Positions 1 through 64,000 of a stretch of DNA of 64,000 bases are shown here, piece by piece. Position numbers and translations under genes: made by a program. This stretch comes from Sulfitobacter sp. EhC04 (lineage in GTDB: Bacteria > Pseudomonadota > Alphaproteobacteria > Rhodobacterales > Rhodobacteraceae), in assembly GCF_001650875.1 (NCBI RefSeq), contig NZ_LXYI01000089.1:186001-250000 (forward strand), given 5' to 3'. Numbering within the stretch: position 1 is the stretch's first letter; the number at the start of each line of letters is the position of its first letter. Under the pieces are notes generated by a model. It had not been told where the DNA came from. It was given only the letters and a program-made list of their open reading frames with translations, and searched no databases.

Positions 1-2047
<2,047 letters not shown>

Positions 2048-2125
2048 TCAGGAAAACCTTTTTCTTTTGCCCGATTTATAGTGTTTTCAAGGAAGAATGT
2101 CACGCGCCTGACACAAGATTTTGTG

Positions 2126-2746
2126 TCAGATCAACGGGATCAAAAGCCCTACGCAGATCAGCAGCGCACCGGATACCATGTTGATCCGGCGCAGGATGCG
2201 GGGATTGGTCAGAAGGCTTCGGATATGACTGACGAAAGCGGCCAGGATCAGGTTGCCGACCAGGGGCACGACGACCGAAATCGCGACGATTGCGGTCAGG
2301 TCCTGCCAGGTGACATTGCGCAGGTCGAAGAAGCCGGGCAGGACACCGACGTAGAAGAGCACCGCCTTCGGATTGCCCAGGATCGCGATGACCCCGGCGA
2401 TGAATCCGGCCCACATGCCGGGTCGGGTCAGGCGGTTGTCGCGGTCCGGTGCCGCATCCCGATGGCGGATCAGCAGGACGCCCATCGCCAGAAAGACAAG
2501 ACACGCCACAGCGCGCAGGACAACCATGAAGACATCGAACACCGACAGAAACCAGGTGATCCCCAGTGCAGCCACCAGCGGCCAAAGCAGATCGCCGATC
2601 GACACACCCAGGGCCAGCGGCCAGGCCGCGCGAAAGCCACCAGACATCGCCCGTGCCATCATTGCCACCATGACCGGGCCGGGCGTGACAAACAGCGCCA
2701 CCATCGCACCGGCATAAAGCAGAAGATCGTAATAAGGGATGGTCAT
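2126..2746 (-). CDS. LysE/RhtB-family amino-acid exporter
   Basis: Predicted inner-membrane exporter of amino acids or related metabolites, 206 residues, the usual LysE length. The N-terminus (MTIPYYDLLLYAGAMVALF then TPGPVMVAMM) carries the TPGP signature of the family, followed by about six hydrophobic segments and the conserved NPKAVLFY element in the middle. A longer reading frame extends upstream into recF, but ATG 2746 overlaps the recF stop as ATGA (2743-2746), which supports translational coupling and this start. Its place between recF and gyrB is unrelated to replication and looks like operon hitch-hiking. The substrate cannot be told from sequence. Confidence 0.85.
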   Translation of the reverse strand: MTIPYYDLLLYAGAMVALFVTPGPVMVAMMARAMSGGFRAAWPLALGVSIGDLLWPLVAALGITWFLSVFDVFMVVLRAVACLVFLAMGVLLIRHRDAAPDRDNRLTRPGMWAGFIAGVIAILGNPKAVLFYVGVLPGFFDLRNVTWQDLTAIVAISVVVPLVGNLILAAFVSHIRSLLTNPRILRRINMVSGALLICVGLLIPLI

Positions 2747-3840
2747 CCCGGCCTCCTGACCGCCGACACACCGTCGTTCTCTGTCACCTCCAGGATCTGT
2801 GCGCGGTCGCCAAGCTCCGTGAATAACTCCACACCGGTTCCGGTCATCCAGGCCTGCGCCCCCAGCGCGGTGATCTCGTCGTAAAGGGCCGCTTGGCGAG
2901 ATGTATCCAGGTGGGCTGCGACCTCGTCCAGCAGAAGCAGGGGCGGCGCGCCGAAGTCGGCGGTGAGGGCGCGGGCATTGGCGAGTATGAGTGAGACAAG
3001 CAGTGCTTTCTGTTCCCCGGTGGAGCAATCCCTGGCCGGGACATCCTTGGCTGCATAGACGCCGTGCAGATCGGCGCGGTGGGGACCGATCAGGGTGCGC
3101 CCAGCGGTAAGATCGCGCATCCGGTTCTCAGCCAATGCCTCGCGCAGGCCCTCTGCGGTGTCGGGCATGTCGCATTGTAATTCCAGCGTGGCGGTGGGAA
3201 ATGCGGTTTCGGCCTGTTCCTGCGCCTGCGCGATGGCCTGCAGCGCATTCAGCCTGTTGGCGTGGATCGCGGCACCGGCTTCGGCCATGGCGTTTTCCAG
3301 GGCGAGATACCACGAAGGTTCCCGCACCATGTCCTTGAGCAGCCGGTTGCGTTCGCGCATTGCCTTTTCATAGCGCAGAGTCTGGTCTGCGTGGTCCGGC
3401 AGGAAGCTGAGCGTCATACGATCCAGGAACCGCCTGCGGCCGTCGGCACCTTCGATCCAGAGCCTGTCCATCGCCGGGACCAGCCAAAGCACCCGCGCGA
3501 TCCGGCCCAGCGTGTTCTGGGCGGTGGCCTTGGCATCTATCCGGGTCTGGCGCGCGGCACCGTCTTCGGACCAGATTTCGACCTCATGCGCCTGCTGCCC
3601 AGCGTGCAGGATGCCGGTGACCTTCCAACCCAGCGCCTCGGGTCGGCGGGTCATGTCCTGCGCGCTGGAGCGGCGCAACCCGCGCCCCGGTGAGAACAGC
3701 GACACCGCTTCGAGGATGTTCGTCTTGCCCGCGCCATTCGGGCCATGCAGGGCGACGGGGCGCGCATCGCAGTCGATGACGGTACGCCTGTGCGACCTGA
3801 AATGGGACAGGGTGAGCCTGGAAAGGGACAGTCCGGTCAT
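2743..3840 (-). CDS. recF: DNA replication and repair protein RecF
   Basis: SMC-like ATPase that helps load RecA at gapped DNA together with RecO and RecR. The 365-residue protein begins MTGLSLSRLTLSHFRSHRR and has the Walker A motif GPNGAGKT at residues 33-40, the signature STGEQKALLVSLILA and Walker B LLLLDEVAAHLD near the C-terminus, all expected for RecF. Length is normal. It follows dnaN, separated by 58 nt that hold a double palindrome, and its stop overlaps the start of the LysE-type gene by 4 nt. Confidence 0.96.
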   Translation of the reverse strand: MTGLSLSRLTLSHFRSHRRTVIDCDARPVALHGPNGAGKTNILEAVSLFSPGRGLRRSSAQDMTRRPEALGWKVTGILHAGQQAHEVEIWSEDGAARQTRIDAKATAQNTLGRIARVLWLVPAMDRLWIEGADGRRRFLDRMTLSFLPDHADQTLRYEKAMRERNRLLKDMVREPSWYLALENAMAEAGAAIHANRLNALQAIAQAQEQAETAFPTATLELQCDMPDTAEGLREALAENRMRDLTAGRTLIGPHRADLHGVYAAKDVPARDCSTGEQKALLVSLILANARALTADFGAPPLLLLDEVAAHLDTSRQAALYDEITALGAQAWMTGTGVELFTELGDRAQILEVTENDGVSAVRRPG

Positions 3841-3850
3841 GGCTCAGCGC

Positions 3851-3892
3851 CGATTTTTTCGAAAAAATCGGTCCGGAGTTTTCGAAAACTCC
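3851..3892. repeat. Double-palindrome intergenic repeat, copy 1
   Basis: Two perfect palindromes lie between dnaN and recF. CGATTTTTTCGAAAAAATCG (3851-3870) is followed after GTCC by GGAGTTTTCGAAAACTCC (3875-3892). The first palindrome and the GTCC linker recur identically at 27839-27862, so this is a dispersed element rather than a gene-specific terminator. Each palindrome could form a hairpin with A/T-rich arms and could act as a transcript processing or termination signal inside the dnaN-recF operon. Confidence 0.8.
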
Positions 3893-3898
3893 GCCGCG

Positions 3899-5017
3899 TC
3901 ACACACGCATCGGCATGACGACATAAACGGCAGACATATCATTGCCTTCACGCATCAGGGTCGGATCGCCGGAAGAGTTGAACAGGAACACGGCATTCTC
4001 GCGGTCCACCTGACTTGCGATTTCCAGCAGGTATTTCGCGTTGAACCCGATTTCCAGCCGCTCATCGCCGTAAGCCACGGCAAGCTCCTCTTCAGCGGCC
4101 CCGCTGTCGGGTGCATTCACCGAAAGGATCAGCCGATCCTCGTCCAGTTGCAATTTGACCGCGCGGGAACGTTCCGAGCTGACAGTGGCGACACGGTCCA
4201 CGGCCTGGGCGAATTCGGCGGCGTCCACTTCCATCTTGCGGGTGTTCCCCTGCGGGATCACACGGGTATAGTCGGGGAAAGTGCCGTCGATGACCTTGGA
4301 CGTCAGGGTAATCTCCGGCGTGGCAAAGCGGATCTTGGTCTCGGAGACGGAGACGGCGATTTTCATGTCGTCGTCTTCCAGCAGCTTGCGCAACTCGCCC
4401 ACTGTCTTGCGCGGCACGATGACGCCTGGCATTTCCGCTGCGCCATCGGGCAGATCGGCGTCGATGCGGGCCAGCCGGTGACCATCAGTCGCCACGCAGC
4501 GCAGCATCTTGCCGCCATCGCCCTCGGCGATATGCATGTAGACGCCGTTCAGATAGTACCGGGTTTCTTCGGTGGAGATGGCGAATTTCGACTTGTCGAA
4601 AAGGCGGCGCAGCACGGGGGCGGGCGCGCTGAAGTTTGAAGCGTACTCAGATGACGCCATCACCGGAAAATCCTCGCGGGGCAGGGTTGCGAGGCTGAAG
4701 TTCGAGCGGCCCGCCTCGACCGTCAGACGCCCGGCTGCGGTGTCTGCGGTCAGGTTGATCAGGGCACCATCGGGCAGTTTGCGGACGATTTCATGCAGCA
4801 GGGTTGCCGAAACCGTTGTGGCTCCGGCGCGTTCCACCTGTGCGCCCACCTTGTCCACGACTTCGATGTCCAGATCAGTGGCGCGAAAGGATACATCGCT
4901 GCCTTCGGCCTCGATCAACACGTTGGCGAGGATCGGAATGGTGTTGCGCCGTTCGACGACAGACTGGGCCTGGCTGACCGCCTTGAGCAATGCGGCACGT
5001 TCGATGCTGAATTTCAT
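3899..5017 (-). CDS. dnaN: DNA polymerase III beta sliding clamp
   Basis: Ring-forming processivity clamp of the replicative polymerase. The 372-residue protein begins MKFSIERAALLKAVSQAQSV and matches the three-fold clamp fold throughout, including FAISTEETRYYLNGVYMH in the middle domain and the C-terminal YVVMPMRV that forms part of the ligand cleft. Length is exactly that of the family. It lies 146 nt downstream of dnaA and upstream of recF on the same strand. Confidence 0.97.
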   Translation of the reverse strand: MKFSIERAALLKAVSQAQSVVERRNTIPILANVLIEAEGSDVSFRATDLDIEVVDKVGAQVERAGATTVSATLLHEIVRKLPDGALINLTADTAAGRLTVEAGRSNFSLATLPREDFPVMASSEYASNFSAPAPVLRRLFDKSKFAISTEETRYYLNGVYMHIAEGDGGKMLRCVATDGHRLARIDADLPDGAAEMPGVIVPRKTVGELRKLLEDDDMKIAVSVSETKIRFATPEITLTSKVIDGTFPDYTRVIPQGNTRKMEVDAAEFAQAVDRVATVSSERSRAVKLQLDEDRLILSVNAPDSGAAEEELAVAYGDERLEIGFNAKYLLEIASQVDRENAVFLFNSSGDPTLMREGNDMSAVYVVMPMRV

Positions 5018-5109
5018 GATGGCTTCTCCGTCAGACCCGTCGGGAGGGGCAAACTACCCGGTTCCCTCGTTTTAACAAGACTTTTCATGCTTTGGCGGAC
5101 CAAATGCAA

Positions 5110-5130
5110 GAGGGGCCGCAAGGGCCCCTC
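5110..5130 (-). terminator. GC-rich hairpin after dnaA
   Basis: GAGGGGCC and GGCCCCTC form an 8-bp GC stem with a short GCAAG loop, 34 nt beyond the dnaA stop. No U-tract follows in the minus direction, so it may attenuate rather than end transcription into dnaN. Confidence 0.5.
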
Positions 5131-5163
5131 AATCACCTGACAGCCGTGACATTGATACCGCGA

Positions 5164-6525
5164 TCAGGACTCCAGCGCGCGGCGCAGCAATTGCAGATCT
5201 TCGGCGATCTGGTCATCCGTCGTTTTCAGTTCTTCGATCCTGCGGACACCGTGCATGACGGTGGTATGGTCGCGCCCGCCAAACCGACGCCCGATCTCTG
5301 GCAAGGAGCGGCTGGTCATCAGTTTGCACAGGTACATCGCCACCTGGCGTGGGCGGGCATAGCTGCGCAGCCGCTTCGGGCCGATCATGTCGCTCAGCCG
5401 GATGTTGTAGTGCTCCGACACCTTGCGCTGAATCTCCTCGACCGAAATCTTGCGTTCGGAATCGCGCAGCACATCGACCAGACAATCCTGGGTCAGTTCC
5501 ATGTTGATCTCGCGGCCCACAAGGGAGCCGAAGGCGAACAGACGTGTCAGGGCACCCTCAAGGACCCGCACGTTGGAGGTGATCCGGTGCGCGAGGAATT
5601 CAAGCACGCCATCCTCGACCTCAAGGTCGGGATAGTTCTCGCGCTGCCCTTCGACCTTGCTTTGCAGGATGCCCAGCCGCAGTTCGTAGTCTGTGGGATG
5701 CAGGTCGACCACCAGACCGCATTGCAGCCGGGATTTCACGCGGTCTTCCAGGTCCTTGATCTCTCCAGGCGCACGGTCGGCGGAGATGATGATCTGTTTG
5801 CGCTGATCCACAAGCGCATTGAAGGTGTGAAAGAACTCTTCCTGGGTGCTGTCCTTGCCCGCGATGAACTGGACGTCATCAACCATCAGCACATCGACGG
5901 AGCGAAAGATTTCCTTGAAATCCATCATCTTGCGGTCGCGCAGCGCCTGCACAAAGCGATACATGAACTGTTCGGCAGACAGATAAAGGACATTCATCTG
6001 CGGCTTCCGCTCGGCCAGTTCACGGGCGATGGCATGCATCAGGTGGGTCTTGCCCAGGCCGACGCCACCATAGAGGAACAGAGGGTTGAAAGTGACGGGG
6101 CCGCCTTCGGCCACCCGCTTGGCTGCCGCATGGGCCAGTTCGTTGGGTTTGCCGACGACAAAATTGTCAAAGCTGAACCGAGGGTCGAGCGGGGCGGTGG
6201 CCATGACGCTGGTCGCGCCGTTCGTGGGGGCAACAACGGGCTTGCGGGGCGTGTCGGACGGTTTGGCGGTTTCATTGGCAACGCGGGGCTGCAACGCGAA
6301 ATTCAGGCGGGAAACCTCGATGCCCTCTGCGTTGATCTCATGCAGGATCAGGTCCGAGAAGTTCTGACTGACGTAGTTGCCGAAGAAGTTTGTCGGGACA
6401 TGTAATGTCGCGATTCCGCTGGCCACCTTGCCCGCAACCATTGGTTCAATCCATGTCGTGAAGTTGTTCTGTCCAACTGTTTTCAGCAGCCGTTGTCTGA
6501 TCTCGCCCCATTGATCCTGCGTCAT
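5164..6525 (-). CDS. dnaA: Chromosomal replication initiator DnaA
   Basis: AAA+ initiator that opens oriC. I chose ATG 6525 ([20 protein letters not shown]), giving 453 residues, because domain I of DnaA begins with this type of sequence; the open frame extends 86 codons further upstream but that part has no DnaA similarity. Domains in order: domain I (residues 1-75, WGEIRQRL to WIEP), linker, AAA+ core with Walker [14 protein letters not shown] and Walker [10 protein letters not shown], and domain IV ending in the DnaA-box recognition signature [24 protein letters not shown] sequence about 13-17 nt upstream is a weak ribosome-binding site. A conspicuous stem-loop lies in its leader. Confidence 0.97.
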
Positions 6526-6968
6526 TTTATCTAACTCGTCCCCAGTCAGGTTTCTAACAAGCGCCAGAGCAGTCCGGCACCACACAATCCAGAACACAGA
6601 TCGACTGTCCGGTCCCAAGCGGAAACCGACCCAAGCCTCTGGACCTTTCAAACAAGGATTTTGCCAATCGATGCACCCAGGTGCATCGGTCTTGGCAAAA
6701 GCCGTCCGTATCAAAACGGACAGGGTAAACGCGCTAGCAGCAGCATTCACAATACGGGTGTGACGTGACCAAACCACATCCACCCGCGTCCCAAAATAGA
6801 TACTATCCGAAACCGAAAGTGCCTATTTACAGGGCCTGTCCCCCCACGCGAAATGAATCGCTCTATGTAGGTAGCAAGGACAGAGGCCGCGCTTCAACAT
6901 ATCTTCCGACTTGACTCACTTTTTTGTCAGGAAAGAATCTATGTCGGTTTTTTGAGACCTCAAATGCG
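6526..6968. other. dnaA leader / rpsT-dnaA intergenic region
   Basis: No convincing gene. The region holds the dnaA leader with an imperfect 42-nt inverted repeat (6659-6700) and a smaller hairpin GTCCG...CGGAC (6704-6721). I looked for DnaA boxes of the TTATCCACA type on both strands and for an AT-rich unwinding element and saw none, so this does not look like oriC. Confidence 0.6.
6659..6700 (-). promoter_or_regulatory. Long stem-loop in the dnaA leader
   Basis: Outer arms TTTTGCCAA (6659-6667) and TTGGCAAAA (6692-6700) enclose inner arms CGATGCACC (6669-6677) and GGTGCATCG (6680-6688), with a small asymmetric bulge and a 2-nt apex. It sits 134 nt upstream of the dnaA start. It could be an RNA structure in the leader or a dyad bound by a regulator; there is no U-tract. 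Confidence 0.5.
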
Positions 6969-6997
6969 AAAAAAGGCGCCGCTAAGCGACGCCTTTT
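6969..6997 (-). terminator. Rho-independent terminator of rpsT
   Basis: Read on the minus strand, AAAAGGCGTCGC, TTAG, GCGGCGCCTTTTTT forms a strong GC hairpin running into six U residues, 44 nt after the rpsT stop. Confidence 0.88.
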
Positions 6998-7040
6998 GAT
7001 TCAAGCAGATAGTCGATTCGGGTTGCGTGAACCCTGAAAA

Positions 7041-7304
7041 TCAAGCCAGCGATTTGACCCGTGCTGCCAGGCGCGACATTTTTCGCGATGCGGTGTTTTT
7101 ATGAAACACACCCTTTGTCACACCGCGCATCAGCTCGGGCTGCGCTGTTTTCAGGGCTTCGGCTGCTGCGGTCTTGTCGCCGGAAGCGATCGCTTCTTCG
7201 ACCTTGCGCAGGTAGGTGCGGATGCGCGAACGACGCGCCTTGTTGATCTGGAAACGCTTTTCGTTCTGACGTGCGCGCTTTTTGGATTGTTCTGTGTTTG
7301 CCAT
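7041..7304 (-). CDS. rpsT: 30S ribosomal protein S20
   Basis: Primary 16S rRNA-binding protein of the small subunit. The 87-residue, lysine/arginine-rich protein begins [17 protein letters not shown] and contains the typical S20 helices ([38 protein letters not shown]). Length is normal. It is monocistronic: a clear terminator follows at 6969-6997. Location next to dnaA is common in this group. Confidence 0.97.
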
Positions 7305-7508
7305 GAGGATCAGCCTTCGGGTTTTTCAATTTCGGTTCAAGGCGCGTGACGCCAAACCCGTGCCGGATGTACCGGGAAGGTGATTCTAGCCAGAGCGGGC
7401 TGCACGCGCATGTATGGAGCGGCCTATAGCGGGAAATGCAGCAGGTTGTAAAGCCGCGTGGATCGTCAGGCCGCAATGGCGGCGCGGCGTTTCATCGACG
7501 GCAGTGGC

Positions 7509-7537
7509 GTGCACCGGTTGGTGCGCCTCCGGTGCAC
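7509..7537 (-). terminator. Hairpin after the enoyl-CoA hydratase gene
   Basis: Perfect 9-bp arms GTGCACCGG and CCGGTGCAC with an 11-nt loop, just beyond the hydratase stop. No U-tract is present. The rest of 7305-7508 (rpsT upstream region) shows no gene. Confidence 0.45.
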
Positions 7538-7544
7538 AACGGCC

Positions 7545-8321
7545 TTACTTGTCCCGGAACTGTGCTTCGCGCTTTTCAAGGAAGGCGGACATGCCCTCTT
7601 TCTGGTCCTCGGTCGCAAACAGCGAATGGAACACCCGGCGTTCAAACAACAGACCTTCTCGCAGTGGTACTTCATAGGCGCGGTTGACCGCCTCCTTGAC
7701 CACCATGACGGAGACCATGGATTTCTCGGCGATCTTTGCCGCGGCGCCCATGGCTTCTTCCATCAGCTTCTTTACGGGGACGACCCGCGAGACGAGGCCC
7801 GACCGCTCCGCCTCTTCGGCATCCATGAAGCGGCCGGTCAGGTTCATGTCCATCGCCTTGGATTTGCCGACAAGGCGGGTCAGCCGCTGAGTGCCGCCAA
7901 TACCCGCAACGACGCCAAGGTTGATCTCGGGCTGGCCGAATTTCGCGGTCTCGGAGCAGATGATGAAATCGCACATCATCGCCAGTTCGCAGCCGCCACC
8001 CAGCGCATAGCCGGAGACGGCAGCGATGATGGGCTTGCGCACGCGCATGATCTGGTCGGTTTCGGGGGTGAAAAGATCGCCGGTAAAGGCCTCCACGAAA
8101 GTCTTGTCGCGCATCATCGCGATATCGGCACCGGCGGCGAATGCCTTTTCCGAGCCGGTGATGATGATGCAGCGGACCTTTTCATTTTCTTGCGCACCCT
8201 TCAGCGCGCTGGCAAGCTCGGACATCAGGACATCGTTCAACGCGTTCAGGGCATCAGGCCTGTTCAGCGTGACAAGCGCCACATGGTTTTCCACATCCAC
8301 GATGATCGTTTCGTATGCCAT
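7545..8321 (-). CDS. Enoyl-CoA hydratase (crotonase family)
   Basis: Predicted to hydrate trans-2-enoyl-CoA to 3-hydroxyacyl-CoA in beta-oxidation. The 258-residue protein begins [19 protein letters not shown] and has the standard crotonase length. The oxyanion-hole segments AAGADI and [11 protein letters not shown] and both catalytic glutamates (GGGCELA and [19 protein letters not shown]) are intact. The pattern is closest to short-chain enoyl-CoA hydratases of the PaaF/FadB1 type. It lies 64 nt downstream of mutM on the same strand and may share its transcript. Confidence 0.93.
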
Positions 8322-8385
8322 CAGAGAGTCTCTCTATCGTTGCGCTCAGATCGCCACGCATAACACGGGCAAAATACGTTTCAAG

Positions 8386-9237
8386 CTATCTTTGACATTC
8401 ACCGCAATAGAACGAAGAGCGTCCTGACTGCACGATGCGTCTTATGACATGGCCGCACCCTGCGGTGCGACAGGGGGCGTTTTCGCGACCGTAAACATCG
8501 AAATTATGTTGGAAGTACCCCAGTTCGCCATCTGCCTGTCGGAAGTCACGCAGGGACGATCCGCCGGCCTCTATCGCCTCTGACAGCACGTTGCGGATGA
8601 TCGGCACAAGGGTGGCAACCCGTGCGGCAGAGATGCGGCCAGCCTTGCGCGCGGGATGGATGCGGGCGCGGTAAAGCGCTTCGCAGACATAGATATTTCC
8701 CAGCCCCGCAACAATGCGTTGATCCAGCAGCGCCGATTTGATTGGCGTGTTGCGCCCCTTGAGCGCGGCAATCAGATGCGCCTCGTTGAAGGCATTGCCC
8801 AGAGGCTCCGGCCCCAGCTGGGCCAGCAACTTGTGCTGATCGGCATGGGCGGTCTGCATCAGGTCCATCGCGCCAAATCGGCGCGGGTCGTTGAAGGTGA
8901 TCCGCGCACCATTGGCCATGTGCAGCACCACATGGTCATGTTTTTCGGGCGCGGGATGATTGTGGACGAATTGGCCCAAAGGGTCACCGGAAACCAGCAT
9001 GCGGCCCGACATCCCGAGGTGAATCAGCAGCGATTCCCCTGATTCAAGATCGGCAAGGATGTATTTAGACCGGCGGCGCAGGCGTTCGACCTTTTGCCCT
9101 GTCAGTCTTTCGGCCATTCCGGCGGGGAACGGCCAGCGCAGATCGGGGCGGTTGACCTCGGCCCGCTCGATCACTGCGCCTTCCATCGCCGGGGTCAGGC
9201 CACGGCGGACGGTTTCGACTTCGGGCAGTTCTGGCAT
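8386..9237 (-). CDS. mutM: Formamidopyrimidine-DNA glycosylase
   Basis: Bifunctional DNA glycosylase/AP lyase that removes 8-oxoguanine and formamidopyrimidines. The 283-residue protein begins [14 protein letters not shown], so the catalytic Pro2 and Glu3 are present, as is the conserved lysine in [11 protein letters not shown]. The C-terminal zinc finger has the four cysteines in [19 protein letters not shown] and YCGECQ. It is divergent from ubiE with a 99-nt gap. Confidence 0.96.
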
Positions 9238-9336
9238 CTGGCCTCCTTTTCGCGGGCTGTCGGGGCCTGCGGCAATTGGCGGTTTGTATCCGGCGTGTCT
9301 AGGCTATATCTCCGCCTAGACAATATCGGGACGTTG

Positions 9337-10083
9337 ATGATGACAGACAAGACCACGCATTTCGGCGCACAGACAGTGCGCGAAGATGATAAGGCCGGTA
9401 TGGTCCGCAGCCTGTTTTCCGATGTGGCGAACAAATATGACATCATGAACGATGTGATGAGCATGGGCATCCACCGCGTCTGGAAAGAGGCGATGATGGA
9501 TTGGCTTGCCCCGCGTGCGGGCCAGCGGCTGCTGGACGTGGCAGGTGGCACGGGCGATGTGTCGTTCAAATTCCTCAAGCGCGCAGGGCAGGGACATGCC
9601 ACCGTCTGCGACCTGACCGAAGGGATGCTGGTCGAGGGTCGCAAGCGCGCCGAGGCGGAGCAGATGGCCGATAGTCTGGACTGGGTTGTCGGCGATGCGA
9701 TGAACCTGCCGTTCGATGACAACAGCTTTGACGTCTATACCATCAGCTTTGGCATTCGGAACGTGACGCGCCCGCAAGAGGCGCTGAACGAGGCGTACCG
9801 CGTGCTGCGCCCCGGCGGGCGGTTGATGGTGCTGGAATTCAGCCAACTGCCCAACCCGATGATGCAAAAGGCCTATGACCTTTACAGTTTCAACGTGATT
9901 CCGCGCATGGGGCAGGTGATCGCCAATGATCGCGACAGCTATCAGTACCTGGTGGAATCGATCCGCAATTTCCCGGACCAGGAGACGTTTCTGGACATGC
10001 TCCGCGCGGCGGGATTCGAGCAGGCCAAGTATCGGAACCTGACCATGGGCATTGCTGCCCTACATTCCGGCTGGAAGCTGTAG
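9337..10083 (+). CDS. ubiE: Ubiquinone/menaquinone C-methyltransferase UbiE
   Basis: SAM-dependent C-methyltransferase of ubiquinone synthesis. With ATG 9337 (a second ATG follows at 9340) the protein has 248 residues and begins [19 protein letters not shown]. The open frame extends upstream over the mutM promoter region, but only from here does it match the family. SAM motif I is [15 protein letters not shown]; also seen are [17 protein letters not shown] and [12 protein letters not shown] lies a few nt before the start. It directly abuts ubiB, with no bases between stop and start. Confidence 0.95.
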
Positions 10084-11616
10084 GTGCGGGGACCCCATAA
10101 CATATGGCGGTTGATCCGGACCGGTGCCACGCTTGAGCGGACAGGTGCGATGAACCTTGTGCTGGATGCCTTCGAGGCGACCCCGACCCTGCGGTTTGTG
10201 GCCCGTGCGCTGGGCCTGCCGTTCAAATGGCTGGGCTACAAGGGCGATCCGTCGATGCCGCCCGCGACCCGCGCACTGACGGCACTGGGACCAGCCTACA
10301 TCAAGTTCGGGCAGGTCCTGTCCACCCGTCCCGATGTGGTGGGCGATGAACTGGCGGTGCAGTTGCGCGTGTTGCAAGACAAGCTGCCGCCCTTTTCCAT
10401 CGAAGAGGCCAAGGCCGAAGTAGAGCGTGAACTGGGCGAGCCGGTGACCGATCTGTTTTCAGAGTTCAGCGAGCCGGTGGCCGCGGCCTCCATTGCGCAG
10501 GTGCACAAGGCGACATTGGCGGGCACCGGCGAGCAGGTTGCGGTGAAGGTGCTGCGCCCGAATATCGAACGCGCTTTCCGCAAGGATGTGGATGCCTTCT
10601 ATCTGGCGGCCCGCATGGTTGAAATGTTCTCTCCCGGTTCGCGGCGTCTGCGTCCGATGGATGTGATCGAACATTTCGATGGCGTGGTGCGGGGTGAGCT
10701 GGACCTGAGGCTGGAAAGCGCCGCCGCGTCGGAGTTCGCCGCCAACACCAAGAATGATGAAGGTTTCCAGCTGCCCGCAATCAAGTGGAACCTTTCAGCG
10801 CGCCGGGTCATGACCCTGGGATGGGCCGATGGTGTGTCGATGGGCGACAATGATGCCATTGATGCCGCTGGCCATGACAGGGTGGCGCTGAGCAACCGGG
10901 TACTGCAATTGTTCCTGAACCATGCGCTGCGCGACGGCTTTTTCCACGCCGATATGCATCAGGGAAACCTCAAGGTGGCCCCGAACGGTGACATCATTGC
11001 CTATGATTTCGGGATCATGGGGCATATCGACGCCTATACCCGCCGCGTCTATGCCGAGATCCTTTATGGGTTCATCCGGCGCGATTACTTACGGGTGGCC
11101 AAGGTCCATTTCGAAGCGGGATATGTGCCTGCCGACAAGGATGTTGACGAATTCGCCCGCGCCCTGCGCGCAGTGGGCGAGCCGATCTTTGGCATGGACG
11201 CCACGCGGATTTCCATGGCGCGTTTGCTGACCTATCTTTTCGAAGTGACGGAGCGGTTCGGAATGGAAACACGGACCGAACTGATCCTGCTGCAACGGAC
11301 AATGGTGGTGGTCGAAGGCGTTGCGCGGTCGTTGAACCCGCATATCAACATCTGGGAAGTGGCAAGCCCGATTGTGACCAATTACATTTCCAAATCCATC
11401 GGCCCGAGGGCGCTGCTCAGCGATCTTGCCAGCACGGCGCAGGTGCTGGCGCGGTTCGGGCCACGGTTGCCGGGGCTGGTGGAAGCGGCGCTCTTGCGGC
11501 AGAGCAACGAGACGACGATTGTGCGCCCGCCGCGCAAACGCTGGATGGTCCTGTCCGCGCTGGGCGGGGCGGCCGCAATGGCGGGCCTGTTCGTTATGGT
11601 TGAAGCCCTGACCTGA
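10084..11616 (+). CDS. ubiB: Ubiquinone biosynthesis protein UbiB (ABC1/ADCK kinase-like)
   Basis: Atypical protein-kinase-like ATPase needed for ubiquinone synthesis at the inner membrane. GTG 10084 follows the ubiE stop immediately, giving 510 residues. The ABC1 signature KFGQVLSTRPDVVGDEL (K-x-G-Q motif), the A-rich loop region EPVAAASIAQVHKATL, the ATP lysine in VAVKVLRP, and the catalytic block FFHADMHQGNLKV then AYDFGIMG are all present. A C-terminal hydrophobic tail (after RPPRKRW) fits membrane anchoring. The ubiE-ubiB pair is a standard operon. Confidence 0.95.
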   Translation: MRGPHNIWRLIRTGATLERTGAMNLVLDAFEATPTLRFVARALGLPFKWLGYKGDPSMPPATRALTALGPAYIKFGQVLSTRPDVVGDELAVQLRVLQDKLPPFSIEEAKAEVERELGEPVTDLFSEFSEPVAAASIAQVHKATLAGTGEQVAVKVLRPNIERAFRKDVDAFYLAARMVEMFSPGSRRLRPMDVIEHFDGVVRGELDLRLESAAASEFAANTKNDEGFQLPAIKWNLSARRVMTLGWADGVSMGDNDAIDAAGHDRVALSNRVLQLFLNHALRDGFFHADMHQGNLKVAPNGDIIAYDFGIMGHIDAYTRRVYAEILYGFIRRDYLRVAKVHFEAGYVPADKDVDEFARALRAVGEPIFGMDATRISMARLLTYLFEVTERFGMETRTELILLQRTMVVVEGVARSLNPHINIWEVASPIVTNYISKSIGPRALLSDLASTAQVLARFGPRLPGLVEAALLRQSNETTIVRPPRKRWMVLSALGGAAAMAGLFVMVEALT

Positions 11617-11657
11617 TCCGTCGCACCCTGCGACATGTAGACACAAGAGACCGCGCG

Positions 11658-12548
11658 ATGAGCCCTACGATGAAACTGGCCACAGGCAGTATTGCAATCG
11701 GCATTGTCGTCTTGCTGCTCAAGGTGGTTGCCTATTGGGTCACCGGGTCTGTCGCGCTGTTTTCCGATGCTCTGGAAAGCACCGTGAACGTGGCCACGGC
11801 CATTGCGGCATTGATCGCGATACGGATCGCAGCGCGGCCTCCGGATTCGAACCACCCCTTTGGCCATCACAAGGCCGAATTCTTCAGCGCGGTGCTGGAG
11901 GGGGTGATGATTATTGTCGCCGCCCTGATCATCCTGAACCAGGCCGTTGGTGCCTTTGCATCCCCCCGCGCGCTGAATGCGCCGATTGAAGGGCTGGTGA
12001 TCAATCTTGCCGCCACCGCGCTTAACGGTGTCTGGGCATGGCTGCTGGTGACGCGGGGGCGTCGGTACAAATCGCCGGCGCTGGTCGCGGATGGCAGACA
12101 TCTGTTCACCGATGTCTTTACCTCATTCGGCGTCGCATTCGGAATACTGCTGGCCTTTGCCACCGGCCTTTGGGTGCTTGACCCTTTGATGGCCGTGGTC
12201 GTGGCGCTGAACATCCTCTGGTCCGGCTCGAAGGTGGTCAAGGAATCGCTAAGCGGTCTGATGGACGAGGCGGTGCCGGAGACGGAGCTGGACCAGATCA
12301 GGGAAATCATCGCCACCGAAGCGGGCGGTGCGACCCAGGCGCACGACTTGCGCACAAGGCACGCAGGCGCGATCACCTTTATTGATTTTCATCTCGTGGT
12401 GCCGGGAGAGACCTCTGTTTTTGAGGCGCATGAGATTTGCGACCGGGTGGAGAACAGGCTGCGGGCCGAACTGGGCGAAGCGCAGATCACCATTCACGTC
12501 GAACCCGAGCACAAGTCGAAGAGCACGGGCATTTTCATCGTCGATTGA
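11658..12548 (+). CDS. Cation diffusion facilitator family transporter
   Basis: Predicted proton-coupled exporter of divalent metal (zinc, iron or manganese type). It has 296 residues with six hydrophobic segments and a C-terminal cytosolic domain containing DFHLVVPGETSVFEAHEICDRVE. The TM5 site H-x3-D is intact (ADGRHLFTDVFTS), and the HPFGHHKAEFF loop is typical. In TM2 the usual H/D-x3-D site reads E-x3-N (SDALESTVN), a variant seen in one bacterial subgroup, so the metal should not be assumed. A small hairpin GTCGCA-CCC-TGCGAC lies between ubiB and this gene. Confidence 0.9.
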   Translation: MSPTMKLATGSIAIGIVVLLLKVVAYWVTGSVALFSDALESTVNVATAIAALIAIRIAARPPDSNHPFGHHKAEFFSAVLEGVMIIVAALIILNQAVGAFASPRALNAPIEGLVINLAATALNGVWAWLLVTRGRRYKSPALVADGRHLFTDVFTSFGVAFGILLAFATGLWVLDPLMAVVVALNILWSGSKVVKESLSGLMDEAVPETELDQIREIIATEAGGATQAHDLRTRHAGAITFIDFHLVVPGETSVFEAHEICDRVENRLRAELGEAQITIHVEPEHKSKSTGIFIVD

Positions 12549-12583
12549 GGATGATTTGTGCGCATCATGGTGCGGGGTACGAA

Positions 12584-12611
12584 AAAGGCCCCCGCAGATG
12601 CAGGGGCCTTC
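12584..12611 (-). terminator. Terminator between convergent CDF and ABC genes
   Basis: AAGGCCCC and GGGGCCTT arms form a strong hairpin; on the minus strand it is followed by TTTTTC, so it mainly serves the ABC binding-protein gene, but it can also stop transcripts from the CDF gene. Confidence 0.82.
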
Positions 12612-12626
12612 AGCTTTACCGTCAGA

Positions 12627-14105
12627 TCATTCGGTCCAGTGAACAGCCGTCAGATCGGTCGCTTGTGTGGGCGCATTTTCCCACAGGCCTTCGATGCCGG
12701 CCTTGGCCACTGTCGGCAGGGCAAGCTGGAACAGGTAGCCATTGACGTAATCCTCCGAGATCATGCGCTGTGCATCACCCAGCATCTGCGCCCGTTTGTC
12801 GGGGTCCGTGGTACGGTTCAGCTCTGTCATCAGCGCTTGCAGATCGGCGTTGTCGTACTGGAAATAGTAGTCCGGGTTGGCATAGATCCCGATGTCCATC
12901 GGCTCAGTATGGCTGACGATGGTCAGGCCAAAGTCCTTGCCCTTGAAGACTGTTTCAAGCCACTGCGCCCATTCAACATTGGTGATCTCGGCCTTGATGC
13001 CCACTTCGGCCAGCTGCGCCGCGATGATCTCTCCTCCGCGCCGGGCATAGGACGGGGGCGGCAGATGCAGCGTGGTTTCGAACCCGTCGGGAAAGCCCGC
13101 CTCTGCCAGAAGCGCCTTGGCTTTCTCCGGGTCATAATCGCTCATTGAGGTCAGATCGACATAGGCCGGGTTATGCGGGGCGAAATGGGTGCCGATGGGC
13201 GTGCCGAGGCCGAACATCGCGCCGTCGATGATCGCTTGCCGGTCAATCGCATGGGCCATCGCCTCGCGCACCTTCACGTTGTCGAAGGGCGCGCGGGTGT
13301 TGTTGGTGGAGAGAATAGTCTCACCCTCGGTGGAGCCGACGATCACCTGGAAACGCGGATCGGCCTCGAACTGCGGCAGGTTCTCCGGTGCCGGGAAGCC
13401 AGCAAAGACATCCGCATCCTCGGCCATCATCGCGGCAAAGGCGGCGGTGGGGTCCGAGATGAACTTGAACGTCGCGGATTCAAGTAGCGCGGGCGTGCCC
13501 CAGTAATCGGGGCTCTTCGACAGCTCGATCTTGTCACCCTGCGTCCAGCTGTCGAACTTGAAGGCACCGGTCCCGATCGGCTGCTGTTTGATGTTGTCGA
13601 TGCTTTCTGGTGCCACGATCACCGCATCACCCCAGGCAAGGTTGAACAACATGCTGCCGTTCTGCTCGCTCAGCTTGACCTCGACGGTCATGGGGTCAAT
13701 CACATTGACCTCTGAAATGGCTGAATAAAGCGCCTTTTGCGCATTGGCACTGTCTTCGGCATTGATGCGGTCGAGGCTGAATTTCACATCCTCCGCGTCC
13801 ATCGTGGTGCCATCGTGAAAGGTGACGCCCTGGCGCAGCGTGAAGGTATAGGTCAGCCCGTCGTCAGAAATTTCCCAGCTTTCCGCCAGTCCCGGCACGA
13901 CGGAGCCGTCGGACATGAAGCGTGTCAGCCCCTCGAACACGTTGGAATAAAGCACGGAATCGATTGCCCCGGCAGCGGCCGATGTGGGGTCAAGGTGAGG
14001 CGGCTCAAGTTGCAGCGCGACGGTGATGTCGTCCTTGGCAACAGCCGCGCCTGCCATCAGGGCGGCGGTGCTGACGCCCAGCAGCAAGTGGCGAAGGTGG
14101 AACAT
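12627..14105 (-). CDS. Periplasmic binding protein of a peptide/dipeptide-type ABC transporter
   Basis: Family 5 solute-binding protein, 492 residues. A signal peptide (MFHLRHLLLGVSTAALMAGAAVA) precedes a mature protein starting KDDITVALQLEPPHLDPT. The family-5 pattern is clear: LAESWEISDDGLTYTFTLR, FHDGTTMDAEDVKFSLDRI and the later VREAMAHAIDRQAII. There are no permease or ATPase genes beside it, so it is an orphan binding protein in this window; substrate unknown (oligopeptides, opines and related compounds are typical). It ends at a strong terminator. Confidence 0.9.
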   Translation of the reverse strand: MFHLRHLLLGVSTAALMAGAAVAKDDITVALQLEPPHLDPTSAAAGAIDSVLYSNVFEGLTRFMSDGSVVPGLAESWEISDDGLTYTFTLRQGVTFHDGTTMDAEDVKFSLDRINAEDSANAQKALYSAISEVNVIDPMTVEVKLSEQNGSMLFNLAWGDAVIVAPESIDNIKQQPIGTGAFKFDSWTQGDKIELSKSPDYWGTPALLESATFKFISDPTAAFAAMMAEDADVFAGFPAPENLPQFEADPRFQVIVGSTEGETILSTNNTRAPFDNVKVREAMAHAIDRQAIIDGAMFGLGTPIGTHFAPHNPAYVDLTSMSDYDPEKAKALLAEAGFPDGFETTLHLPPPSYARRGGEIIAAQLAEVGIKAEITNVEWAQWLETVFKGKDFGLTIVSHTEPMDIGIYANPDYYFQYDNADLQALMTELNRTTDPDKRAQMLGDAQRMISEDYVNGYLFQLALPTVAKAGIEGLWENAPTQATDLTAVHWTE

Positions 14106-14239
14106 GGGTGGTCTCCCTATTGGTTATGACGAAAGGTAGCCAAATCGCGGACTTCTTGCCAGCGTTCTTATATCGGTCAATTGCCATTCATGCACGAAAC
14201 GCCTAGTCAGCGACCTTTGATTCAGGGGCGGGCGACGGC

Positions 14240-15496
14240 ATGTCAGCGACATTGGGTATAGATTTCGGCACATCGAATTCTGCCGCCGGGATTCTTGTAG
14301 ACGGCAGACCGCATTTGATTCCACTTGAGGCCGATGCGCAGACCTTGCCGACGGCGGTGTTTTTCGATTTCGAAGCGGGCCGGATGGTGGTTGGCGAACA
14401 GGCGAGCGCGGCCCTGCTTGCGGGGGATGAAGGGCGCTATATGCGCGGGCTGAAAAGCCTGCTGGGCACAAGGCTGATGCGCGAAAGCAGGATGCTGTTG
14501 GGAGAGAGGCTGGATTTCGTCGACATCGTCGCGCGGTTTCTGGCGGAGGTGAAATCAAGGGCCGAAGTGGCAACCGGCACCATGTTTGACCGCGCGCTTT
14601 CCGGGCGGCCGGTCCGGTTTCATTCGGCTGATGCCAGACGCGATGCGCGGGCGCTGGTGGACCTGACAGAAGCCTACCGCCGCGCGGGCTTTGCTGACGT
14701 GAAATTCATGAACGAGCCGGAGGCGGCGGCACTGGCAAACCGCGACGTTCTGGCCCCCGGCGACCTGGCGTTGATCGTGGACATCGGCGGCGGCACGTCG
14801 GATTTCACGCTGTTCCGGCAGGAAGGCACGGCAGAGATCGACATTCTTGCCAGCCACGGCGTGCGCGTCGGCGGCACCGATTTCGACCGCACGCTCAGCA
14901 TCGGGCGCGTCATGCCGCAACTGGGCATGGGCAGTCCGATCCGCCATGCTTTTGGCGATGACACGCATATTGCGCCGAACGCCATCTTCAATGACCTGGC
15001 CACCTGGGCCAAGATCCCGTTTCTTTATGGCCCCGATACCCGCAAGGCGGCGGCGGAGCTGGAGAGGTTCGCGGTACATCCCAAGCGGCTGGGCCGTCTG
15101 GTCAAGGTGCTGGAGGATGAACTGGGCCATGATCTTGCCTTTGCCGTAGAGGCGGGAAAGATCATGGCGAACACACCGGGGGTCACCGACCCTGTGGTCA
15201 AGGTCGGGATGCTGAAGCCCGGTGCCACATTGCCCCTGCCTGCGGACTGGATGACAACGCGGCTGTTCCCGCTTGCGGATGAAATCGGCGCGGCGGCGTC
15301 GGAGGTGCTGGTCACGGCAGGGGTTACGCCGGACCAGGTCGACAAGGTGATCTTTGTCGGCGGGTCCAGCCTGATGCAGGTGGTCGAAGACGCCCTGCGC
15401 GCGCGCCTGCCGAATGCCGACATCCATCGGGGTGCGGCGCTGACCGCGATTGTCGATGGGCTGGCCATCGGTGCCGCGACCGCCTTTTACGGCTAG
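14240..15496 (+). CDS. Hsp70-family protein (YegD-like)
   Basis: Actin-fold ATPase related to DnaK but short: 418 residues, covering the nucleotide-binding domain with little left for a substrate-binding domain. Phosphate loops GIDFGTSNSAAGI (N-terminus) and VDIGGGTSDFTLF, the connecting motif MNEPEAAALA, and the adenosine motif VGGSSLMQVVEDAL are present. This is the arrangement of E. coli YegD, whose role is not settled. It is divergent from the ABC binding protein and its last 4 nt overlap the convergent M20 gene. Confidence 0.88.
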   Translation: MSATLGIDFGTSNSAAGILVDGRPHLIPLEADAQTLPTAVFFDFEAGRMVVGEQASAALLAGDEGRYMRGLKSLLGTRLMRESRMLLGERLDFVDIVARFLAEVKSRAEVATGTMFDRALSGRPVRFHSADARRDARALVDLTEAYRRAGFADVKFMNEPEAAALANRDVLAPGDLALIVDIGGGTSDFTLFRQEGTAEIDILASHGVRVGGTDFDRTLSIGRVMPQLGMGSPIRHAFGDDTHIAPNAIFNDLATWAKIPFLYGPDTRKAAAELERFAVHPKRLGRLVKVLEDELGHDLAFAVEAGKIMANTPGVTDPVVKVGMLKPGATLPLPADWMTTRLFPLADEIGAAASEVLVTAGVTPDQVDKVIFVGGSSLMQVVEDALRARLPNADIHRGAALTAIVDGLAIGAATAFYG

Positions 15497-16785
15497 CCCT
15501 TCAGCAGCAGGCTTTCCATCGCGGCGCCCATGACCATCGCGCTGTCGATCATGTCGTCGATGCCGATCCATTCGTCCGGTTTGTGGGCCAGTTCCAGCAC
15601 CCCCGGCCCGTAGGCGATGCAGTTCTTCAGGGTGCCGATCCGGTCGATGTGCTTCTGGTCATAGCTGCCGGGCGATGCGACATATTCGGGTGGTTTGCCC
15701 ATAACCTGTTCGATGGCCTCTGCCACGGTGCGGACCACCGGCGCATCACGGTCCGTCATGGAGGGCAGGACCGAGTTTCGTTCGGTGAGTTCAAACTCGA
15801 AATTGGCGCGTGTGGCGCGCAGGCCTTCCAGCAGGCCCATGACCTCACCCCGGACCTGGTCAAGCGGCTCTTCGATCAGGAATCGCCTGTCGATCACGAT
15901 GCGGCAGCTGTCAGGGACGCAATGGGCCTGCAGGCCGGTGAAGCCTTCTTCCGGCTCGGCCTCTCCGCCGTGGATGGAGTTGATGTTCATCGTCGATTGC
16001 CGCGCACCTTCGGGCACGACCGGCATGTCGGTGTATCGGGCAGCCATGGCCGGGAACAGCTTGTCCTCGAACTCTTGCAGGACAGCGCCCATGTGCCGCA
16101 CGGCGCAGTCGCCCAGAAACGGCATCGCGCCATGGGCGATCTCGCCCTTTGTTTCGATCTCGGCCCACCAGCCACCGCGATGGCCCAGGCAGATGCGGTC
16201 CTTGTTCAGCGGTTCGGGGATGATGACGTGCTGAACGCGCGATGGATTGAAATAGCCCTGCTCTGCCAGGTAGGCGACACCGCCATAGCCGCCGGTCTCT
16301 TCGTCTGCGGTGCCCGAAATCTCAATCGCACCGGCAAAGTCCAGGTGCGTTTCGATAAACGCCTCAGCCGCGATGATGGAGGCGGCCAGCCCGCCCTTCA
16401 TGTCACATGCACCGCGCCCGTAGATCTTGCCATCGGCGATCTCCCCGCCAAAGGGATCGAACGTCCAACCGGCACCGACCTCCACCACGTCCGTGTGGCT
16501 GTTGAAGTGGATGCAGTCGCCGGGGCGCTTGCCCTCGCGCCGGGCGACGATGTTCCAGCGCGGATATTTGTCGCTGTCGCCGGGGGTGCCGGTGGCGCGG
16601 ATCAGCTCGGTCTCGAAACCATGTTTGCGCAGACGTTTGTCCATGTATTCGCAGATCAGACGATAGTCCCGCCCCGGCGGGTTCAGGGTGGGGATGCGGA
16701 TCAGGTCCTGGGTCAGCGCGATGAGGTCATCACGCTTGGCAGAGATGGCAGTGCGGAGCGTTGTGTTCATGCCTGCATCGTTCAC
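15493..16785 (-). CDS. M20-family metallo-deacetylase (ArgE/DapE type)
   Basis: Predicted zinc amidohydrolase acting on an N-acyl amino acid, 430 residues. Metal and catalytic motifs are visible: HFNSHTDVVEVG, the bridging aspartate in YGRGACDMKGG, the catalytic pair DEETGG, and a late HGAMPF. GTG 16785 overlaps the upstream stop as GTGA, supporting this start; ATG 16770 (MNTTLRTAIS) is the alternative. Coupling to a class V aminotransferase suggests catabolism of a modified amino acid, but the substrate is not evident. Confidence 0.88.
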   Translation of the reverse strand: MNDAGMNTTLRTAISAKRDDLIALTQDLIRIPTLNPPGRDYRLICEYMDKRLRKHGFETELIRATGTPGDSDKYPRWNIVARREGKRPGDCIHFNSHTDVVEVGAGWTFDPFGGEIADGKIYGRGACDMKGGLAASIIAAEAFIETHLDFAGAIEISGTADEETGGYGGVAYLAEQGYFNPSRVQHVIIPEPLNKDRICLGHRGGWWAEIETKGEIAHGAMPFLGDCAVRHMGAVLQEFEDKLFPAMAARYTDMPVVPEGARQSTMNINSIHGGEAEPEEGFTGLQAHCVPDSCRIVIDRRFLIEEPLDQVRGEVMGLLEGLRATRANFEFELTERNSVLPSMTDRDAPVVRTVAEAIEQVMGKPPEYVASPGSYDQKHIDRIGTLKNCIAYGPGVLELAHKPDEWIGIDDMIDSAMVMGAAMESLLLKG

Positions 16786-18053
16786 TGGTCAGAGACGATT
16801 GGCAAGGTCATCTCTTGCATGGCCAACAGCAGCGCGCGGACTTCTGCGAGGGTATTATAGTGGCAAAGCGAGACACGCACCGCAGCGTCGAGGCCAAGCG
16901 GGGTCAGGACATTCCCCGAATAGTGATCTGCGCGGCGAATGTGAGTGCGGATTCCGTCGTCGTTAAGGTTTGCCACGATCTGACCCGCGGGAAGCCGATC
17001 AAGCGCAAAACAGACAAGTCCCTCGCGATCCCCATTGTCGGACCCGCCCAGGATCGTGACTCCCGGCAGCGAGGTAAGGCCGGGCAGGTTGCCCAGCCCA
17101 TACAGCAGGGCATCGGTCAGCGCCTTTTCATGGGCATGGATGCTGGCACCGGCAGCGACGATCCGGCTGCGGGTATCAGTCTTGTCCGACACCTCGCCGC
17201 CCAGCCAGTCCAGATAGCGCACAACATCTGAAAACGTGGCATATGCCCCGGTGTCGCGGGTGCCCATTTCCCAATTTCCCTCAGGTCCGCCCGCAAGTGT
17301 TTCGATGTCGAGCGCGGTCAGCTTGTCAGAGGCCCAGGCCACGCCGTAACCGTGCCGGGAGAACATCTTGTAGGGAGAGACGACATAGCCGTCGATGTCA
17401 TAGGCGGCGATGTCGATCTGTCCGTGGCTGGCGTGCTGGATGCCGTCCACGATGATGAAAGCATCCGGTGCCCTGGCGCGGATCGCCTTGGCAATCGCGA
17501 CCACATCGTTGGCAATGCCGGTCACGGGCGAGGTATGCAGGATCGTCGCGACGCTGACATCATCCCGTAGGATATCGGCATAGGCGGATGCCGTGACCTG
17601 GCCGGTTGCGTCGTCATGCGGCACGCTGAGGTATTCAACCCCGGCCTGCTGCGCCCAATGTTGTGCCGCGCTACGCGACGCTGGATGCTCAACCGTTGAT
17701 CCGATCACCGCGCCGCGGGTCGGGTGACCCATGATCGCGGTCCGTATCAGCCTGAACAGCAGTTCGGTCCCTGATTCCCCGACAAAAAAGCGGCCCGACG
17801 TCGCGTTGAAGAAGACGGCCATGTCGGTTCTGGCGTCGGCAATAACCTTGACCAGTGCGGCAGAGGCCGGGTTGTCCCGGCCCTGATTGTCCGGGATCGC
17901 GGCGTACTTCGCGGAAGTCTCCACCACGGATTTCAGGGTCAGCGCGCCGCCCGCATTCTCGAAGAAGATGCGCGGCCCCGAGAAGGGGCATGTGTCAACA
18001 TGTGCAAATCTTTCACGGATTTCATCGCTAAGACGGTCTGAGTGAGGTTTCAT
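16782..18053 (-). CDS. Class V PLP-dependent aminotransferase (cysteine-desulfurase-like)
   Basis: Fold-type I PLP enzyme of 423 residues. Features: FFENAGGALTLKSVV near the N-terminus, the PLP-stacking region STVEHPASRSAAQHWA, the PLP aspartate in FIIVDGIQHASHG, and the Schiff-base lysine in VVSPYKMFSRHGYG. There is no conserved cysteine loop typical of IscS, so the label is structural rather than a claim of desulfurase activity; transaminase or lyase reactions are equally possible. It is the first gene of a two-gene unit with the M20 hydrolase. Confidence 0.87.
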   Translation of the reverse strand: MKPHSDRLSDEIRERFAHVDTCPFSGPRIFFENAGGALTLKSVVETSAKYAAIPDNQGRDNPASAALVKVIADARTDMAVFFNATSGRFFVGESGTELLFRLIRTAIMGHPTRGAVIGSTVEHPASRSAAQHWAQQAGVEYLSVPHDDATGQVTASAYADILRDDVSVATILHTSPVTGIANDVVAIAKAIRARAPDAFIIVDGIQHASHGQIDIAAYDIDGYVVSPYKMFSRHGYGVAWASDKLTALDIETLAGGPEGNWEMGTRDTGAYATFSDVVRYLDWLGGEVSDKTDTRSRIVAAGASIHAHEKALTDALLYGLGNLPGLTSLPGVTILGGSDNGDREGLVCFALDRLPAGQIVANLNDDGIRTHIRRADHYSGNVLTPLGLDAAVRVSLCHYNTLAEVRALLLAMQEMTLPIVSDQ

Positions 18054-18187
18054 GGATTCTTCCTTTGCTGAGCATTGTTTTGAAAGCTCCGCACGGAGGG
18101 TGCAAGCGCGCTATTTGCACGAAAGCGCTGTCAGCCCCGAAGAACCGCACTATTTCCCATTGAAATCGGTTTTAAAGGATAATCGCG

Positions 18188-19033
18188 ATGGCGCCACTGA
18201 TCCGGCATCACCCCAGTGAGAAAGAGTTTGAAGACGCGGCGGAAGAGAAATCGGTCCATGAGGCGGCGGCCTTGTCGCCCCGGATGATCTATGAGGTCAT
18301 CCGGCGGGATGGTGAAGAGGAGCTGGCCCGCACCAAGAGATCTCTGATCTGGTCGGGCATCGCTGCGGGCATGCTCATCAGCCTGTCGGTACTGGGCGAG
18401 GCGATATTCAGGGCGCATCTGCCTGATGTGTCATGGCGGCCACTGCTGGAGAATCTGGGCTATTCGCTTGGCTTTCTGGCCGTGATCATGGGCCGGATGC
18501 AATTGTTCACCGAAAATACCATCACGACCGTTCTGCCGATCATGCAGCAAAGGACCGCGCATTCGCTGTTCTGCATGACGCGGCTTTGGACGATTGTGCT
18601 GACAGCGAACGTCATCGGGGCCTTTGCGGCGGCGTCTCTGTTCGTCTTTACCTCGGCCATTCCGGACGAGACGATGGCGGCCATCGTGGTTCTTTCGGAA
18701 CATGCCACGGGGATGGCCGCTTCTGAAAGTTTCTGGCGCGCCATTCCGGCAGGGGTGATTGTTGCACTCATCGTCTGGATGCTGCCGCAGGCGGATGAGG
18801 CCGCTTTTTTCCTGATCCTTACGTTCACATGGCTGATTGCTGCGGGTGATTTCACGCATATCGTCGCCGGGTCCGTCGAAATGGCCGTTCTGCTGTTGCG
18901 TGGTGAATTGGCTGGCATGCAGGCAATCTTCGGGTTTTTCCTGCCGGTTCTTGCTGGTAACATCATCGGCGGAACGATCATCTTCACCCTTGTCGCATGG
19001 GGGCAGGTTCGCGACGATGTTGAGGAAGGATAG
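18188..19033 (+). CDS. Formate/nitrite transporter family protein (YfdC-like)
   Basis: Inner-membrane channel-like protein of the FNT family, 281 residues. A charged N-terminal cytosolic stretch of about 50 residues (EFEDAAEEKSVHEAAALSP) precedes six hydrophobic segments; LGFLAVIMGRMQLFTENTI and GNIIGGTIIFTLVAWG match the two half-repeats. The long acidic N-terminus and the absence of formate metabolism genes nearby favour the YfdC subgroup over a true formate channel. It is followed after 3 nt by a YihY-family gene and lies close to the general stress response locus. Confidence 0.86.
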   Translation: MAPLIRHHPSEKEFEDAAEEKSVHEAAALSPRMIYEVIRRDGEEELARTKRSLIWSGIAAGMLISLSVLGEAIFRAHLPDVSWRPLLENLGYSLGFLAVIMGRMQLFTENTITTVLPIMQQRTAHSLFCMTRLWTIVLTANVIGAFAAASLFVFTSAIPDETMAAIVVLSEHATGMAASESFWRAIPAGVIVALIVWMLPQADEAAFFLILTFTWLIAAGDFTHIVAGSVEMAVLLLRGELAGMQAIFGFFLPVLAGNIIGGTIIFTLVAWGQVRDDVEEG

Positions 19034-19036
19034 ATT

Positions 19037-19963
19037 ATGGCAACGCTCAAACTGCCGAGAAGCCCCCGGTTGTATTGGGAGGCATTCAAGGCGAGCCTGA
19101 GCCATGTCGCCGAGAACGACCTGTCCCTTGTCTCTGCCGGTGTCGCCTTCTTTGCGATGCTGTCGTTGTTCCCCGCCCTTGCCGCTGTCATCGCCATTCT
19201 CGGGCTCATCTCTGACCCGGCGGTTGTCCTGCCGCAGCTTGAGGATATGCGTGGTTTTCTACCCAATGATGTCTATGAAATCATAAATGTTCAGGTCACG
19301 TCACTGATCACTGCCAGCAGCGAAACGCTGGGTTGGGCGGGTCTTTTGTCATTGTTCTTTGCCCTCTGGTCAGCGCGGGCGGGCGTCGGCGCAATGATGG
19401 TCGGGCTGAACAACGTCTATAAACAACGGAACCGGAACACGGCGTGGCATTATTTGCGGGCGCTTATGCTCACGGTCATGCTGGTTCTGGTCGGGATCGT
19501 GGCGTTGCTCGCCCTTGTTGTGACTCCGGTTGTGCTGGCGTTCTTTCCTTTGGGTCCATTCGGGACATGGGTGGTCGAGCTGATCCGGTGGGTCATCGCA
19601 ATCGCCGTTCTTTTCGCGGGGGTCGGTGTTCTTTATCGGTTCGGTCCAAACCGGAAAGCGGCGCGGTTGCCGTGGCTGTCTGCGGGTGCTGTTCTTGCAG
19701 TTGTCGCCTGGGCAATACTGTCTTTTGGCTTTTCCTACTACGTGGCAAATTTCGGCAATTACAATCAGGTATACGGGTCCATCGGTGCGGTCATCGCAAT
19801 GCTGATCTGGCTGTGGATCTCAAGCTTCCTGGTGTTGTTCGGCGCGTCGCTTAATGCCCAGATCGAGCTGAGGACCAGAGTGGATTCAACCGTCGGTCCA
19901 TCCCGGCCCAGGGGGCAGCGCGGCGCGGTTGTGGCTGATGAAATCGTGGAAGTTCCCGAATAG
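19037..19963 (+). CDS. YihY/BrkB-family inner-membrane protein
   Basis: Polytopic membrane protein of 308 residues. Typical YihY features: an N-terminal amphipathic stretch, DLSLVSAGVAFFAMLSLFPALAA, ARAGVGAMMVGLNNVYKQR, and YGSIGAVIAMLIWLWISSFLVLFGASLNAQ near the end, with about six membrane segments. Molecular function of the family is not established (it is not the RNase BN it was once named for). GAGGAAGGA supplies the ribosome-binding site and the gene is co-transcribed with the FNT gene. Confidence 0.88.
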   Translation: MATLKLPRSPRLYWEAFKASLSHVAENDLSLVSAGVAFFAMLSLFPALAAVIAILGLISDPAVVLPQLEDMRGFLPNDVYEIINVQVTSLITASSETLGWAGLLSLFFALWSARAGVGAMMVGLNNVYKQRNRNTAWHYLRALMLTVMLVLVGIVALLALVVTPVVLAFFPLGPFGTWVVELIRWVIAIAVLFAGVGVLYRFGPNRKAARLPWLSAGAVLAVVAWAILSFGFSYYVANFGNYNQVYGSIGAVIAMLIWLWISSFLVLFGASLNAQIELRTRVDSTVGPSRPRGQRGAVVADEIVEVPE

Positions 19964-19985
19964 ATTTAACCTTTGGGATGTCAGA

Positions 19986-20714
19986 TCACATGAGCGGTCT
20001 GGGTCGGAGGTTGTTATAGGATGTCATTCCAATTTCAGCCAGTTCATCAGGTTGCATGATGTGCAATGTCCCGTTGCCCCAAGAGACCAGCTGCGCCTCT
20101 CGCAGCTTGGCGAGCGTCTTGTTGGTGTGAACAAGCGATAGACCCAAAGCATCGGCAAGATCGCGTTGGGTATAGGGCAAATCCATCTGATTGTTTTCGA
20201 CCATGCCCAAGGCCAGACCGCGCTGGTACACCTTGATCAGCGCCCAGGCCAGAGATTGCGTGGCGGTGCGCTGGCCCAGGGTCGCGACGGTTTCACCCAG
20301 AAAATGCTCCTCGATTGCGGCAAGCCAGGTGATGTCGAAGGCGCGACTCGGATGGGAACGGAAGAAATTCCAGAATTCAGAGCGGTCGAAGACGCACAGC
20401 CGCATGCGCGTGCGGGCTTCCACCGAATGTCCCATCTTTCCTAACAGACCCGCCTGAAGACCAATGAATTCTCCGGGGAAAACGAAACTAATCACCTGAC
20501 GTTCGCCGTTTTCCAGCGTTTTGTCGCGGATGCCCAGGCCCGACAATACCGTGAACAGTTGGGGCGCATTCGACCCTTCCATCAGGATCGGGGTGCCGGG
20601 GTCGATGGTCAGTTCTCCGGCTTTGAATTTCTGCATGAAATCAACTTCGTCCGAGGAAAGAGCGATAAAAAGGTCTTTTTGTCTGAGTGGACAATTTTTG
20701 CACTTGGTTACCAT
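19986..20714 (-). CDS. Crp/Fnr-family transcriptional regulator
   Basis: 242-residue regulator with an N-terminal cyclic-nucleotide-binding-type beta barrel (VLSGLGIRDKTLENGERQVISFVFPGEFIGLQ) and a C-terminal winged helix (YTQRDLADALGLSLVHTNKTLAKLREAQLV). The N-terminus has C-K-N-C (Cys5, Cys8) and one more cysteine in RLCVFD, but the third N-terminal ligand of FNR's 4Fe-4S cluster is missing, so it should not be called an oxygen-sensing FNR without test. Its neighbour divergently is a phospho-acceptor-less receiver. Confidence 0.88.
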   Translation of the reverse strand: MVTKCKNCPLRQKDLFIALSSDEVDFMQKFKAGELTIDPGTPILMEGSNAPQLFTVLSGLGIRDKTLENGERQVISFVFPGEFIGLQAGLLGKMGHSVEARTRMRLCVFDRSEFWNFFRSHPSRAFDITWLAAIEEHFLGETVATLGQRTATQSLAWALIKVYQRGLALGMVENNQMDLPYTQRDLADALGLSLVHTNKTLAKLREAQLVSWGNGTLHIMQPDELAEIGMTSYNNLRPRPLM

Positions 20715-20801
20715 TTATCACTACCTCTATATGTCATAGCTTAATGCAGCCGTGGTCACTCTGCTGTATGTCGTGGCTTTTAGACCGGAAGTAAGACTGC
20801 C

Positions 20802-21176
20802 ATGTATTACCTTGTTTACGAGCGAGACCCCTTTGTTCGCGCGGACATCTGCGAGGCTCTTGCCGCTGAATTTCCAGGCAAGCCAGTTGTGGAATGCGAT
20901 ACCCTCGAAAGCCTGGAACAGGGGTTTGCGGCCTATTCAGATCGGTTGCAGCAGGTCTGCGTCGCCTTTGCGATTTCGGCCGAGGATTCCGAACAGGAAC
21001 TGGACTGGCTTTCCAGGATGGCACCAACCGGTCGTCTTGTGATCCTCGCGGATGAAAAACCCGCGGATTTTCCGGGAAGTTGCGATACCGTGTACTTGTT
21101 CAAACCTTTCAGTACGCATGGACTGATCGCAGCTATCCGCGACGGCCTTTCTGACCAGCCTGCATCCCCGACATGA
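20802..21176 (+). CDS. Receiver-like domain lacking the phospho-acceptor aspartate
   Basis: A 124-residue protein that has the shape of a single CheY-type receiver: YYLVYERDPFVRADICEAL for strand 1 and helix 1, VCVAFAIS for strand 3, RLVILAD for strand 4, and YLFKPFSTHGLIAAI with the conserved lysine-proline of strand 5. The position where the phosphorylated aspartate should end strand 3 is occupied by alanine/isoleucine (about residue 57), so it is unlikely to be phosphorylated. It could be a pseudo-receiver that binds partners. Its 3' end overlaps the convergent holin-like gene by 44 nt. Confidence 0.7.
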   Translation: MYYLVYERDPFVRADICEALAAEFPGKPVVECDTLESLEQGFAAYSDRLQQVCVAFAISAEDSEQELDWLSRMAPTGRLVILADEKPADFPGSCDTVYLFKPFSTHGLIAAIRDGLSDQPASPT

Positions 21177-21501
21177 ATGCCAGAATGATCTGATGCAGAG
21201 TGCCCTGCAAATCACCGTTCTTGTGTTGCCTTGCCAGTTCCAACCTTTCCAGCTCTCGCCTGGCGGACCGGTTCCTGGCTGAAATCATGCTGATCGTGAT
21301 CAGACCCGCTCCGAAATAGATCCCGCCGATCACCGTCGCAGCGGTCAGGGCTGTCGATACGGTTGCCAGATAAATCCAGAATGCGGCTGTCAGAAAGCCA
21401 AGGCCAACGATAAGCAGCAATGAAGCGCCCAGACCGAGCACGGCAGTTTGCGCGGCCTGGGTAGCTTTCACCTGTGCTTTTTGCGCGAGGTGATCAAACA
21501 T
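21133..21501 (-). CDS. Holin-superfamily / DUF1469-like membrane protein
   Basis: 122-residue protein with two hydrophobic segments (LGLGASLLLIVGLGFLTAAFW and ATVIGGIYFGAGLITISMISA) between an amphipathic N-terminus and a charged tail, the layout of the putative Actinobacterial/phage holin (YqjE-like) family. It starts directly after the stop of the DUF883 gene. The DUF883 (YqjD/ElaB)-YqjE pairing is known in stress-inducible operons, which fits the EcfG-type promoter upstream. Confidence 0.72.
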   Translation of the reverse strand: MFDHLAQKAQVKATQAAQTAVLGLGASLLLIVGLGFLTAAFWIYLATVSTALTAATVIGGIYFGAGLITISMISARNRSARRELERLELARQHKNGDLQGTLHQIILAFMSGMQAGQKGRRG

Positions 21502-21816
21502 TCAGCGGCGCGCCGTCAGCAGGCCGATCAGAAACCCGGCACCGGCGGCGATACCTATTGCAGTCGCAGGCTGCGTGCGAATGAAATCCTCTGCCTGCTT
21601 TTGCGTTTCCTTGGCCCTTGCCTGCGCTGCGCCGCTCAATTCCGATGCTTTCAACTGTGCGGTGTCACGGACTTCGGTCGCCTTGTTCTGACCGTATGTT
21701 CCGATTGTGGAGGTCAGTGATGCGATGTCGTCTTTCAACACCTGCAACTGTTTGGAAAGGTCCTCGACCGTCACATCGCCAGTCTTGTTGTGGATCGCTT
21801 TGGTAACGTTCGACAT
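21502..21816 (-). CDS. DUF883 (ElaB/YqjD-like) protein
   Basis: 104-residue protein starting at ATG 21816 (MSNVTKAIHNKTGDVTVED); the frame extends further upstream but that part covers the promoter. A long amphipathic, alanine/lysine/glutamine-rich helix (LKASELSGAAQARAKETQKQ) is followed by a C-terminal hydrophobic anchor AIGIAAGAGFLIGLLTARR, as in YqjD and ElaB, which tether to the inner membrane and bind ribosomes in E. coli. An AGGAGT ribosome-binding site lies just before the start. Confidence 0.82.
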   Translation of the reverse strand: MSNVTKAIHNKTGDVTVEDLSKQLQVLKDDIASLTSTIGTYGQNKATEVRDTAQLKASELSGAAQARAKETQKQAEDFIRTQPATAIGIAAGAGFLIGLLTARR

Positions 21817-21859
21817 GTCATTACTCCTGTTTGATTTCTTGATCATCTGTCGGGGGATC

Positions 21860-21884
21860 AACGTCGCGCGCGGCCAATTGTTCC
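21860..21884 (-). promoter_or_regulatory. EcfG-type promoter of the DUF883 operon
   Basis: On the minus strand GGAAC (21884-21880), a 16-nt spacer, and CGTT (21863-21860) match the alphaproteobacterial general stress sigma factor consensus GGAAC-N16/17-CGTT exactly. It is 44 nt upstream of the DUF883 start. Confidence 0.8.
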
Positions 21885-21896
21885 GTGCATATGAGA

Positions 21897-21922
21897 AAGC
21901 CCCGCAATGCTCTGCGGGGCCC
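21897..21922 (-). terminator. Terminator of phyR
   Basis: GCCCCGC and GCGGGGC arms with an 8-nt loop, followed on the minus strand by TTTCTC, 26 nt after the phyR stop. Confidence 0.8.
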
Positions 21923-21947
21923 TTCAAATTCTCGGCTGTCGAGACGG

Positions 21948-22757
21948 TCAGGCGTTAAGTGTCTCTGTCGAGGAAAAGAACATGGCCTGCGAAACAGAGG
22001 AAACAACCTGCTCTACCGTGTAGGGTTTGGAAATCAGGAAAGCCGGTTCAGGCTTGTCACCGGTTAGCAACCGTTCAGGGAAGGCGGTGATAAAGATCAC
22101 CGGGCGGGTGCCCATTTCAGTCAGGATGTCATTCACCGCGTCGATGCCCGATGAATTGTCGGCCAGCTGGATGTCCGCCAGAATCAGGTCAGGAGGATCT
22201 TTGCGGCCCAATGCAACGGCCTCATTCCGGGTGCGGGCAACGCCGGTGATCCGGTGGCCCATCTCGGCCACGATGCTTTCGATGTCCATTGCGATGATCG
22301 CCTCGTCCTCGATGATCATCACCGATCCTGTCGCACTGTCCGCCATTTCACGGCGCGCAATCTCGACAAGTTCTTCCGCTTCTGTCTGCTCAACGCCGAT
22401 GATCTGCGCGATAGCGGAGAACGAGAAACCCTCGATGGTGTGAAGCAACAGTGCCTCGCGTGAATTATTGGTCAGCGTAGCAAGCCGGACCTGCGCCTTG
22501 GCCCGTGCGCCGCTTTCACCTTCTTCGATCGGCGCGCCTGCGCTGGCCCATATGCCGTACAATACCTTGAACAGACCCGTTCTCACATCGGTGCCGTCAA
22601 GAACGGACCGGTCTGCCAGAATCGCTTCCAGGGCTGCGGCGGCGAACATATCACCGCTTTGCTGGCTGCCGGTCATCGCGCGGGAAAATCTGCGCAGGTA
22701 CGGAATGTTTTCTCCCAATTCATCACTGATGTTGCGTGGCTCATTGGCATCACTCAT
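21948..22757 (-). CDS. phyR: General stress response anti-anti-sigma regulator PhyR
   Basis: 269-residue response regulator with the PhyR layout. The N-terminal half resembles an ECF sigma factor (YLRRFSRAMTGSQQSGDMFA as region 2; TLTNNSREALLLHTIEGFSF and IAQIIGVEQTEAEELVEIARREM as region 4), and the C-terminal half is a receiver with MIIEDEAIIAMDIE, phospho-acceptor Asp195 in LILADIQLA, and FLISKPY. When phosphorylated, PhyR of this family binds NepR through the sigma-like half and frees EcfG. It is divergent from nepR-ecfG, and its own promoter matches EcfG consensus. Confidence 0.96.
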   Translation of the reverse strand: MSDANEPRNISDELGENIPYLRRFSRAMTGSQQSGDMFAAAALEAILADRSVLDGTDVRTGLFKVLYGIWASAGAPIEEGESGARAKAQVRLATLTNNSREALLLHTIEGFSFSAIAQIIGVEQTEAEELVEIARREMADSATGSVMIIEDEAIIAMDIESIVAEMGHRITGVARTRNEAVALGRKDPPDLILADIQLADNSSGIDAVNDILTEMGTRPVIFITAFPERLLTGDKPEPAFLISKPYTVEQVVSSVSQAMFFSSTETLNA

Positions 22758-22785
22758 TTCGGCAGTCCTTTATTTAATAATTCTT

Positions 22786-22811
22786 GGAACCAAACGCGGC
22801 GTGCGCTGGTT
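22786..22811 (+). promoter_or_regulatory. EcfG-like promoter of nepR-ecfG
   Basis: GGAAC (22786-22790), 17-nt spacer, GGTT (22808-22811). The -10 has one mismatch to CGTT. It points at nepR (ATG 22865) and overlaps the phyR promoter on the other strand. Confidence 0.6.
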
Positions 22812-22818
22812 AAGTTCC
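22793..22818 (-). promoter_or_regulatory. EcfG-type promoter of phyR
   Basis: On the minus strand GGAAC (22818-22814), 17-nt spacer, CGTT (22796-22793), an exact match, 36 nt upstream of phyR. It is nearly a mirror image of the plus-strand promoter at 22786-22811. Confidence 0.82.
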
Positions 22819-22864
22819 AGTGTGGGTATAAAATATCTAAGATGAAGGTTGAAGAACCAGAGGT

Positions 22865-23029
22865 ATGTTTGTGAAAGCTGCGAAAAATGAGGATCGCGAA
22901 AGCGTTATCGACGAAAATTTGAAAAAGGTTTTCAACGAGACGCTGGAAGAAGGAATCCCGGATCGATTCAAGGACTTGCTGAGTAAACTGAAGCAGCAAG
23001 AGTCCGAGCGCGGTTCCGAAAATGACTGA
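22865..23029 (+). CDS. nepR: NepR anti-sigma factor
   Basis: Short protein of 54 residues from ATG 22865 (MFVKAAKNEDRESVIDENL). The core ENLKKVFNETLEEGIPDRFKDLLSKL has the NepR pattern of two amphipathic helices joined by the conserved VP/IPDRF-type turn. NepR sequesters EcfG and is titrated by phosphorylated PhyR. The last 8 nt overlap ecfG, so the two are translationally coupled. GTG 22871 is a possible alternative start. Confidence 0.9.
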   Translation: MFVKAAKNEDRESVIDENLKKVFNETLEEGIPDRFKDLLSKLKQQESERGSEND

Positions 23030-23579
23030 CATGAGCCCTCGCGATGAGTTGGTGGAGCATCTGCCGGCAATGCGTGCTTTTGCAATCAGCCTGACGCGGA
23101 ACGGGTCGCTGGCTGACGATATGGTGCAGGACACCCTTGTGAAAGCCTGGACAAATATCGAGAAGTTCGAACCGGGAACGAACATGCGTGCGTGGCTCTT
23201 TACCATCCTCAGAAACACCTATTATTCTTCTCGCAGAAAATCCAAACGCGAAGTCGCAGATGTCGACGGTGTGTTCACCGAAAGCCTTGCAGAGAAGCCC
23301 GCACACGATGGTCACATGCAGATGAATGACTTTCGTAAGGCGCTGGGCAAGCTGAAAGTCGAACAGCGCGAGGCCTTGTTGTTGATCGGTGCGTCCGGTT
23401 TCTCTTATGAGGAAGCAGCCCAGATGTGCGGTGTTGCTGTCGGGACAATCAAGAGCCGGGTGAACCGCGCGAGGGCGCAGCTGGCCGAGCTGATGGAACA
23501 TGGCGAAAACGAGTCGCTTGAAATGACGGACGATGCCACGATGTCCGTTATCTCTGCCTCCAAGGTCGCCAGTTTCTAG
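23022..23579 (+). CDS. ecfG: General stress response ECF sigma factor EcfG
   Basis: 185-residue ECF15-type sigma factor. Region 2 is AFAISLTRNGSLADDMVQDT and WTNIEKFEPGTNMRAWLFTI LRNTYYS; region 4 is LLLIGASGFSYEEAAQMCGV followed by GTIKSRVNRAR. These are the hallmark segments of EcfG. ATG 23022 sits inside the 3' end of nepR; ATG 23031 is an alternative. It should direct transcription from the GGAAC-type promoters listed in this window, including those of its own locus. Confidence 0.95.
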   Translation: MTDMSPRDELVEHLPAMRAFAISLTRNGSLADDMVQDTLVKAWTNIEKFEPGTNMRAWLFTILRNTYYSSRRKSKREVADVDGVFTESLAEKPAHDGHMQMNDFRKALGKLKVEQREALLLIGASGFSYEEAAQMCGVAVGTIKSRVNRARAQLAELMEHGENESLEMTDDATMSVISASKVASF

Positions 23580-23581
23580 CT

Positions 23582-25300
23582 ATGACTTCCGGGTTCTTTT
23601 CCGGAAGCCTCCTGAAAGGGCTGGCGGTCAGGGTCCTTTTCTTCCTGTCGCTCGCCCTGATGCCCATCGGACTGATCGCAATTGTCCAGACCTGGGAAAT
23701 TTCCAAACAAAACCAGACAAGCGCGGAACTGTCCCTGCTGGCGGTGACGGAACAGGCTTCATCGGCCGAGCGGCGCATCCTTCAGGAAGCGTTTGGCGCT
23801 GTGGATGCCCTGAGCGCCCTGGTCAGACTGTACCGCGATAATCCTTTGGAATGCAGCGAGTTGTTCCGTGAGTACCGGAACGCCACCCGCAATTACGAAG
23901 TTATCGGTTTTGTTCGGGTGGATGGAATGATGGAGTGTTCGTCATCCGGTGGCGTCTATGATCTTTCGGAACGGTCCTGGTTCAAATCTGCCATCGCAAA
24001 CCCAATCAGGGCCGCAACAACCGTGCGATTCGGTGCGGTGTCACGCAAACCGATCACAGTGGTTCAAGTGCCAGTGTTCGAAAATGACGAACTGATCGGC
24101 TTCATGGCAATTTCGATCCCTGCAGATGTCATCGCGTCTGAAGAGGAACCGGAACTGTCCCTCACGCCGCTTGCGATGGTGACCTTCAACGCGAAAGGCG
24201 ACATTCTGACTTCGGAACGGGGCATGGATGTTTCCGGCGTTGAAATGCCGGAAAATATTTCGTTGTCGGTATTTGCCGGGGCCGACACCAAGGTGTTCTT
24301 TGCCGAAAACGCCAAGGCCGTTAACCGCGCCTATGCTGTGCTGCCGATTGTGCCGGATGCCGTCTACGCGATGAGTGTCTGGCCCGAAGACACGCCGTTT
24401 CTGCAAATGGACCTGTCAACGCGGCTAAGTACCCTGCTGCCCGTCGCGATGTGGGCCGCGAGCCTGATCGTCGCATTCTGGGCGCTGAACCGGCTGGCGA
24501 TCCGGCACATCCGCAAACTTGGTCGTCAAATGCGACGTTTCGCGTTAAGCAGGACGTTGCCGCGTGACACGCTTGCCCCTTCCATTCCCACGGAACTGGC
24601 AGAGATGGAAACGGCGTTTGTGACGATGGCGGAATCCATCCTGCGCGACGAAGCGACGCTGGAAGACAGCCTGCGGGAAAAGAACATTCTCCTGAAAGAA
24701 GTCCACCATAGGGTCAAGAACAACCTTCAGCTTATCTCTTCGATCATGAACATGCAGATCCGGCAGGCCAAGAGCGAGGATGCGCGTTTCGTGTTGAGGC
24801 GGCTTCAGGAACGTATCCTGAGTCTCGCGACGGTACACAAGAACCTGTACCAGGATGACAACCTGGTGCGGGTCGATGCCAAGGTGTTGCTGGACGAGGT
24901 GATGGGGCAATTGCTGAAAGTCGGTCTGGGGCCGGGCGGGCATGTTAAGGTCACCCAGGATTTCGAGCGGATCAGCATTGATGCCGATGATGCCGCACCG
25001 CTGACACTGCTCACGTCAGAGGCCATTACAAATGCATTGAAATACCTTCCGCAGTCTTCGCTCGACGCCCGCCTTGACGCTTCATTGCGGCTGGTCAGCC
25101 CCGAAGAGGCAAAGCTGACAGTCACAAATTCGTTGGGTAAGGCACCAATAGCAACAGGCACCGGGCTGGGGTCACGATTGATCGACGCCTTTGCCCGCCA
25201 GTTGAATGGTCAGGTAGAGGTTGAACAAACCGAGAGCACATACACGTTGAATGTCACCTTTCACGTCCCGAAAACCGCCAAGCAGGTTTATGATTATTGA
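23582..25300 (+). CDS. Membrane sensor histidine kinase, HisKA_2/HWE type (PhyK-like)
   Basis: 572-residue kinase starting 2 nt after ecfG. A membrane segment at about residues 10-33, a periplasmic sensor region of about 250 residues with double-Cache character (YEVIGFVRVDGMMECSSSGG, DLSERSWFKSAIAN), a second membrane segment near 283-305, a short HAMP-like linker, and then the phospho-acceptor helix LLKEVHHRVKNNLQL (His375/His376) of the HisKA_2 family. The ATPase part has LTSEAITNALKYLP and GLGSRLIDAF. Position in the phyR-nepR-ecfG locus marks it as the likely kinase for PhyR. The sensed signal is unknown. Confidence 0.92.
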   Translation: MTSGFFSGSLLKGLAVRVLFFLSLALMPIGLIAIVQTWEISKQNQTSAELSLLAVTEQASSAERRILQEAFGAVDALSALVRLYRDNPLECSELFREYRNATRNYEVIGFVRVDGMMECSSSGGVYDLSERSWFKSAIANPIRAATTVRFGAVSRKPITVVQVPVFENDELIGFMAISIPADVIASEEEPELSLTPLAMVTFNAKGDILTSERGMDVSGVEMPENISLSVFAGADTKVFFAENAKAVNRAYAVLPIVPDAVYAMSVWPEDTPFLQMDLSTRLSTLLPVAMWAASLIVAFWALNRLAIRHIRKLGRQMRRFALSRTLPRDTLAPSIPTELAEMETAFVTMAESILRDEATLEDSLREKNILLKEVHHRVKNNLQLISSIMNMQIRQAKSEDARFVLRRLQERILSLATVHKNLYQDDNLVRVDAKVLLDEVMGQLLKVGLGPGGHVKVTQDFERISIDADDAAPLTLLTSEAITNALKYLPQSSLDARLDASLRLVSPEEAKLTVTNSLGKAPIATGTGLGSRLIDAFARQLNGQVEVEQTESTYTLNVTFHVPKTAKQVYDY

Positions 25301-25348
25301 ATGCGTACGCCGGGCCGGGGTTTTGCGGCAGCCGTGTCCGAGAGGCGT

Positions 25349-25374
25349 GGAACCAAATGTGCCGTTGTTCAGTT
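25349..25374 (+). promoter_or_regulatory. Possible EcfG-type promoter before a small membrane protein
   Basis: GGAAC (25349-25353), 17-nt spacer, AGTT (25371-25374): exact -35 and one mismatch in the -10. The start of the small gene is 34 nt further on. Confidence 0.5.
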
Positions 25375-25408
25375 GATCTGGTGACAGAAGCTACTGAAAG
25401 GACACAGG

Positions 25409-25546
25409 ATGAATGCTGATCTGTTCCTTGGTGGCTTGGCCGTACTAACCCTGGCGGCGATCGTTATCGTTGCAATGACCTCGGGTGGCTCCACCATCCG
25501 CTCTTTCGGGTCAAAGCAGGATCCCGACAACAATTCGCAAAGATAG
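25409..25546 (+). CDS. Small single-span membrane protein
   Basis: A 45-residue frame begins MNADLFLGGLAVLTLAAIVI and has one hydrophobic segment (about residues 5-24) followed by a polar tail rich in Ser, Gly and Asp. AAAGGA precedes the ATG by a slightly long spacing. No family recognised. It lies directly behind the stress kinase and has a candidate EcfG promoter and a downstream hairpin, so it looks like a separate stress-induced unit. Confidence 0.6.
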   Translation: MNADLFLGGLAVLTLAAIVIVAMTSGGSTIRSFGSKQDPDNNSQR

Positions 25547-25572
25547 GGCCGGTCGAGAGACCACCAATCAAA

Positions 25573-25612
25573 GGAAGAAGGGCGGCGCAGCAAGACGCTG
25601 TGTCGCCCTTCC
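25573..25612. terminator. Hairpin between convergent small gene and cupin regulator
   Basis: GAAGGGCG (25573 region) and CGCCCTTC (ending 25612) form an 8-bp stem, with the inner GCGCAGC...GCTGTGT partly paired. Its place between two convergent stops suggests a bidirectional terminator. Confidence 0.6.
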
Positions 25613-25621
25613 CGAGGTTTC

Positions 25622-26173
25622 TCAGAAGCTGGGAGGGGTGCAGGCGCTGACCACTTCGCACACCACTGTGCCAATATTCCGGAACCTGTGAGGCAGATGG
25701 CTTTCGAAAAGATAGCCATCGCCGACGTTCAAGACTGAGACGTTTCCATCCACCGTCACCTCGATAGATCCCCGGATCACAATTCCTGCTTCTTCACCTT
25801 GATGAGAAAGCGATTCCGGTCCGGTGTCCGCGCCGGGTGGATAGGTTTCATGCAGCACTTGCAAGCTGTGGTTCTCGATGTTCCCCAACTGGCGCAGTGA
25901 GACCTGGCCAGGCGATGCCGGAGAGACTTCGGTGAACTCTTCGGCTGCGTAGAAGAACTTGGGCTGATTGCTGTTCTCCAGGGTCGAGAAGAATTCGGCC
26001 ATGCTGATCGGGATGGCGTCCAGCAGGCTTTTCAACGAGGCCACTGACGGGCTGGTTCTGTTCATTTCGATCAGGGAGATCGTACCGTTGGTCAGCCCGG
26101 CCCGCGCGGCCAGTTCACGTTGTGACAAGCCGCGCTGTTTGCGGATGGTTTTCAGTTTATGCCCGATGTCCAA
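25622..26173 (-). CDS. XRE-family regulator with C-terminal cupin (PuuR-like)
   Basis: N-terminal helix-turn-helix (IGHKLKTIRKQRGLSQRELA then LTNGTISLIEMNRTSPSVAS) and a C-terminal cupin (ESLSHQGEEAGIVIRGSIEV, GDGYLFESHLPHRFRN), the layout of PuuR, repressor of putrescine use. The frame opens upstream at 26239, but TTG 26173 has a good AAGGGG site 7 nt before it and yields 183 residues beginning LDIGHKLKTIRK, the usual length of the family, so I prefer it. It is divergent from a GabT-type aminotransferase, a likely target given polyamine/GABA metabolism. Confidence 0.85.
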   Translation of the reverse strand: MDIGHKLKTIRKQRGLSQRELAARAGLTNGTISLIEMNRTSPSVASLKSLLDAIPISMAEFFSTLENSNQPKFFYAAEEFTEVSPASPGQVSLRQLGNIENHSLQVLHETYPPGADTGPESLSHQGEEAGIVIRGSIEVTVDGNVSVLNVGDGYLFESHLPHRFRNIGTVVCEVVSACTPPSF

Positions 26174-26286
26174 GGCAGCACCCCTTAGGCTGTTCAATGC
26201 GTTCTGCAAGCACCGGAAATCGGTGTCTGCGACAAGCAAAATCCGGCTCAGATGCCGTTGGCAATCCCTTAATCCGCAAATCTGTG

Positions 26287-26322
26287 ATTGACAATTATAT
26301 TAAACGGAAGGATAGCAATTTT
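26287..26322. promoter_or_regulatory. Candidate divergent promoter region of the cupin regulator and gabT
   Basis: AT-rich stretch between the two genes with TTGACA on plus (26288-26293) and TATAAT on minus (26299-26294). Neither has a well-placed partner hexamer, so the assignment is tentative. Confidence 0.3.
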
Positions 26323-26366
26323 TAAACGCGGCTGTGCGCGTTTTCAATCGAAAGGATGCTTTTTCA

Positions 26367-27779
26367 ATGTCCGATACCGCTAAGAAACCGCGCCGCAAGG
26401 CTGCCCAGAAAAAAACCACGAAGTCCGCTGCATCCGCGCAGGCTGTCGTGAAGAATATCGTTTCCGCCGCTGTTGCGGGCGCGGATGTCACCAACGCCCA
26501 GTTGATCGAACGGCGCAATGCTGCCGTGGCACGGGGCGTCGCCTCTGCCGCACCGATCTATGCGCAATACGCCGAAAATGCCGAACTCTGGGATGTGGAG
26601 GGCAACCGCTACATTGATTTTGTAGGCGGCATTGGCGTGTTGAACACCGGCCACCGTCACCCCAAGGTGGTTGCGGCTGCCAAGGCCCAGGAAGACCATT
26701 ATACCCACACGTCCTTTCAGGTCGTGCCCTATGGTCCCTACATCGAACTGGCGGAGAAGCTGAACGCACTTGCCCCCGGCGATGCGCCCAAGAAGACCCT
26801 GCTGGTCACCACAGGTGCGGAAGCCGTGGAAAACGCGGTCAAGATCGCGCGCGCGGCCACCGGGCGTCCGGGTGTGATCGCCTTTACCGGTGGTTACCAT
26901 GGCCGCACGCTGCTGACGCTGGGCATGACCGGCAAGGTCAGCCCCTACAAGAAGGGCGTCGGCCCCTTCCCGGCGGATGTCTTCCGTGCGCCTTTCCCCT
27001 CTCTCCGTGACGGGATCACCGTCGAGGATGCGATCACCGGCCTGAAGAACCTGTTCCTGACCGATGCGGAGCCGTCCCGCGTGGCGGCGATCATCATCGA
27101 GCCTGTCTTGGGCGAGGGTGGCTATACGCCTGTACCTTTCGAGATGATGCAGCAATTGCGCGATATCTGTGACGAGCATGGTATTCTGCTGATCGCGGAC
27201 GAGGTGCAGTCGGGCTTTGGCCGGACCGGGACATGGTTTGCAATCGAGCATTCCGGCGTCGTACCGGACCTGATCACTGTGGCGAAGTCCATGGCAGGCG
27301 GCTATCCGCTGGCGGGTGTGATCGGCCGTGCCGATGTGATGGACGCCATGGAACCCGGCGGCCTGGGTGGCACCTATGGCGGCAACCCCGTTGCCTGTGC
27401 CGCCGCGCTGGCTGCAATCGAAGCGATCGAGGAAGAGGGCTTGCTGGCACGTTCCACGGCGATGGGTGAAACCCTGAAGGCGCGGTTCTCCGAAATCGGT
27501 GCGCGCTCTGCACCCTATCGTTTCTGGGACATCCGTGGCCTGGGCGCGATGGTTGCCGTCGAGTTCGTTACAGATTTCGACAGCGCCAAGCCGGATGCGG
27601 ACTTTACCAAGCGGGTCATCGCACATGCGCTCAAGCGCGGTCTGCTGCTGCTGGGCTGTGGCATGCATGGCAACGCGGTGCGTGTGATGGTGCCTTTGAC
27701 GGCTTCCGATGCGATTGTCGAGGAAGGTCTGTCGATCTTTGAAGCGGCTGTTCAGGCGGCGGTTTCCGAAGAAGCCTGA
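26367..27779 (+). CDS. gabT: 4-aminobutyrate-type aminotransferase with basic N-terminal extension
   Basis: Class III PLP aminotransferase, 470 residues from ATG 26367. The catalytic part starts around residue 48 (LIERRNAAVARGVASAAPIY) and shows WDVEGNRYIDFVGGIGVLNTG, the PLP-phosphate region TTGAEAVENAVKIARA, LIADEVQSGFGRTG, and the Schiff-base lysine in VAKSMAGGYPLAG, a GabT pattern. The first ~45 residues are an unusual Lys/Ala-rich extension (AKKPRRKAAQKKTTKSAASA). The divergent PuuR-like gene suggests control by polyamine or GABA breakdown. A strong terminator follows. Confidence 0.92.
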   Translation: MSDTAKKPRRKAAQKKTTKSAASAQAVVKNIVSAAVAGADVTNAQLIERRNAAVARGVASAAPIYAQYAENAELWDVEGNRYIDFVGGIGVLNTGHRHPKVVAAAKAQEDHYTHTSFQVVPYGPYIELAEKLNALAPGDAPKKTLLVTTGAEAVENAVKIARAATGRPGVIAFTGGYHGRTLLTLGMTGKVSPYKKGVGPFPADVFRAPFPSLRDGITVEDAITGLKNLFLTDAEPSRVAAIIIEPVLGEGGYTPVPFEMMQQLRDICDEHGILLIADEVQSGFGRTGTWFAIEHSGVVPDLITVAKSMAGGYPLAGVIGRADVMDAMEPGGLGGTYGGNPVACAAALAAIEAIEEEGLLARSTAMGETLKARFSEIGARSAPYRFWDIRGLGAMVAVEFVTDFDSAKPDADFTKRVIAHALKRGLLLLGCGMHGNAVRVMVPLTASDAIVEEGLSIFEAAVQAAVSEEA

Positions 27780-27800
27780 CCTAAACAGTCTTAGACAGAA

Positions 27801-27830
27801 ACGCGCGCGGATTACCGCGCGCGTTTTGCG
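27801..27830 (+). terminator. Terminator of gabT
   Basis: Perfect 10-bp arms ACGCGCGCGG and CCGCGCGCGT with an ATTA loop, followed by TTTGCGTTT, 22 nt after the stop. Confidence 0.88.
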
Positions 27831-27838
27831 TTTGGTGT

Positions 27839-27880
27839 CGATTTTTTCGAAAAAATCGGTCCGGAATTTTCAAAAATTCC
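27839..27880. repeat. Double-palindrome intergenic repeat, copy 2
   Basis: The palindrome CGATTTTTTCGAAAAAATCG (27839-27858) and linker GTCC are identical to the copy at 3851-3874. The second palindrome GGAATTTTCAAAAATTCC (27863-27880) matches copy 1 in layout with changes that partly preserve pairing. It lies between convergent gabT and the FMN protein gene. Confidence 0.8.
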
Positions 27881-27887
27881 GACCCTT

Positions 27888-29504
27888 CTAATCAAATGGC
27901 GCGAAACTGTCGGCCCGTGCACGGGCCCAGCGCGTCTTGTCCCCGTGATAATCCATCGCGTCGTCATCCAGCAGATAGCCTTCGGGCAGGTAGGCATAGA
28001 CCTGGCTGCCTTCGACCATGCTTTTGTCGCCCTGCCGCAACATCAAGTGACGGGGCAGGAACGCGCTGGGATGGTTCAGGCCAGCGGCACCGGTCATTTC
28101 CGCCAGCGCCTCCATGGTGTTGCGGTGAAACCGGGCAACGCGTTCGCTCTTGTGACCCACGTTAAGCGCGCGCATCCGAGTCTTGTCCTGTGTCGCGACA
28201 CCGACGGGGCAGTGATTGGTGTGGCAGGCCTGCGCCTGGATGCAGCCGATTGCGAACATGAAACCGCGCCCGGCATTGCACCAGTCCGCCCCCAGGGCCA
28301 GTGCGCGCGCGATGTCAAAGGCTGATACGACCTTGCCCGCCGCGCCGACCCTGACCTGATCACGCAAGCCTGCCCCGCGCAGGGTGTTATGGACGAATGT
28401 CAGCCCTTCGATCATCGGCATGCCGACGTGGTTGGAAAATTCGACGGGCGCGGCACCGGTGCCACCTTCGGCCCCGTCGACAACGATGAAATCAGGTACG
28501 ATCCCGGTTTCCAGCATCGCCTTGACCATGCACATGAATTCCCGGCGATGCCCGATGCACAGCTTGAAGCCCACCGGTTTGCCGCCAGACAGGTCCCGCA
28601 GCTGTTGCAGGAACTGCATCATCTCGATCGGGGTGTGAAACGCGGAATGGGCGGCGGGAGAGACACAGTCCTTGCCCATCGGCACGCCCCGCGCCTCGGC
28701 TATCTCTGGCGTGATCTTGGTGGCAGGCAACATGCCGCCATGACCCGGTTTGGCCCCTTGGCTGAGCTTGAGTTCGATCATCTTGACCTGGTCGAGCGAT
28801 GCGGTGTCCCGGAACTTTTCCGGGTCAAATGACCCATCCGGGGCGCGGCTGCCGAAATAGCCCGACGCAAGCTGATAGATGAGATCACCGCCGCCTGCCT
28901 TGTGGTATTGGCTGACAGAGCCTTCGCCCGTGTCATGAGCGAAATTCCCCAGTTTCGCGCCTGTGTTGAGGGCCTGGATTGCGTTGGCAGAGAGCGATCC
29001 GAAGCTCATGGCGGAAATGTTGTAGATCGACGCGGAGTAGTGCTGTTTGCAGGCGCTTCCACCGATGGTGATCCGGAAATCAAAATCCTCTATGTGAACC
29101 GGCTGGATGGAGTGGGTGACCCAGGAATAGCCAGCATCGTAAACCCGCTGGCGTGTGCCGAACGGCCGGGCATCTTCCTGCCCTTTGGCGCGCTGATAGA
29201 CCAGTGATCTGTCATCCCGGCTGAACGGCTCTTCATCCTGATCGGATTCGATCAGGTATTGGCGAATTTCGGGCCGAATCCCTTCGAAGATAAAACGCAT
29301 GTGTCCCAGGACCGGGTAATTGCGCAAGATCGAATGTCTGGTCTGAATGACATCGTATACGCCCAGGAGGCTCAGCCCGGTGAAAACAAGAAATGGCAAG
29401 AGGAACCAACCCGACCAGATCGCGCTCAATACAAGGCTGATGATGGAAAGGATTGCGACCGAGGCCAAAGTGGCAAAGCGGGTGTAGTCCGAAAAATCTG
29501 GCAT
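27888..29504 (-). CDS. Membrane-anchored FMN-binding glutamate-synthase-like protein
   Basis: 538 residues from ATG 29504 (MPDFSDYTRFATLASVAILS); the longer frame upstream has no similarity. Two hydrophobic segments at residues 10-50 anchor it, followed by a GltB-type FMN/TIM-barrel domain: ISAMSFGSLSANAIQALNTG, GEGSVSQYHKAGGGDL, KPGHGGMLPATKITPEIA, VDGAEGGTGAAPVEF, and the 3Fe-4S-type cysteines in CIQAQACHTNHCPVGVATQD. It lacks the glutaminase domain of glutamate synthase, so ammonia or an amine would have to be used directly; several family members are amine or methylamine-pathway enzymes. Substrate unknown. Confidence 0.88.
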   Translation of the reverse strand: MPDFSDYTRFATLASVAILSIISLVLSAIWSGWFLLPFLVFTGLSLLGVYDVIQTRHSILRNYPVLGHMRFIFEGIRPEIRQYLIESDQDEEPFSRDDRSLVYQRAKGQEDARPFGTRQRVYDAGYSWVTHSIQPVHIEDFDFRITIGGSACKQHYSASIYNISAMSFGSLSANAIQALNTGAKLGNFAHDTGEGSVSQYHKAGGGDLIYQLASGYFGSRAPDGSFDPEKFRDTASLDQVKMIELKLSQGAKPGHGGMLPATKITPEIAEARGVPMGKDCVSPAAHSAFHTPIEMMQFLQQLRDLSGGKPVGFKLCIGHRREFMCMVKAMLETGIVPDFIVVDGAEGGTGAAPVEFSNHVGMPMIEGLTFVHNTLRGAGLRDQVRVGAAGKVVSAFDIARALALGADWCNAGRGFMFAIGCIQAQACHTNHCPVGVATQDKTRMRALNVGHKSERVARFHRNTMEALAEMTGAAGLNHPSAFLPRHLMLRQGDKSMVEGSQVYAYLPEGYLLDDDAMDYHGDKTRWARARADSFAPFD

Positions 29505-29912
29505 AAATGGGCGCGTCCTGCATGTGCTGATCCGGGGTGACGTCAGTTTCACCGGATTGGAGTTTGGTGCAAGGTCTAGTCTGTGGAAGCATAGGCGTGT
29601 GTTTAATATACTAGACAAACCGGCCATTTTTTGACCTTCACTTTAGGCAAGTCACTGGAAATTAGTGAACCTAATCAAGTGGTTTGATAGAATAAGTGCG
29701 ACTGCGTAATGCCTGCTTGAACCTAATTTCAAACGTGCCTAACGTGGAATGAGATTCCGCTAATCCGTGCTTTCGTCTTTCCTGGGCGCGGATCGGAGCA
29801 TGGCAATACGCACGCGCCCGGCAATTGCTCAGGGCCGCAACAGATTGCCGAAACGGTACGGTGTCCGCCGAAAACAGGCGGGCGTCGAAACAATAATTAG
29901 GGAGTTACTTAC
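29505..29912. other. Intergenic region upstream of the TAXI-TRAP operon
   Basis: 408 nt between divergent genes with no convincing ORF. It is AT-richer than its neighbours near 29600-29720 and probably holds promoters for both sides; an inverted GGAA-TGAGA-TTCC motif lies near 29752. A good AGGGAG ribosome-binding site precedes the TRAP binding protein. Confidence 0.5.
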
Positions 29913-30872
29913 ATGAATATGTTCAAGATGCTTGCACTTGCCGGGGCCATGGCAGCCGGTACTGCGGCCACAGCACAAGAGAAGTTCATTACCATCGGTA
30001 CAGGCGGTCAGACCGGTGTTTATTTTGTCGTCGGTCAGTCGATCTGTCGCCTGGTAAACCGCGGCACTGCCGATCACAACCTGAAATGCACCGCGCCTTC
30101 CACCGGCGGTTCCATCGCCAACATCAATGCCATCAAGGCGGGTGACATGGACATGGGTGTGGCCCAGTCTGACTGGCAGTTCCACGCCTACAACGGTTCT
30201 TCGCAGTTCGAAGGGGACAAGTTCGACAAACTGCGCGCGGTGTTCTCCGTGCATGGTGAGCCGTTCAACGTGATCGCCCGCAACGACAGCGGTATCGCAT
30301 CCTTTGACGATCTCAAGGGCAAGCGGGTCAACATCGGCAACCCCGGCTCTGGCCAGCGCGCCACGATGGAAGTCGTGATGGATGCGAAAGGCTGGACGCT
30401 GGATGACTTTGCACTGGCCTCCGAACTGAAACCGGCAGAACAGGCTGCTGCGCTGGGCGACAACAAGGTCGATGCGATCATCTATACCGTCGGCCATCCC
30501 AACGGTTCCATCCAGGAAGCGGTTTCAACCATTGATGCCAGCCTTGTGCCCGTCGAAGGCCCCGAGATCGACAAACTGATCGCGGACAATCCTTACTATG
30601 CGGCCGCGACCGTACCGGGTGGCATGTACAAGGGCACCGACAGTGACGTGAGCACCTTTGGTGTGAAGGCGACATTCGTGACTTCCGCCGATGTGGACGA
30701 CGATGTGGTCTACCAGGTGGTCAAGGCGGTCTTTGACAACTTTGACCGGTTCAAGCGTCTACACCCCGCGTTCGAAAACCTGACCGAAGAAGAGATGATC
30801 TCGGGCGGTCTCTCCGCGCCGCTGCATGACGGCGCCGCGAAATACTACAAAGAGCGTGGCTGGATCGAATAA
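29913..30872 (+). CDS. TAXI-family TRAP transporter solute-binding protein
   Basis: Periplasmic binding protein of 319 residues. Signal peptide MNMFKMLALAGAMAAGTAATAQ, then the TAXI-family start FITIGTGGQTGVYFVVGQSI, STGGSIANINAIKAGDMDMG and the ligand-region GKRVNIGNPGSGQRATMEVVM. It partners the fused permease 113 nt downstream. TAXI systems have been linked to glutamate, 2-oxoglutarate and other carboxylates, but the ligand here cannot be read from sequence. Confidence 0.94.
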   Translation: MNMFKMLALAGAMAAGTAATAQEKFITIGTGGQTGVYFVVGQSICRLVNRGTADHNLKCTAPSTGGSIANINAIKAGDMDMGVAQSDWQFHAYNGSSQFEGDKFDKLRAVFSVHGEPFNVIARNDSGIASFDDLKGKRVNIGNPGSGQRATMEVVMDAKGWTLDDFALASELKPAEQAAALGDNKVDAIIYTVGHPNGSIQEAVSTIDASLVPVEGPEIDKLIADNPYYAAATVPGGMYKGTDSDVSTFGVKATFVTSADVDDDVVYQVVKAVFDNFDRFKRLHPAFENLTEEEMISGGLSAPLHDGAAKYYKERGWIE

Positions 30873-30894
30873 GCCAACCTGTTCCATGCTTTGT

Positions 30895-30920
30895 CCGGTG
30901 GCGGTCCTGATCGCCGCCGG
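30895..30920 (+). other. Intercistronic hairpin between TRAP binding protein and permease
   Basis: CCGGTGGCG and CGCCGCCGG arms form a 9-bp stem with an 8-nt loop. Such hairpins commonly lower expression of the permease relative to the abundant binding protein; no U-tract follows. Confidence 0.6.
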
Positions 30921-30985
30921 ATCGCCCGAAGGGGCATATAACAAGCACCTGCGCAAATGCGGGGCTCAGACAGGGACGATCTAAA

Positions 30986-33736
30986 ATGACCAATAGTGAT
31001 CAGCAGCAGGCCGCAGCGGTAGAAGCCGCCGCCGATGGCCGTGGTGGATTGAGCCAATCCGAACTGGACGAACTTGTCGCATCCTCTGACACCGGTGGCA
31101 GGTCCGTTCGCGGACCGATTGGCACCTTGCTGATGCTGGTCGCTCTGGCATGGTCATTGTTCCAACTCTACATCGCATCGCCATTCGGCCTGTTCAACGA
31201 CACGCTTGCCCGATCCATCCACCTCGGCTTTGCCGTTTTCCTGGGGATCATGGCGTTTCCGGCAGCGCGGACCAAGTTCCAGATGGCGCTGGGCATCGTC
31301 GTGCCGCTGGCACTGGCGGCGCTGTTCATGGTTGCCGCCAAAGATGGTATCGCGACTTGGTGGATTCCGCTTCCGGCGATTGCGGTCGCGGCAACGGTCA
31401 TTCTTGGCTCTCCCAAGGACCGGGTTCCGATCTGGGAATGGGCGCTTGCGATCATCGGCGCGCTGGCTGCATTGTATCTGTTCCTGTTCTACCGTGACAT
31501 CGCCAACCGCGTCGGCGCACCGATCATGCAGGACTATGTGGTGGCTGTCATTGGCATCCTGATCCTGCTGGAGGCGACCCGTCGCGCATTGGGCCCGGCC
31601 CTGATGATCGTTGCTTCGGTCTTCCTGCTTTATACGGTTCTGGGGCCAAACATGCCCTCGATCATCGCGCACAAGGGCAACAGCCTGTCCGAGATCGTGA
31701 ACCACCAATGGATCACCACCGAAGGTGTGTTTGGCATCGCGCTGGGTGTTTCGACATCATTCGTGTTCCTGTTCGTGCTGTTCGGCTCCTTGCTGGACCG
31801 TGCCGGGGCGGGCAACTACTTTATCCAGGTGGCGTTCAGCCTGATGGGCCATATGAAGGGCGGACCGGCCAAGGCCGCTGTTGTTGCCTCTGCCATGACG
31901 GGTCTGATCTCTGGTTCGTCCATCGCCAATGTGGTGACGACCGGCACATTCACCATCCCCCTGATGAAGAAGGTCGGGTTCAGTTCTGAAAAGGCGGGCG
32001 CGGTCGAAGTTGCCTCCTCGGTCAATGGTCAGATCATGCCGCCGGTCATGGGGGCTGCGGCCTTCCTAATGGTCGAATATGTCGGCATCCCCTATTTCGA
32101 TGTGGTCAAACATGCCTTTCTGCCGGCGGTGATTTCCTACATCGCGCTGGTCTATATCGTGCATCTTGAGGCGCTCAAGGCCGGCATGCAGGGCCTGCCG
32201 CGTGCCTATACGCCCAAGCCCATCGTGCAGCGCCTGATCGGCATGGCCTTTGCCATCGCAGCGATCTGTGTTCTGTCTTTTGTGGTTTACTACGGCATGG
32301 GCTGGATCCGCCCCGCCTTCCCGGAAACGGCTTCCTACATCATCTTTGCCTTCCTCACGATTGTCTATGTCGCGCTGCTGTATGTGGCGAGCAAGGAAGA
32401 ACCGCTGAAACTGGACGACCCGAACGACGAGGTTACGTCACTGCCCTTGCCGGGCCCGACCGCGCGGTCCGGCCTGCATTTCATCCTGCCGGTTGTCGTG
32501 CTGGTCTGGGCGCTGATGGTGGACCGTCTGTCGCCGGGCCTGTCGGCCTTCTGGGCTTCGGCCTACATGATCTTCATCCTGCTGACCCAGCGTCCGCTGA
32601 TGGCGATTTTCCGCGGCGAGAGCAAACTGGCAACCGACATCAAGGATGGCTTCCTGGACCTGATCGACGGTCTGGTCACAGGCGCGCGCAACATGATCGG
32701 GATCGGCATCGCCACGGCGACGGCAGGTATCATCGTGGGCGCGGTCAGCCAGACCGGCGTGGGGTCCGCCCTTGCCGATGTGGTCGAAGTGCTGTCGGGC
32801 GGTAACATCCTCGCCATTCTGGCGCTGACGGCTGTGCTGTCGCTGATCCTGGGGATGGGCCTGCCGACCACGGCGAACTATATCGTGGTGTCGGCACTGC
32901 TGGCGCCGGTGATCGTGACGCTGGGCCAGCAGAACGGGCTGATCGTGCCGCTGATCGCCGTGCACCTGTTCGTCTTCTACTTCGGGATCATGGCGGATGT
33001 GACGCCGCCTGTCGGCCTTGCGTCCTTTGCCGCTGCGGCGGTGTCGGGCGGAGATCCGATCAAGACCGGCGTGGTGGCGTTCTTCTATTCGCTGCGCACG
33101 GCGGCGCTGCCCTTCCTGTTTATTTTCAACACCGAACTGCTGTTGATCAATGTCGGTTGGGGGCAGGGTATATTCGTCTTTGTTGTGGCCACTGTCGCGA
33201 TGCTGCTGTTCGCGGCGGCGACGCAGGGCTGGTTCCTGGCGAAGAACCGCTTTTACGAGACCATCGCGCTGCTGCTGGTCGCCTTTACGCTGTTCCGTCC
33301 GGGTTTCTGGATGGACATGGTATCGCCGCCCTATGATGAGGTCGCGCCGTCCGAGATCACGCAGGCTGCCGCCGACACGATGCCGGGGAACGATCTGCGC
33401 CTGCGGGTTGCGGGGGTCAACGACCTGGGCGATCCCATCGAATTCGTGGCAATCCTGCCAATTGGGGAAGGCGCGACAGGTGAGGAAAAGCTGGAAACCT
33501 CGGGTCTGGTGTTCCGCGAGGACGGCGACAAGATGATCATTGACGACGTAGCTTTCGACAGCCCTGCACAAAATGCCGGTCTGGATTGGGACCAGGAGGT
33601 GCTGCGCGTGCTCAAGCCGGTTTCGCAACCAACGAAGTACCTGATGTTCATCCCCGCCCTGTTGCTGCTGGCGCTGGTGGTCTTTCTGCAGCGGGGCCGC
33701 AACGGTCGCCCCGCGCGCGAGCCTCAGGCGGCCTGA
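30986..33736 (+). CDS. TRAP transporter fused permease (4TM/12TM) with C-terminal DUF3394-like domain
   Basis: 916-residue inner-membrane protein combining the small (DctQ) and large (DctM) TRAP subunits. Many hydrophobic segments; DctM core motifs include GLISGSSIANVVTTGTFTIP, SSVNGQIMPPVMGAAAFLM, LILGMGLPTTANYIVVSALL and FGIMADVTPPVGLASFAAAA. After the last TRAP segments a soluble region (about residues 780-880; VAPSEITQAAADTMPG and FDSPAQNAGLDWDQEV, resembling DUF3394 with a PDZ-like stretch) is followed by a final membrane span. Works with the TAXI binding protein using an ion gradient. Confidence 0.94.
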   Translation: MTNSDQQQAAAVEAAADGRGGLSQSELDELVASSDTGGRSVRGPIGTLLMLVALAWSLFQLYIASPFGLFNDTLARSIHLGFAVFLGIMAFPAARTKFQMALGIVVPLALAALFMVAAKDGIATWWIPLPAIAVAATVILGSPKDRVPIWEWALAIIGALAALYLFLFYRDIANRVGAPIMQDYVVAVIGILILLEATRRALGPALMIVASVFLLYTVLGPNMPSIIAHKGNSLSEIVNHQWITTEGVFGIALGVSTSFVFLFVLFGSLLDRAGAGNYFIQVAFSLMGHMKGGPAKAAVVASAMTGLISGSSIANVVTTGTFTIPLMKKVGFSSEKAGAVEVASSVNGQIMPPVMGAAAFLMVEYVGIPYFDVVKHAFLPAVISYIALVYIVHLEALKAGMQGLPRAYTPKPIVQRLIGMAFAIAAICVLSFVVYYGMGWIRPAFPETASYIIFAFLTIVYVALLYVASKEEPLKLDDPNDEVTSLPLPGPTARSGLHFILPVVVLVWALMVDRLSPGLSAFWASAYMIFILLTQRPLMAIFRGESKLATDIKDGFLDLIDGLVTGARNMIGIGIATATAGIIVGAVSQTGVGSALADVVEVLSGGNILAILALTAVLSLILGMGLPTTANYIVVSALLAPVIVTLGQQNGLIVPLIAVHLFVFYFGIMADVTPPVGLASFAAAAVSGGDPIKTGVVAFFYSLRTAALPFLFIFNTELLLINVGWGQGIFVFVVATVAMLLFAAATQGWFLAKNRFYETIALLLVAFTLFRPGFWMDMVSPPYDEVAPSEITQAAADTMPGNDLRLRVAGVNDLGDPIEFVAILPIGEGATGEEKLETSGLVFREDGDKMIIDDVAFDSPAQNAGLDWDQEVLRVLKPVSQPTKYLMFIPALLLLALVVFLQRGRNGRPAREPQAA

Positions 33737-33785
33737 CCGTCATTCCGGCACAGCGGTCATATCGGCCTGATCAGGGCGAATCAAG

Positions 33786-33818
33786 CAGGCGCAACTTCGC
33801 CTGTTTCCCTTCCCCTTT
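33786..33818 (+). terminator. Terminator-like hairpin after the TRAP permease
   Basis: CAGGCG-CAACTT-CGCCTG (33786-33803) followed by pyrimidine-rich TTTCCCTTCCCCTTTT, consistent with partial termination before the nitrilase operon. Confidence 0.55.
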
Positions 33819-33899
33819 TATGGGCGTAAGGGACGTGCAATCCGGTGTTATCAAGGGCGCCTCCAAGCCCTCGCACCGCCTTTCACGGAGTGACAAGTT

Positions 33900-35012
33900 A
33901 TGACCCCATTCGCAATTGCCGGCGTACAAATGTACGTCAATGCGCTGCAATCGAACGTCGATGGCATGATCCAGCGGCTCGACATCCTGATGGCGCGGTT
34001 CCCTTGGACCCAGATGGTGCTGTTTTCTGAACTTGCCCCCTTTGGTCCGCTGGACCGCTTTGCACTGCCGCCTGAAAACGAGACCATCGGCAAGTTCCAG
34101 GAAGCCGCGAAAAAGCACCGGGTCTGGCTGATACCGGGTTCCATGTTCCTCAAGAATCCGGAAGACGGTCGCGTCTACAATACATCTGTGGTCATCAACC
34201 CTGAAGGCGAGGTGATCCGCCGCTATGCCAAGATGTTCCCGTTCAGGCCCTATGAGACAGGTATCGCCGCTGGCACTGAGTTCTGTGTGTTCGATGTGCC
34301 GGACGTGGGCCGTTTCGGCCTGTCGATCTGCTATGACATGTGGTTCCCGGAAACCACGCGCCAGCTGACCAGCCAGGGCGTCGAGGTGCTGTTGCACCCG
34401 GTACTTACCGGCACGACCGACCGCGATGCTGAACTGGCGATCGCGCGGGCGACGGCGGCGCAGTTTCAATGCTATATCTTTGACGTGAACGGTCTGGGCG
34501 CGGGCGGTGTGGGCAAATCCTGCGTGGTCGATCCGACCTCCATGGTGCTGCACCAGTCGGCGGGGCAAGAAGACATGTTCCCGATCGAAGTGGACCTGTC
34601 CATGGTACGTCGTCAACGCGAGACGGGCATGAAAGGGCTGGGCCAGGTGTTGAAGTCCTTCCGCGACCGGTCCACCGATTTCTCTGTCTATGACCGCACC
34701 AGTGGCACGGATGCTTATCTGCAAACGCTCGGCCCGCTTGAAATCCCGCATCAGGGCACAAGGGCGGGGTTGCATGTCGATGTACCGGCCCAGCGTGTGC
34801 CAGAGGCTCCGACCTTCAAGGGGCAGGATTCAATGTCTGCCTTTTCTCACACACCGGGCGGTTTCGCACCCGAGCCGATGCCGAACCCAACTGCCGGAAC
34901 CGCTATTCCTGCCACTGAATCACAAATCCCCGCGGCAACTGCCGGGGGGGTGCCGAACCCGCCTGTCAAACCTGGCATTCTGACCGGGACTGAAGAAACA
35001 TCCAGCGGGTAA
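33900..35012 (+). CDS. Carbon-nitrogen hydrolase (nitrilase superfamily) with Pro-rich tail
   Basis: Predicted amidase that cleaves a C-N bond of an amide, carbamoyl or nitrile. 370 residues; catalytic triad Glu44 (FSELAPFG), Lys111 (RYAKMFPF) and Cys144 (LSICYDMWFPE) are all present. Residues 1-265 hold the catalytic domain; the last ~100 are Pro/Ala/Thr-rich (HTPGGFAPEPMPNPTAG) and look disordered, unusual for the family. First gene of a tight unit with decarboxylase, ATP-grasp and C45-type genes (gaps 76, 17, 27 nt), 163 nt behind the TRAP permease. Confidence 0.88.
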   Translation: MTPFAIAGVQMYVNALQSNVDGMIQRLDILMARFPWTQMVLFSELAPFGPLDRFALPPENETIGKFQEAAKKHRVWLIPGSMFLKNPEDGRVYNTSVVINPEGEVIRRYAKMFPFRPYETGIAAGTEFCVFDVPDVGRFGLSICYDMWFPETTRQLTSQGVEVLLHPVLTGTTDRDAELAIARATAAQFQCYIFDVNGLGAGGVGKSCVVDPTSMVLHQSAGQEDMFPIEVDLSMVRRQRETGMKGLGQVLKSFRDRSTDFSVYDRTSGTDAYLQTLGPLEIPHQGTRAGLHVDVPAQRVPEAPTFKGQDSMSAFSHTPGGFAPEPMPNPTAGTAIPATESQIPAATAGGVPNPPVKPGILTGTEETSSG

Positions 35013-35088
35013 ACCGCCACACGTTTGCCCTGGCGCTTCGGTGCCGGGGCGGAATGTCGTTGGTGACCCCGCTACAACGGAGAACACA

Positions 35089-37827
35089 ATGCATTCCTTG
35101 AACGATTATTCCTCGGCGATCCAAATGCGCTCTGATCGGTGGAGCGCATTGAGAGAGGCGACATCCGCCCTCACGCGCGACCCCAAGCCCGCCGAAAAGA
35201 ACAAGCTGACCAAGACCGCCAAAGAACTGTTTGAGTCATTGGCGATGATCGAAGCCTACTGGGCCTTTCCGGGCATGGCGGCATTCGAGCACATGCGCAG
35301 GCAGTTCGAGCATGAAAAATTCGAAGATGTCGCATTTGCGATCAATCGGGTGACCCGCGCGCTGACCACCGGGGCCTACAGGCGGCGGCACATCCCGTTG
35401 GAACGTGACAGCATCGACCAGGATGAACATGATGACGAGGCCATGTTGCCGCCAGAAGCGCGTGCGATGGCCAAGCCATATTTCGAGGTCCTGATCGTCG
35501 ACAACGTGAACGAGCATCAGGAACGCTGGCTCAAGGCGAACATGACCCGCATGCGGCGCAGCGAAGACCCGTTTATCTATGAGGCGGTTGTCGTGCCAAG
35601 CATCGAGGATGCGCTGATTGCGGTGATGTTCAACCACAACATTCAAGCCATCGTCGTGCGTCCCGGTCTGACCCTGAAATCGTCGATGGACCTGCAAATC
35701 CTGACGCGCTACCTGGCCCGCGCGGGCGGACGCAAGGAAATCAGCGCGCTGTCACCCGAGGTCTATGGCCCCGAGTTGTGCCGGATGATTGCCAAGGTGC
35801 GCCCGGAGCTGGATGCCTATCTGGTCACCGAGCGTTCGGTCGAGGACATCGCCGGACTGGATCTGGGGATTTGTCGCCGGGTCTTCTACAACCAGGAAGA
35901 CTTCATGGAGTTGCACCTGAACATCCTGCGGGGTGTTCAGTCGCGTAACAAATCGCCATTCTTCACAGCCCTTGTCGAATACTCCAAGCAACCCACCGGC
36001 GTGTTCCACGCCATGCCGATCAGCCGGGGTAAATCCATTTCCCGGTCGCACTGGATTCAGGACATGGGGGCCTTTTACGGGCCGAACATTTTCCTGGCGG
36101 AAACCTCTGCCACGTCGGGCGGGCTGGACAGCCTGCTGGAACCCCACGGCCCGATCAAGGAAGCGCAAGAGCTTGCCGCGCGGGCATTCGGGTCGAAACA
36201 GACCTTTTTTGCCACCAACGGCACATCGACCTGTAACAAGATCGTGGTGCAGGCGCTGATCAAGCCGGGTGACATCGTTCTGGTCGACCGCGACTGCCAC
36301 AAGTCGCACCATTACGGCATGGTGCTTGCGGGCGCGCAGGTCTGCTATCTGGACAGCTATCCGCTGAACCAATATTCGATGTACGGTGCTGTGCCGCTGC
36401 ATGACATCAAGAAACAACTGCTTGACCTGAAGGCAGCGGGCAAGCTGGACAAGGTGCGGATGCTGCTGTTGACCAACTGCACCTTCGACGGGCTGGTCTA
36501 TAATGTCGAACGGGTGATGGAGGAATGTCTGGCAATCAAGCCCGACCTGATCTTCCTCTGGGACGAGGCATGGTTCGCCTTTGCCCGCTTCAGCCCGACC
36601 TACCGGCAGCGGACCGCCATGAATGCGGCGAACTCCCTGCGTGAAAAGCTGCGTTCGGACGAGCACGCGCAATTGTACGAAGCCCAGCAGGCAAAGCTGG
36701 AAAAAGCCGATGCCGAGAAACTGCTGAACACCCGCCTGCTCCCGCCACCCAATGCGCGGGTAAGGGCCTATGCCACGCAGTCAACGCACAAGACGCTGAC
36801 CTCTCTGCGGCAAGGGTCGATGATTCACGTCAACGATCAGGACTTCAAGGGTGAGGTGGAGCAGTCATTCCACGAGGCCTATATGACCCATACGTCGACC
36901 TCGCCCAACTACCAGATCATCGCCTCACTGGACGTAGGCAGGCGACAGGTGGAACTGGAAGGCTTCGAATTCGTGCAGCGACAGGTTGAAGCGGCAATGT
37001 CGATGCGCCGGGCGATTTCTGAACATCCCCTATTGTCGAAATATTTCAAGATTCTGACGGCCGGTGACATGATCCCGGAAGCGCATCGCGAAAGTGGCGT
37101 GACCAGCTATTTCGACACCCAGCAAGGCTGGACCGATATGTGGGATTGCTGGGAGAACGACGAGTTCGCCCTCGACCCAACGCGCGTGACCCTGGCCGTT
37201 GGCGGCACGGGCTGGGACGGTGACACGTTCAAGACCGAGATCCTGATGGATAAATACGGCATCCAGATCAACAAGACCTCGCGCAATACCGTGTTGTTCA
37301 TGACCAACATCGGCACCACACGGTCTTCTGTCGCCTATCTGATCGAGGTTCTGGTCGAGATCGCCAAAAGCCTGGATGAGCGTCTGGATGATGCCAGCCG
37401 GATGGAGCGCCTGTCCTTTGACAAGCGGGTCACCAACCTGATGGAGCATTACCCGCCGCTGCCGGATTTCAGCCGTTTCCACGACGCTTTCCGCGCCGCT
37501 CAGGACACGCCGGAAGGGGATATCCGCACGGCGTACTATCTTAGCTACGACGATGAGAACTGCGACTACCTTGAGCTTGACGGCTCTCTCAAGGACGCGA
37601 TGAAAGAGGGCAAGACGCTGGTCTCTGCCAGCTTTATCATCCCCTATCCACCGGGTTTCCCGATCCTTGTCCCCGGACAGGTGATCTCGGAGGAAATCCT
37701 TGATTTCATGCGCGCTTTGGATGTCAGCGAAATCCATGGCTACCGGCCCGATCTGGGCCTGCGCGTGTTTACCCAAAAGGCATTGGATGGCGTCAGCGCC
37801 AACCGGCTTGCTGCAACTTCGGACTAA
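35089..37827 (+). CDS. Orn/Lys/Arg-type PLP decarboxylase
   Basis: 912 residues from ATG 35089 (MHSLNDYSSAIQMRSDRWS). An N-terminal wing or receiver-like region (FEVLIVDNVNEHQERWLKAN; about residues 135-260), a fold-type I PLP core with FFATNGTSTCNKIVVQALI, PLP aspartate Asp492 in WDEAWFAFARFS, Schiff-base Lys568 in STHKTLTSLRQGS, and the C-terminal domain GFPILVPGQVISEEILDFM. The group decarboxylates basic amino acids to cadaverine, putrescine or agmatine, but at 912 residues it is longer than the E. coli enzymes (about 710-750), mostly through the N-terminus. Substrate specificity is open. Confidence 0.9.
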   Translation: MHSLNDYSSAIQMRSDRWSALREATSALTRDPKPAEKNKLTKTAKELFESLAMIEAYWAFPGMAAFEHMRRQFEHEKFEDVAFAINRVTRALTTGAYRRRHIPLERDSIDQDEHDDEAMLPPEARAMAKPYFEVLIVDNVNEHQERWLKANMTRMRRSEDPFIYEAVVVPSIEDALIAVMFNHNIQAIVVRPGLTLKSSMDLQILTRYLARAGGRKEISALSPEVYGPELCRMIAKVRPELDAYLVTERSVEDIAGLDLGICRRVFYNQEDFMELHLNILRGVQSRNKSPFFTALVEYSKQPTGVFHAMPISRGKSISRSHWIQDMGAFYGPNIFLAETSATSGGLDSLLEPHGPIKEAQELAARAFGSKQTFFATNGTSTCNKIVVQALIKPGDIVLVDRDCHKSHHYGMVLAGAQVCYLDSYPLNQYSMYGAVPLHDIKKQLLDLKAAGKLDKVRMLLLTNCTFDGLVYNVERVMEECLAIKPDLIFLWDEAWFAFARFSPTYRQRTAMNAANSLREKLRSDEHAQLYEAQQAKLEKADAEKLLNTRLLPPPNARVRAYATQSTHKTLTSLRQGSMIHVNDQDFKGEVEQSFHEAYMTHTSTSPNYQIIASLDVGRRQVELEGFEFVQRQVEAAMSMRRAISEHPLLSKYFKILTAGDMIPEAHRESGVTSYFDTQQGWTDMWDCWENDEFALDPTRVTLAVGGTGWDGDTFKTEILMDKYGIQINKTSRNTVLFMTNIGTTRSSVAYLIEVLVEIAKSLDERLDDASRMERLSFDKRVTNLMEHYPPLPDFSRFHDAFRAAQDTPEGDIRTAYYLSYDDENCDYLELDGSLKDAMKEGKTLVSASFIIPYPPGFPILVPGQVISEEILDFMRALDVSEIHGYRPDLGLRVFTQKALDGVSANRLAATSD

Positions 37828-37844
37828 GGAAAAGGACCAATACC

Positions 37845-39302
37845 ATGGCTACTATTCTCAAGAATATCTCAGAAATCCGCCGGTTCTTTCACCGGAACGA
37901 AGACCCCATCTATTTCATCTCGGCGACGAATTTCAACCTTCTGGGGCTGGATGAATGGGTGAAGAATTTCAAATATATCTGCTACATCGACTGCTACGGC
38001 GGCAAGCACCCCAACGTGTTCTGCCCGTCAGAGCAGCCGCATGCGGAATTCCAGTCCATCGAGGATATCAACAACTACCTGTTGCAGCACAAGGAAGTCA
38101 TCGACTTCATCAAGCGGCGCGGCGGCAAGCCCAAGTTCGTGTTTCTGATGTTCGATGAAGAGACAGAGCGCCTTTCAAAGGAGTTGGGCGCAACCGTGTG
38201 GTTCCCCAAAGCCAAACTGCGCCAGAGCATGGACAACAAGATCGAAACCGTCCGCATCGGCAACAAGGCGGGTGTGCCGTCGGTGCCCAATGCCCTGTCG
38301 GAGGTCAAGGATTACGACCATCTCAAGAAGATCTGCGAGAAGGAAAACCTCGGCCACGACCTTGTCTTGCAATCGGCCTTTGGCGACAGCGGGCATACGA
38401 CGTTCTTCATCAAGTCCGAAGCCGATTTCCGCCGCCACGAATCCGAGATCGTGGGCGAGGGCGAGATCAAGATCATGAAGCGGATCGACTGCCGGGGGGC
38501 GGCGATCGAGGCTTGCGCGACAAAGGAAGGCACAATTGTCGGGCCGCTGATGACCGAACTGGTGGGGTTCAAGGAACTGACGCCCTATCGCGGTGGCTGG
38601 TGCGGCAACGAGATTTTGGCAACGGCGTTCCCGCCGAAAGTGCGCGAAAAGGCGCGTGAGCTAACCTTCAAGTTCGGTGAACAGCTGCGCAAGGAAGGCT
38701 ATCGCGGATATTTCGAGCTTGATTTTCTAATCGACAAAAAGACCGGCGACCTTTGGTTGGGCGAGTTGAACCCGCGCATCACCGGCGCGTCCTCCATGAC
38801 CAACCACGCGGCGTTTGCCCATGCGGATGCGCCTTTGTTCCTGTTCCACCTGCTTGAGTTCTCCAAGAAGAAATTCGACCTCGATGTGGACGAGTTGAAC
38901 AGCCGCTGGGCCGACCCGGAGATGATCGACGGCTGGTCCCAGATGGTGATCAAGCACACCGACGACAGTGTGGACATCTGCACTACGTCCCCGGAAACCG
39001 GCATCTACAAGATGCTGGAAGACGGGCGCGTGGTCTTTGACCGCTTCGACTATCACCGGCGCGCCGTTGAATCGGAGAACGAAGCCTTCTTCCTACGCAT
39101 CCTGCAACCCGGCGATTATCGCTATGAAGGGGCCGACATCGGCATCCTGGTGACACGTGGCCGGTCGATGACCAAAAGTTTCCAGTTGAACGAGCGTGCG
39201 AAAAAGTGGATTCACGGGATCAAGAGCGGCGTGGACGGCAAACCCCTGCCAACCGCCCAGGCCGGTCCGGAACTGTCGGACCCGGCGTTCAAGATCCTCT
39301 GA
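37845..39302 (+). CDS. ATP-grasp ligase (biotin-carboxylase-like fold)
   Basis: 485-residue ATP-grasp protein. The central region (residues about 120-330) shows the ATP-grasp fold: RQSMDNKIETVRIGNKAGVP, LVLQSAFGDSGHTTFFIKSE, EIKIMKRIDCRGAAIEACA, and the Mg-binding segment RGYFELDFLIDKKTGDLWLG followed by ELNPRITGASSMTNHAAF. It lacks the carboxyltransferase partners and biotin-binding protein, so carboxylation is unlikely; ATP-grasp enzymes of this kind usually form amide or peptide bonds. It starts 17 nt after the decarboxylase, suggesting it ligates the decarboxylation product or its relative. Confidence 0.86.
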   Translation: MATILKNISEIRRFFHRNEDPIYFISATNFNLLGLDEWVKNFKYICYIDCYGGKHPNVFCPSEQPHAEFQSIEDINNYLLQHKEVIDFIKRRGGKPKFVFLMFDEETERLSKELGATVWFPKAKLRQSMDNKIETVRIGNKAGVPSVPNALSEVKDYDHLKKICEKENLGHDLVLQSAFGDSGHTTFFIKSEADFRRHESEIVGEGEIKIMKRIDCRGAAIEACATKEGTIVGPLMTELVGFKELTPYRGGWCGNEILATAFPPKVREKARELTFKFGEQLRKEGYRGYFELDFLIDKKTGDLWLGELNPRITGASSMTNHAAFAHADAPLFLFHLLEFSKKKFDLDVDELNSRWADPEMIDGWSQMVIKHTDDSVDICTTSPETGIYKMLEDGRVVFDRFDYHRRAVESENEAFFLRILQPGDYRYEGADIGILVTRGRSMTKSFQLNERAKKWIHGIKSGVDGKPLPTAQAGPELSDPAFKIL

Positions 39303-39329
39303 TGTAACTTTCACCGCCGAAAGGTTGCG

Positions 39330-40301
39330 ATGTACTGGCGTGCACTTGATATTGAAACGCCCGGATCGAAGTGGTCCGGGCTTTTCGCCGAATATTGGCC
39401 CGACTATCGCAAGTGGTGGCTCAAGGAAGGTGCGTCCGCCCGGCCGACCTATTCGGAGTGTCGGCGTGCCCTGGGCGAGCATATGCCCGAGATGCTGCCG
39501 CTTTACGACGATCTTTGCGCGCTTGCGGGCGGCGGCGACAATGCCGCGCGGTTCTTGAGCTTCTACAACCCGCCACCCTACCTTTCGGGCTGTTCGCAGG
39601 CGATCTGGGCGGGCAGGGAACCGGTCATGGTGCGCAACTATGACTACAACCCAAATGCCTTTGACCAATTGGTGCTGCGGACCAACTGGCAGGGGCGCAG
39701 GGTCATGGGCACCTCGGACGGGCTTTGGGGGCTGGTGGATGGTGTGAACGATGCCGGGCTGGCAATTTCGCTTACCTTCGGTGGGCGGCGGATTGTTGGG
39801 AAGGGGTTCGGCGTGCCGCTGATCCTGCGCTATGTGCTGCAGACCTGTTCAACCACCGAAGAGGCGACGGCGGTTCTGGCGCGGGTGCCCACGCACATGA
39901 GCTATAATGTGACGGTGCTGGACAAGAAGCGGAAGTATGCGACCGCGATGATGGGCCCGGACCGTGAGGCGCTGATCACCCACGCAGCTGTGGCAACGAA
40001 CCATCAGGAGAACGTGGAGTGGGTCAGCCATGCCAGGTTCACCGCAACGGTCGAACGCGAGCGGTTCCTGCTGCAAAGGCTCCGGCTGCACAAGGACCCG
40101 GAAGAAAAATTCATCAATGCCTTCCTGAAACCGCCGCTTTACTCGACGGCATTCAATGCCGGGTTTGGCACGCTTTACACGGCGGTCTACCGCCCCCGAA
40201 AGCGCGAAATGGAACTGCGCTGGCCCGGCACGACCTGGGCGTTGTCGCTGAGTGACTTCACCGAAGGCGCGCGCGAGGTGCTGGTGCCGGGTGCCGCGTG
40301 A
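39330..40301 (+). CDS. C45-family autoproteolytic Ntn acyltransferase/hydrolase
   Basis: 323-residue protein related to acyl-CoA:6-aminopenicillanic acid acyltransferase. The expected nucleophile Cys88 lies in PPPYLSGCSQAIWAG, preceded by Gly as the autocleavage site, followed by PVMVRNYDYNP and GTSDGLWGLVDGVNDAGLAI, which are typical of the family. Self-cleavage between Gly87 and Cys88 would expose the catalytic amine. Such enzymes hydrolyse or exchange acyl amides. It is the last gene of the nitrilase-decarboxylase-ATP-grasp unit. Confidence 0.85.
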   Translation: MYWRALDIETPGSKWSGLFAEYWPDYRKWWLKEGASARPTYSECRRALGEHMPEMLPLYDDLCALAGGGDNAARFLSFYNPPPYLSGCSQAIWAGREPVMVRNYDYNPNAFDQLVLRTNWQGRRVMGTSDGLWGLVDGVNDAGLAISLTFGGRRIVGKGFGVPLILRYVLQTCSTTEEATAVLARVPTHMSYNVTVLDKKRKYATAMMGPDREALITHAAVATNHQENVEWVSHARFTATVERERFLLQRLRLHKDPEEKFINAFLKPPLYSTAFNAGFGTLYTAVYRPRKREMELRWPGTTWALSLSDFTEGAREVLVPGAA

Positions 40302-40364
40302 AGCGCCGAACAGAGCGCGGTTCATCCCTGTGACATAAGGCGCAGATCGCGCGTCCAGGCCAAA

Positions 40365-40395
40365 AATGGCCCCGCTCAGCGTTGAGCGGGGCCAT
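40365..40395 (-). terminator. Bidirectional terminator between C45 and PfpI genes
   Basis: Perfect 13-bp arms ATGGCCCCGCTCA and TGAGCGGGGCCAT with a GCGT loop; on the minus strand it runs into TTTTTGG. It separates convergent transcripts. Confidence 0.9.
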
Positions 40396-40428
40396 CTTCT
40401 TTGGGGCCATACTGGGCGATCCGATGGG

Positions 40429-40989
40429 CTACGCAGCTTTGCGCTCGTGTTTGCCTTCCTCGATCTCTTCGACGATTTTGGCGACGAAGGCGTCCAGATC
40501 ACCGGGCTGACGGCTGGTCACGATACCTTGGTCGGCAACAACCTCGCTGTCTTCCCAAAGCGCACCCGCGTTCTTCATATCGGTGGAGATCGACGCATAG
40601 GATGTTGCCTTGCGGCCTTCGATGATACCGGCCTCGATCAGCAGCCAGGGCGCGTGGCAGACGGCGGCAACAACCTTGCCGGCGTCGGCGAAGTCACGGA
40701 TCATTTTCACGGCGTCCTTATTAACGCGCAGCAGATCGGGGTTGATCTGACCGCCGGGCAGGACAATCGCATCGTAGGTGTGGATGTCCACGTCCGCCAG
40801 GGCAAGATCGGCGGGGACGGTATTACCCCAATCATCGGTGTCCCAACCTTTGATGTCATTGCCGTCCGGTGTCGATACATGGACCGTGGCACCCTTGGCC
40901 CGCAGGTCAGTCAGCGGTTTCTCCAGTTCGGATTGCTCAAAGCCGTTGGTGGCGAGGATCAGGATGGTTGCGTTATTTATCTGTGTCAT
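40429..40989 (-). CDS. DJ-1/PfpI-family type 1 glutamine amidotransferase-like protein
   Basis: 186 residues from ATG 40989 (MTQINNATILILATNGFEQ); a strong AAGGAG site lies 7 nt before it, inside the longer frame that opens at 41010, which decides the start. Family markers: FEQSEL with the conserved Glu, YDAIVLPGGQINPDLLR, and the nucleophile elbow VVAAVCHAPWLLIEAG with Cys and His. PfpI-type proteins act as small-molecule hydrolases/glyoxalases or proteases in stress; the exact reaction cannot be told. Confidence 0.9.
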   Translation of the reverse strand: MTQINNATILILATNGFEQSELEKPLTDLRAKGATVHVSTPDGNDIKGWDTDDWGNTVPADLALADVDIHTYDAIVLPGGQINPDLLRVNKDAVKMIRDFADAGKVVAAVCHAPWLLIEAGIIEGRKATSYASISTDMKNAGALWEDSEVVADQGIVTSRQPGDLDAFVAKIVEEIEEGKHERKAA

Positions 40990-41142
40990 CTGGTGTCTCC
41001 TTGGTTGCATGGAGTTTCACCGTGAAAACGCCTGCGACTGCCGGTTGTTCCACCATGCCGCAGGGTCAGCAGGAAACCGCGGTACGCATGTGATCCGAAA
41101 ATAGGCGTGTAATGCAGCCAAACCTTCCTATATCAATCGCTT

Positions 41143-41805
41143 ATGAAGGACACAGTTGAACCCATGACAAGCACGCCGCTGGATGAACTGATTGTTTGTC
41201 CGCAATGCGACGCTGTTTATCATCTGAAACGGCCCCGCGTGGGGGAGCGTGCGCAATGCCAGCGATGCCATAAGGTGCTGATCGCGCCACGGCAGAACGC
41301 CGGGCTGCGCATCATTGCCGTCGCGCTCGCGGTGATGATCCTGGTCATCGGGGCCGCTGTCTTTCCCTTTTTGTCGATTGATGCGGCGGGCACGGAAAAT
41401 GCCGTTTCGGTGCTGGATGCGGCGCTCGCCTTTTCAGGGGGGCCGATGATTTTCCTGTCGCTGGCCACGGCGGGGCTGATCATCATCATCCCGCTGGTTC
41501 GCGCATTCCTCACCCTTTATGTGCTTGTGCCCGTGGTGCTGGACCGTGACCCGGCCCCGCATGCCATGCAGGCTTTCCGCCTGTCAGAGGCGCTGCGGCC
41601 CTGGTCCATGGCAGAGATCTTCGCGATCGGCTGTGCAGTTGCGCTGGTCAAGGTGTCGGATCTTGCCCAGGTCGGATTTGGCCCCGCTTTCTGGATGTTC
41701 GGTATTCTCGTTGTCCTTGTCATCGCGCAAGACAGCTTTATGTGTAAATGGTCTGTATGGAACTCACTGGAAAACCCCAGAACACCGTCAGCGCCAAGGA
41801 CCTGA
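41143..41805 (+). CDS. pqiA: PqiA-family membrane protein, first half
   Basis: 220 residues. An N-terminal zinc-ribbon-like region with paired cysteines (VCPQCDAVYHLKRPRVGERA and CQRCHKVLI) precedes four hydrophobic segments. E. coli PqiA carries two such units in one chain; here each unit is a separate gene. ATG 41164 (MTSTPLDELIV) is an alternative start. It heads a pqiA-pqiA-pqiB-pqiC operon that moves lipids between inner and outer membrane in related systems. Confidence 0.88.
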   Translation: MKDTVEPMTSTPLDELIVCPQCDAVYHLKRPRVGERAQCQRCHKVLIAPRQNAGLRIIAVALAVMILVIGAAVFPFLSIDAAGTENAVSVLDAALAFSGGPMIFLSLATAGLIIIIPLVRAFLTLYVLVPVVLDRDPAPHAMQAFRLSEALRPWSMAEIFAIGCAVALVKVSDLAQVGFGPAFWMFGILVVLVIAQDSFMCKWSVWNSLENPRTPSAPRT

Positions 41806-42407
41806 ACCTTGTTGCCTGCACGCGTTGCGCAAAGGTCTGGCCGGTTTCGGCCAGCATATGCGGGCGTTGTGGTCACAAACTGGTGTCACGTGATACCCAC
41901 AGCCTGAGCCGTGTCTGGGCGCTTTGGGTGATCGGGTTCATGTGCTATATCCCCGCGAACATCTTTCCGATGCTGAAGACCCGCACCCTGTTTCAGGAGG
42001 ATGACAGCACCATCATCGGCGGTGCGGTCGAACTGGCGCATTACGGCAACTTTGGAATCGCGGCGATCATCATCTTTGCTTCCGTCTTTATCCCGTTGGG
42101 AAAATTCTGGGCTGTGGCCTATCTTGCGATTAGCATCAACGCCGGTTCCCGGATCAGCATGCGCCGTCGACAGATGATGTATGAGGTGGTCGAATACATC
42201 GGCCGCTGGTCGATGATCGACATATTTGTCGTTGCGATTATGTCCGCATTGGTGCAACTCAAGGCACTGGCGTCCATAAATCCCGGCCCGGCGAGCATAT
42301 TTTTTGCGTTGTCGGTGATTTTCACGATGCTGTCGGCGCAAGCTTTTGATTCCCGTTTGATCTGGGATGCGCAAGTCAAGGATGGGGGTCCAGGACGCGA
42401 TGAATGA
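41748..42407 (+). CDS. pqiA: PqiA-family membrane protein, second half
   Basis: 219 residues overlapping the previous gene by 58 nt. Cysteine motif ACTRCAKVWPVSASICGRCG then four hydrophobic segments, with the PqiA signature IPANIFPMLKTRTLFQEDDS and GRWSMIDIFVVAIMSALVQL. ATG 41757 (MELTGKPQNT) may be the true start. Together with its neighbour it equals the two-domain E. coli PqiA. Confidence 0.88.
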   Translation: MVCMELTGKPQNTVSAKDLNLVACTRCAKVWPVSASICGRCGHKLVSRDTHSLSRVWALWVIGFMCYIPANIFPMLKTRTLFQEDDSTIIGGAVELAHYGNFGIAAIIIFASVFIPLGKFWAVAYLAISINAGSRISMRRRQMMYEVVEYIGRWSMIDIFVVAIMSALVQLKALASINPGPASIFFALSVIFTMLSAQAFDSRLIWDAQVKDGGPGRDE

Positions 42408-44847
42408 TGAGTTGCCGGATGTATCGGTATCACCTGTGCGCAAGGTCTTTTTCAGTGGCGCATCCTTTATCTGGATCCTGCCGATCCTGGCATTGGTGGT
42501 TGCGCTGGGTGTTGCCTGGCAGTCCTACAATGCCCGTGGTCCGCTGGTCATCGTCGAGTTCGAGAACGGCGCGGGTATCAAGGCCGGCGAAACCGAGCTG
42601 AGGTATCGCGACATCACGGTGGGTAAAGTCGAAAGCGTCGGTTTTACCGAAGGCTTGGGCAAAGTGGTTGCTTCCATCCGGGTGGACAAGGACGTGGCAC
42701 CCTATATCGACAGTTCCTCGGTGTTCTGGATCGTGCAGCCGGAGGTAACGGCCCAGGGCATCACCGGGCTGTCCACGGTGCTGAGCGGCGTGCATATCGA
42801 AGGATCATGGGACGACCAGATTGGCACGCCGACGGAACGGTTTGTCGGCGCGGCAGAGCCGCCGCTGATCCGGTCGGGCCAGGCAGGGCTGGAAATTGCG
42901 TTTCGTACCGTGGCAAATGGCCAGCTGACCGATAACGCGCCGATCCTGTTCAAGGGCATCGAAGTTGGTCGCGTTGGACGTGCCAAGATCGCGCCGCGCG
43001 GCAATTACGCCATCGTGGAGGCGTTGATATTCGAAGAACACCGGTCACTGGTGAATGAAAATACGCGGTTCTGGGATGCCTCGGGGTTCAGTGTGAACAT
43101 CGGACCGTCCGGCGCCGAGATCGACTTTTCCTCCCTGGCTACCCTGGTTGGTGGCGGGGTCACTTTCGACACTTTCGTCTCTGGCGGAGGCCGGGTGCAG
43201 GATGGGTCCGTGTTCGAGATCTACCCAGACAAGGAATCCGCGCGCAATTCGCTTTTCAATGCCTCCGAAGTTGATCCGCTGAAACTGAGCGTGGTGTTCG
43301 AGGACAATATATCCGGTCTTGCCGTTGGGGCGCCCGTCGAAATGGCGGGCCTGAAAATCGGCGAGGTGGAGGCCCTGTCAGGTGTCGTCGATTATGATGT
43401 CTATGGCGACAGCCGGGTTCGCTTGCACGTGAATATCTCGGTGCAGCCCGCGCGGCTGGGCCTGCCCGGTGAGGTGACTGCGCAAAGCGCGCTGGCTTTC
43501 CTCAAGGAACGTGTGGCCACCGGCCTGCGCGCACGGCTTGCATCGGCAAGCCTGCTGACCGGCGGCCTCAAGATCGAATTCGTAGATGTGGCAGACGCAA
43601 TGGAGGCGCAGCTTGTCAGCAAAGACGGGCTATCGCCGCAGATGCCGACCACGGAAAGTGAAGTGTCGGACGCTGCAGCGACGGTCGAAGGGGTGTTCAA
43701 CCGCATCAACAGCCTGCCAATTGAAGAGTTGCTGAATTCCGCCATTACCTTCCTCGACTCCGCCGAGGCGTTGGTTTCCGATCAGGCGCTGCGTGAAACA
43801 CCGCAGGATCTGCGCAACCTGCTGGCCGAAATACAGGGGCTGGTCGCCTCGGAAGACGTGCGCAATATCCCGGTTGCCTTGAATGCGACTCTCAAGCGGG
43901 TCGAAGGGCTGGTTGCCGATCTGGAGGAGCAGCAGCTTTCGGCCAAGCTGGTCGCTGCCATCGACACGGTTGCCGATACGGCGGATTCGGTCTCCACGTC
44001 GATTGAAGGGGTTCCCGATCTGATCGAGGACATTCGTGCCGTGGCTCAGAAAGCCGAAGCGCTGAAAGTCGAGGAACTGGTGGCCGAGGTGACCGCCCTG
44101 GTCGATACTGCAGAGGCCGTTATCGGGTCGGAAGAGGCCGCAGCACTGCCTGCCGCCCTGAAGGACGCGGTCGATCAGGTAAACGCGACGCTGAAAGAAC
44201 TGCGTGACGGCGGTGCGGTTCGTGATCTGAACCAGACGCTTGCCTCTGCCCGCCAGGCAGCCGCCAATGTCGCGACGGCAACGGACAACTTGCCGGAGCT
44301 TTCTGCCAAGATCAGCCAGGTTCTGGATGACGCGGCCAAGGCAACTGACGCGGTCAATTCTTCCGTCGCCGGGGTGCCGCAGTTGATTGCCCGGTTCGAA
44401 GCCGTTGCGAACAAGGCCGAGTCGCTGGAAGTCGAAGAACTTCTGTCCGAACTCACGGCCCTGACACAGACGGCGGATGATCTGATCGGCACCGAAGACG
44501 CCAAGGCGCTGCCGGGATCGTTGAAACGGGCGCTGGACGAAGTGAACTATACCTTGCAGGAATTGCGCGAGGGCGGGGCGATCAACAATGTGAACCAGAC
44601 CTTGGCCTCTGCACGGGCTGCCGCGGACAATATCGCAGTAACTGCACAGGACTTGCCGCAGATCCTGGAACGGCTGACAGGATTGTTTGCCCAGGCCAGC
44701 CGGACGATCCAGGGGTATGACAAGGGCGATCAGCTGAGCCGTACCGCACAGGACACGCTGCGCGATATTCAAAAGGCCGCCGACGCGCTGACTTCGCTCG
44801 CGCGGACGATTGAACGTAACCCCAATTCTCTTTTGCTGGGAAGATAA
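42400..44847 (+). CDS. pqiB: PqiB-like MCE protein with repeat-containing coiled-coil extension
   Basis: 815 residues from ATG 42400, overlapping pqiA by 8 nt. A single membrane anchor near residues 25-42 (WILPILALVVALGVAWQSY), then three MCE/MlaD domains starting near residues 45, 160 and 291 (for example ENGAGIKAGETELRYRDITV and VFEDNISGLAVGAPVEMAG). After residue 430 a long helical region follows, holding two 120-residue repeats (548-667 and 668-778: AVAQKAEALKVEEL and AVANKAESLEVEEL begin them). E. coli PqiB is about 546 residues, so the needle-like C-terminal coiled coil is clearly longer here. Confidence 0.92.
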   Translation: MNDELPDVSVSPVRKVFFSGASFIWILPILALVVALGVAWQSYNARGPLVIVEFENGAGIKAGETELRYRDITVGKVESVGFTEGLGKVVASIRVDKDVAPYIDSSSVFWIVQPEVTAQGITGLSTVLSGVHIEGSWDDQIGTPTERFVGAAEPPLIRSGQAGLEIAFRTVANGQLTDNAPILFKGIEVGRVGRAKIAPRGNYAIVEALIFEEHRSLVNENTRFWDASGFSVNIGPSGAEIDFSSLATLVGGGVTFDTFVSGGGRVQDGSVFEIYPDKESARNSLFNASEVDPLKLSVVFEDNISGLAVGAPVEMAGLKIGEVEALSGVVDYDVYGDSRVRLHVNISVQPARLGLPGEVTAQSALAFLKERVATGLRARLASASLLTGGLKIEFVDVADAMEAQLVSKDGLSPQMPTTESEVSDAAATVEGVFNRINSLPIEELLNSAITFLDSAEALVSDQALRETPQDLRNLLAEIQGLVASEDVRNIPVALNATLKRVEGLVADLEEQQLSAKLVAAIDTVADTADSVSTSIEGVPDLIEDIRAVAQKAEALKVEELVAEVTALVDTAEAVIGSEEAAALPAALKDAVDQVNATLKELRDGGAVRDLNQTLASARQAAANVATATDNLPELSAKISQVLDDAAKATDAVNSSVAGVPQLIARFEAVANKAESLEVEELLSELTALTQTADDLIGTEDAKALPGSLKRALDEVNYTLQELREGGAINNVNQTLASARAAADNIAVTAQDLPQILERLTGLFAQASRTIQGYDKGDQLSRTAQDTLRDIQKAADALTSLARTIERNPNSLLLGR

Positions 44848-44850
44848 CAG

Positions 44851-45417
44851 ATGGTTTTTGTAAAACGCGCACTGGGCTTCGGCCTGATCCTGATGCTGGC
44901 AGCCTGTGGTGGCAATGCGACCCGCTTCGCAGTCAACACCCCGGCCGTGACCCAGAGCGAGCGCATCGCCTTTGCCGCTGTCGAAGTGCGGGATGTTTCA
45001 TTGCCCAGCTACGCCGCATCTGATGAAATCGCTGTTCAGGCCGAAGACGGGACGCTCACCAGCTCATCCGATGTGCTTTGGGCCGATGCGCCGGAACGCG
45101 CCATCGCGCTGGAGCTGAGCCAGAACCTTGCCCGGATGACGGGGCGCCGCGTCGCGTCGGAACCCTGGCCCTTCCAGGCCTTTCCCGATGCACGGCTTGA
45201 GGTGCGTTTTGCCGATCTGGTTGCGATGTCGACCGGGTCATTTCGTGCGTCCGGGCAGTATTTCGTTGCTGTGACGGATGGCCGACGGGAACGGTCGGGC
45301 CTGTTTGACCTGAGCGTGGCTTTTGATCCAGCGGGCGGGCCGGGGGCCATCGCTGCCGCGCGGGGGCAGTTGATCCTGGATCTTGCCCGTTTCATCGCGC
45401 GAGACGGGATGAAATAG
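44851..45417 (+). CDS. pqiC: PqiC-like outer-membrane lipoprotein (ABC-type transport auxiliary)
   Basis: 188 residues with a lipoprotein signal (FGLILMLAAC; lipobox LAAC, Cys at about residue 19). The mature part has the PqiC/YmbA pattern IAFAAVEVRDVSLPSYAASD and ALELSQNLARMTGRRVASEP. PqiC forms the outer-membrane end of the Pqi bridge. It starts 3 nt after pqiB. Confidence 0.88.
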   Translation: MVFVKRALGFGLILMLAACGGNATRFAVNTPAVTQSERIAFAAVEVRDVSLPSYAASDEIAVQAEDGTLTSSSDVLWADAPERAIALELSQNLARMTGRRVASEPWPFQAFPDARLEVRFADLVAMSTGSFRASGQYFVAVTDGRRERSGLFDLSVAFDPAGGPGAIAAARGQLILDLARFIARDGMK

Positions 45418-45465
45418 GGTTCTGGCCCAAAGGCGACGCGGCCATCGCAGGTCTTTGCTGAGCGA

Positions 45466-46449
45466 TCAGTAAATTGCCATGTAGCGGATGATGATCGGCG
45501 TCAGGGTGATCAGGAACAGCGCTGGCAGCATCAGCACCGACATCACGCCGGACATCTGGACAGGGAGTTTGTTGGCCTTCTCCTGTGCCGCCAGTTCGCG
45601 CATCTGGCGCATCTCAAGGGCATAAGTCTTGAGTGCGACAGTCAGGCTGGTGCCGAATTGCAGGGATTGCGCAATTACCAGGGCAAAGGAGCGCGCCTCG
45701 TCTATGCCCATCCGCTCGGCCATGTCGAACAGGGCACTTTCCCGGTCTCGACCGGCCTGAATCTCAAGTTGCAGCAGCAGGAATTCATAGGCGATTTCCG
45801 GGGCTACGCCGCCCAGTTCGTTGCCCACACGGTTGATCGCAGCGTCAAAGCCCAGCCCCGCCTCGACCGAGATCTGGACCAGGTCCAGAGCGTTTGGGAA
45901 AGCCTTGGAAATCTTGTCCTTGCGGGCCTTGATCCGGGAATAGAGCCACATGCCCGGCCCGTAAAATCCGACACCCGCCCCGATGGCCGCAATCTGCAAA
46001 AGGCGAAGCTTCGAGGTCGCTTCGATCTTGTCGGCGATGAACGGGGGCAACAGGCCGGCCTGCGCCAGAAAAATCGCGGTAAAGACGGCAATTGGCGCGG
46101 CCAGCGCAAGGCACAATCGGACCAGGAAGAAGACCTCGACTGAATCCGCGCGCTCGAACCCGACCTTGGCAAGCTGAAACCGGATCTGCGCCCGCTCGGA
46201 TGGATCTTCGGGGATCAACGCTTTTTTCAGGCCACGCGGAGCAGATTCCTTGCCTTTGCTCAGAGTTGATTTCCCATCGTTCATTGCTGCCGACATAGAC
46301 CGCATGCGAGCTGCGGAGTGATCGCGGGTCTGGAAGAAGCCATAAGCTGCAAACAACAGCATCGCAAACGCCCCAAGAGCGGCGAACAGGATCAACGTCT
46401 GCGGTGACGCAAATTGCGTGGCGTCGGTGAGGGTGGATGCGGCCAGCAT
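45466..46449 (-). CDS. tadC: Tad pilus assembly inner-membrane protein TadC
   Basis: 327-residue type II secretion F-domain protein. Hydrophobic segments at the N-terminus, in the middle and at the end flank the cytosolic F domain FPNALDLVQISVEAGLGFDA, EMRQMRELAAQEKANKLPVQ. It starts 8 nt after tadB. TadB and TadC form the platform of the Flp pilus assembly machine. Confidence 0.93.
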   Translation of the reverse strand: MLAASTLTDATQFASPQTLILFAALGAFAMLLFAAYGFFQTRDHSAARMRSMSAAMNDGKSTLSKGKESAPRGLKKALIPEDPSERAQIRFQLAKVGFERADSVEVFFLVRLCLALAAPIAVFTAIFLAQAGLLPPFIADKIEATSKLRLLQIAAIGAGVGFYGPGMWLYSRIKARKDKISKAFPNALDLVQISVEAGLGFDAAINRVGNELGGVAPEIAYEFLLLQLEIQAGRDRESALFDMAERMGIDEARSFALVIAQSLQFGTSLTVALKTYALEMRQMRELAAQEKANKLPVQMSGVMSVLMLPALFLITLTPIIIRYMAIY

Positions 46450-46457
46450 GGAATGCC

Positions 46458-47423
46458 TTAAATCTTGAAGGTTACGAGTTTGCGCAGCGCCAGGAAGTTG
46501 GCCACCACAAGGGCGACGATGGTTATCGCGATGGGTTGGTACATCGGGTCGTCACTGATTGCGCCGTAGTAATCCGGTGCCGTGTAGGAGGTGATGCAAT
46601 AGATCAGCACTGGCAGCGCCGAGAGCACATAGGCTGACATGCGCCCCTCGGAGGAAATCGCCTTGACCCGCCGTCGCATCACGATGCGGTCGCGGACAAC
46701 CTTGGCGAGCGTGCCCAGCATATCAGCCAGATTGCCACCCGTGCCGTGCTGGATACGGATCGAAACGGCCAGATATTCGACATCCTCCTGGCCCACGCGA
46801 TCTGCGAGATCGGTGAAAGCATCGGTCAGGTAGTCGCCGTGGCTGACCTGCTCGGCCAACTGGCGGAACTCGGCACCGATCGGGTCGGGCATGGTCCGAC
46901 CGACGTTTGCGATGGTGGCACTGACCGGATGGCCAATCCGCAACCCACGCATCATCAGGTCAAGCGCATCGGGCAATTGGTGGGTCAGGGCGTCGACCCG
47001 TTTCGCATGGCGCTTTTGCAGAAAGGACCGCACCATGAATACGGATGCGATGACCCCTGCGGGGTATGCCACAACTGCGCTCAACCGTAATGACAGCGCA
47101 ATGCCAAAGCCCAGGGCCAGCACCGCGATTGCGACCAGGATAAGGGGTTCCTTGCCTTCGAGCCCCGCGCGGCGCACCAGAAGGGCCGGATCACCGATCA
47201 GCGGAATGGACCGGCCGGTGGGCCGCTGGTTCTGTTTGCGAACCATCGCTTCGGCGATGCCATGGCCCGTTTTGGGGCGCATTTTCTTCAGCCGCTTTGC
47301 CGCTGTCCGCTCCTGTGCGTTTTCCGGGGCAAAGATCATCCGGAACGCAAGGATCGCGAGCAGCAGAATGCCTGCAGCCGCCAGATACCAGATCAGCGTC
47401 AGTGAGCTTTCAATTGGCATCAC
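46458..47423 (-). CDS. tadB: Tad pilus assembly inner-membrane protein TadB
   Basis: 321 residues, F-domain protein with LPDALDLMMRGLRIGHPVSA and IRIQHGTGGNLADMLGTLAK, flanked by membrane spans; N-terminal anchor LIWYLAAAGILLLAILAFRM. Its ATG overlaps the tadA stop as ATGA (47420-47423). Confidence 0.93.
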   Translation of the reverse strand: MMPIESSLTLIWYLAAAGILLLAILAFRMIFAPENAQERTAAKRLKKMRPKTGHGIAEAMVRKQNQRPTGRSIPLIGDPALLVRRAGLEGKEPLILVAIAVLALGFGIALSLRLSAVVAYPAGVIASVFMVRSFLQKRHAKRVDALTHQLPDALDLMMRGLRIGHPVSATIANVGRTMPDPIGAEFRQLAEQVSHGDYLTDAFTDLADRVGQEDVEYLAVSIRIQHGTGGNLADMLGTLAKVVRDRIVMRRRVKAISSEGRMSAYVLSALPVLIYCITSYTAPDYYGAISDDPMYQPIAITIVALVVANFLALRKLVTFKI

Positions 47424-48820
47424 GCCACCTCGTCCATCATCGAAAAGGCATCTGTCGCCAGTTTGACACCGGAAGACATCAACGCCTCAAAGCAACGGGG
47501 CCGCACACCGGTCGCCATCATCCGTCCTTTCACGTTGCCGTCGTCACCGACACCCATCTTCTTGAAAACGAAGATGTCCTGCATCATCACGGTGTCCCCT
47601 TCGAGGCCCACAATCTCGGAGATGCTGGTAACCTTGCGGCGCCCGTCCGACAGTCGATTGAGTTGCAGGACCAGTTGCAGGCCGGCTGCGACCTGCGAGC
47701 GGACCGCCTGCATCGGAAAGTCGCCGCCGACCATGGTGACCATCTGTTCCAACCGGCTGATCGCGTCGCGGGCCGTGTTGGCGTGGATCGTGGTCATCGA
47801 CCCGTCGTGGCCGGTGTTCATCGCCTGCAACATGTCAAAGGCTTCGTTGCCGCGCACTTCGCCCACCATGATCCGGTCCGGGCGCATCCGCAGCGCGTTG
47901 ATCAGCAGATCGCGCTGGGTGATGCGGCCCGTGCCTTCGGCGTTTGCGGGGCGGGTTTCAAGGCGGACGACATGTTCTTGTTGCAACTGCAGTTCGGCGG
48001 CGTCTTCGATGGTGACCATCCGGTGGCGCGGGTCGATGAACGCGGACAATGCGTTCAGCATTGTCGTCTTGCCCGATCCGGTGCCGCCCGAGATCAGGAT
48101 GTTCATGCGGCCCTTCACGGCGGCCTCAAGAAAAAGGGCAGCGGGTTTGGACAGCGCGCCATGTTCCAGCAGCTTTTCCATGTGCAGCGGCGTGCGGGAG
48201 AACTTGCGGATCGACAGGCTCGGCCCGTCAATGGCGCAGGGTCGGATGATCGCGTTCACGCGGCTGCCGTCCTCAAGCCGGGCATCGACCCAGGGTTGGC
48301 TTTCGTCGATGCGGCGGCCCACGCTTGATACGATCTTGTCGATGATCCGCAGCAGATGGCGCTCGTCACGGAAATGCACATCCGTCCGTTCCAGCAGGCC
48401 GCGCCGTTCGACAAAAACCTTGTCGGTGCCGTTGACCAGAATATCGCTGATCGTGGGGTCCGCCAGCAGCGGCTCCAGGGGGCCAAGGCCCAGCACTTCG
48501 TCCAGCAGCTCATCCATCAGTGCCTGGAAGGCGGCGGATGGCATCTGATGGCCTCTGTCCTGCAGGTACTGCGCGGAAAGCCCGGCGATTTCGTGGCGCA
48601 GATCGGTCTTGCTGACCTTGTCCAGCACGGTCAGGTTCAATTGTTCGAGCAAAAGCGTGTGAAGCTCAGTTTTCAAACCATTGTTCGGACCTGCATTTGG
48701 TCTTGCGGTGGGTCGTTTCTCTGGCTCGGGACGCGGCTGGGCCGGTGCAGAGGCCGCTGGTGCGACGGAGGATGGTGTTGCCTTGGCGGGCCTGGATGTG
48801 GCGTTGAAAGATTTGAACAT
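47420..48820 (-). CDS. tadA: Tad pilus ATPase TadA/CpaF
   Basis: 466 residues from ATG 48820 (MFKSFNATSRPAKATPSS), preceded by AAGGAT; the longer frame opens at 48847 but overlaps cpaE. A Pro/Ala-rich N-terminus of about 45 residues, an N-terminal domain with VSKTDLRHEIAGL, then the type II/IV secretion ATPase core: Walker A ISGGTGSGKTTMLNAL, RMVTIEDAAELQL, MRPDRIMVGEVRGNEAFDML and the His box MNTGHDGSMTTIHANTARDA. It powers Flp pilus assembly. Confidence 0.95.
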   Translation of the reverse strand: MFKSFNATSRPAKATPSSVAPAASAPAQPRPEPEKRPTARPNAGPNNGLKTELHTLLLEQLNLTVLDKVSKTDLRHEIAGLSAQYLQDRGHQMPSAAFQALMDELLDEVLGLGPLEPLLADPTISDILVNGTDKVFVERRGLLERTDVHFRDERHLLRIIDKIVSSVGRRIDESQPWVDARLEDGSRVNAIIRPCAIDGPSLSIRKFSRTPLHMEKLLEHGALSKPAALFLEAAVKGRMNILISGGTGSGKTTMLNALSAFIDPRHRMVTIEDAAELQLQQEHVVRLETRPANAEGTGRITQRDLLINALRMRPDRIMVGEVRGNEAFDMLQAMNTGHDGSMTTIHANTARDAISRLEQMVTMVGGDFPMQAVRSQVAAGLQLVLQLNRLSDGRRKVTSISEIVGLEGDTVMMQDIFVFKKMGVGDDGNVKGRMMATGVRPRCFEALMSSGVKLATDAFSMMDEVA

Positions 48821-48824
48821 CTGC

Positions 48825-50105
48825 TTATCCTTTCCGTGTGGCCGCAAAGAGCGTTTTGTGCAGGCTTGCCATCGCTTTGGCCGGTGCGGAACGTTTGGCG
48901 CTGGTGATCAGGGGCGTGCCCAGATCAATGGCGCGCTTCGCCGCGCGGGCATCGGTGGGTATCCAATGAAGCAGGGGGCGACCGATCAACTGCGCCGCTT
49001 CCTTGTGAGCTTCGGAGGCGACCAGCGGTTTCTTTTCGAGGTTCATGATAACCTTGATTGGCAGGGTCATGTGTTCTTCCGCGATCAGGTTGATCAGCCG
49101 ACGGGTCCGCTTGACCGAGGGCAGAGACATGTCCCCCACCACCAGGATGCGGGAGGCGTTGGCCAGAACCGGGTCCATCCAGTCGACAATGGTTTGCGGC
49201 ATGTCGATGATAACGTGATCGTAACGGGTCTTGAGCGCGCTCATCAGGGTGATCATGTCTTCAGGCGAAATTGCCGAAAGCGGGGCAAAGACATCGGGCG
49301 CGGTCAGTACATCCATCCCGCTTGCGTGTCGCACCATCGCCTTGTCCAGAAACGCGGTGTCGGGCGCGGTATTGCCCCTGATAAATCGGGTCGCTTCTTC
49401 GGAATCGGGCAGGTCCAGCATCAGGGCAATGGCACCATTTTGAATGTCCAGATCAACCAGTGCGGTCTTGCCCGCTTCGCTGCCCCTGGCGAGGGCAGCG
49501 GCGAGGTTGACCGCGATGGTCGATGCACCCGCACCCCCGCGCGCCCGCAACATGACGGTCACGTCACCGTGACCCTTCGCGATCATCTGGGGGGCTGCTT
49601 CGGGTGCATCCGGGGCGGCAACATCCGGCGCGATCGCCGGCGTCTCGGGCGCGGGGGCCGCAACTTGTGGCTCTGGGTCGGCTGATTGTTCGGGCTGCTT
49701 CAGTTTCATGACCAGCAGATCCTGCACACCGCTGTTTTTCAGCGCCCGCCGGGTATCCTCAGCCAATGTGCGGGTGGACACGGCGATGAACTGCGGAACC
49801 GTCAGGATGTCCTCTATTTCTGTCAGCGCGGCAATATCGGCCTCTGGGTCGTCGCTGACCTCAAATGCGATGATGTCGATCTTGCCCAGATCCATTTCAC
49901 CAGACGAAAGCACGGCAGCCAGCGCGCCATGCACAATTGTTCCGTCCACGCTTGGGTCCTGTCCCATTTCATCGCTCAGGTTCTGGCCCAGCTCAGGTGT
50001 CTGAACCGCGATGATGACCTTCGTACGATGCGCACGTCCCAGTTCGTTCTGGTCCGCGACGGCGGCAGCAACCTGTCGTTCGATGTCATGATGGGCGATT
50101 GTCAT
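48825..50105 (-). CDS. cpaE: Pilus assembly ATPase CpaE/TadZ
   Basis: 426 residues. An N-terminal receiver-like region (about 1-150; VIIAVQTPELGQNL, KIDIIAFEV) is joined through a Pro/Ala-rich linker to a ParA/MinD-like ATPase: VMLRARGGAGASTIAVNLAA (deviant Walker A in which the signature first Lys is Arg), ALVDLDIQNGAIALMLDL, HVIIDMPQTIVDWMDPVL. CpaE/TadZ marks the polar site of pilus assembly. It ends 4 nt before tadA. Confidence 0.92.
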   Translation of the reverse strand: MTIAHHDIERQVAAAVADQNELGRAHRTKVIIAVQTPELGQNLSDEMGQDPSVDGTIVHGALAAVLSSGEMDLGKIDIIAFEVSDDPEADIAALTEIEDILTVPQFIAVSTRTLAEDTRRALKNSGVQDLLVMKLKQPEQSADPEPQVAAPAPETPAIAPDVAAPDAPEAAPQMIAKGHGDVTVMLRARGGAGASTIAVNLAAALARGSEAGKTALVDLDIQNGAIALMLDLPDSEEATRFIRGNTAPDTAFLDKAMVRHASGMDVLTAPDVFAPLSAISPEDMITLMSALKTRYDHVIIDMPQTIVDWMDPVLANASRILVVGDMSLPSVKRTRRLINLIAEEHMTLPIKVIMNLEKKPLVASEAHKEAAQLIGRPLLHWIPTDARAAKRAIDLGTPLITSAKRSAPAKAMASLHKTLFAATRKG

Positions 50106-50115
50106 GGGTGACTTC

Positions 50116-50742
50116 CTAGTTGATGGATTCTGCGGGCAGCGATGCGCTCATAGCGGGAAAGGTGAACCCTTCGCCCAGCGTGCTGCCGCTTGAATTGCTG
50201 GCGAAATCCGCCAGCGCACCGAGGGGTGAAATGAAATCGAACCGAAGCGAGGCGAGTTCGACGGTGACGACCGGCATATAGGCGGCTGCGACGCGGTTCA
50301 GGCTGCGATCAAAGGTATAGCTGAAGCGCAGGTTCTCGGGCCTGGCGGTATTGGGCAGCAGCGGTCTGACCCGGTTCCAGATCAGCGAGGCGGTCGGATT
50401 GTCCAGCGAGCCATTGCAGGAAATGGTGCTGACGTTCCGGCACAGTCCGGCGCGGGCGTTGCAGGACGTCCCGTTGGGCAGGTCCAGCGATACGACGCCG
50501 ATCAGCCCGCGCTGATTGACCCGTGGCACATTCGGGCAGGCTGGCGCGTGCACAACGGCCATTCGCACCGCTTTCTCTGTCGCCTTTTCCGCCATCACAT
50601 TGGAAAACCCCAGACGGGCAAAGTCGATCAATGCAAAAATCATGAAGAGGAAGATGCTCAGCACCACGGCGAATTCGACCAGTGTCGCGCCGTCCTCTTC
50701 GCGGGCGAACCGGGGCAGGCATATCTGGGGGAATAGTCTCAC
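50116..50742 (-). CDS. tadE: TadE-like minor pseudopilin
   Basis: 208 residues from GTG 50742, which overlaps the preceding stop as GTGA; the longer open frame reads antisense-like sequence through the upstream gene and was not used. The N-terminus has the prepilin motif FAREEDGATLVEFAVVLSIF followed by a single hydrophobic segment; the rest is an extracytoplasmic domain with four cysteines (HAPACPNV, SCNARAGLCRNVSTISC). Likely processed by the prepilin peptidase. Confidence 0.85.
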   Translation of the reverse strand: MRLFPQICLPRFAREEDGATLVEFAVVLSIFLFMIFALIDFARLGFSNVMAEKATEKAVRMAVVHAPACPNVPRVNQRGLIGVVSLDLPNGTSCNARAGLCRNVSTISCNGSLDNPTASLIWNRVRPLLPNTARPENLRFSYTFDRSLNRVAAAYMPVVTVELASLRFDFISPLGALADFASNSSGSTLGEGFTFPAMSASLPAESIN

Positions 50743-51224
50743 AGGCCCAGAATCCTTGTGCTGTCGGTGACCTGTGCATCGACGGATTTCGCGGTGATAC
50801 CTGCCAGTTTGAACAGCGACGCGAAGGGCACGCCGATCTGCAGGCTGGCGCTGACTGTGGCCACGCCGGTGACCCCGCCGCGAAAGCCGGAATCCTGACA
50901 GTCCAGCGTGGCGGTGACGCCGCTGATCGAAACAGCGCGTGGAAACATGCCTTCGCCCGATTGGCTGGTGCGCACGATTTCTGTCAGCTTGTCGTCCCAG
51001 ACGCTGATCGAGCCGCCATTCAGGCACACGTCATGGTCCACAACCCTGCTGAGGTAGCGGGTTGCGTCGCGCACGCCGGTGATCGTGGTCTGATAGGACC
51101 AGTAAGTGCGCGTGCCCTCGACACAGAGGCCGACGAACAGGAACAAAGTGGGCAGGAGCATTGCAAATTCGACCAGCGCGGCCCCGTTTTCATCACGCAA
51201 GAAGTTGAGGGGCATGCGGATCAT
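50739..51224 (-). CDS. TadE/TadF-like minor pseudopilin
   Basis: 161 residues with prepilin-like N-terminus LRDENGAALVEFAMLLPTLF and one hydrophobic segment, then an extracytoplasmic domain with two cysteines (HDVCLNGG and LDCQDSG). Overlaps tadG by 4 nt (ATGA at 51221-51224) and the next TadE-like gene by 4 nt, so the three are coupled. Confidence 0.85.
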   Translation of the reverse strand: MIRMPLNFLRDENGAALVEFAMLLPTLFLFVGLCVEGTRTYWSYQTTITGVRDATRYLSRVVDHDVCLNGGSISVWDDKLTEIVRTSQSGEGMFPRAVSISGVTATLDCQDSGFRGGVTGVATVSASLQIGVPFASLFKLAGITAKSVDAQVTDSTRILGL

Positions 51225-52681
51225 TCCACCAACCTCACCACGTCAACCACTTCGGTATCCAGGTTTCCGCCGCCGCAATTCCCGCCAAGGCAGGCGGTAA
51301 TCTCGACGTTGAGCAATCCGTTCTCGGCAGGACCGAGGGTGAAGACCTCAAAGAATTGCTGCACCGGCGGCACGGTGACGGCGGCGTCCAGTTCCGCCGA
51401 CAGGCAGTCAATGCCTGCCACAACCATCAAGCGGCGCTTTACGTCTTTGTTTGCCTGCGGGGCGCACATGCCGGGTTCGGACACCACGCCGCCCAACAGG
51501 CCACCAACGGCACCAAGCAGGGGCGTGCCTTCCAGTTCGATGGCGGCTTCGATTTCGGCCTGATAGAATTCAAAGCGCGTTTGCGCCTCCGGATGGGGAT
51601 CTTCGCCGTCGTAATGCGCTTCGATATAGGCGGAGCGCCCGGCATCCCACACGCCATTTCCCTGGATTGAACACCCGCCTGTGGCAAGGCAATCGTCGGT
51701 TGGCAGGCCAATGTCCGCATTGCCAAGACCAAGCAGGTTGCCCACCGGCAGGCAGAGCCCGGTTGCGTTCAGCAGGCCGGTCAGCACATTGGGCGCGGCG
51801 CTGAAGTCGGGGTTGTTCTGGAAACCCGAAGCGATCCCGCTGAACTTGTCGAACCTTGTGTTGATTGCGTTGGCCAGGTCGTTGGCAGACACATCTGCGG
51901 TGATATGCAGCCCGCCGCCACCGGCACAGGCGGTTTCAGGCTGGCGTGAAGCCAGTAGGCAAGCGGCAAGGGACCTACCCAGCAGACCGGCGCAGATCTC
52001 CAACCCGTCGAGGGAGTCGGTCAATGTATGCACCGCTCTGAGTTGGCCAGGGATCAGTCGACTGACGTTTACGTCCAGTTTGACCTCCAGTGTCTTGCCA
52101 ATGTTGGAGGCTGCGTCGAAGTCGACGGCGGGCAGGCACATGGCGACAGGGGCCACGTTGCAGGCCTCAAGCGAAAATCCCGCGACGCTGCTGGCGTTCA
52201 CGTTGCTGTCGGGCGTGGTCTCTCCGGTGAGGGAACTGAAGGCGGCTGCGACAGCGGCCCTGACATCTCGGTCGCGGATGCGGGCCTCGACAAAGCGGGC
52301 GGCATAGCTGTTGGTTGTTTCAAGCGCGGCAGAGCGCTGGAATTTGCCGTCTGTGCCGGGCTTGTAGAACACAAGTGTCACATCATTTGCGAAATCCAGT
52401 GTGCGCGCGCCGTCGCCAAAGGTCTGCGAATCCGTGATCAGGCCGGAAGCGGCTGAAGTGGCGCGGGCTATCGAATCCGATTTTCCATCAAGTTCGGCGG
52501 CCGCGGCAAGGCTAACGCTGTCTGCATAAGACTGCAGTTCAGACTGGGTGGCCGCCATGCGGCCCGTGTCAAAGATCAGGCCAAAGAAGCCGAGAATCAT
52601 GACGACGCAAACGGCCCAAAGCAAAAGGACGCCCCCGTGCTCGTTCTTGCGAAAGCGTTCGAGTGTCGCAGCCAGAGTCAT
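51221..52681 (-). CDS. tadG: TadG-like pilus assembly protein
   Basis: 486 residues. N-terminus FRKNEHGGVLLLWAVCVVMI with a membrane span, then VFDTGRMAATQSELQSYADS-type sequence (here IFDTGRMAATQSELQ and ALAAAAELDG-like) typical of Tad/TadG proteins, followed by a large periplasmic domain with many cysteines (CNVAPVAMCLPA, LEICAGLLGRSLAACLLA, NADIGLPTDDCLATGGC). The Glu5 of a cleavable prepilin is absent. Located between flp and the TadE-like genes. Confidence 0.85.
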   Translation of the reverse strand: MTLAATLERFRKNEHGGVLLLWAVCVVMILGFFGLIFDTGRMAATQSELQSYADSVSLAAAAELDGKSDSIARATSAASGLITDSQTFGDGARTLDFANDVTLVFYKPGTDGKFQRSAALETTNSYAARFVEARIRDRDVRAAVAAAFSSLTGETTPDSNVNASSVAGFSLEACNVAPVAMCLPAVDFDAASNIGKTLEVKLDVNVSRLIPGQLRAVHTLTDSLDGLEICAGLLGRSLAACLLASRQPETACAGGGGLHITADVSANDLANAINTRFDKFSGIASGFQNNPDFSAAPNVLTGLLNATGLCLPVGNLLGLGNADIGLPTDDCLATGGCSIQGNGVWDAGRSAYIEAHYDGEDPHPEAQTRFEFYQAEIEAAIELEGTPLLGAVGGLLGGVVSEPGMCAPQANKDVKRRLMVVAGIDCLSAELDAAVTVPPVQQFFEVFTLGPAENGLLNVEITACLGGNCGGGNLDTEVVDVVRLVE

Positions 52682-52732
52682 TGGGAGGCACCTTCGTTAA
52701 ATCGTTAAACATTCCTTGCGGAAGGGGGAGTC

Positions 52733-52769
52733 GCGCCAATCCTGGGCCGAAACCGGCAGTGATTGGCGC
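52733..52769 (-). terminator. Inverted repeat between flp and tadG
   Basis: GCGCCAATC (52733-52741) and GATTGGCGC (52761-52769) form a 9-bp stem with a 19-nt loop, itself partly paired (GGCCGAAACCGGC). It lies 31 nt after flp and may limit read-through from the abundant pilin into tadG. Confidence 0.6.
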
Positions 52770-52800
52770 GCCTCAACAGTGAGGTCAGATGGGAAACGTA

Positions 52801-52998
52801 TTATGGGGATTCAGGCGCCGTCTGGTTCACGGCATCCTTGGCGTCGCTGAACTTGGTGTTCACGTCGCCACCCAGGGTCAGCAGGGCACCAGCACCGACG
52901 CTGACGGCAATGCCCAGTGCGATACCGTACTCAACAAGGGTCGCACCCTCGTCACAGCTTTGTAGCCGGGCGATCAGTTTCTTCAGGGTATTCGTCAT
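52801..52998 (-). CDS. flp: Flp/Fap-type pilin
   Basis: 65-residue type IVb prepilin, the major pilus subunit. An 18-residue basic leader (MTNTLKKLIARLQSCDEG) is followed by ATLVEYGIALGIAVSVG: cleavage after Gly18 places Glu at +5 and Tyr at +6, the Flp signature. The mature pilin is 47 residues. The leader contains a cysteine, uncommon there. Two tandem 10-mers AAAGTGGCCG lie just upstream at 53015-53034. Confidence 0.95.
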   Translation of the reverse strand: MTNTLKKLIARLQSCDEGATLVEYGIALGIAVSVGAGALLTLGGDVNTKFSDAKDAVNQTAPESP

Positions 52999-53321
52999 CT
53001 ACTTGGTTCCTTTAAAAGTGGCCGAAAGTGGCCGAAATCATTATGGCCCGCGGTCCGGTTGGGCCGTCGATGAAAGGAAATTTACCCAAGCTTATTGGTT
53101 AACACATCGTTCAGGGCGATGAGTGTTCAAGGCCATTTCGGGGCTGTTCGGCCCAGAATGCGGTGATTTCGCGTTCCAATAGGGGCCTGCGATGCAAGGA
53201 AGTCACGATACTATATAGGCAGCAGAATTGTCGGCTTTTACGGGGTTGTGTTCCCAATTTTCGCCACATTTGGATGGTCGGTGGGGCCAACACCCCGACA
53301 ACCGTCAGGACGGGGGTACAC
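52999..53321. other. flp-luxR divergent regulatory region
   Basis: 323 nt between divergent flp and the LuxR-type gene. It contains a perfect tandem 10-mer AAAGTGGCCG (53015-53024 and 53025-53034) and a GGCCC...GGGCC inverted motif near 53045-53065. The regulator frame stays open upstream to 53163 but shows no domain there. No other gene seen. Confidence 0.5.
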
Positions 53322-54188
53322 ATGCCGGAGACCGCAATGCACAGGTACAACGTCAAAGACCGAACCGATCTCGTTCCCTTTCACGGTGCGACGGATACGC
53401 AAATTCGGATTGCCTGCAGTTTCGGACTGCTCAACGATTGGCACGCAGCGATTTCAGGGAACGCGCCACTTGGGGATGTGATCGACGTTCTCACGCGCCT
53501 GCTTTCGGCCCGCAACATTTCTTTTTATCGTTTCAAGGACGACCGCGCCGTGCACATCGCGGCATCCGCGCGGCAGGGCGAGAGCTTTGGCCCGGAAAAG
53601 AGCGTGGGGACCCTGGCAAAATACCTGCGCGCCACCCGGAACGAAGCAATCGTGCCAGGTACGATCATGAAACTGAGCGAGCTCAGACAGGAGGCAAGCT
53701 TTGCCCAAAGCGATGCCGCCGACGAGTGGGATGCGTGCACGAAAATCATTGATGTTGCTCTTGTGGTTCTCGCAGACCGACCCGATCAACTCGACGTTTT
53801 CGAAATCATGTACGACAGGGCACCTGTCACCAGCCCCGAAGTACCGTCAACGCTTGTTATGATGGCACTGGCCGAAGCATGGTCCCTGCGGGCCCCTGGG
53901 CTGATTACCAGAATTATTCTGTCAAACCTCAGGAGCCGCGCACCGGCGGTACAGGCCGCGGCATCCAGTATCTTGAGCAGCAACAACCCTTGTGGTTTGA
54001 GCCGGGCGGAGCAGCGGGTCTGCCAGTTGCTGGTGACCGGACAAAAGGCAAAGGACATTGGTGAAACACTGCGCCTGTCGGTGCCCACGGTGCGGACACA
54101 TCTGCGCAACATATACTCCAAAACCCAGACCGGCGGTCAGGTGGAACTGATCGCGCTGGTGAACGATCCGCAGGGTCTGCTTGAATGA
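53322..54188 (+). CDS. LuxR-type transcriptional regulator
   Basis: 288 residues from ATG 53322 (MPETAMHRYNVKDRTDL), preceded by GGGGG; the open frame begins at 53163 and ATG 53274 is another option. The C-terminus is a LuxR/NarL helix-turn-helix: LSRAEQRVCQLLVTGQKAKD, IGETLRLSVPTVRTHLRNIY. The N-terminal ~200 residues match no sensor I recognise (no autoinducer or receiver motif). Overlap by ATGA with the prepilin peptidase and divergence from flp suggest it controls the pilus genes. Confidence 0.85.
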   Translation: MPETAMHRYNVKDRTDLVPFHGATDTQIRIACSFGLLNDWHAAISGNAPLGDVIDVLTRLLSARNISFYRFKDDRAVHIAASARQGESFGPEKSVGTLAKYLRATRNEAIVPGTIMKLSELRQEASFAQSDAADEWDACTKIIDVALVVLADRPDQLDVFEIMYDRAPVTSPEVPSTLVMMALAEAWSLRAPGLITRIILSNLRSRAPAVQAAASSILSSNNPCGLSRAEQRVCQLLVTGQKAKDIGETLRLSVPTVRTHLRNIYSKTQTGGQVELIALVNDPQGLLE

Positions 54189-54688
54189 CGGCGCTGGGGA
54201 ATATGGACGTGCCCGTTGCCTGGCTGGTGGCCCCGTTGCTGATTGCGGTGATCCTCTATGATCTGCGACTGATGCGGATTCCCAACGTTCTGGTAGGATT
54301 GTTCCTGATTGTTGCGGTCGTCAGCCTGCCGTTGACTGAACCCCTGTCTGAAATCCTGTGGCGCTTGCTGGCGGCGCTGGCTGTCTTCGGGGCGGGGTTG
54401 GCGCTGTTTGCCGCGCGGCTGATGGGCGGCGGCGACGTGAAACTGATGGCAGCTCTGACACTGCTGATCCCGACCGCGGCGCTGCCGGTCTTTGGACTGC
54501 TGTTTTCGGTTGGGATTGTACTGGGCGTGCTGGGGCTGATGGTCATGCGGCGGTTGGCGGACCCGAAGCGAACCCGCTGGCACAGCCTGCGTGACCACGG
54601 ACGGTTCCCCCTGGGGCTGAGCATCGGCATGGCCGGTCTGGCTTTTGCAACCTTCGGGGAAAAACTGACGCTGGCCTTCGGCGCCTGA
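54185..54688 (+). CDS. cpaA: Prepilin peptidase CpaA/TadV
   Basis: 167-residue membrane aspartic peptidase that cleaves Flp and TadE-type prepilins. The two catalytic aspartates are in AVILYDLRLMRIPN and LMGGGDVKLMAAL, as in type IV prepilin peptidases of the short TadV class (no N-methylation domain). Starts within the regulator stop (ATGA, 54185-54188). Confidence 0.92.
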   Translation: MTALGNMDVPVAWLVAPLLIAVILYDLRLMRIPNVLVGLFLIVAVVSLPLTEPLSEILWRLLAALAVFGAGLALFAARLMGGGDVKLMAALTLLIPTAALPVFGLLFSVGIVLGVLGLMVMRRLADPKRTRWHSLRDHGRFPLGLSIGMAGLAFATFGEKLTLAFGA

Positions 54689-54835
54689 ACGCCCCCAGAA
54701 CCCCGGACGCTGATGTAAGCTGCGATCGCTGATCTCCATCGCGAGGAGAATCAAAGAGAATGAAAGCGGCATCACGCGGAATTTTCGGCAAGTGTCGCCC
54801 TGGAAACGGGAATCATTGAGGTGTCCGTCGTCGCC

Positions 54836-55318
54836 TCAGTTTCCCTCAAAGTGCTTGATATCGCCCCCATCAAGGACCGGAGAGGCATCAAGGTCTTTGG
54901 CGTCCAGCATGGTCGCAACCCTCTCGAGGCTTGCCACAATCATGGCTTGCTCCCAATCTTCGAGTGCGGAAAACTTGCGCACGAAACGTTGTTGCAGGGG
55001 GTCGGGAGCGTCAATCAAGGTCTGCTTCCCCTTTGGTGTTAGGTGGATATTGGTCTGTCGACGGTCGTAGGTCGATTTCTCACGAAGCACCATGCCATCG
55101 CGCACCAACTTGTCCACGAGAGAAGTCACCGTTGCCTGACTAACCCGCGTGCGCTCCGAGATCGCCTTGGCGGTCGCCTGTCCTGTTTCTCCAATGATCT
55201 GCAGTACACGAAATTGGACGGGTGTGACCCCAGCGGATTGTTTGATTTCGCGACCGAAGATCTCTGTTGCGCGCAGAATGCGGCGCAGCGCAATAAGGCT
55301 CGTGTCGATACGGTCCAT
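54836..55318 (-). CDS. ectR: MarR-family regulator of ectoine synthesis (EctR-like)
   Basis: 160 residues from ATG 55318, with GGAGG 5-6 nt upstream. Winged-helix region VTPVQFRVLQIIGETGQATA, AISERTRVSQATVTSLVDKL, and wing REKSTYDRRQTNIHL mark a MarR protein. It is divergent from ectA, the position of EctR1 repressors of ectABC-ask operons. 147 nt of gene-free DNA separate its stop from the prepilin peptidase. Confidence 0.9.
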   Translation of the reverse strand: MDRIDTSLIALRRILRATEIFGREIKQSAGVTPVQFRVLQIIGETGQATAKAISERTRVSQATVTSLVDKLVRDGMVLREKSTYDRRQTNIHLTPKGKQTLIDAPDPLQQRFVRKFSALEDWEQAMIVASLERVATMLDAKDLDASPVLDGGDIKHFEGN

Positions 55319-55559
55319 CAAACCTCCAATACTTCAGTCAGCTAAGAATAGATGAAATTGCGCTTTTTGTGAAGCGCCACATGATGAGGTTATCAAAGAA
55401 TATCTGATAAGAAATAGTTAGTTATACAAATGGTTAGGTCGTGCCATGTCCCTTTAAAAGTAGCCATTATAGCCTTATATTTGAGGTTATATTTAGCTTG
55501 TTGAACTATTTTCTGCAGGGTGTTATTTAGCTTAGCTAAGCATCATAGGAGCAGAAAAA
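55319..55559. promoter_or_regulatory. ectR-ectA divergent control region
   Basis: 241 nt, markedly AT-rich. It holds direct repeats ATTTAGCTT at 55491-55499 and 55525-55533 (34-nt pitch), TTATATTT at 55475-55482 and 55487-55494, and a perfect palindrome CTTAGCTAAG at 55531-55540 just before the ectA ribosome-binding site TAGGAG. These are candidate EctR operators and promoter elements for osmotic control. Confidence 0.5.
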
Positions 55560-56090
55560 ATGCAGCATCCCCGAGACCTTGCCAGAGCCAGTATTCCCAA
55601 CCTGCGGATGCCGCAGGCCAAAGACGGCGCTGCGATCTGGGAATTGGTGCAGAGCTGCCAGCCGCTGGACGAAAACTCGATGTATTGCAACATGATACAA
55701 TGTGATCATTTTGCAGAAACCTGTGTCCTGGCAGAGCTCAAGGGCGAAGTGGTTGGTTGGGTTTCGGCCTATGTGATGCCAAACGACCCAGAGACGCTTT
55801 TTGTCTGGCAGGTTGCTGTATCCGAAAAGGCGCGCGGTACCGGGCTTGGGACGCTAATGCTGCAAGCCATTGCGAACCGCGACGCCTGTGACGAGGTCAC
55901 TCGGCTCCAAACCACCATTACAGCCGATAATGAGGCGTCGTGGGCGCTGTTCCGAAAGTTCGGCAAGATCCAAGGCAGCAAGCTGGACGCGCAGGCGTAC
56001 TACACCCAAGCGCTGCATTTCCAGAACCAGCACAAGACAGAGCACCTTGTGACAATTCCTTTGACCAAAGCGATGGCCCAGGCGGCCTGA
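55560..56090 (+). CDS. ectA: L-2,4-diaminobutyrate N4-acetyltransferase
   Basis: 176-residue GNAT enzyme that acetylates 2,4-diaminobutyrate in ectoine synthesis. Family features: PLDENSMYCNMIQCDHFAET, FVWQVAVSEKARGTGLGTLM with the acetyl-CoA loop RGTGLG, and TTITADNEASWALFRKF. Good ribosome-binding site AGGAGC. First gene of the ectABC-ask operon. Confidence 0.95.
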   Translation: MQHPRDLARASIPNLRMPQAKDGAAIWELVQSCQPLDENSMYCNMIQCDHFAETCVLAELKGEVVGWVSAYVMPNDPETLFVWQVAVSEKARGTGLGTLMLQAIANRDACDEVTRLQTTITADNEASWALFRKFGKIQGSKLDAQAYYTQALHFQNQHKTEHLVTIPLTKAMAQAA

Positions 56091-56133
56091 CGCAAGCTCA
56101 ACCCCTTTCCGCTAACAAACTGAAGGAGGTCGT

Positions 56134-57420
56134 ATGTCTACGAAAACCTCAACAATGCCTATTTTCAAACGTCGCGAATCCGAAGCTCGAAGCTACTGCC
56201 GCAGCTTTGACACCGTCTTTTCCACCGCGCAGGGCGCAGAGATGACCGATACATCCGGTCGCACGTATATCGATTTTCTGGCGGGCTGTTCATCGCTCAA
56301 CTACGGGCACAACGACCCGGACATGAAAGCCGCGCTGATTGAACATATCTCGTCCGATGGAATCGCCCACGGGCTCGATATGTACACCGACACCAAGCGT
56401 GCATTTATCGAAGCCTTCGAGACGCATATCCTCGCGCCGCGCCAGATGGACCATAAGCTGATGTTTGTCGGCCCGACTGGTGCTAATGCGGTCGAGGCGG
56501 CGATGAAGCTGGCACGCAAAGCGACAGGCCGCACTAATGTCATCGCCTTCACCAACGGCTTTCATGGCGTGACACAGGGCGCATTGGCCGCGACAGGAAA
56601 CGGCTACCACAGAGGCGGTGCAGGCACCTCGCTGAACAATGTCACGCGCATGCCCTACGACGGTTATATTGGCAAAGGGTTTGACACGGCTGACTTGCTC
56701 GAAGCCATGCTGAACGATGCGTCTTCTGGTATGGATGCACCCGCCGCAATCCTGCTGGAGACCGTGCAGGGCGAAGGCGGGCTGAATGCCGCCAGCCCCG
56801 AGTGGATTGCCCGCGTGGCATCGCTTGCAGCGGAGCACGGTGCACTCTTGATCGTCGATGATATTCAAGCGGGCTGTGGTCGGACAGGCACCTTCTTCTC
56901 CTTTGATGACATGGGCATCAGCCCGGACATTGTCACCCTGGCGAAATCCGTTTCCGGTTTCGGCCTGCCCATGGGGCTGGTGCTGGTCAAACCCGAACAT
57001 GACGTGATGGGCCCCGCAGAGCACAACGGTACATTCCGTGGCAACACCCATGCTTTCGTCACAGCCCGCGTGGCGATTGAGAAGTTCTGGTCTGATGATG
57101 CGTTGCAAGGCGAGATCAAAAACCGGGCAGCTCTGATCGAAGAGGGGCTCGAAACCATCGCTGCTATGGTGCCCGGCGCTTACTTGAAGGGGCGCGGGAT
57201 GATGCGCGGTGTCGATGTGGGCTCTGGTGAATTGGCCGGTGAGATATGCGCGCGCGCCTTTCAGAACGGCCTGATCGTTGAAACCTCTGGTCCGAACGAC
57301 GAGGTGGTCAAGATCCTCGCCGCCCTGACCATCCCCGAGCAGACACTGAAAAAGGGTCTGAACATCCTCATCGATGCTGCGCAAAGCGTCGATGTCAACA
57401 CAAAGATCGCCGCGGAGTAA
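56134..57420 (+). CDS. ectB: L-2,4-diaminobutyrate aminotransferase
   Basis: 428-residue class III PLP enzyme converting aspartate semialdehyde and glutamate to 2,4-diaminobutyrate. Motifs: [60 protein letters not shown] and the Schiff-base lysine in [15 protein letters not shown]. Length and the C-rich SSLNYGHN segment are those of EctB. GAAGGAGG precedes the start by about 8 nt. Confidence 0.96.
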
Positions 57421-57424
57421 CATC

Positions 57425-57826
57425 ATGATTGTCAGGGATTTCAACGAGATAATAAAATCCGAACGCGAGCGCGTGGTGTCCGATGCGCAGTGGTCGAGTG
57501 TCCGTATGCTGTTGGCCAGCGATGGGATGGGTTTCTCCTTTCACATCACTTTTCTGGAACCAGGGTCAGAGCACACTTTCGAATACAAGAACCACTTTGA
57601 AAGCGTCTACTGCATGCAGGGCACCGGCTCGATCACCGATCTAGCAACGGGCGAAACACATCACATCAAGCCGGGTGTGATGTATGCGCTCGACAAGCAT
57701 GACCGCCACAGGCTGCGCGCCGATGAAGAGCTGGTCATGGCATGCTGTTTCAACCCGCCTGTGACGGGCACTGAAGTGCATCGCGAGGATGGATCTTATG
57801 CCGCACCAGAGACTGCTGAGGCCTGA
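57425..57826 (+). CDS. ectC: L-ectoine synthase
   Basis: 133-residue cupin that cyclises N4-acetyl-diaminobutyrate to ectoine. ATG 57425 gives [18 protein letters not shown], the standard EctC start. [40 protein letters not shown] and [13 protein letters not shown] carry the metal and substrate residues. 4 nt after ectB. Confidence 0.97.
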
Positions 57827-57827
57827 T

Positions 57828-59249
57828 ATGACCCACACTGTGGAGAAGATCGGCGGGACTTCCATGTCCCGTCTCGATGAATTGTGTGATACACTTTTTC
57901 TAGAAGCGGGCAGTCCTCGTTATGGGCGCATGTTTGTGGTCTCTGCCTTTGGCGGCATCACCAACCTGCTTCTGGAACACAAGAAAACAGGTGACGCCGG
58001 CGTCTATTCAGCCTTTTCCAACGCAGATGATGGCCACGGTTGGCATGATGCACTGAGCCGTGCACTTGATGCGATGATCGCTGTTCATGAGAAGGTGCTG
58101 GATCATCCCGGTGATATCGCACAGGCCACAGCGTTTGTTCAGGACCGCATTGAGGGCGCGCGCAGCTGCTTGATCGACTTGCAGCGGCTGTGTTCCTACG
58201 GACATTTCCGCCTTGATACCCATCTGATGCAGATCCGTGAACTGTTGTCCGGCTTGGGTGAGGCGCATTCCGCCTTTGTCGCAACGCTGATACTACGCCG
58301 TATCGGAATCAATGCCCGGTTTGTCGATTTGTCCGGGTGGCGTGACGAAGGCGAGGTGAATTTGGACACCCGTATCCTGGGGGCCATGGCGAATGTTGAT
58401 CCAAGCACCGAACTGCCGATCATTACGGGCTATGCGCAATGCGCCGAAGGCCTGATGCGCGAATTCGACCGAGGCTATTCCGAGGTTACCTTTTCGCGTC
58501 TGGCGGCTTTGACCGGCGCGCGAGAAGCCATCATCCACAAGGAATTTCATCTGTCCTCAGCAGACCCGCGGCTCGTCGGGGCGGACGAGGCGAAAAAGAT
58601 CGGCCACACCAACTATGACGTGGCTGACCAGCTCTCGAATATGGGGATGGAGGCGATCCACCCCAAAGCCGCCAAGACGCTGCGACAAGCCGATGTGCCC
58701 CTGCGCGTCGTCAATGCCTTTGACCCCGGTGATCCGGGCACTTTGATTGACGACCAGCCGGCCAAAACGTCGGCGGCCGAAATCGTGACGGGGCTCGATG
58801 TCATTGCGCTGGAACTGTTCGAACAGGACATGGTCGGCGTGAAGGGATATGACGCCGCGATCCTCGAGTCATTGACACGCCACGACGTGCGGATCGTGTC
58901 GAAGACATCCAATGCCAACACGATCACACATTATGTCGATTCCTCACTCAAGGTCTTGCGCCGCGTGGAAAAGGAGCTTGAGCGGCTTTATCCGGCGGCG
59001 AGCATCACATCGCGAAAGTTGGCGATCGCATCGGTGATTGGCCGTGATTTGAGCGGGCTGTCGATCCTCAGCCGTGGACTGCTGGCCATCGCTGAAGCGG
59101 GATTCGAAGCAGTCGGCGCATCGCAGGGGCCAAGGAGTGTCGATGTGCAGTTTGTCGTGGAAAACGGCGCTTTGGATAAGACAATCGCCGTCCTGCACAA
59201 CGCTCTGATCCCGCCTGCTCAGAACAGGACTTTATCAGCGGCCGCCTAG
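57828..59249 (+). CDS. ask: Ectoine-operon aspartate kinase
   Basis: 473-residue aspartokinase starting 1 nt after the ectC stop (MTHTVEKIGGTSMSRLDEL). KIGGTSM nucleotide motif, FVVSAFGGITNLLLEH, GRGYSEVTFSRLAA-like segment (here FDRGYSEVTFSRLAALTGA) and C-terminal ACT-like region NANTITHYVDSS. Members of this Ask_Ect group lack normal feedback control and feed aspartyl phosphate into ectoine during osmotic stress. Confidence 0.95.
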   Translation: MTHTVEKIGGTSMSRLDELCDTLFLEAGSPRYGRMFVVSAFGGITNLLLEHKKTGDAGVYSAFSNADDGHGWHDALSRALDAMIAVHEKVLDHPGDIAQATAFVQDRIEGARSCLIDLQRLCSYGHFRLDTHLMQIRELLSGLGEAHSAFVATLILRRIGINARFVDLSGWRDEGEVNLDTRILGAMANVDPSTELPIITGYAQCAEGLMREFDRGYSEVTFSRLAALTGAREAIIHKEFHLSSADPRLVGADEAKKIGHTNYDVADQLSNMGMEAIHPKAAKTLRQADVPLRVVNAFDPGDPGTLIDDQPAKTSAAEIVTGLDVIALELFEQDMVGVKGYDAAILESLTRHDVRIVSKTSNANTITHYVDSSLKVLRRVEKELERLYPAASITSRKLAIASVIGRDLSGLSILSRGLLAIAEAGFEAVGASQGPRSVDVQFVVENGALDKTIAVLHNALIPPAQNRTLSAAA

Positions 59250-59311
59250 AGGGTGAACATCCTCGCGGGCCCGGATATCGACCCCAGCCATATAGAAAAC
59301 AGGAGAATAAG

Positions 59312-59869
59312 ATGCACACTTCGACACAGCCATCAAACAAGGTTGACCAGTCTGCCAAAACTGGCGCTTCATTCGCGCTAGGAAACATCGACAGCGCAGA
59401 CTCGGGGTCCCTCCACACGCCGGATGGCGATCTCAAACTCCAAGACATAGATTTTGTCGAAAAAGTGGGCGAGCCGCGCACATTCGATCCTGAACATCGG
59501 CATCAAATGATTCAGGAAAAAATGGCGACCTGGCGTCAGATCTTTCTGGGCGGCCTGACACACCAAATCGCATTGGCGCACGACCCTGACTATCGCTATC
59601 CAAGCCAGAAATTCGTCAAATGCGATGACGTCATGGGACGAGAGCTTGACTACGTCGCCCCCGAAGCTTGGTGGTACGAACAGGATGGTGAGCTGCGCTT
59701 GAGGTTGAATTTCGGTGAGCGCACTTGGTGTGTGAAGGGCAAGAACCCTGTAATTCGTATCGGTGCCGAGGTAAACTTGCTGCCGACACTCGAAAAACTG
59801 TATCTCTTGACTGAGGCCGGGGAATTCGACGAGATCATCGAGAAAATGGTGATCGTTTCCCAAAGATGA
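59312..59869 (+). CDS. Hypothetical protein downstream of ectoine operon
   Basis: 185 residues, begins MHTSTQPSNKVDQSAKTG, with AGGAG 7 nt before the start. No family recognised. The first ~45 residues are polar and probably disordered; residues 60-185 look folded and contain ATWRQIFLGGLTHQIALAHD, several aromatic residues (EAWWYEQDGELRLRLNFGER) and one cysteine pair widely spaced. It lies 62 nt after ask with no terminator seen between, so it may belong to the ectoine transcript. It is the last gene before the integrated element. Confidence 0.6.
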   Translation: MHTSTQPSNKVDQSAKTGASFALGNIDSADSGSLHTPDGDLKLQDIDFVEKVGEPRTFDPEHRHQMIQEKMATWRQIFLGGLTHQIALAHDPDYRYPSQKFVKCDDVMGRELDYVAPEAWWYEQDGELRLRLNFGERTWCVKGKNPVIRIGAEVNLLPTLEKLYLLTEAGEFDEIIEKMVIVSQR

Positions 59870-60390
59870 CGCTGTTTTCTTGGTCGCCTTGGCAGGAGAA
59901 TCTCATTAAAGCGCTTCGCGTTTACCTTGAATCACCACCTGCCGCCTAACGCGTCTGACGAAATACATAAGACACCAAGTATCACGTAATGCGTTGGAAT
60001 CTATGATTTCAGGCAGCGTTGGGTGATTCTGGTTCGACGCGAAGCGCTATGGGTCCGTTGGTGGCGTCGGGGGTATCAACCTCGCGCTTGGGGCGGAGCA
60101 CACCCAACGATACCTCCATTCGATGGTTTTCTGGGGGTATCGGGTGATTCACGATGTTCAGATTGCTGCTGCAAAGAGCTGAAAATCATCAACGATTTTG
60201 AGCTCTTATGGTCATCTATGTTCCGGAAAAGTGGTGCCCAGGAGAGGCATCCAAACCCTATATCTTGGGGTGTCATGGCATACCGCAGTTTGGCATAAAT
60301 CCATAATAATAAGGTTATTCCTGTCCCACCCTGTTCCATCCTGCACCACCATACCCTATATATTGGGGGTGGTTGAAAAGGTGGATAGAA
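59870..60390. other. Repeat-rich non-coding stretch at the left end of the integrated element
   Basis: 521 nt with no supported gene. Seen in it: inverted pair CGTTGGGTG (60017-60025) and CACCCAACG (60101-60109); direct GGGTGATTC (60021-60029, 60142-60150) and GGGGGTATC (60069-60077, 60133-60141); imperfect hairpin arms 60101-60117/60133-60147; and two near-identical blocks ACCCTATAT[C/A]TTGGGG at 60255 and 60353. These are the type of sites expected for integrase arms or an attachment site. No tRNA or tmRNA 3' end recognised. Confidence 0.55.
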
Positions 60391-61578
60391 ATGGCGCGCC
60401 CTCATAACAAGCTGACCAATGCCGAACTCAGGGCCAAGCCGCCGGGCAAGTATGCCGATGGCGCTGGGCTTTGGTTTCACAAGCGGCAGGACGGCGGTGC
60501 GCAATGGTTCTATCGCTACACCCTCTTTTCCAGACGGCATGAAATGGGCCTTGGGGCGTATCCCGCCGTATCGCTCAAGACCGCGAGGCTGGAGGCAGAC
60601 AAATGGCGGGCGGTGGTTCGGAGCGGTAAGGATGCCATCAAGGAACGGGAACGGCTGGAGCGGGCAGCGGAGCGCAACATGCACATTCTTCGCGATGTGG
60701 CTTTGGATGCCTTCGAAAGCCGCAAGGCGGAGTTGAAAGGCGATGGCAAGGCGGGGCGGTGGTTCAGCCCTCTTGAAATTCACGTTCTGCCCAAGCTGGG
60801 CAAGATGCCTGTTTCGCAGATCGACCAGCGGGACATTCGCGACACGCTGGCCCCCATCTGGCACTCAAAAGCCGATACCGCGCGCAAGGCCATGAACCGG
60901 CTTTCCATCTGCATGCGTCACGCGGCGGCGCTGGGTCTAGACGTGGATCTGCAAGCAACCGAAAAGGCCAAGGCACTCTTGGGAAAGCAGCGGCACAAGG
61001 CGCAGAATATCCCCGCGATGCCATGGCAAGACGTGCCCGCTTTCTATCAATCGCTAGACGGCGGCAGCATCACCGAACTGGCGTTGCGCCTGCTTATCCT
61101 GACTGCCGTTCGTAGCGCGCCTTTGCGGCACCTGCACCTTGACCAGATTGACGGGGATATCTGGACAATCCCGGCAGAGGCCATGAAAGGCCGCAAGGAC
61201 GCCACCAGCAACTATCGGGTGCCCTTGTCCAGTGAGGCGCAGGAAGTCATTGCACAGGCCAAGCCTTTCGCCCGCGATGGCTTTCTTTTTCCGGGGGTGC
61301 GGAAAGGTGTTATTAGCGACATGACCATGGCGAAGCTTATGGAACGCCGGGGGCTTGTTGAGCGCCCGCATGGTTTCCGCTCCAGTTTCCGCGATTGGGT
61401 GGCAGAAACCACCAACACGCCGCATGACGTGGCCGAAACGGCGCTGGGCCATGTGACGGGCGGATCGGTTGAGCGCAGCTATCGCCGCACGGATTTTCTG
61501 GAACGGCGGAGGGCACTGATGGAGCATTGGGGTCAAGCTTTGACACGGACTGATACGGGGGTTTTCAAGTTTGGATGA
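60391..61578 (+). CDS. int: P4-type tyrosine-recombinase integrase
   Basis: 395 residues from ATG 60391 (MARPHNKLTNAELRAKPPGK). N-terminal DUF4102-type arm-binding domain (KYADGAGLWFHKRQDGGAQW, YRYTLFSRRHEMGLGAYPAV), SAM-like core-binding domain, and catalytic domain with Arg (RLLILTAVRSAPLRH), HGFRSSFRDW (His-x-x-Arg), LGH and the nucleophile Tyr in SVERSYRRTDFLERR. All five catalytic positions appear intact, so the enzyme should be active. Drives integration or excision of the element in 60-63.6 kb. Confidence 0.93.
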   Translation: MARPHNKLTNAELRAKPPGKYADGAGLWFHKRQDGGAQWFYRYTLFSRRHEMGLGAYPAVSLKTARLEADKWRAVVRSGKDAIKERERLERAAERNMHILRDVALDAFESRKAELKGDGKAGRWFSPLEIHVLPKLGKMPVSQIDQRDIRDTLAPIWHSKADTARKAMNRLSICMRHAAALGLDVDLQATEKAKALLGKQRHKAQNIPAMPWQDVPAFYQSLDGGSITELALRLLILTAVRSAPLRHLHLDQIDGDIWTIPAEAMKGRKDATSNYRVPLSSEAQEVIAQAKPFARDGFLFPGVRKGVISDMTMAKLMERRGLVERPHGFRSSFRDWVAETTNTPHDVAETALGHVTGGSVERSYRRTDFLERRRALMEHWGQALTRTDTGVFKFG

Positions 61579-62254
61579 CAACGCGCCCCTATTCGATCCG
61601 CATTCTGGTGAGACCGCCTATCAGCAAGCGTGGACCTATATGACCGAGCTCGCCTTGGAGCTCGAAAAGCGCGCTGGCATACCCTTGGAGGAATGGAGCA
61701 AGCTATCCATGGTTGATGTGGGCCTTAGGCTCACAAGCGGCATCGAAATCGTCAATCCGAATCCACAGCAGATATACTATCGTGTAACTGATCGGGCCGC
61801 GCTCCTACTAGTCCAGCAAGCAACATACAGTGTTGATGCGTTTGAAGCTGCTCGAAAGGTGGTTGCAGCAAACGTTTGGAACTCCGCGCCTCTACCAATA
61901 AAGCTTCGGGCGTTTGCGGTCGGCATGCTGAATGGAACGGTCCCCAGACCAAAACAGCAAGGTGGCGGAAACACGAACCTCTTTGTTCGCTGGCAAATAT
62001 ACTCCGGTTGCAAAACGGCTCATGAGATGTTCGGGCTACCTCTTGTCAGAAAGGACCATGAGCCAGAAGAAAGCGCTGCCGACTTGATGGCAAACCTTGC
62101 CAGTGAGTTTGATCACCCATTCAAATTCAACACCGTGCGAGATTGGCTAAAGCACAAGAATTATACGGTGTTCCGAAAGCGGTGTGATGCTGCAACCGAC
62201 TACATGCGGGACAAGTACTTGTTTGACCTCGGCGTAAAGAGGCAGCGTCCCTAG
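61571..62254 (+). CDS. Hypothetical protein coupled to the integrase
   Basis: 227 residues if started at TTG 61571, overlapping the integrase end by 8 nt; ATG 61640 (MTELALELEKRAGIPLEEW) is a possible alternative. No domain recognised; helical throughout with LLLVQQATYSVDAFEAARKV, basic and tyrosine-rich C-terminus (DWLKHKNYTVFRKRCDAATD). Codon use looks less GC-biased than host genes around it, in keeping with element cargo. Confidence 0.6.
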   Translation: MDDNAPLFDPHSGETAYQQAWTYMTELALELEKRAGIPLEEWSKLSMVDVGLRLTSGIEIVNPNPQQIYYRVTDRAALLLVQQATYSVDAFEAARKVVAANVWNSAPLPIKLRAFAVGMLNGTVPRPKQQGGGNTNLFVRWQIYSGCKTAHEMFGLPLVRKDHEPEESAADLMANLASEFDHPFKFNTVRDWLKHKNYTVFRKRCDAATDYMRDKYLFDLGVKRQRP

Positions 62255-62333
62255 AGGGCTTTTATCGAACCCCTCTTTCGTTGCCGATGGTACTTATCGG
62301 TTATGTCTGGTGCACCGAAAAAGGAGCACCACG

Positions 62334-62525
62334 ATGCCTGAGAAAAGTGAAGCGCTTGTTTATCTTTCGTCTGGCCAACTGCAGGCCAAGCTCGGCGGCA
62401 GAGGAAGGACCAGTCTCTACAGGGATATTGAACAGGGCCGATTGCCCAAACCCATCAAATTCGGGGGACGCCTGTATTGGGTGGAAGCCGATATCGACGC
62501 CGCAATCGCGGCAAATGCGGAGTAA
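62334..62525 (+). CDS. AlpA-family regulator/excisionase
   Basis: 63 residues from ATG 62334 (MPEKSEALVYLSSGQLQAKL), with AAGGAG 8 nt upstream. MerR-like helix-turn-helix of the AlpA type: GGRGRTSLYRDIEQGRLPKP, IKFGGRLYWVEADIDAAIAA. Such proteins activate integrase or act as directionality factors in P4-like elements. Confidence 0.88.
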   Translation: MPEKSEALVYLSSGQLQAKLGGRGRTSLYRDIEQGRLPKPIKFGGRLYWVEADIDAAIAANAE

Positions 62526-62638
62526 GACCCGCTCAACCCTTCTGCAAAGGTGCAGGCGGATCGAGCGAGAATATATCTTCCACGATACTCCCCCGACATA
62601 CGCCCAGCGCCTTTGTGGATCAAGCCATGGAGAACTGT

Positions 62639-62944
62639 ATGGCTGACTGCAAACAATGGGGCCGTGCCCTGTTTACTGTTAAAAGCGAAGGCTCCCCGCC
62701 GTCTAGTGTCGCCGTTTCAGGCCGCGACCGTTGGGCGCTTGAGTGCCTGATTGCTGCCGGTGAGAGAGGTTGCACACCTATCGACACGCCCGGACCTCGC
62801 TGGAGCGGCTATGTTCATAACCTGCGCAATCTGGGAGTGCCCATCAGAACGGTCACAGAGGCGCACGAGGGGCCGTTTGCAGGTACGCATGCCCGCTACG
62901 TCCTGTGCGCGCCTGTTGAGCGCGTAGAGGGGGCAACGGCATGA
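62639..62944 (+). CDS. Winged-helix protein of the element
   Basis: 101 residues from ATG 62639 (MADCKQWGRALFTVKSEG); ATG 62627 is an alternative, and the longer frame opening at 62477 reads through alpA. RDRWALECLIAAGERGCTPI, YVHNLRNLGVPIRTV and YVLCAPVERV resemble small winged-helix domains found in phage and plasmid loci. Likely DNA-binding. Overlaps the next gene by 4 nt. Confidence 0.65.
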   Translation: MADCKQWGRALFTVKSEGSPPSSVAVSGRDRWALECLIAAGERGCTPIDTPGPRWSGYVHNLRNLGVPIRTVTEAHEGPFAGTHARYVLCAPVERVEGATA

Positions 62945-63072
62945 TGGATCGCCTCAGAAACCCGCCACGCCCCAACGCAATGTTGGAGCGGCGTATACGC
63001 CACCAATTCGGAGTGCCCGACAGCCTTGCGCGCTTCATTGCGGAACAGTTGGTCGCGAGGGGGCGCGAATGA
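62941..63072 (+). CDS. Very small element gene
   Basis: 43 residues (MMDRLRNPPRPNAMLERRIR onwards, ending ARGRE), basic, with 4-nt ATGA overlaps on both sides. The chain of three ATGA junctions is strong context evidence that it is translated. No function recognised. Confidence 0.6.
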   Translation: MMDRLRNPPRPNAMLERRIRHQFGVPDSLARFIAEQLVARGRE

Positions 63073-63566
63073 GCAGCAAACCCTACAGGAAGGGTAAAAG
63101 GGGCGCTGGGCGGCATGTCCAGCTCCCCGAGTACCTTCAAGCATCGGAAGCCTGGGCCACCCTCAAACCGGGGCCGCGCGCGCTCTACATCGAGTTGAAA
63201 CGGCGCTACATGGGAAGCAACAACGGGCGGATCATTCTCAGCCATCGGCAGGCCGCAGAGGCGCTGAACGTCCATCGCAACACGGTTGGCGCATGGTTTG
63301 CCGAGCTGGAGGAGCGCGGTTTCATCTTTGCGACCCAACGGGCTTACCTCGGACCATCCGGAATAGGGCAGGCGGCGCTTTGGGCCTTGCAGGAAATGCC
63401 TGCCATCGGAGAGGCATCGCCGCGCATGGGTTTCAGAACGTGGCGACCGAAAATGCAGAAGCCCCGCACAAAAAGCCTGCATCGGCGTCACAGTGAGTGT
63501 GACACCCCCGGCGAAACGACAGAAAGCGCCGCAGGGAACGTCACAAAACTTGTGCCGCGCGGCTGA
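63069..63566 (+). CDS. Helix-turn-helix protein of the element (replication or regulation)
   Basis: 165 residues. MSSKPYRKGKRGAGRHVQL, then a winged-helix pattern LKPGPRALYIELKRRYMGSN, ILSHRQAAEALNVHRNTVGA, WFAELEERGFIFATQRAYLG; the C-terminus is basic and probably disordered. Similar small HTH proteins occur next to replication functions of satellite elements. Last plus-strand gene of the element; stop 63566. Confidence 0.7.
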   Translation: MSSKPYRKGKRGAGRHVQLPEYLQASEAWATLKPGPRALYIELKRRYMGSNNGRIILSHRQAAEALNVHRNTVGAWFAELEERGFIFATQRAYLGPSGIGQAALWALQEMPAIGEASPRMGFRTWRPKMQKPRTKSLHRRHSECDTPGETTESAAGNVTKLVPRG

Positions 63567-63667
63567 TTTTCCCTTTGTTTCCGATGCACAGAAAGCAGGA
63601 CACATATATATCTAGCCATGCGGTAACGCCTAGGCGGTCACGTTTAGATGCTCCGCCCAAACGCAGG

Positions 63668-64000
63668 CTATTCACACATCAGCGTGGGCTGTCTGAAGCC
63701 AGTAATCGTGTAGCTTCCTTGCGGATTGGGTTTGCCAAATAACGTGTAAAGGCATTCCGAGTATGATGTTCCACCGCCGTAGGTCGTCGCGGTTACGTAG
63801 TTTCCAAAGCCGGTAAAATTCGTGGTGGTCGGAGCCGTGTAAGAACTCGTGCGGCTCCATTGGAAAGCCGTCCGTCCGTCGGGTAACTTTACCACGTTAG
63901 CCGGTGGGCCATAGTCCAAAACTGCGTCGGTAACATCCTTTCCGACATACCCACTCATGATTTCAGAAGCGCAACCTGACAGCATCAAAGCTGCGGTAAG
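63668..64000 (-). CDS. Lipoprotein (5' end beyond window)
   Basis: The frame is open to the window end: LTAALMLSGCASEIMSGYVG reads through the lipobox LSGC, so the true start lies off the right edge. After the acylated cysteine the mature domain has GKDVTDAVLDYGPPANVVKL, FQWSRTSSYTAPTTTNFTG and a C-terminal cysteine pair (SECLYTLF, PTLMCE). No family recognised. 63567-63667 before it holds only a CGCCTAGGCG palindrome (63627-63636) and no gene. Confidence 0.65.
   Translation of the reverse strand, partial: LTAALMLSGCASEIMSGYVGKDVTDAVLDYGPPANVVKLPDGRTAFQWSRTSSYTAPTTTNFTGFGNYVTATTYGGGTSYSECLYTLFGKPNPQGSYTITGFRQPTLMCE

Follow-up and report, generated by a model that had tools for sequence, protein, structure and literature searches.

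The window analysed here, a stretch of 64,000 nucleotides from Sulfitobacter sp. EhC04, carries four closely spaced genes on its forward strand: a nitrilase-superfamily amidase of 370 aa (NIT, 33900–35012; PF00795, CN_hydrolase, E 2.3e-28), a 912-aa Rv2531c-type PLP decarboxylase of the Orn/Lys/Arg fold (DEC, 35089–37827; OKR_DC_1, PF01276, E 2e-77), an ATP-grasp ligase of 485 aa labelled biotin carboxylase (GRASP, 37845–39302) and an Ntn acyltransferase/amidohydrolase with Cys88 as nucleophile (C45, 39330–40301; NF040521, C45_proenzyme, 187 bits, cut-off 85). The coordinates leave intergenic gaps of 76, 17 and 27 nt; the length of DEC is counted from an ATG, and its listed open frame begins at an in-frame GTG at 35041. 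On the same strand they are preceded by two accessory genes, one for a TAXI-family TRAP substrate-binding protein that varies among loci (29913–30872; TIGR02122, 360 bits, cut-off 84) and one for a fused TRAP permease with a C-terminal DUF3394 domain (PF11874; 30986–33736; TIGR02123, 653 bits, cut-off 321). Gene positions, gaps and enzyme classes are all as given in the preliminary description, the classes being matched by the family models TRAP_TAXI, TRAP_fused, CN_hydrolase, OKR_DC_1 and C45_proenzyme. Also present are a forward-strand 4-aminobutyrate transaminase gene (GabT, 26334–27779; TIGR00700, 551 bits, cut-off 507), which is likely to be the downstream pathway partner of the operon, and on the reverse strand a gene for a PuuR-like XRE-cupin regulator (25622–26239), whose best NCBIfam model is PuuR with 146 bits, below the cut-off of 211. 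Just 3' of C45 lies a forward-strand terminator-like hairpin of 13 pairs (40366–40395), a consensus match only in a region where such sites occur near the shuffled level (19 observed vs 15.5 expected, sd 4.1).

The existence of the four-gene operon is confirmed, and its conservation is strong. Among 80 related loci of named genomes, in which partners were counted with tblastn, GRASP adjoins DEC in every case, C45 in 79 and NIT in 75, and a contig end accounts for five of the six missing partners, so that the genes are far from being rarely clustered, the outcome that would have spoken against the unit proposed earlier. A survey of 398 Pseudomonadota genomes yielded 11 full-length GRASP genes, eight above the family cut-off and three below, and in the 15–20 kb around GRASP both DEC and C45 were found in all ten cases outside the window's genome and NIT in eight of the ten, a co-occurrence showing that the clustering is not due to chance. 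The unit is present in many marine Roseobacteraceae, where its distribution is patchy (4 of the 27 listed genomes of the same family), and also on rhizobial plasmids. NIT was not seen in five loci with room for it (L042, L043, L095, L170 and L172), and in one further locus (L195) GRASP stands without DEC or C45 nearby. As a strict partner of GRASP, DEC is ruled out by 6 of 17 DEC genomes without full-length GRASP. The four-gene set holds as a group conserved together, but not as the only setting of DEC, as homologues also occur without GRASP or C45, in six of six such loci beside an Asp-Al_Ex type transporter. Among the literature matches listed, we found no open-access paper on the gene set as a whole.

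DEC belongs to the OKR_DC_1 fold by its motif residues as well as by PF01276. Lys568 is invariant in the 112 covering loci of 114 aligned, as are D492 (111/111), W495 (111/111) and H404 (110/110), which we take to be the PLP lysine in STHK, the Asp and Trp of the DEAW motif and the His of the CHKS motif. The scores against the curated models of LdcC (222.6 vs 968 bits), AdiA (176 vs 1167) and SpeF (158 vs 1310) all lie below the cut-offs, the LdcC score ruling out an ordinary lysine/arginine decarboxylase, the other outcome that would have counted against the earlier proposal. Over almost its whole length DEC is a relative of Mycobacterium tuberculosis Rv2531c (PDB 9n0o, 9n0n and 9n0p; E 6e-250), and a substrate from the arginine family is suggested by the gene context described below.

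In NIT, the residues Glu44, Lys111 and Cys144 form the Glu-Lys-Cys triad of the nitrilase superfamily and are identical in all 98 aligned loci. Its scores are below the cut-offs for N-carbamoylputrescine amidase (59 vs 410 bits), formamidase (70 vs 406) and deaminated-glutathione amidase (63.5 vs 355). Cys88 of C45 is invariant as well (113 of 113 covering loci, 114 aligned), so all the catalytic residues named in the preliminary description are present and conserved; of the Gly87-Cys88 cleavage site it had proposed, the cysteine is constant, but position 87 is glycine in only 96 of 113 loci and otherwise alanine (8), serine (8) or aspartate (1). A sequence search with E up to 0.1 returned no solved relative of C45. 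The structure model (pLDDT 82.8) has isopenicillin N acyltransferase as its top fold match (2x1d, E 3e-10), but sequence identity within the 50 top-ranking matches is only 11–18%. Family score, cysteine nucleophile and fold place C45 among the autoproteolytic acyltransferases/hydrolases, and self-processing before Cys88 is expected.

GRASP scores above the curated cut-off of NF005096/PRK06524 (756.5 vs 684 bits), and despite this database label its sequence is not that of a typical biotin carboxylase. The NPRIQVEH motif of solved biotin carboxylases aligns with NPRITGAS, in which G314 is shared by all 116 covering loci and S316 by 115 of them. The QVEH stretch after NPR has a bicarbonate and catalytic role in biotin carboxylase, and the assignment was set aside because this stretch is missing. 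A biotin carrier domain is absent from the ten neighbouring proteins scanned, as the preliminary description had noted for a biotin partner. The structure model of GRASP, built on a shallow alignment, is poor (pLDDT 54.9).

The main hint to the substrate comes from clusters with a different front end. In three related plasmids and in genome G687 (L168), which belongs to another class, NIT, GRASP and C45 occur without an adjoining DEC, and in its place are genes for a racemase, a D-amino-acid dehydrogenase, a ketoarginine-type (AruI-type) decarboxylase, an aldehyde dehydrogenase and an agmatinase, those of G687 being 53–62% identical to the ones of Shinella. The AruI-type decarboxylase and an agmatinase-family gene are linked to NIT, GRASP and C45 in L160, L164, L165 and L168; the AruI model gives 737 against a cut-off of 500, and the agmatinase model TIGR01230 is above cut-off in all five neighbours tested. 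No DEC was detected at E up to 1e-30 in the whole G687 genome and in two of the three plasmid records. The ketoarginine-type route stands in for DEC in two distinct branches: the AruI-linked GRASPs do not form one clade (AU p 1e-14, for a group chosen after the tree had been seen), and the GRASP tree requires at least three changes between DEC and AruI contexts. The routes do not fully exclude each other, as one of the three plasmids (Roseateles XES5) also has a DEC elsewhere and a DEC unit in L102 lies about 3.8 kb from a 46% AruI-like gene. On the Shinella plasmid NIT is divergent and located about 7 kb from GRASP, and a Cupriavidus necator plasmid (L166) has NIT-GRASP-C45 with no DEC and no complete gene of the AruI type nearby. 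Two further loci (L211, L212) contain the AruI-ALDH-agmatinase set with no GRASP or C45 within 20 kb, showing that those steps can run without the two enzymes.

The other neighbours, named by homology only, vary. TAXI occurs in 39 of the 80 loci and TRAP in 40, and in some other loci ABC transporters of the Opp type or a permease for amino acids are present, so the transporter drops out of the set into which it had originally been counted. Opp-type importers lie next to the unit in L065, L073, L075, L115, the Cupriavidus locus L166, Roseobacter ponti and the Rhizobium locus L161; the linked polyamine ABC transporter considered for L110 turned out to be a phosphate (Pst) system and is probably unrelated. 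A GabT match was obtained in 42 of the 80 loci, some of them weak (~33%) and representing another class III aminotransferase, and a PuuR-like regulator in 23. GabT together with succinate-semialdehyde dehydrogenase (SSADH) is near the unit in L041, L115, L167 and L172, and directly after C45 a PRK07483-type aminotransferase follows in 18 of 85 loci, the family being named for one (L055). Agmatinase-family genes occur near DEC units in L082, L167, L191 and L192, with one locus set containing only a single linked case among 85 loci; the genome of the window carries, on a different contig, a 61% relative of the agmatinase of Shinella, and within the window only GabT lies near the operon. L115 also encodes an M20-type protein (model PRK07079, named hypothetical protein) and L172 an amidase-family protein. 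When 122 distinct loci, six of them without GRASP, were scanned with ectoine-gene queries, the four genes were found inside an ectoine operon in two (L037, L038), which rules out a unit specific to ectoine catabolism. The setting of these two loci does not specifically suggest arginine.

From these data we tentatively propose that NIT-GRASP-C45 and DEC form a catabolic module converting a member of the arginine family into GABA by masking and unmasking. DEC would form an amine by decarboxylating arginine, ornithine or one of their close derivatives, and GRASP would mask an amino group by linking it to a carboxylic acid at the expense of ATP. An aminotransferase, such as the PRK07483-type enzyme that some loci have next to C45, and an aldehyde dehydrogenase could then oxidise the free end, before C45 cleaves the acyl-GABA into GABA and the recycled acid; NIT might act on either the substrate or the donor by hydrolysing a carbamoyl group or a primary amide, and GABA would enter succinate via GabT and SSADH. 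In the variant clusters the same masked aldehyde and acid would be reached without DEC, through the racemase, the D-amino-acid dehydrogenase, the keto-acid decarboxylase and the aldehyde dehydrogenase. If arginine itself is the substrate of these variants, the use of a mask is not obvious. We infer all substrates, which acid GRASP attaches, which bonds C45 and NIT cleave, and how the steps follow one another. At the level of the module, conversion of the arginine family to GABA is rather likely, the link between arginine and GABA being fairly well supported, and the operon probably lets the bacterium feed on an arginine-family nutrient; the complete scheme is a serious possibility that falls somewhat short of probable, and we are slightly more reserved about an acyl group being attached and later removed, as GRASP and C45 would have to do. 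The gene context points away from the unspecified polyamine-derivative system suggested at first and towards catabolism of the arginine family to GABA, but the idea that an amide is formed and its acyl group later removed still stands as the leading, hypothetical mechanism. As the ketoarginine-type route in DEC's place narrows the candidates to a few guanidino and diamino compounds, the question is directly testable.

The interchangeability of the DEC and AruI routes would also be explained if an arginine-containing amide or peptide-like nutrient were imported and opened by C45 and NIT, with its arginine consumed by DEC or racemase-AruI and GRASP forming a regulatory or trapping conjugate or acting on a product. 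The Opp-type importers as well as the M20-type and amidase-family proteins fit such a hydrolytic pathway, but it leaves no clear task for the ATP-consuming ligase, the partner with which C45 is most constantly associated, and we consider it unlikely. Biosynthesis of an agmatine- or GABA-type amide (an osmolyte, signal or inhibitor), in which the amine would come from DEC while GRASP and C45 form or exchange the amide, has a precedent in the E-64-type pseudopeptides made by ATP-grasp enzymes and polyamine decarboxylases, as stated in passages of PMC12568646. It appears decidedly improbable, however, as the unit is repeatedly surrounded by importers, GabT, SSADH, the PuuR-like regulator and genes for the breakdown of ectoine or arginine, and no recurring exporter is apparent among the neighbours named.

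That NIT and GRASP are near neighbours recalls NAD synthetase, whose eukaryotic form has a nitrilase-like glutaminase fused to the synthetase according to PMC3376133, and NIT could accordingly be the glutaminase partner of a GRASP that turns a carboxylate into a primary amide. The five loci in which NIT was not seen and its divergence and distance on the Shinella plasmid make this very unlikely. A true biotin-type carboxylation of a guanidino or biotin substrate is hardly credible: it is favoured by the name of NF005096 and by the fact that, among solved chains, biotin carboxylase domains are closest in sequence, but GRASP has the conserved TGAS stretch and no biotin carrier among the ten proteins scanned.

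Compared with known systems, DEC is homologous to Rv2531c over residues 13–908 of its 912, a protein whose structure has been solved and whose activity is described as not clarified in passages of PMC12910592. C45 has the fold of the family of isopenicillin N acyltransferase, with the cysteine nucleophile following an N-terminal stretch of 87 residues, and shares this fold with N-acylethanolamine amidase and acid ceramidase. In the fungal E-64 pathway a decarboxylase works together with an ATP-grasp enzyme and an amide synthetase (passages of PMC12568646), pairing a decarboxylase-derived amine with ATP-grasp amide formation as proposed here, but that pathway is biosynthetic and its ATP-grasp enzyme seems to be of a different family. 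Those passages, selected for other subjects, mention neither a C45 protein nor a nitrilase. The arginine transaminase/dehydrogenase route (AruI, guanidinobutyrate, agmatinase-type ureohydrolase) and rhizobial CATCH-N have GABA as common expected end product, and such enzymes replace DEC in four loci, whereas the operon of the window uses DEC; the word nitrilase does not occur in the CATCH-N paper (PMC7268258).

The closest parallel to the proposed masking is the Puu/Pau gamma-glutamylation pathway (PuuA-PuuB-PuuC-PuuD), in which an ATP-dependent ligase and an amidohydrolase likewise bracket the oxidation of an amine to GABA, and GabT, SSADH or a PuuR-like regulator recur near the unit as Puu-like surroundings. 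The enzymes are unrelated: PuuA has the glutamine-synthetase fold and PuuD the glutamine-amidotransferase fold, in contrast to the ATP-grasp ligase and the C45 Ntn hydrolase found here, and within the cluster homologues of the PuuA and PuuD types are absent, GRASP and C45 matching other families. The operon also adds a decarboxylase and a nitrilase, and its acyl donor need not be the glutamate of Puu. ATP-grasp and C45 may have independently reinvented the logic of PuuA and PuuD in an undescribed mask-oxidise-unmask strategy for arginine-family amino acids, with the Rv2531c-type decarboxylase forming the amine and the racemase-ketoarginine route as alternative front end, although we regard this as a rather doubtful possibility. 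The proposed module would give a shared pathway to the ATP-grasp family filed as biotin carboxylase, the bacterial C45 group, the nitrilase group and the Rv2531c-type decarboxylases and, as the unit occurs in many marine Roseobacteraceae and on rhizobial plasmids, may bear on the turnover of arginine, GABA and compatible-solute nitrogen in the sea and at plant roots.

The unit opens with genes for a TAXI binding protein (29913-30872) and a fused TRAP permease (30986-33736), followed by the nitrilase NIT (33900-35012), the decarboxylase DEC (35089-37827), the ATP-grasp protein GRASP (37845-39302) and the Ntn protein C45 (39330-40301), the last four separated by 76, 17 and 27 nt, all as the preliminary description had placed them. 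The genome comprises 4.85 Mb in 89 contigs, and the GRASP encoded here shares 98% identity with the protein from Sulfitobacter sp. DFL-14. A terminator-like hairpin of 13 pairs lies 3' of C45, such sites being region-wide about as numerous as in shuffled sequence. The catalytic residues proposed earlier held up in homologous loci: the NIT triad is intact and identical in 98 of 98 aligned loci, Lys568 of DEC is kept in 112 of 112 covering loci (114 aligned) and Cys88 of C45 in 113 of 113 (of 114), but the position before Cys88 in the claimed Gly-Cys88 site is not always glycine (G in 96, A in 8, S in 8 and D in 1). NIT measures 370 aa here versus a median of 337.5 aa for the NIT frames called in the loci, and by eye its translation has a proline-rich C-terminal tail of about 80 residues that extends past the amidase core (34770-35012). 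Downstream of the unit (41143-45417) lie genes like the paraquat-inducible PqiA/PqiB/PqiC, named by eye from their translations; such genes adjoin the unit in 11-15 loci (gene groups F11, F12 and F15).

Full-length GRASP family members number 11 among 398 Pseudomonadota genomes, of which eight exceed the curated cut-off and the other three score lower (655, 513 and 511 bits); the remaining listed matches in this survey are weak and partial (at most 51 bits). Co-occurrence of the four genes, the check proposed earlier, was found in most of the 10 GRASP loci outside the window's genome (15-20 kb each), with DEC and C45 in 10/10 and NIT in 8/10, L042 and L043 having no NIT in the fetched 15-20 kb. 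Eighty named-genome loci, the best of 571 confirmed candidates and hence close relatives, have DEC in 80, C45 in 79 and NIT in 75, besides TAXI (39/80), TRAP (40/80), a match to the 4-aminobutyrate transaminase GabT (42/80) and a PuuR-like regulator (23/80). The one locus without C45 (L058) and four of the five without NIT (L048, L098, L109, L122) run into a contig end; in L095 NIT is truly absent within the stretch. Two wider surveys found GRASP in 11 of 385 genomes of the window's own class and in 10 of 369 of another class of the phylum, the surveys overlapping so that some genomes are counted more than once. The core recurs in 19 stretches from them (L167-L175, L188-L197) with exceptions: L168 is without DEC, L195 has GRASP and an aminotransferase without DEC or C45, in L196 a shortened GRASP accompanies C45, NIT was not seen in the stretches read of L170 and L172, and contig ends cut L173, L174, L175, L188, L190, L194 and L197 on the relevant side. 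Genome G734 (L167, L173) has a second C45 beside the operon and a divergent NIT-C45-GRASP set on a separate contig, and in L041 (6352-7209) an Imm49-family immunity protein gene adjoins the C45 gene. On plasmids, GRASP is found on 32 of 72,556 records (E <= 1e-30), 26 of them from Rhizobium or Sinorhizobium; three rhizobial plasmids have DEC-GRASP-C45, two visibly damaged (L158, L161). In both of these Rhizobium leguminosarum copies DEC is split or shortened; in L158 C45 is cut short and nif genes are close by, and the L161 unit is preceded (3145-6971) by a cluster of RiPP type with a radical SAM methyltransferase, an epimerase and a Nif11-like leader peptide.

PDB entries 9n0n, 9n0o and 9n0p match DEC over residues 13-908 of 912 (E 6e-250), and matches of lysine, arginine and ornithine decarboxylases are confined to two shorter stretches. 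9N0O is Rv2531c from Mycobacterium tuberculosis, whose activity is described as not clarified in a 2026 review (PMC12910592). DEC is present in 17 of the 398 genomes (E <= 1e-80), 11 of them GRASP genomes; in the other six no GRASP, C45 or NIT match was found in the 20 kb fetched around DEC. A quick tree places these stand-alone DECs on a starred branch of their own. As an Asp-Al_Ex type transporter match adjoins all six (L141-L146; one at 30% identity, with Pfam scans of this neighbour in two), the gene order suggests that a stand-alone Rv2531c-type DEC and this transporter form a decarboxylase-antiporter pair.

Three plasmids, from Shinella zoogloeoides, Roseateles sp. XES5 and Sinorhizobium sp. 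RAC02, have GRASP and C45 in a single run of genes that also encodes an amino-acid permease, a universal stress protein, agmatinase, AruI-type 5-guanidino-2-oxopentanoate (ketoarginine) decarboxylase, aldehyde dehydrogenase, D-amino-acid dehydrogenase, racemase and RidA (named by annotation in the first two, by homology in the third), while NIT and a regulator of the Lrp family are encoded on the opposite strand. These plasmids are closely related (first versus third, 90-97% identity). Genome G687 (L168) belongs to another class; its genes for the permease, agmatinase, AruI-type enzyme, aldehyde dehydrogenase, D-amino-acid dehydrogenase and racemase are 53-62% identical to those of Shinella, and here NIT, GRASP and C45 share the strand of the cluster. 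Searches of the whole G687 genome and of the three plasmid records (E <= 1e-30) found no DEC in the genome or in two of the plasmids; the Roseateles plasmid carries DEC elsewhere, with no GRASP or C45 match within 19 kb around it. The AruI model score is 737 against a cut-off of 500, the agmatinases of Shinella, L167, L082, L168 and L192 are all above the TIGR01230 cut-off, and the racemase matches ornithine racemase best, yet below that model's cut-off. The GRASPs from clusters with an AruI-type gene instead of DEC do not group as a single clade (AU p 1e-14), and the GRASP tree requires three or more context changes; therefore either DEC and the ketoarginine-type route replaced each other repeatedly or GRASP-C45 joined such clusters repeatedly, and either history ties GRASP-C45 to one metabolism. 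Starting from arginine, or from ornithine modified on its side chain, DEC and a ketoarginine-type route reach, by family chemistry, the same aldehyde and acid toward GABA. PMC7268258 describes the arginine network.

Units that include DEC likewise have agmatinase-family genes nearby in L167 (69% to that of Shinella), L082 (75%, directly 3' of C45), L191 (43%) and L192 (45%), and the window's genome has a relative of the Shinella agmatinase (61%) on a separate contig. GabT and succinate-semialdehyde dehydrogenase genes are near the unit in L041, L167, L172 and L115, the last additionally encoding an Opp importer and a protein of M20 type, and a PRK07483-type aminotransferase immediately follows C45 in 18 of 85 loci. 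In L037 and L038, from two genera of one family, the four-gene unit sits inside a DoeA-DoeB-DoeX ... Ssd-Atf-EutB ectoine-degradation operon (identified in L038 by DoeA and DoeB models above cut-off, in L037 by 80-89% identity), and on a Cupriavidus necator plasmid (L166) an Opp importer precedes NIT-GRASP-C45 without DEC. Against a simple story stand two genomes with the DEC unit (L211, L212) that have a separate AruI-aldehyde dehydrogenase-agmatinase set with GRASP and C45 absent within 20 kb, and L102, where an AruI-like gene (46%) lies about 3.8 kb from the DEC unit.

True carboxylation is one rival reading, and GRASP indeed scores above the cut-off of NF005096 'biotin carboxylase'. No Pfam family was reached at E 0.001; once E is relaxed, 11 of 11 members show the CPSase_L_D2 ATP-binding domain, and EVNPRIQVEH of pyruvate carboxylase aligns to ELNPRITGAS of GRASP. 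Because residues that bind bicarbonate in biotin carboxylase are missing from this segment, we infer that GRASP is a carboxylate-amine type ligase; its predicted structure was unusable (pLDDT 54.9). For C45 no solved relative was found by sequence at E <= 0.1, and its usable predicted structure (pLDDT 82.8) matches isopenicillin N acyltransferase best among solved structures, then the N-acylethanolamine amidase and acid ceramidase precursors.

GRASP and C45 are the most constant pair, with a variable front end and probably GABA as the exit, and the simplest scheme for the module would be mask, oxidise, unmask. GRASP would attach an acid to an arginine-family compound at an amino group, the alpha-carboxyl end would be taken off by either DEC or the racemase-AruI route, a transaminase and a dehydrogenase would lead to acyl-GABA, and C45 would free GABA from it. 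Masking would prevent aminobutyraldehyde cyclisation. Against this scheme stand the loci in which NIT is dispensable, and the ectoine and Opp settings leave room for other nutrients. Nitrilase family chemistry is amide or carbamoyl hydrolysis. Further rivals to the masking scheme are biosynthesis, arginine amide salvage and glutamine-dependent amidation.

The preliminary description knew of no characterised pathway with this set, and likewise no description of it was found in the open-access literature searched, where neither the combination nor its tie to arginine-GABA catabolism appears to have been described, every part belonging to a known superfamily. The Puu pathway, set out in PMC10606097, follows the same mask-oxidise-unmask logic with enzymes unrelated to GRASP and C45.
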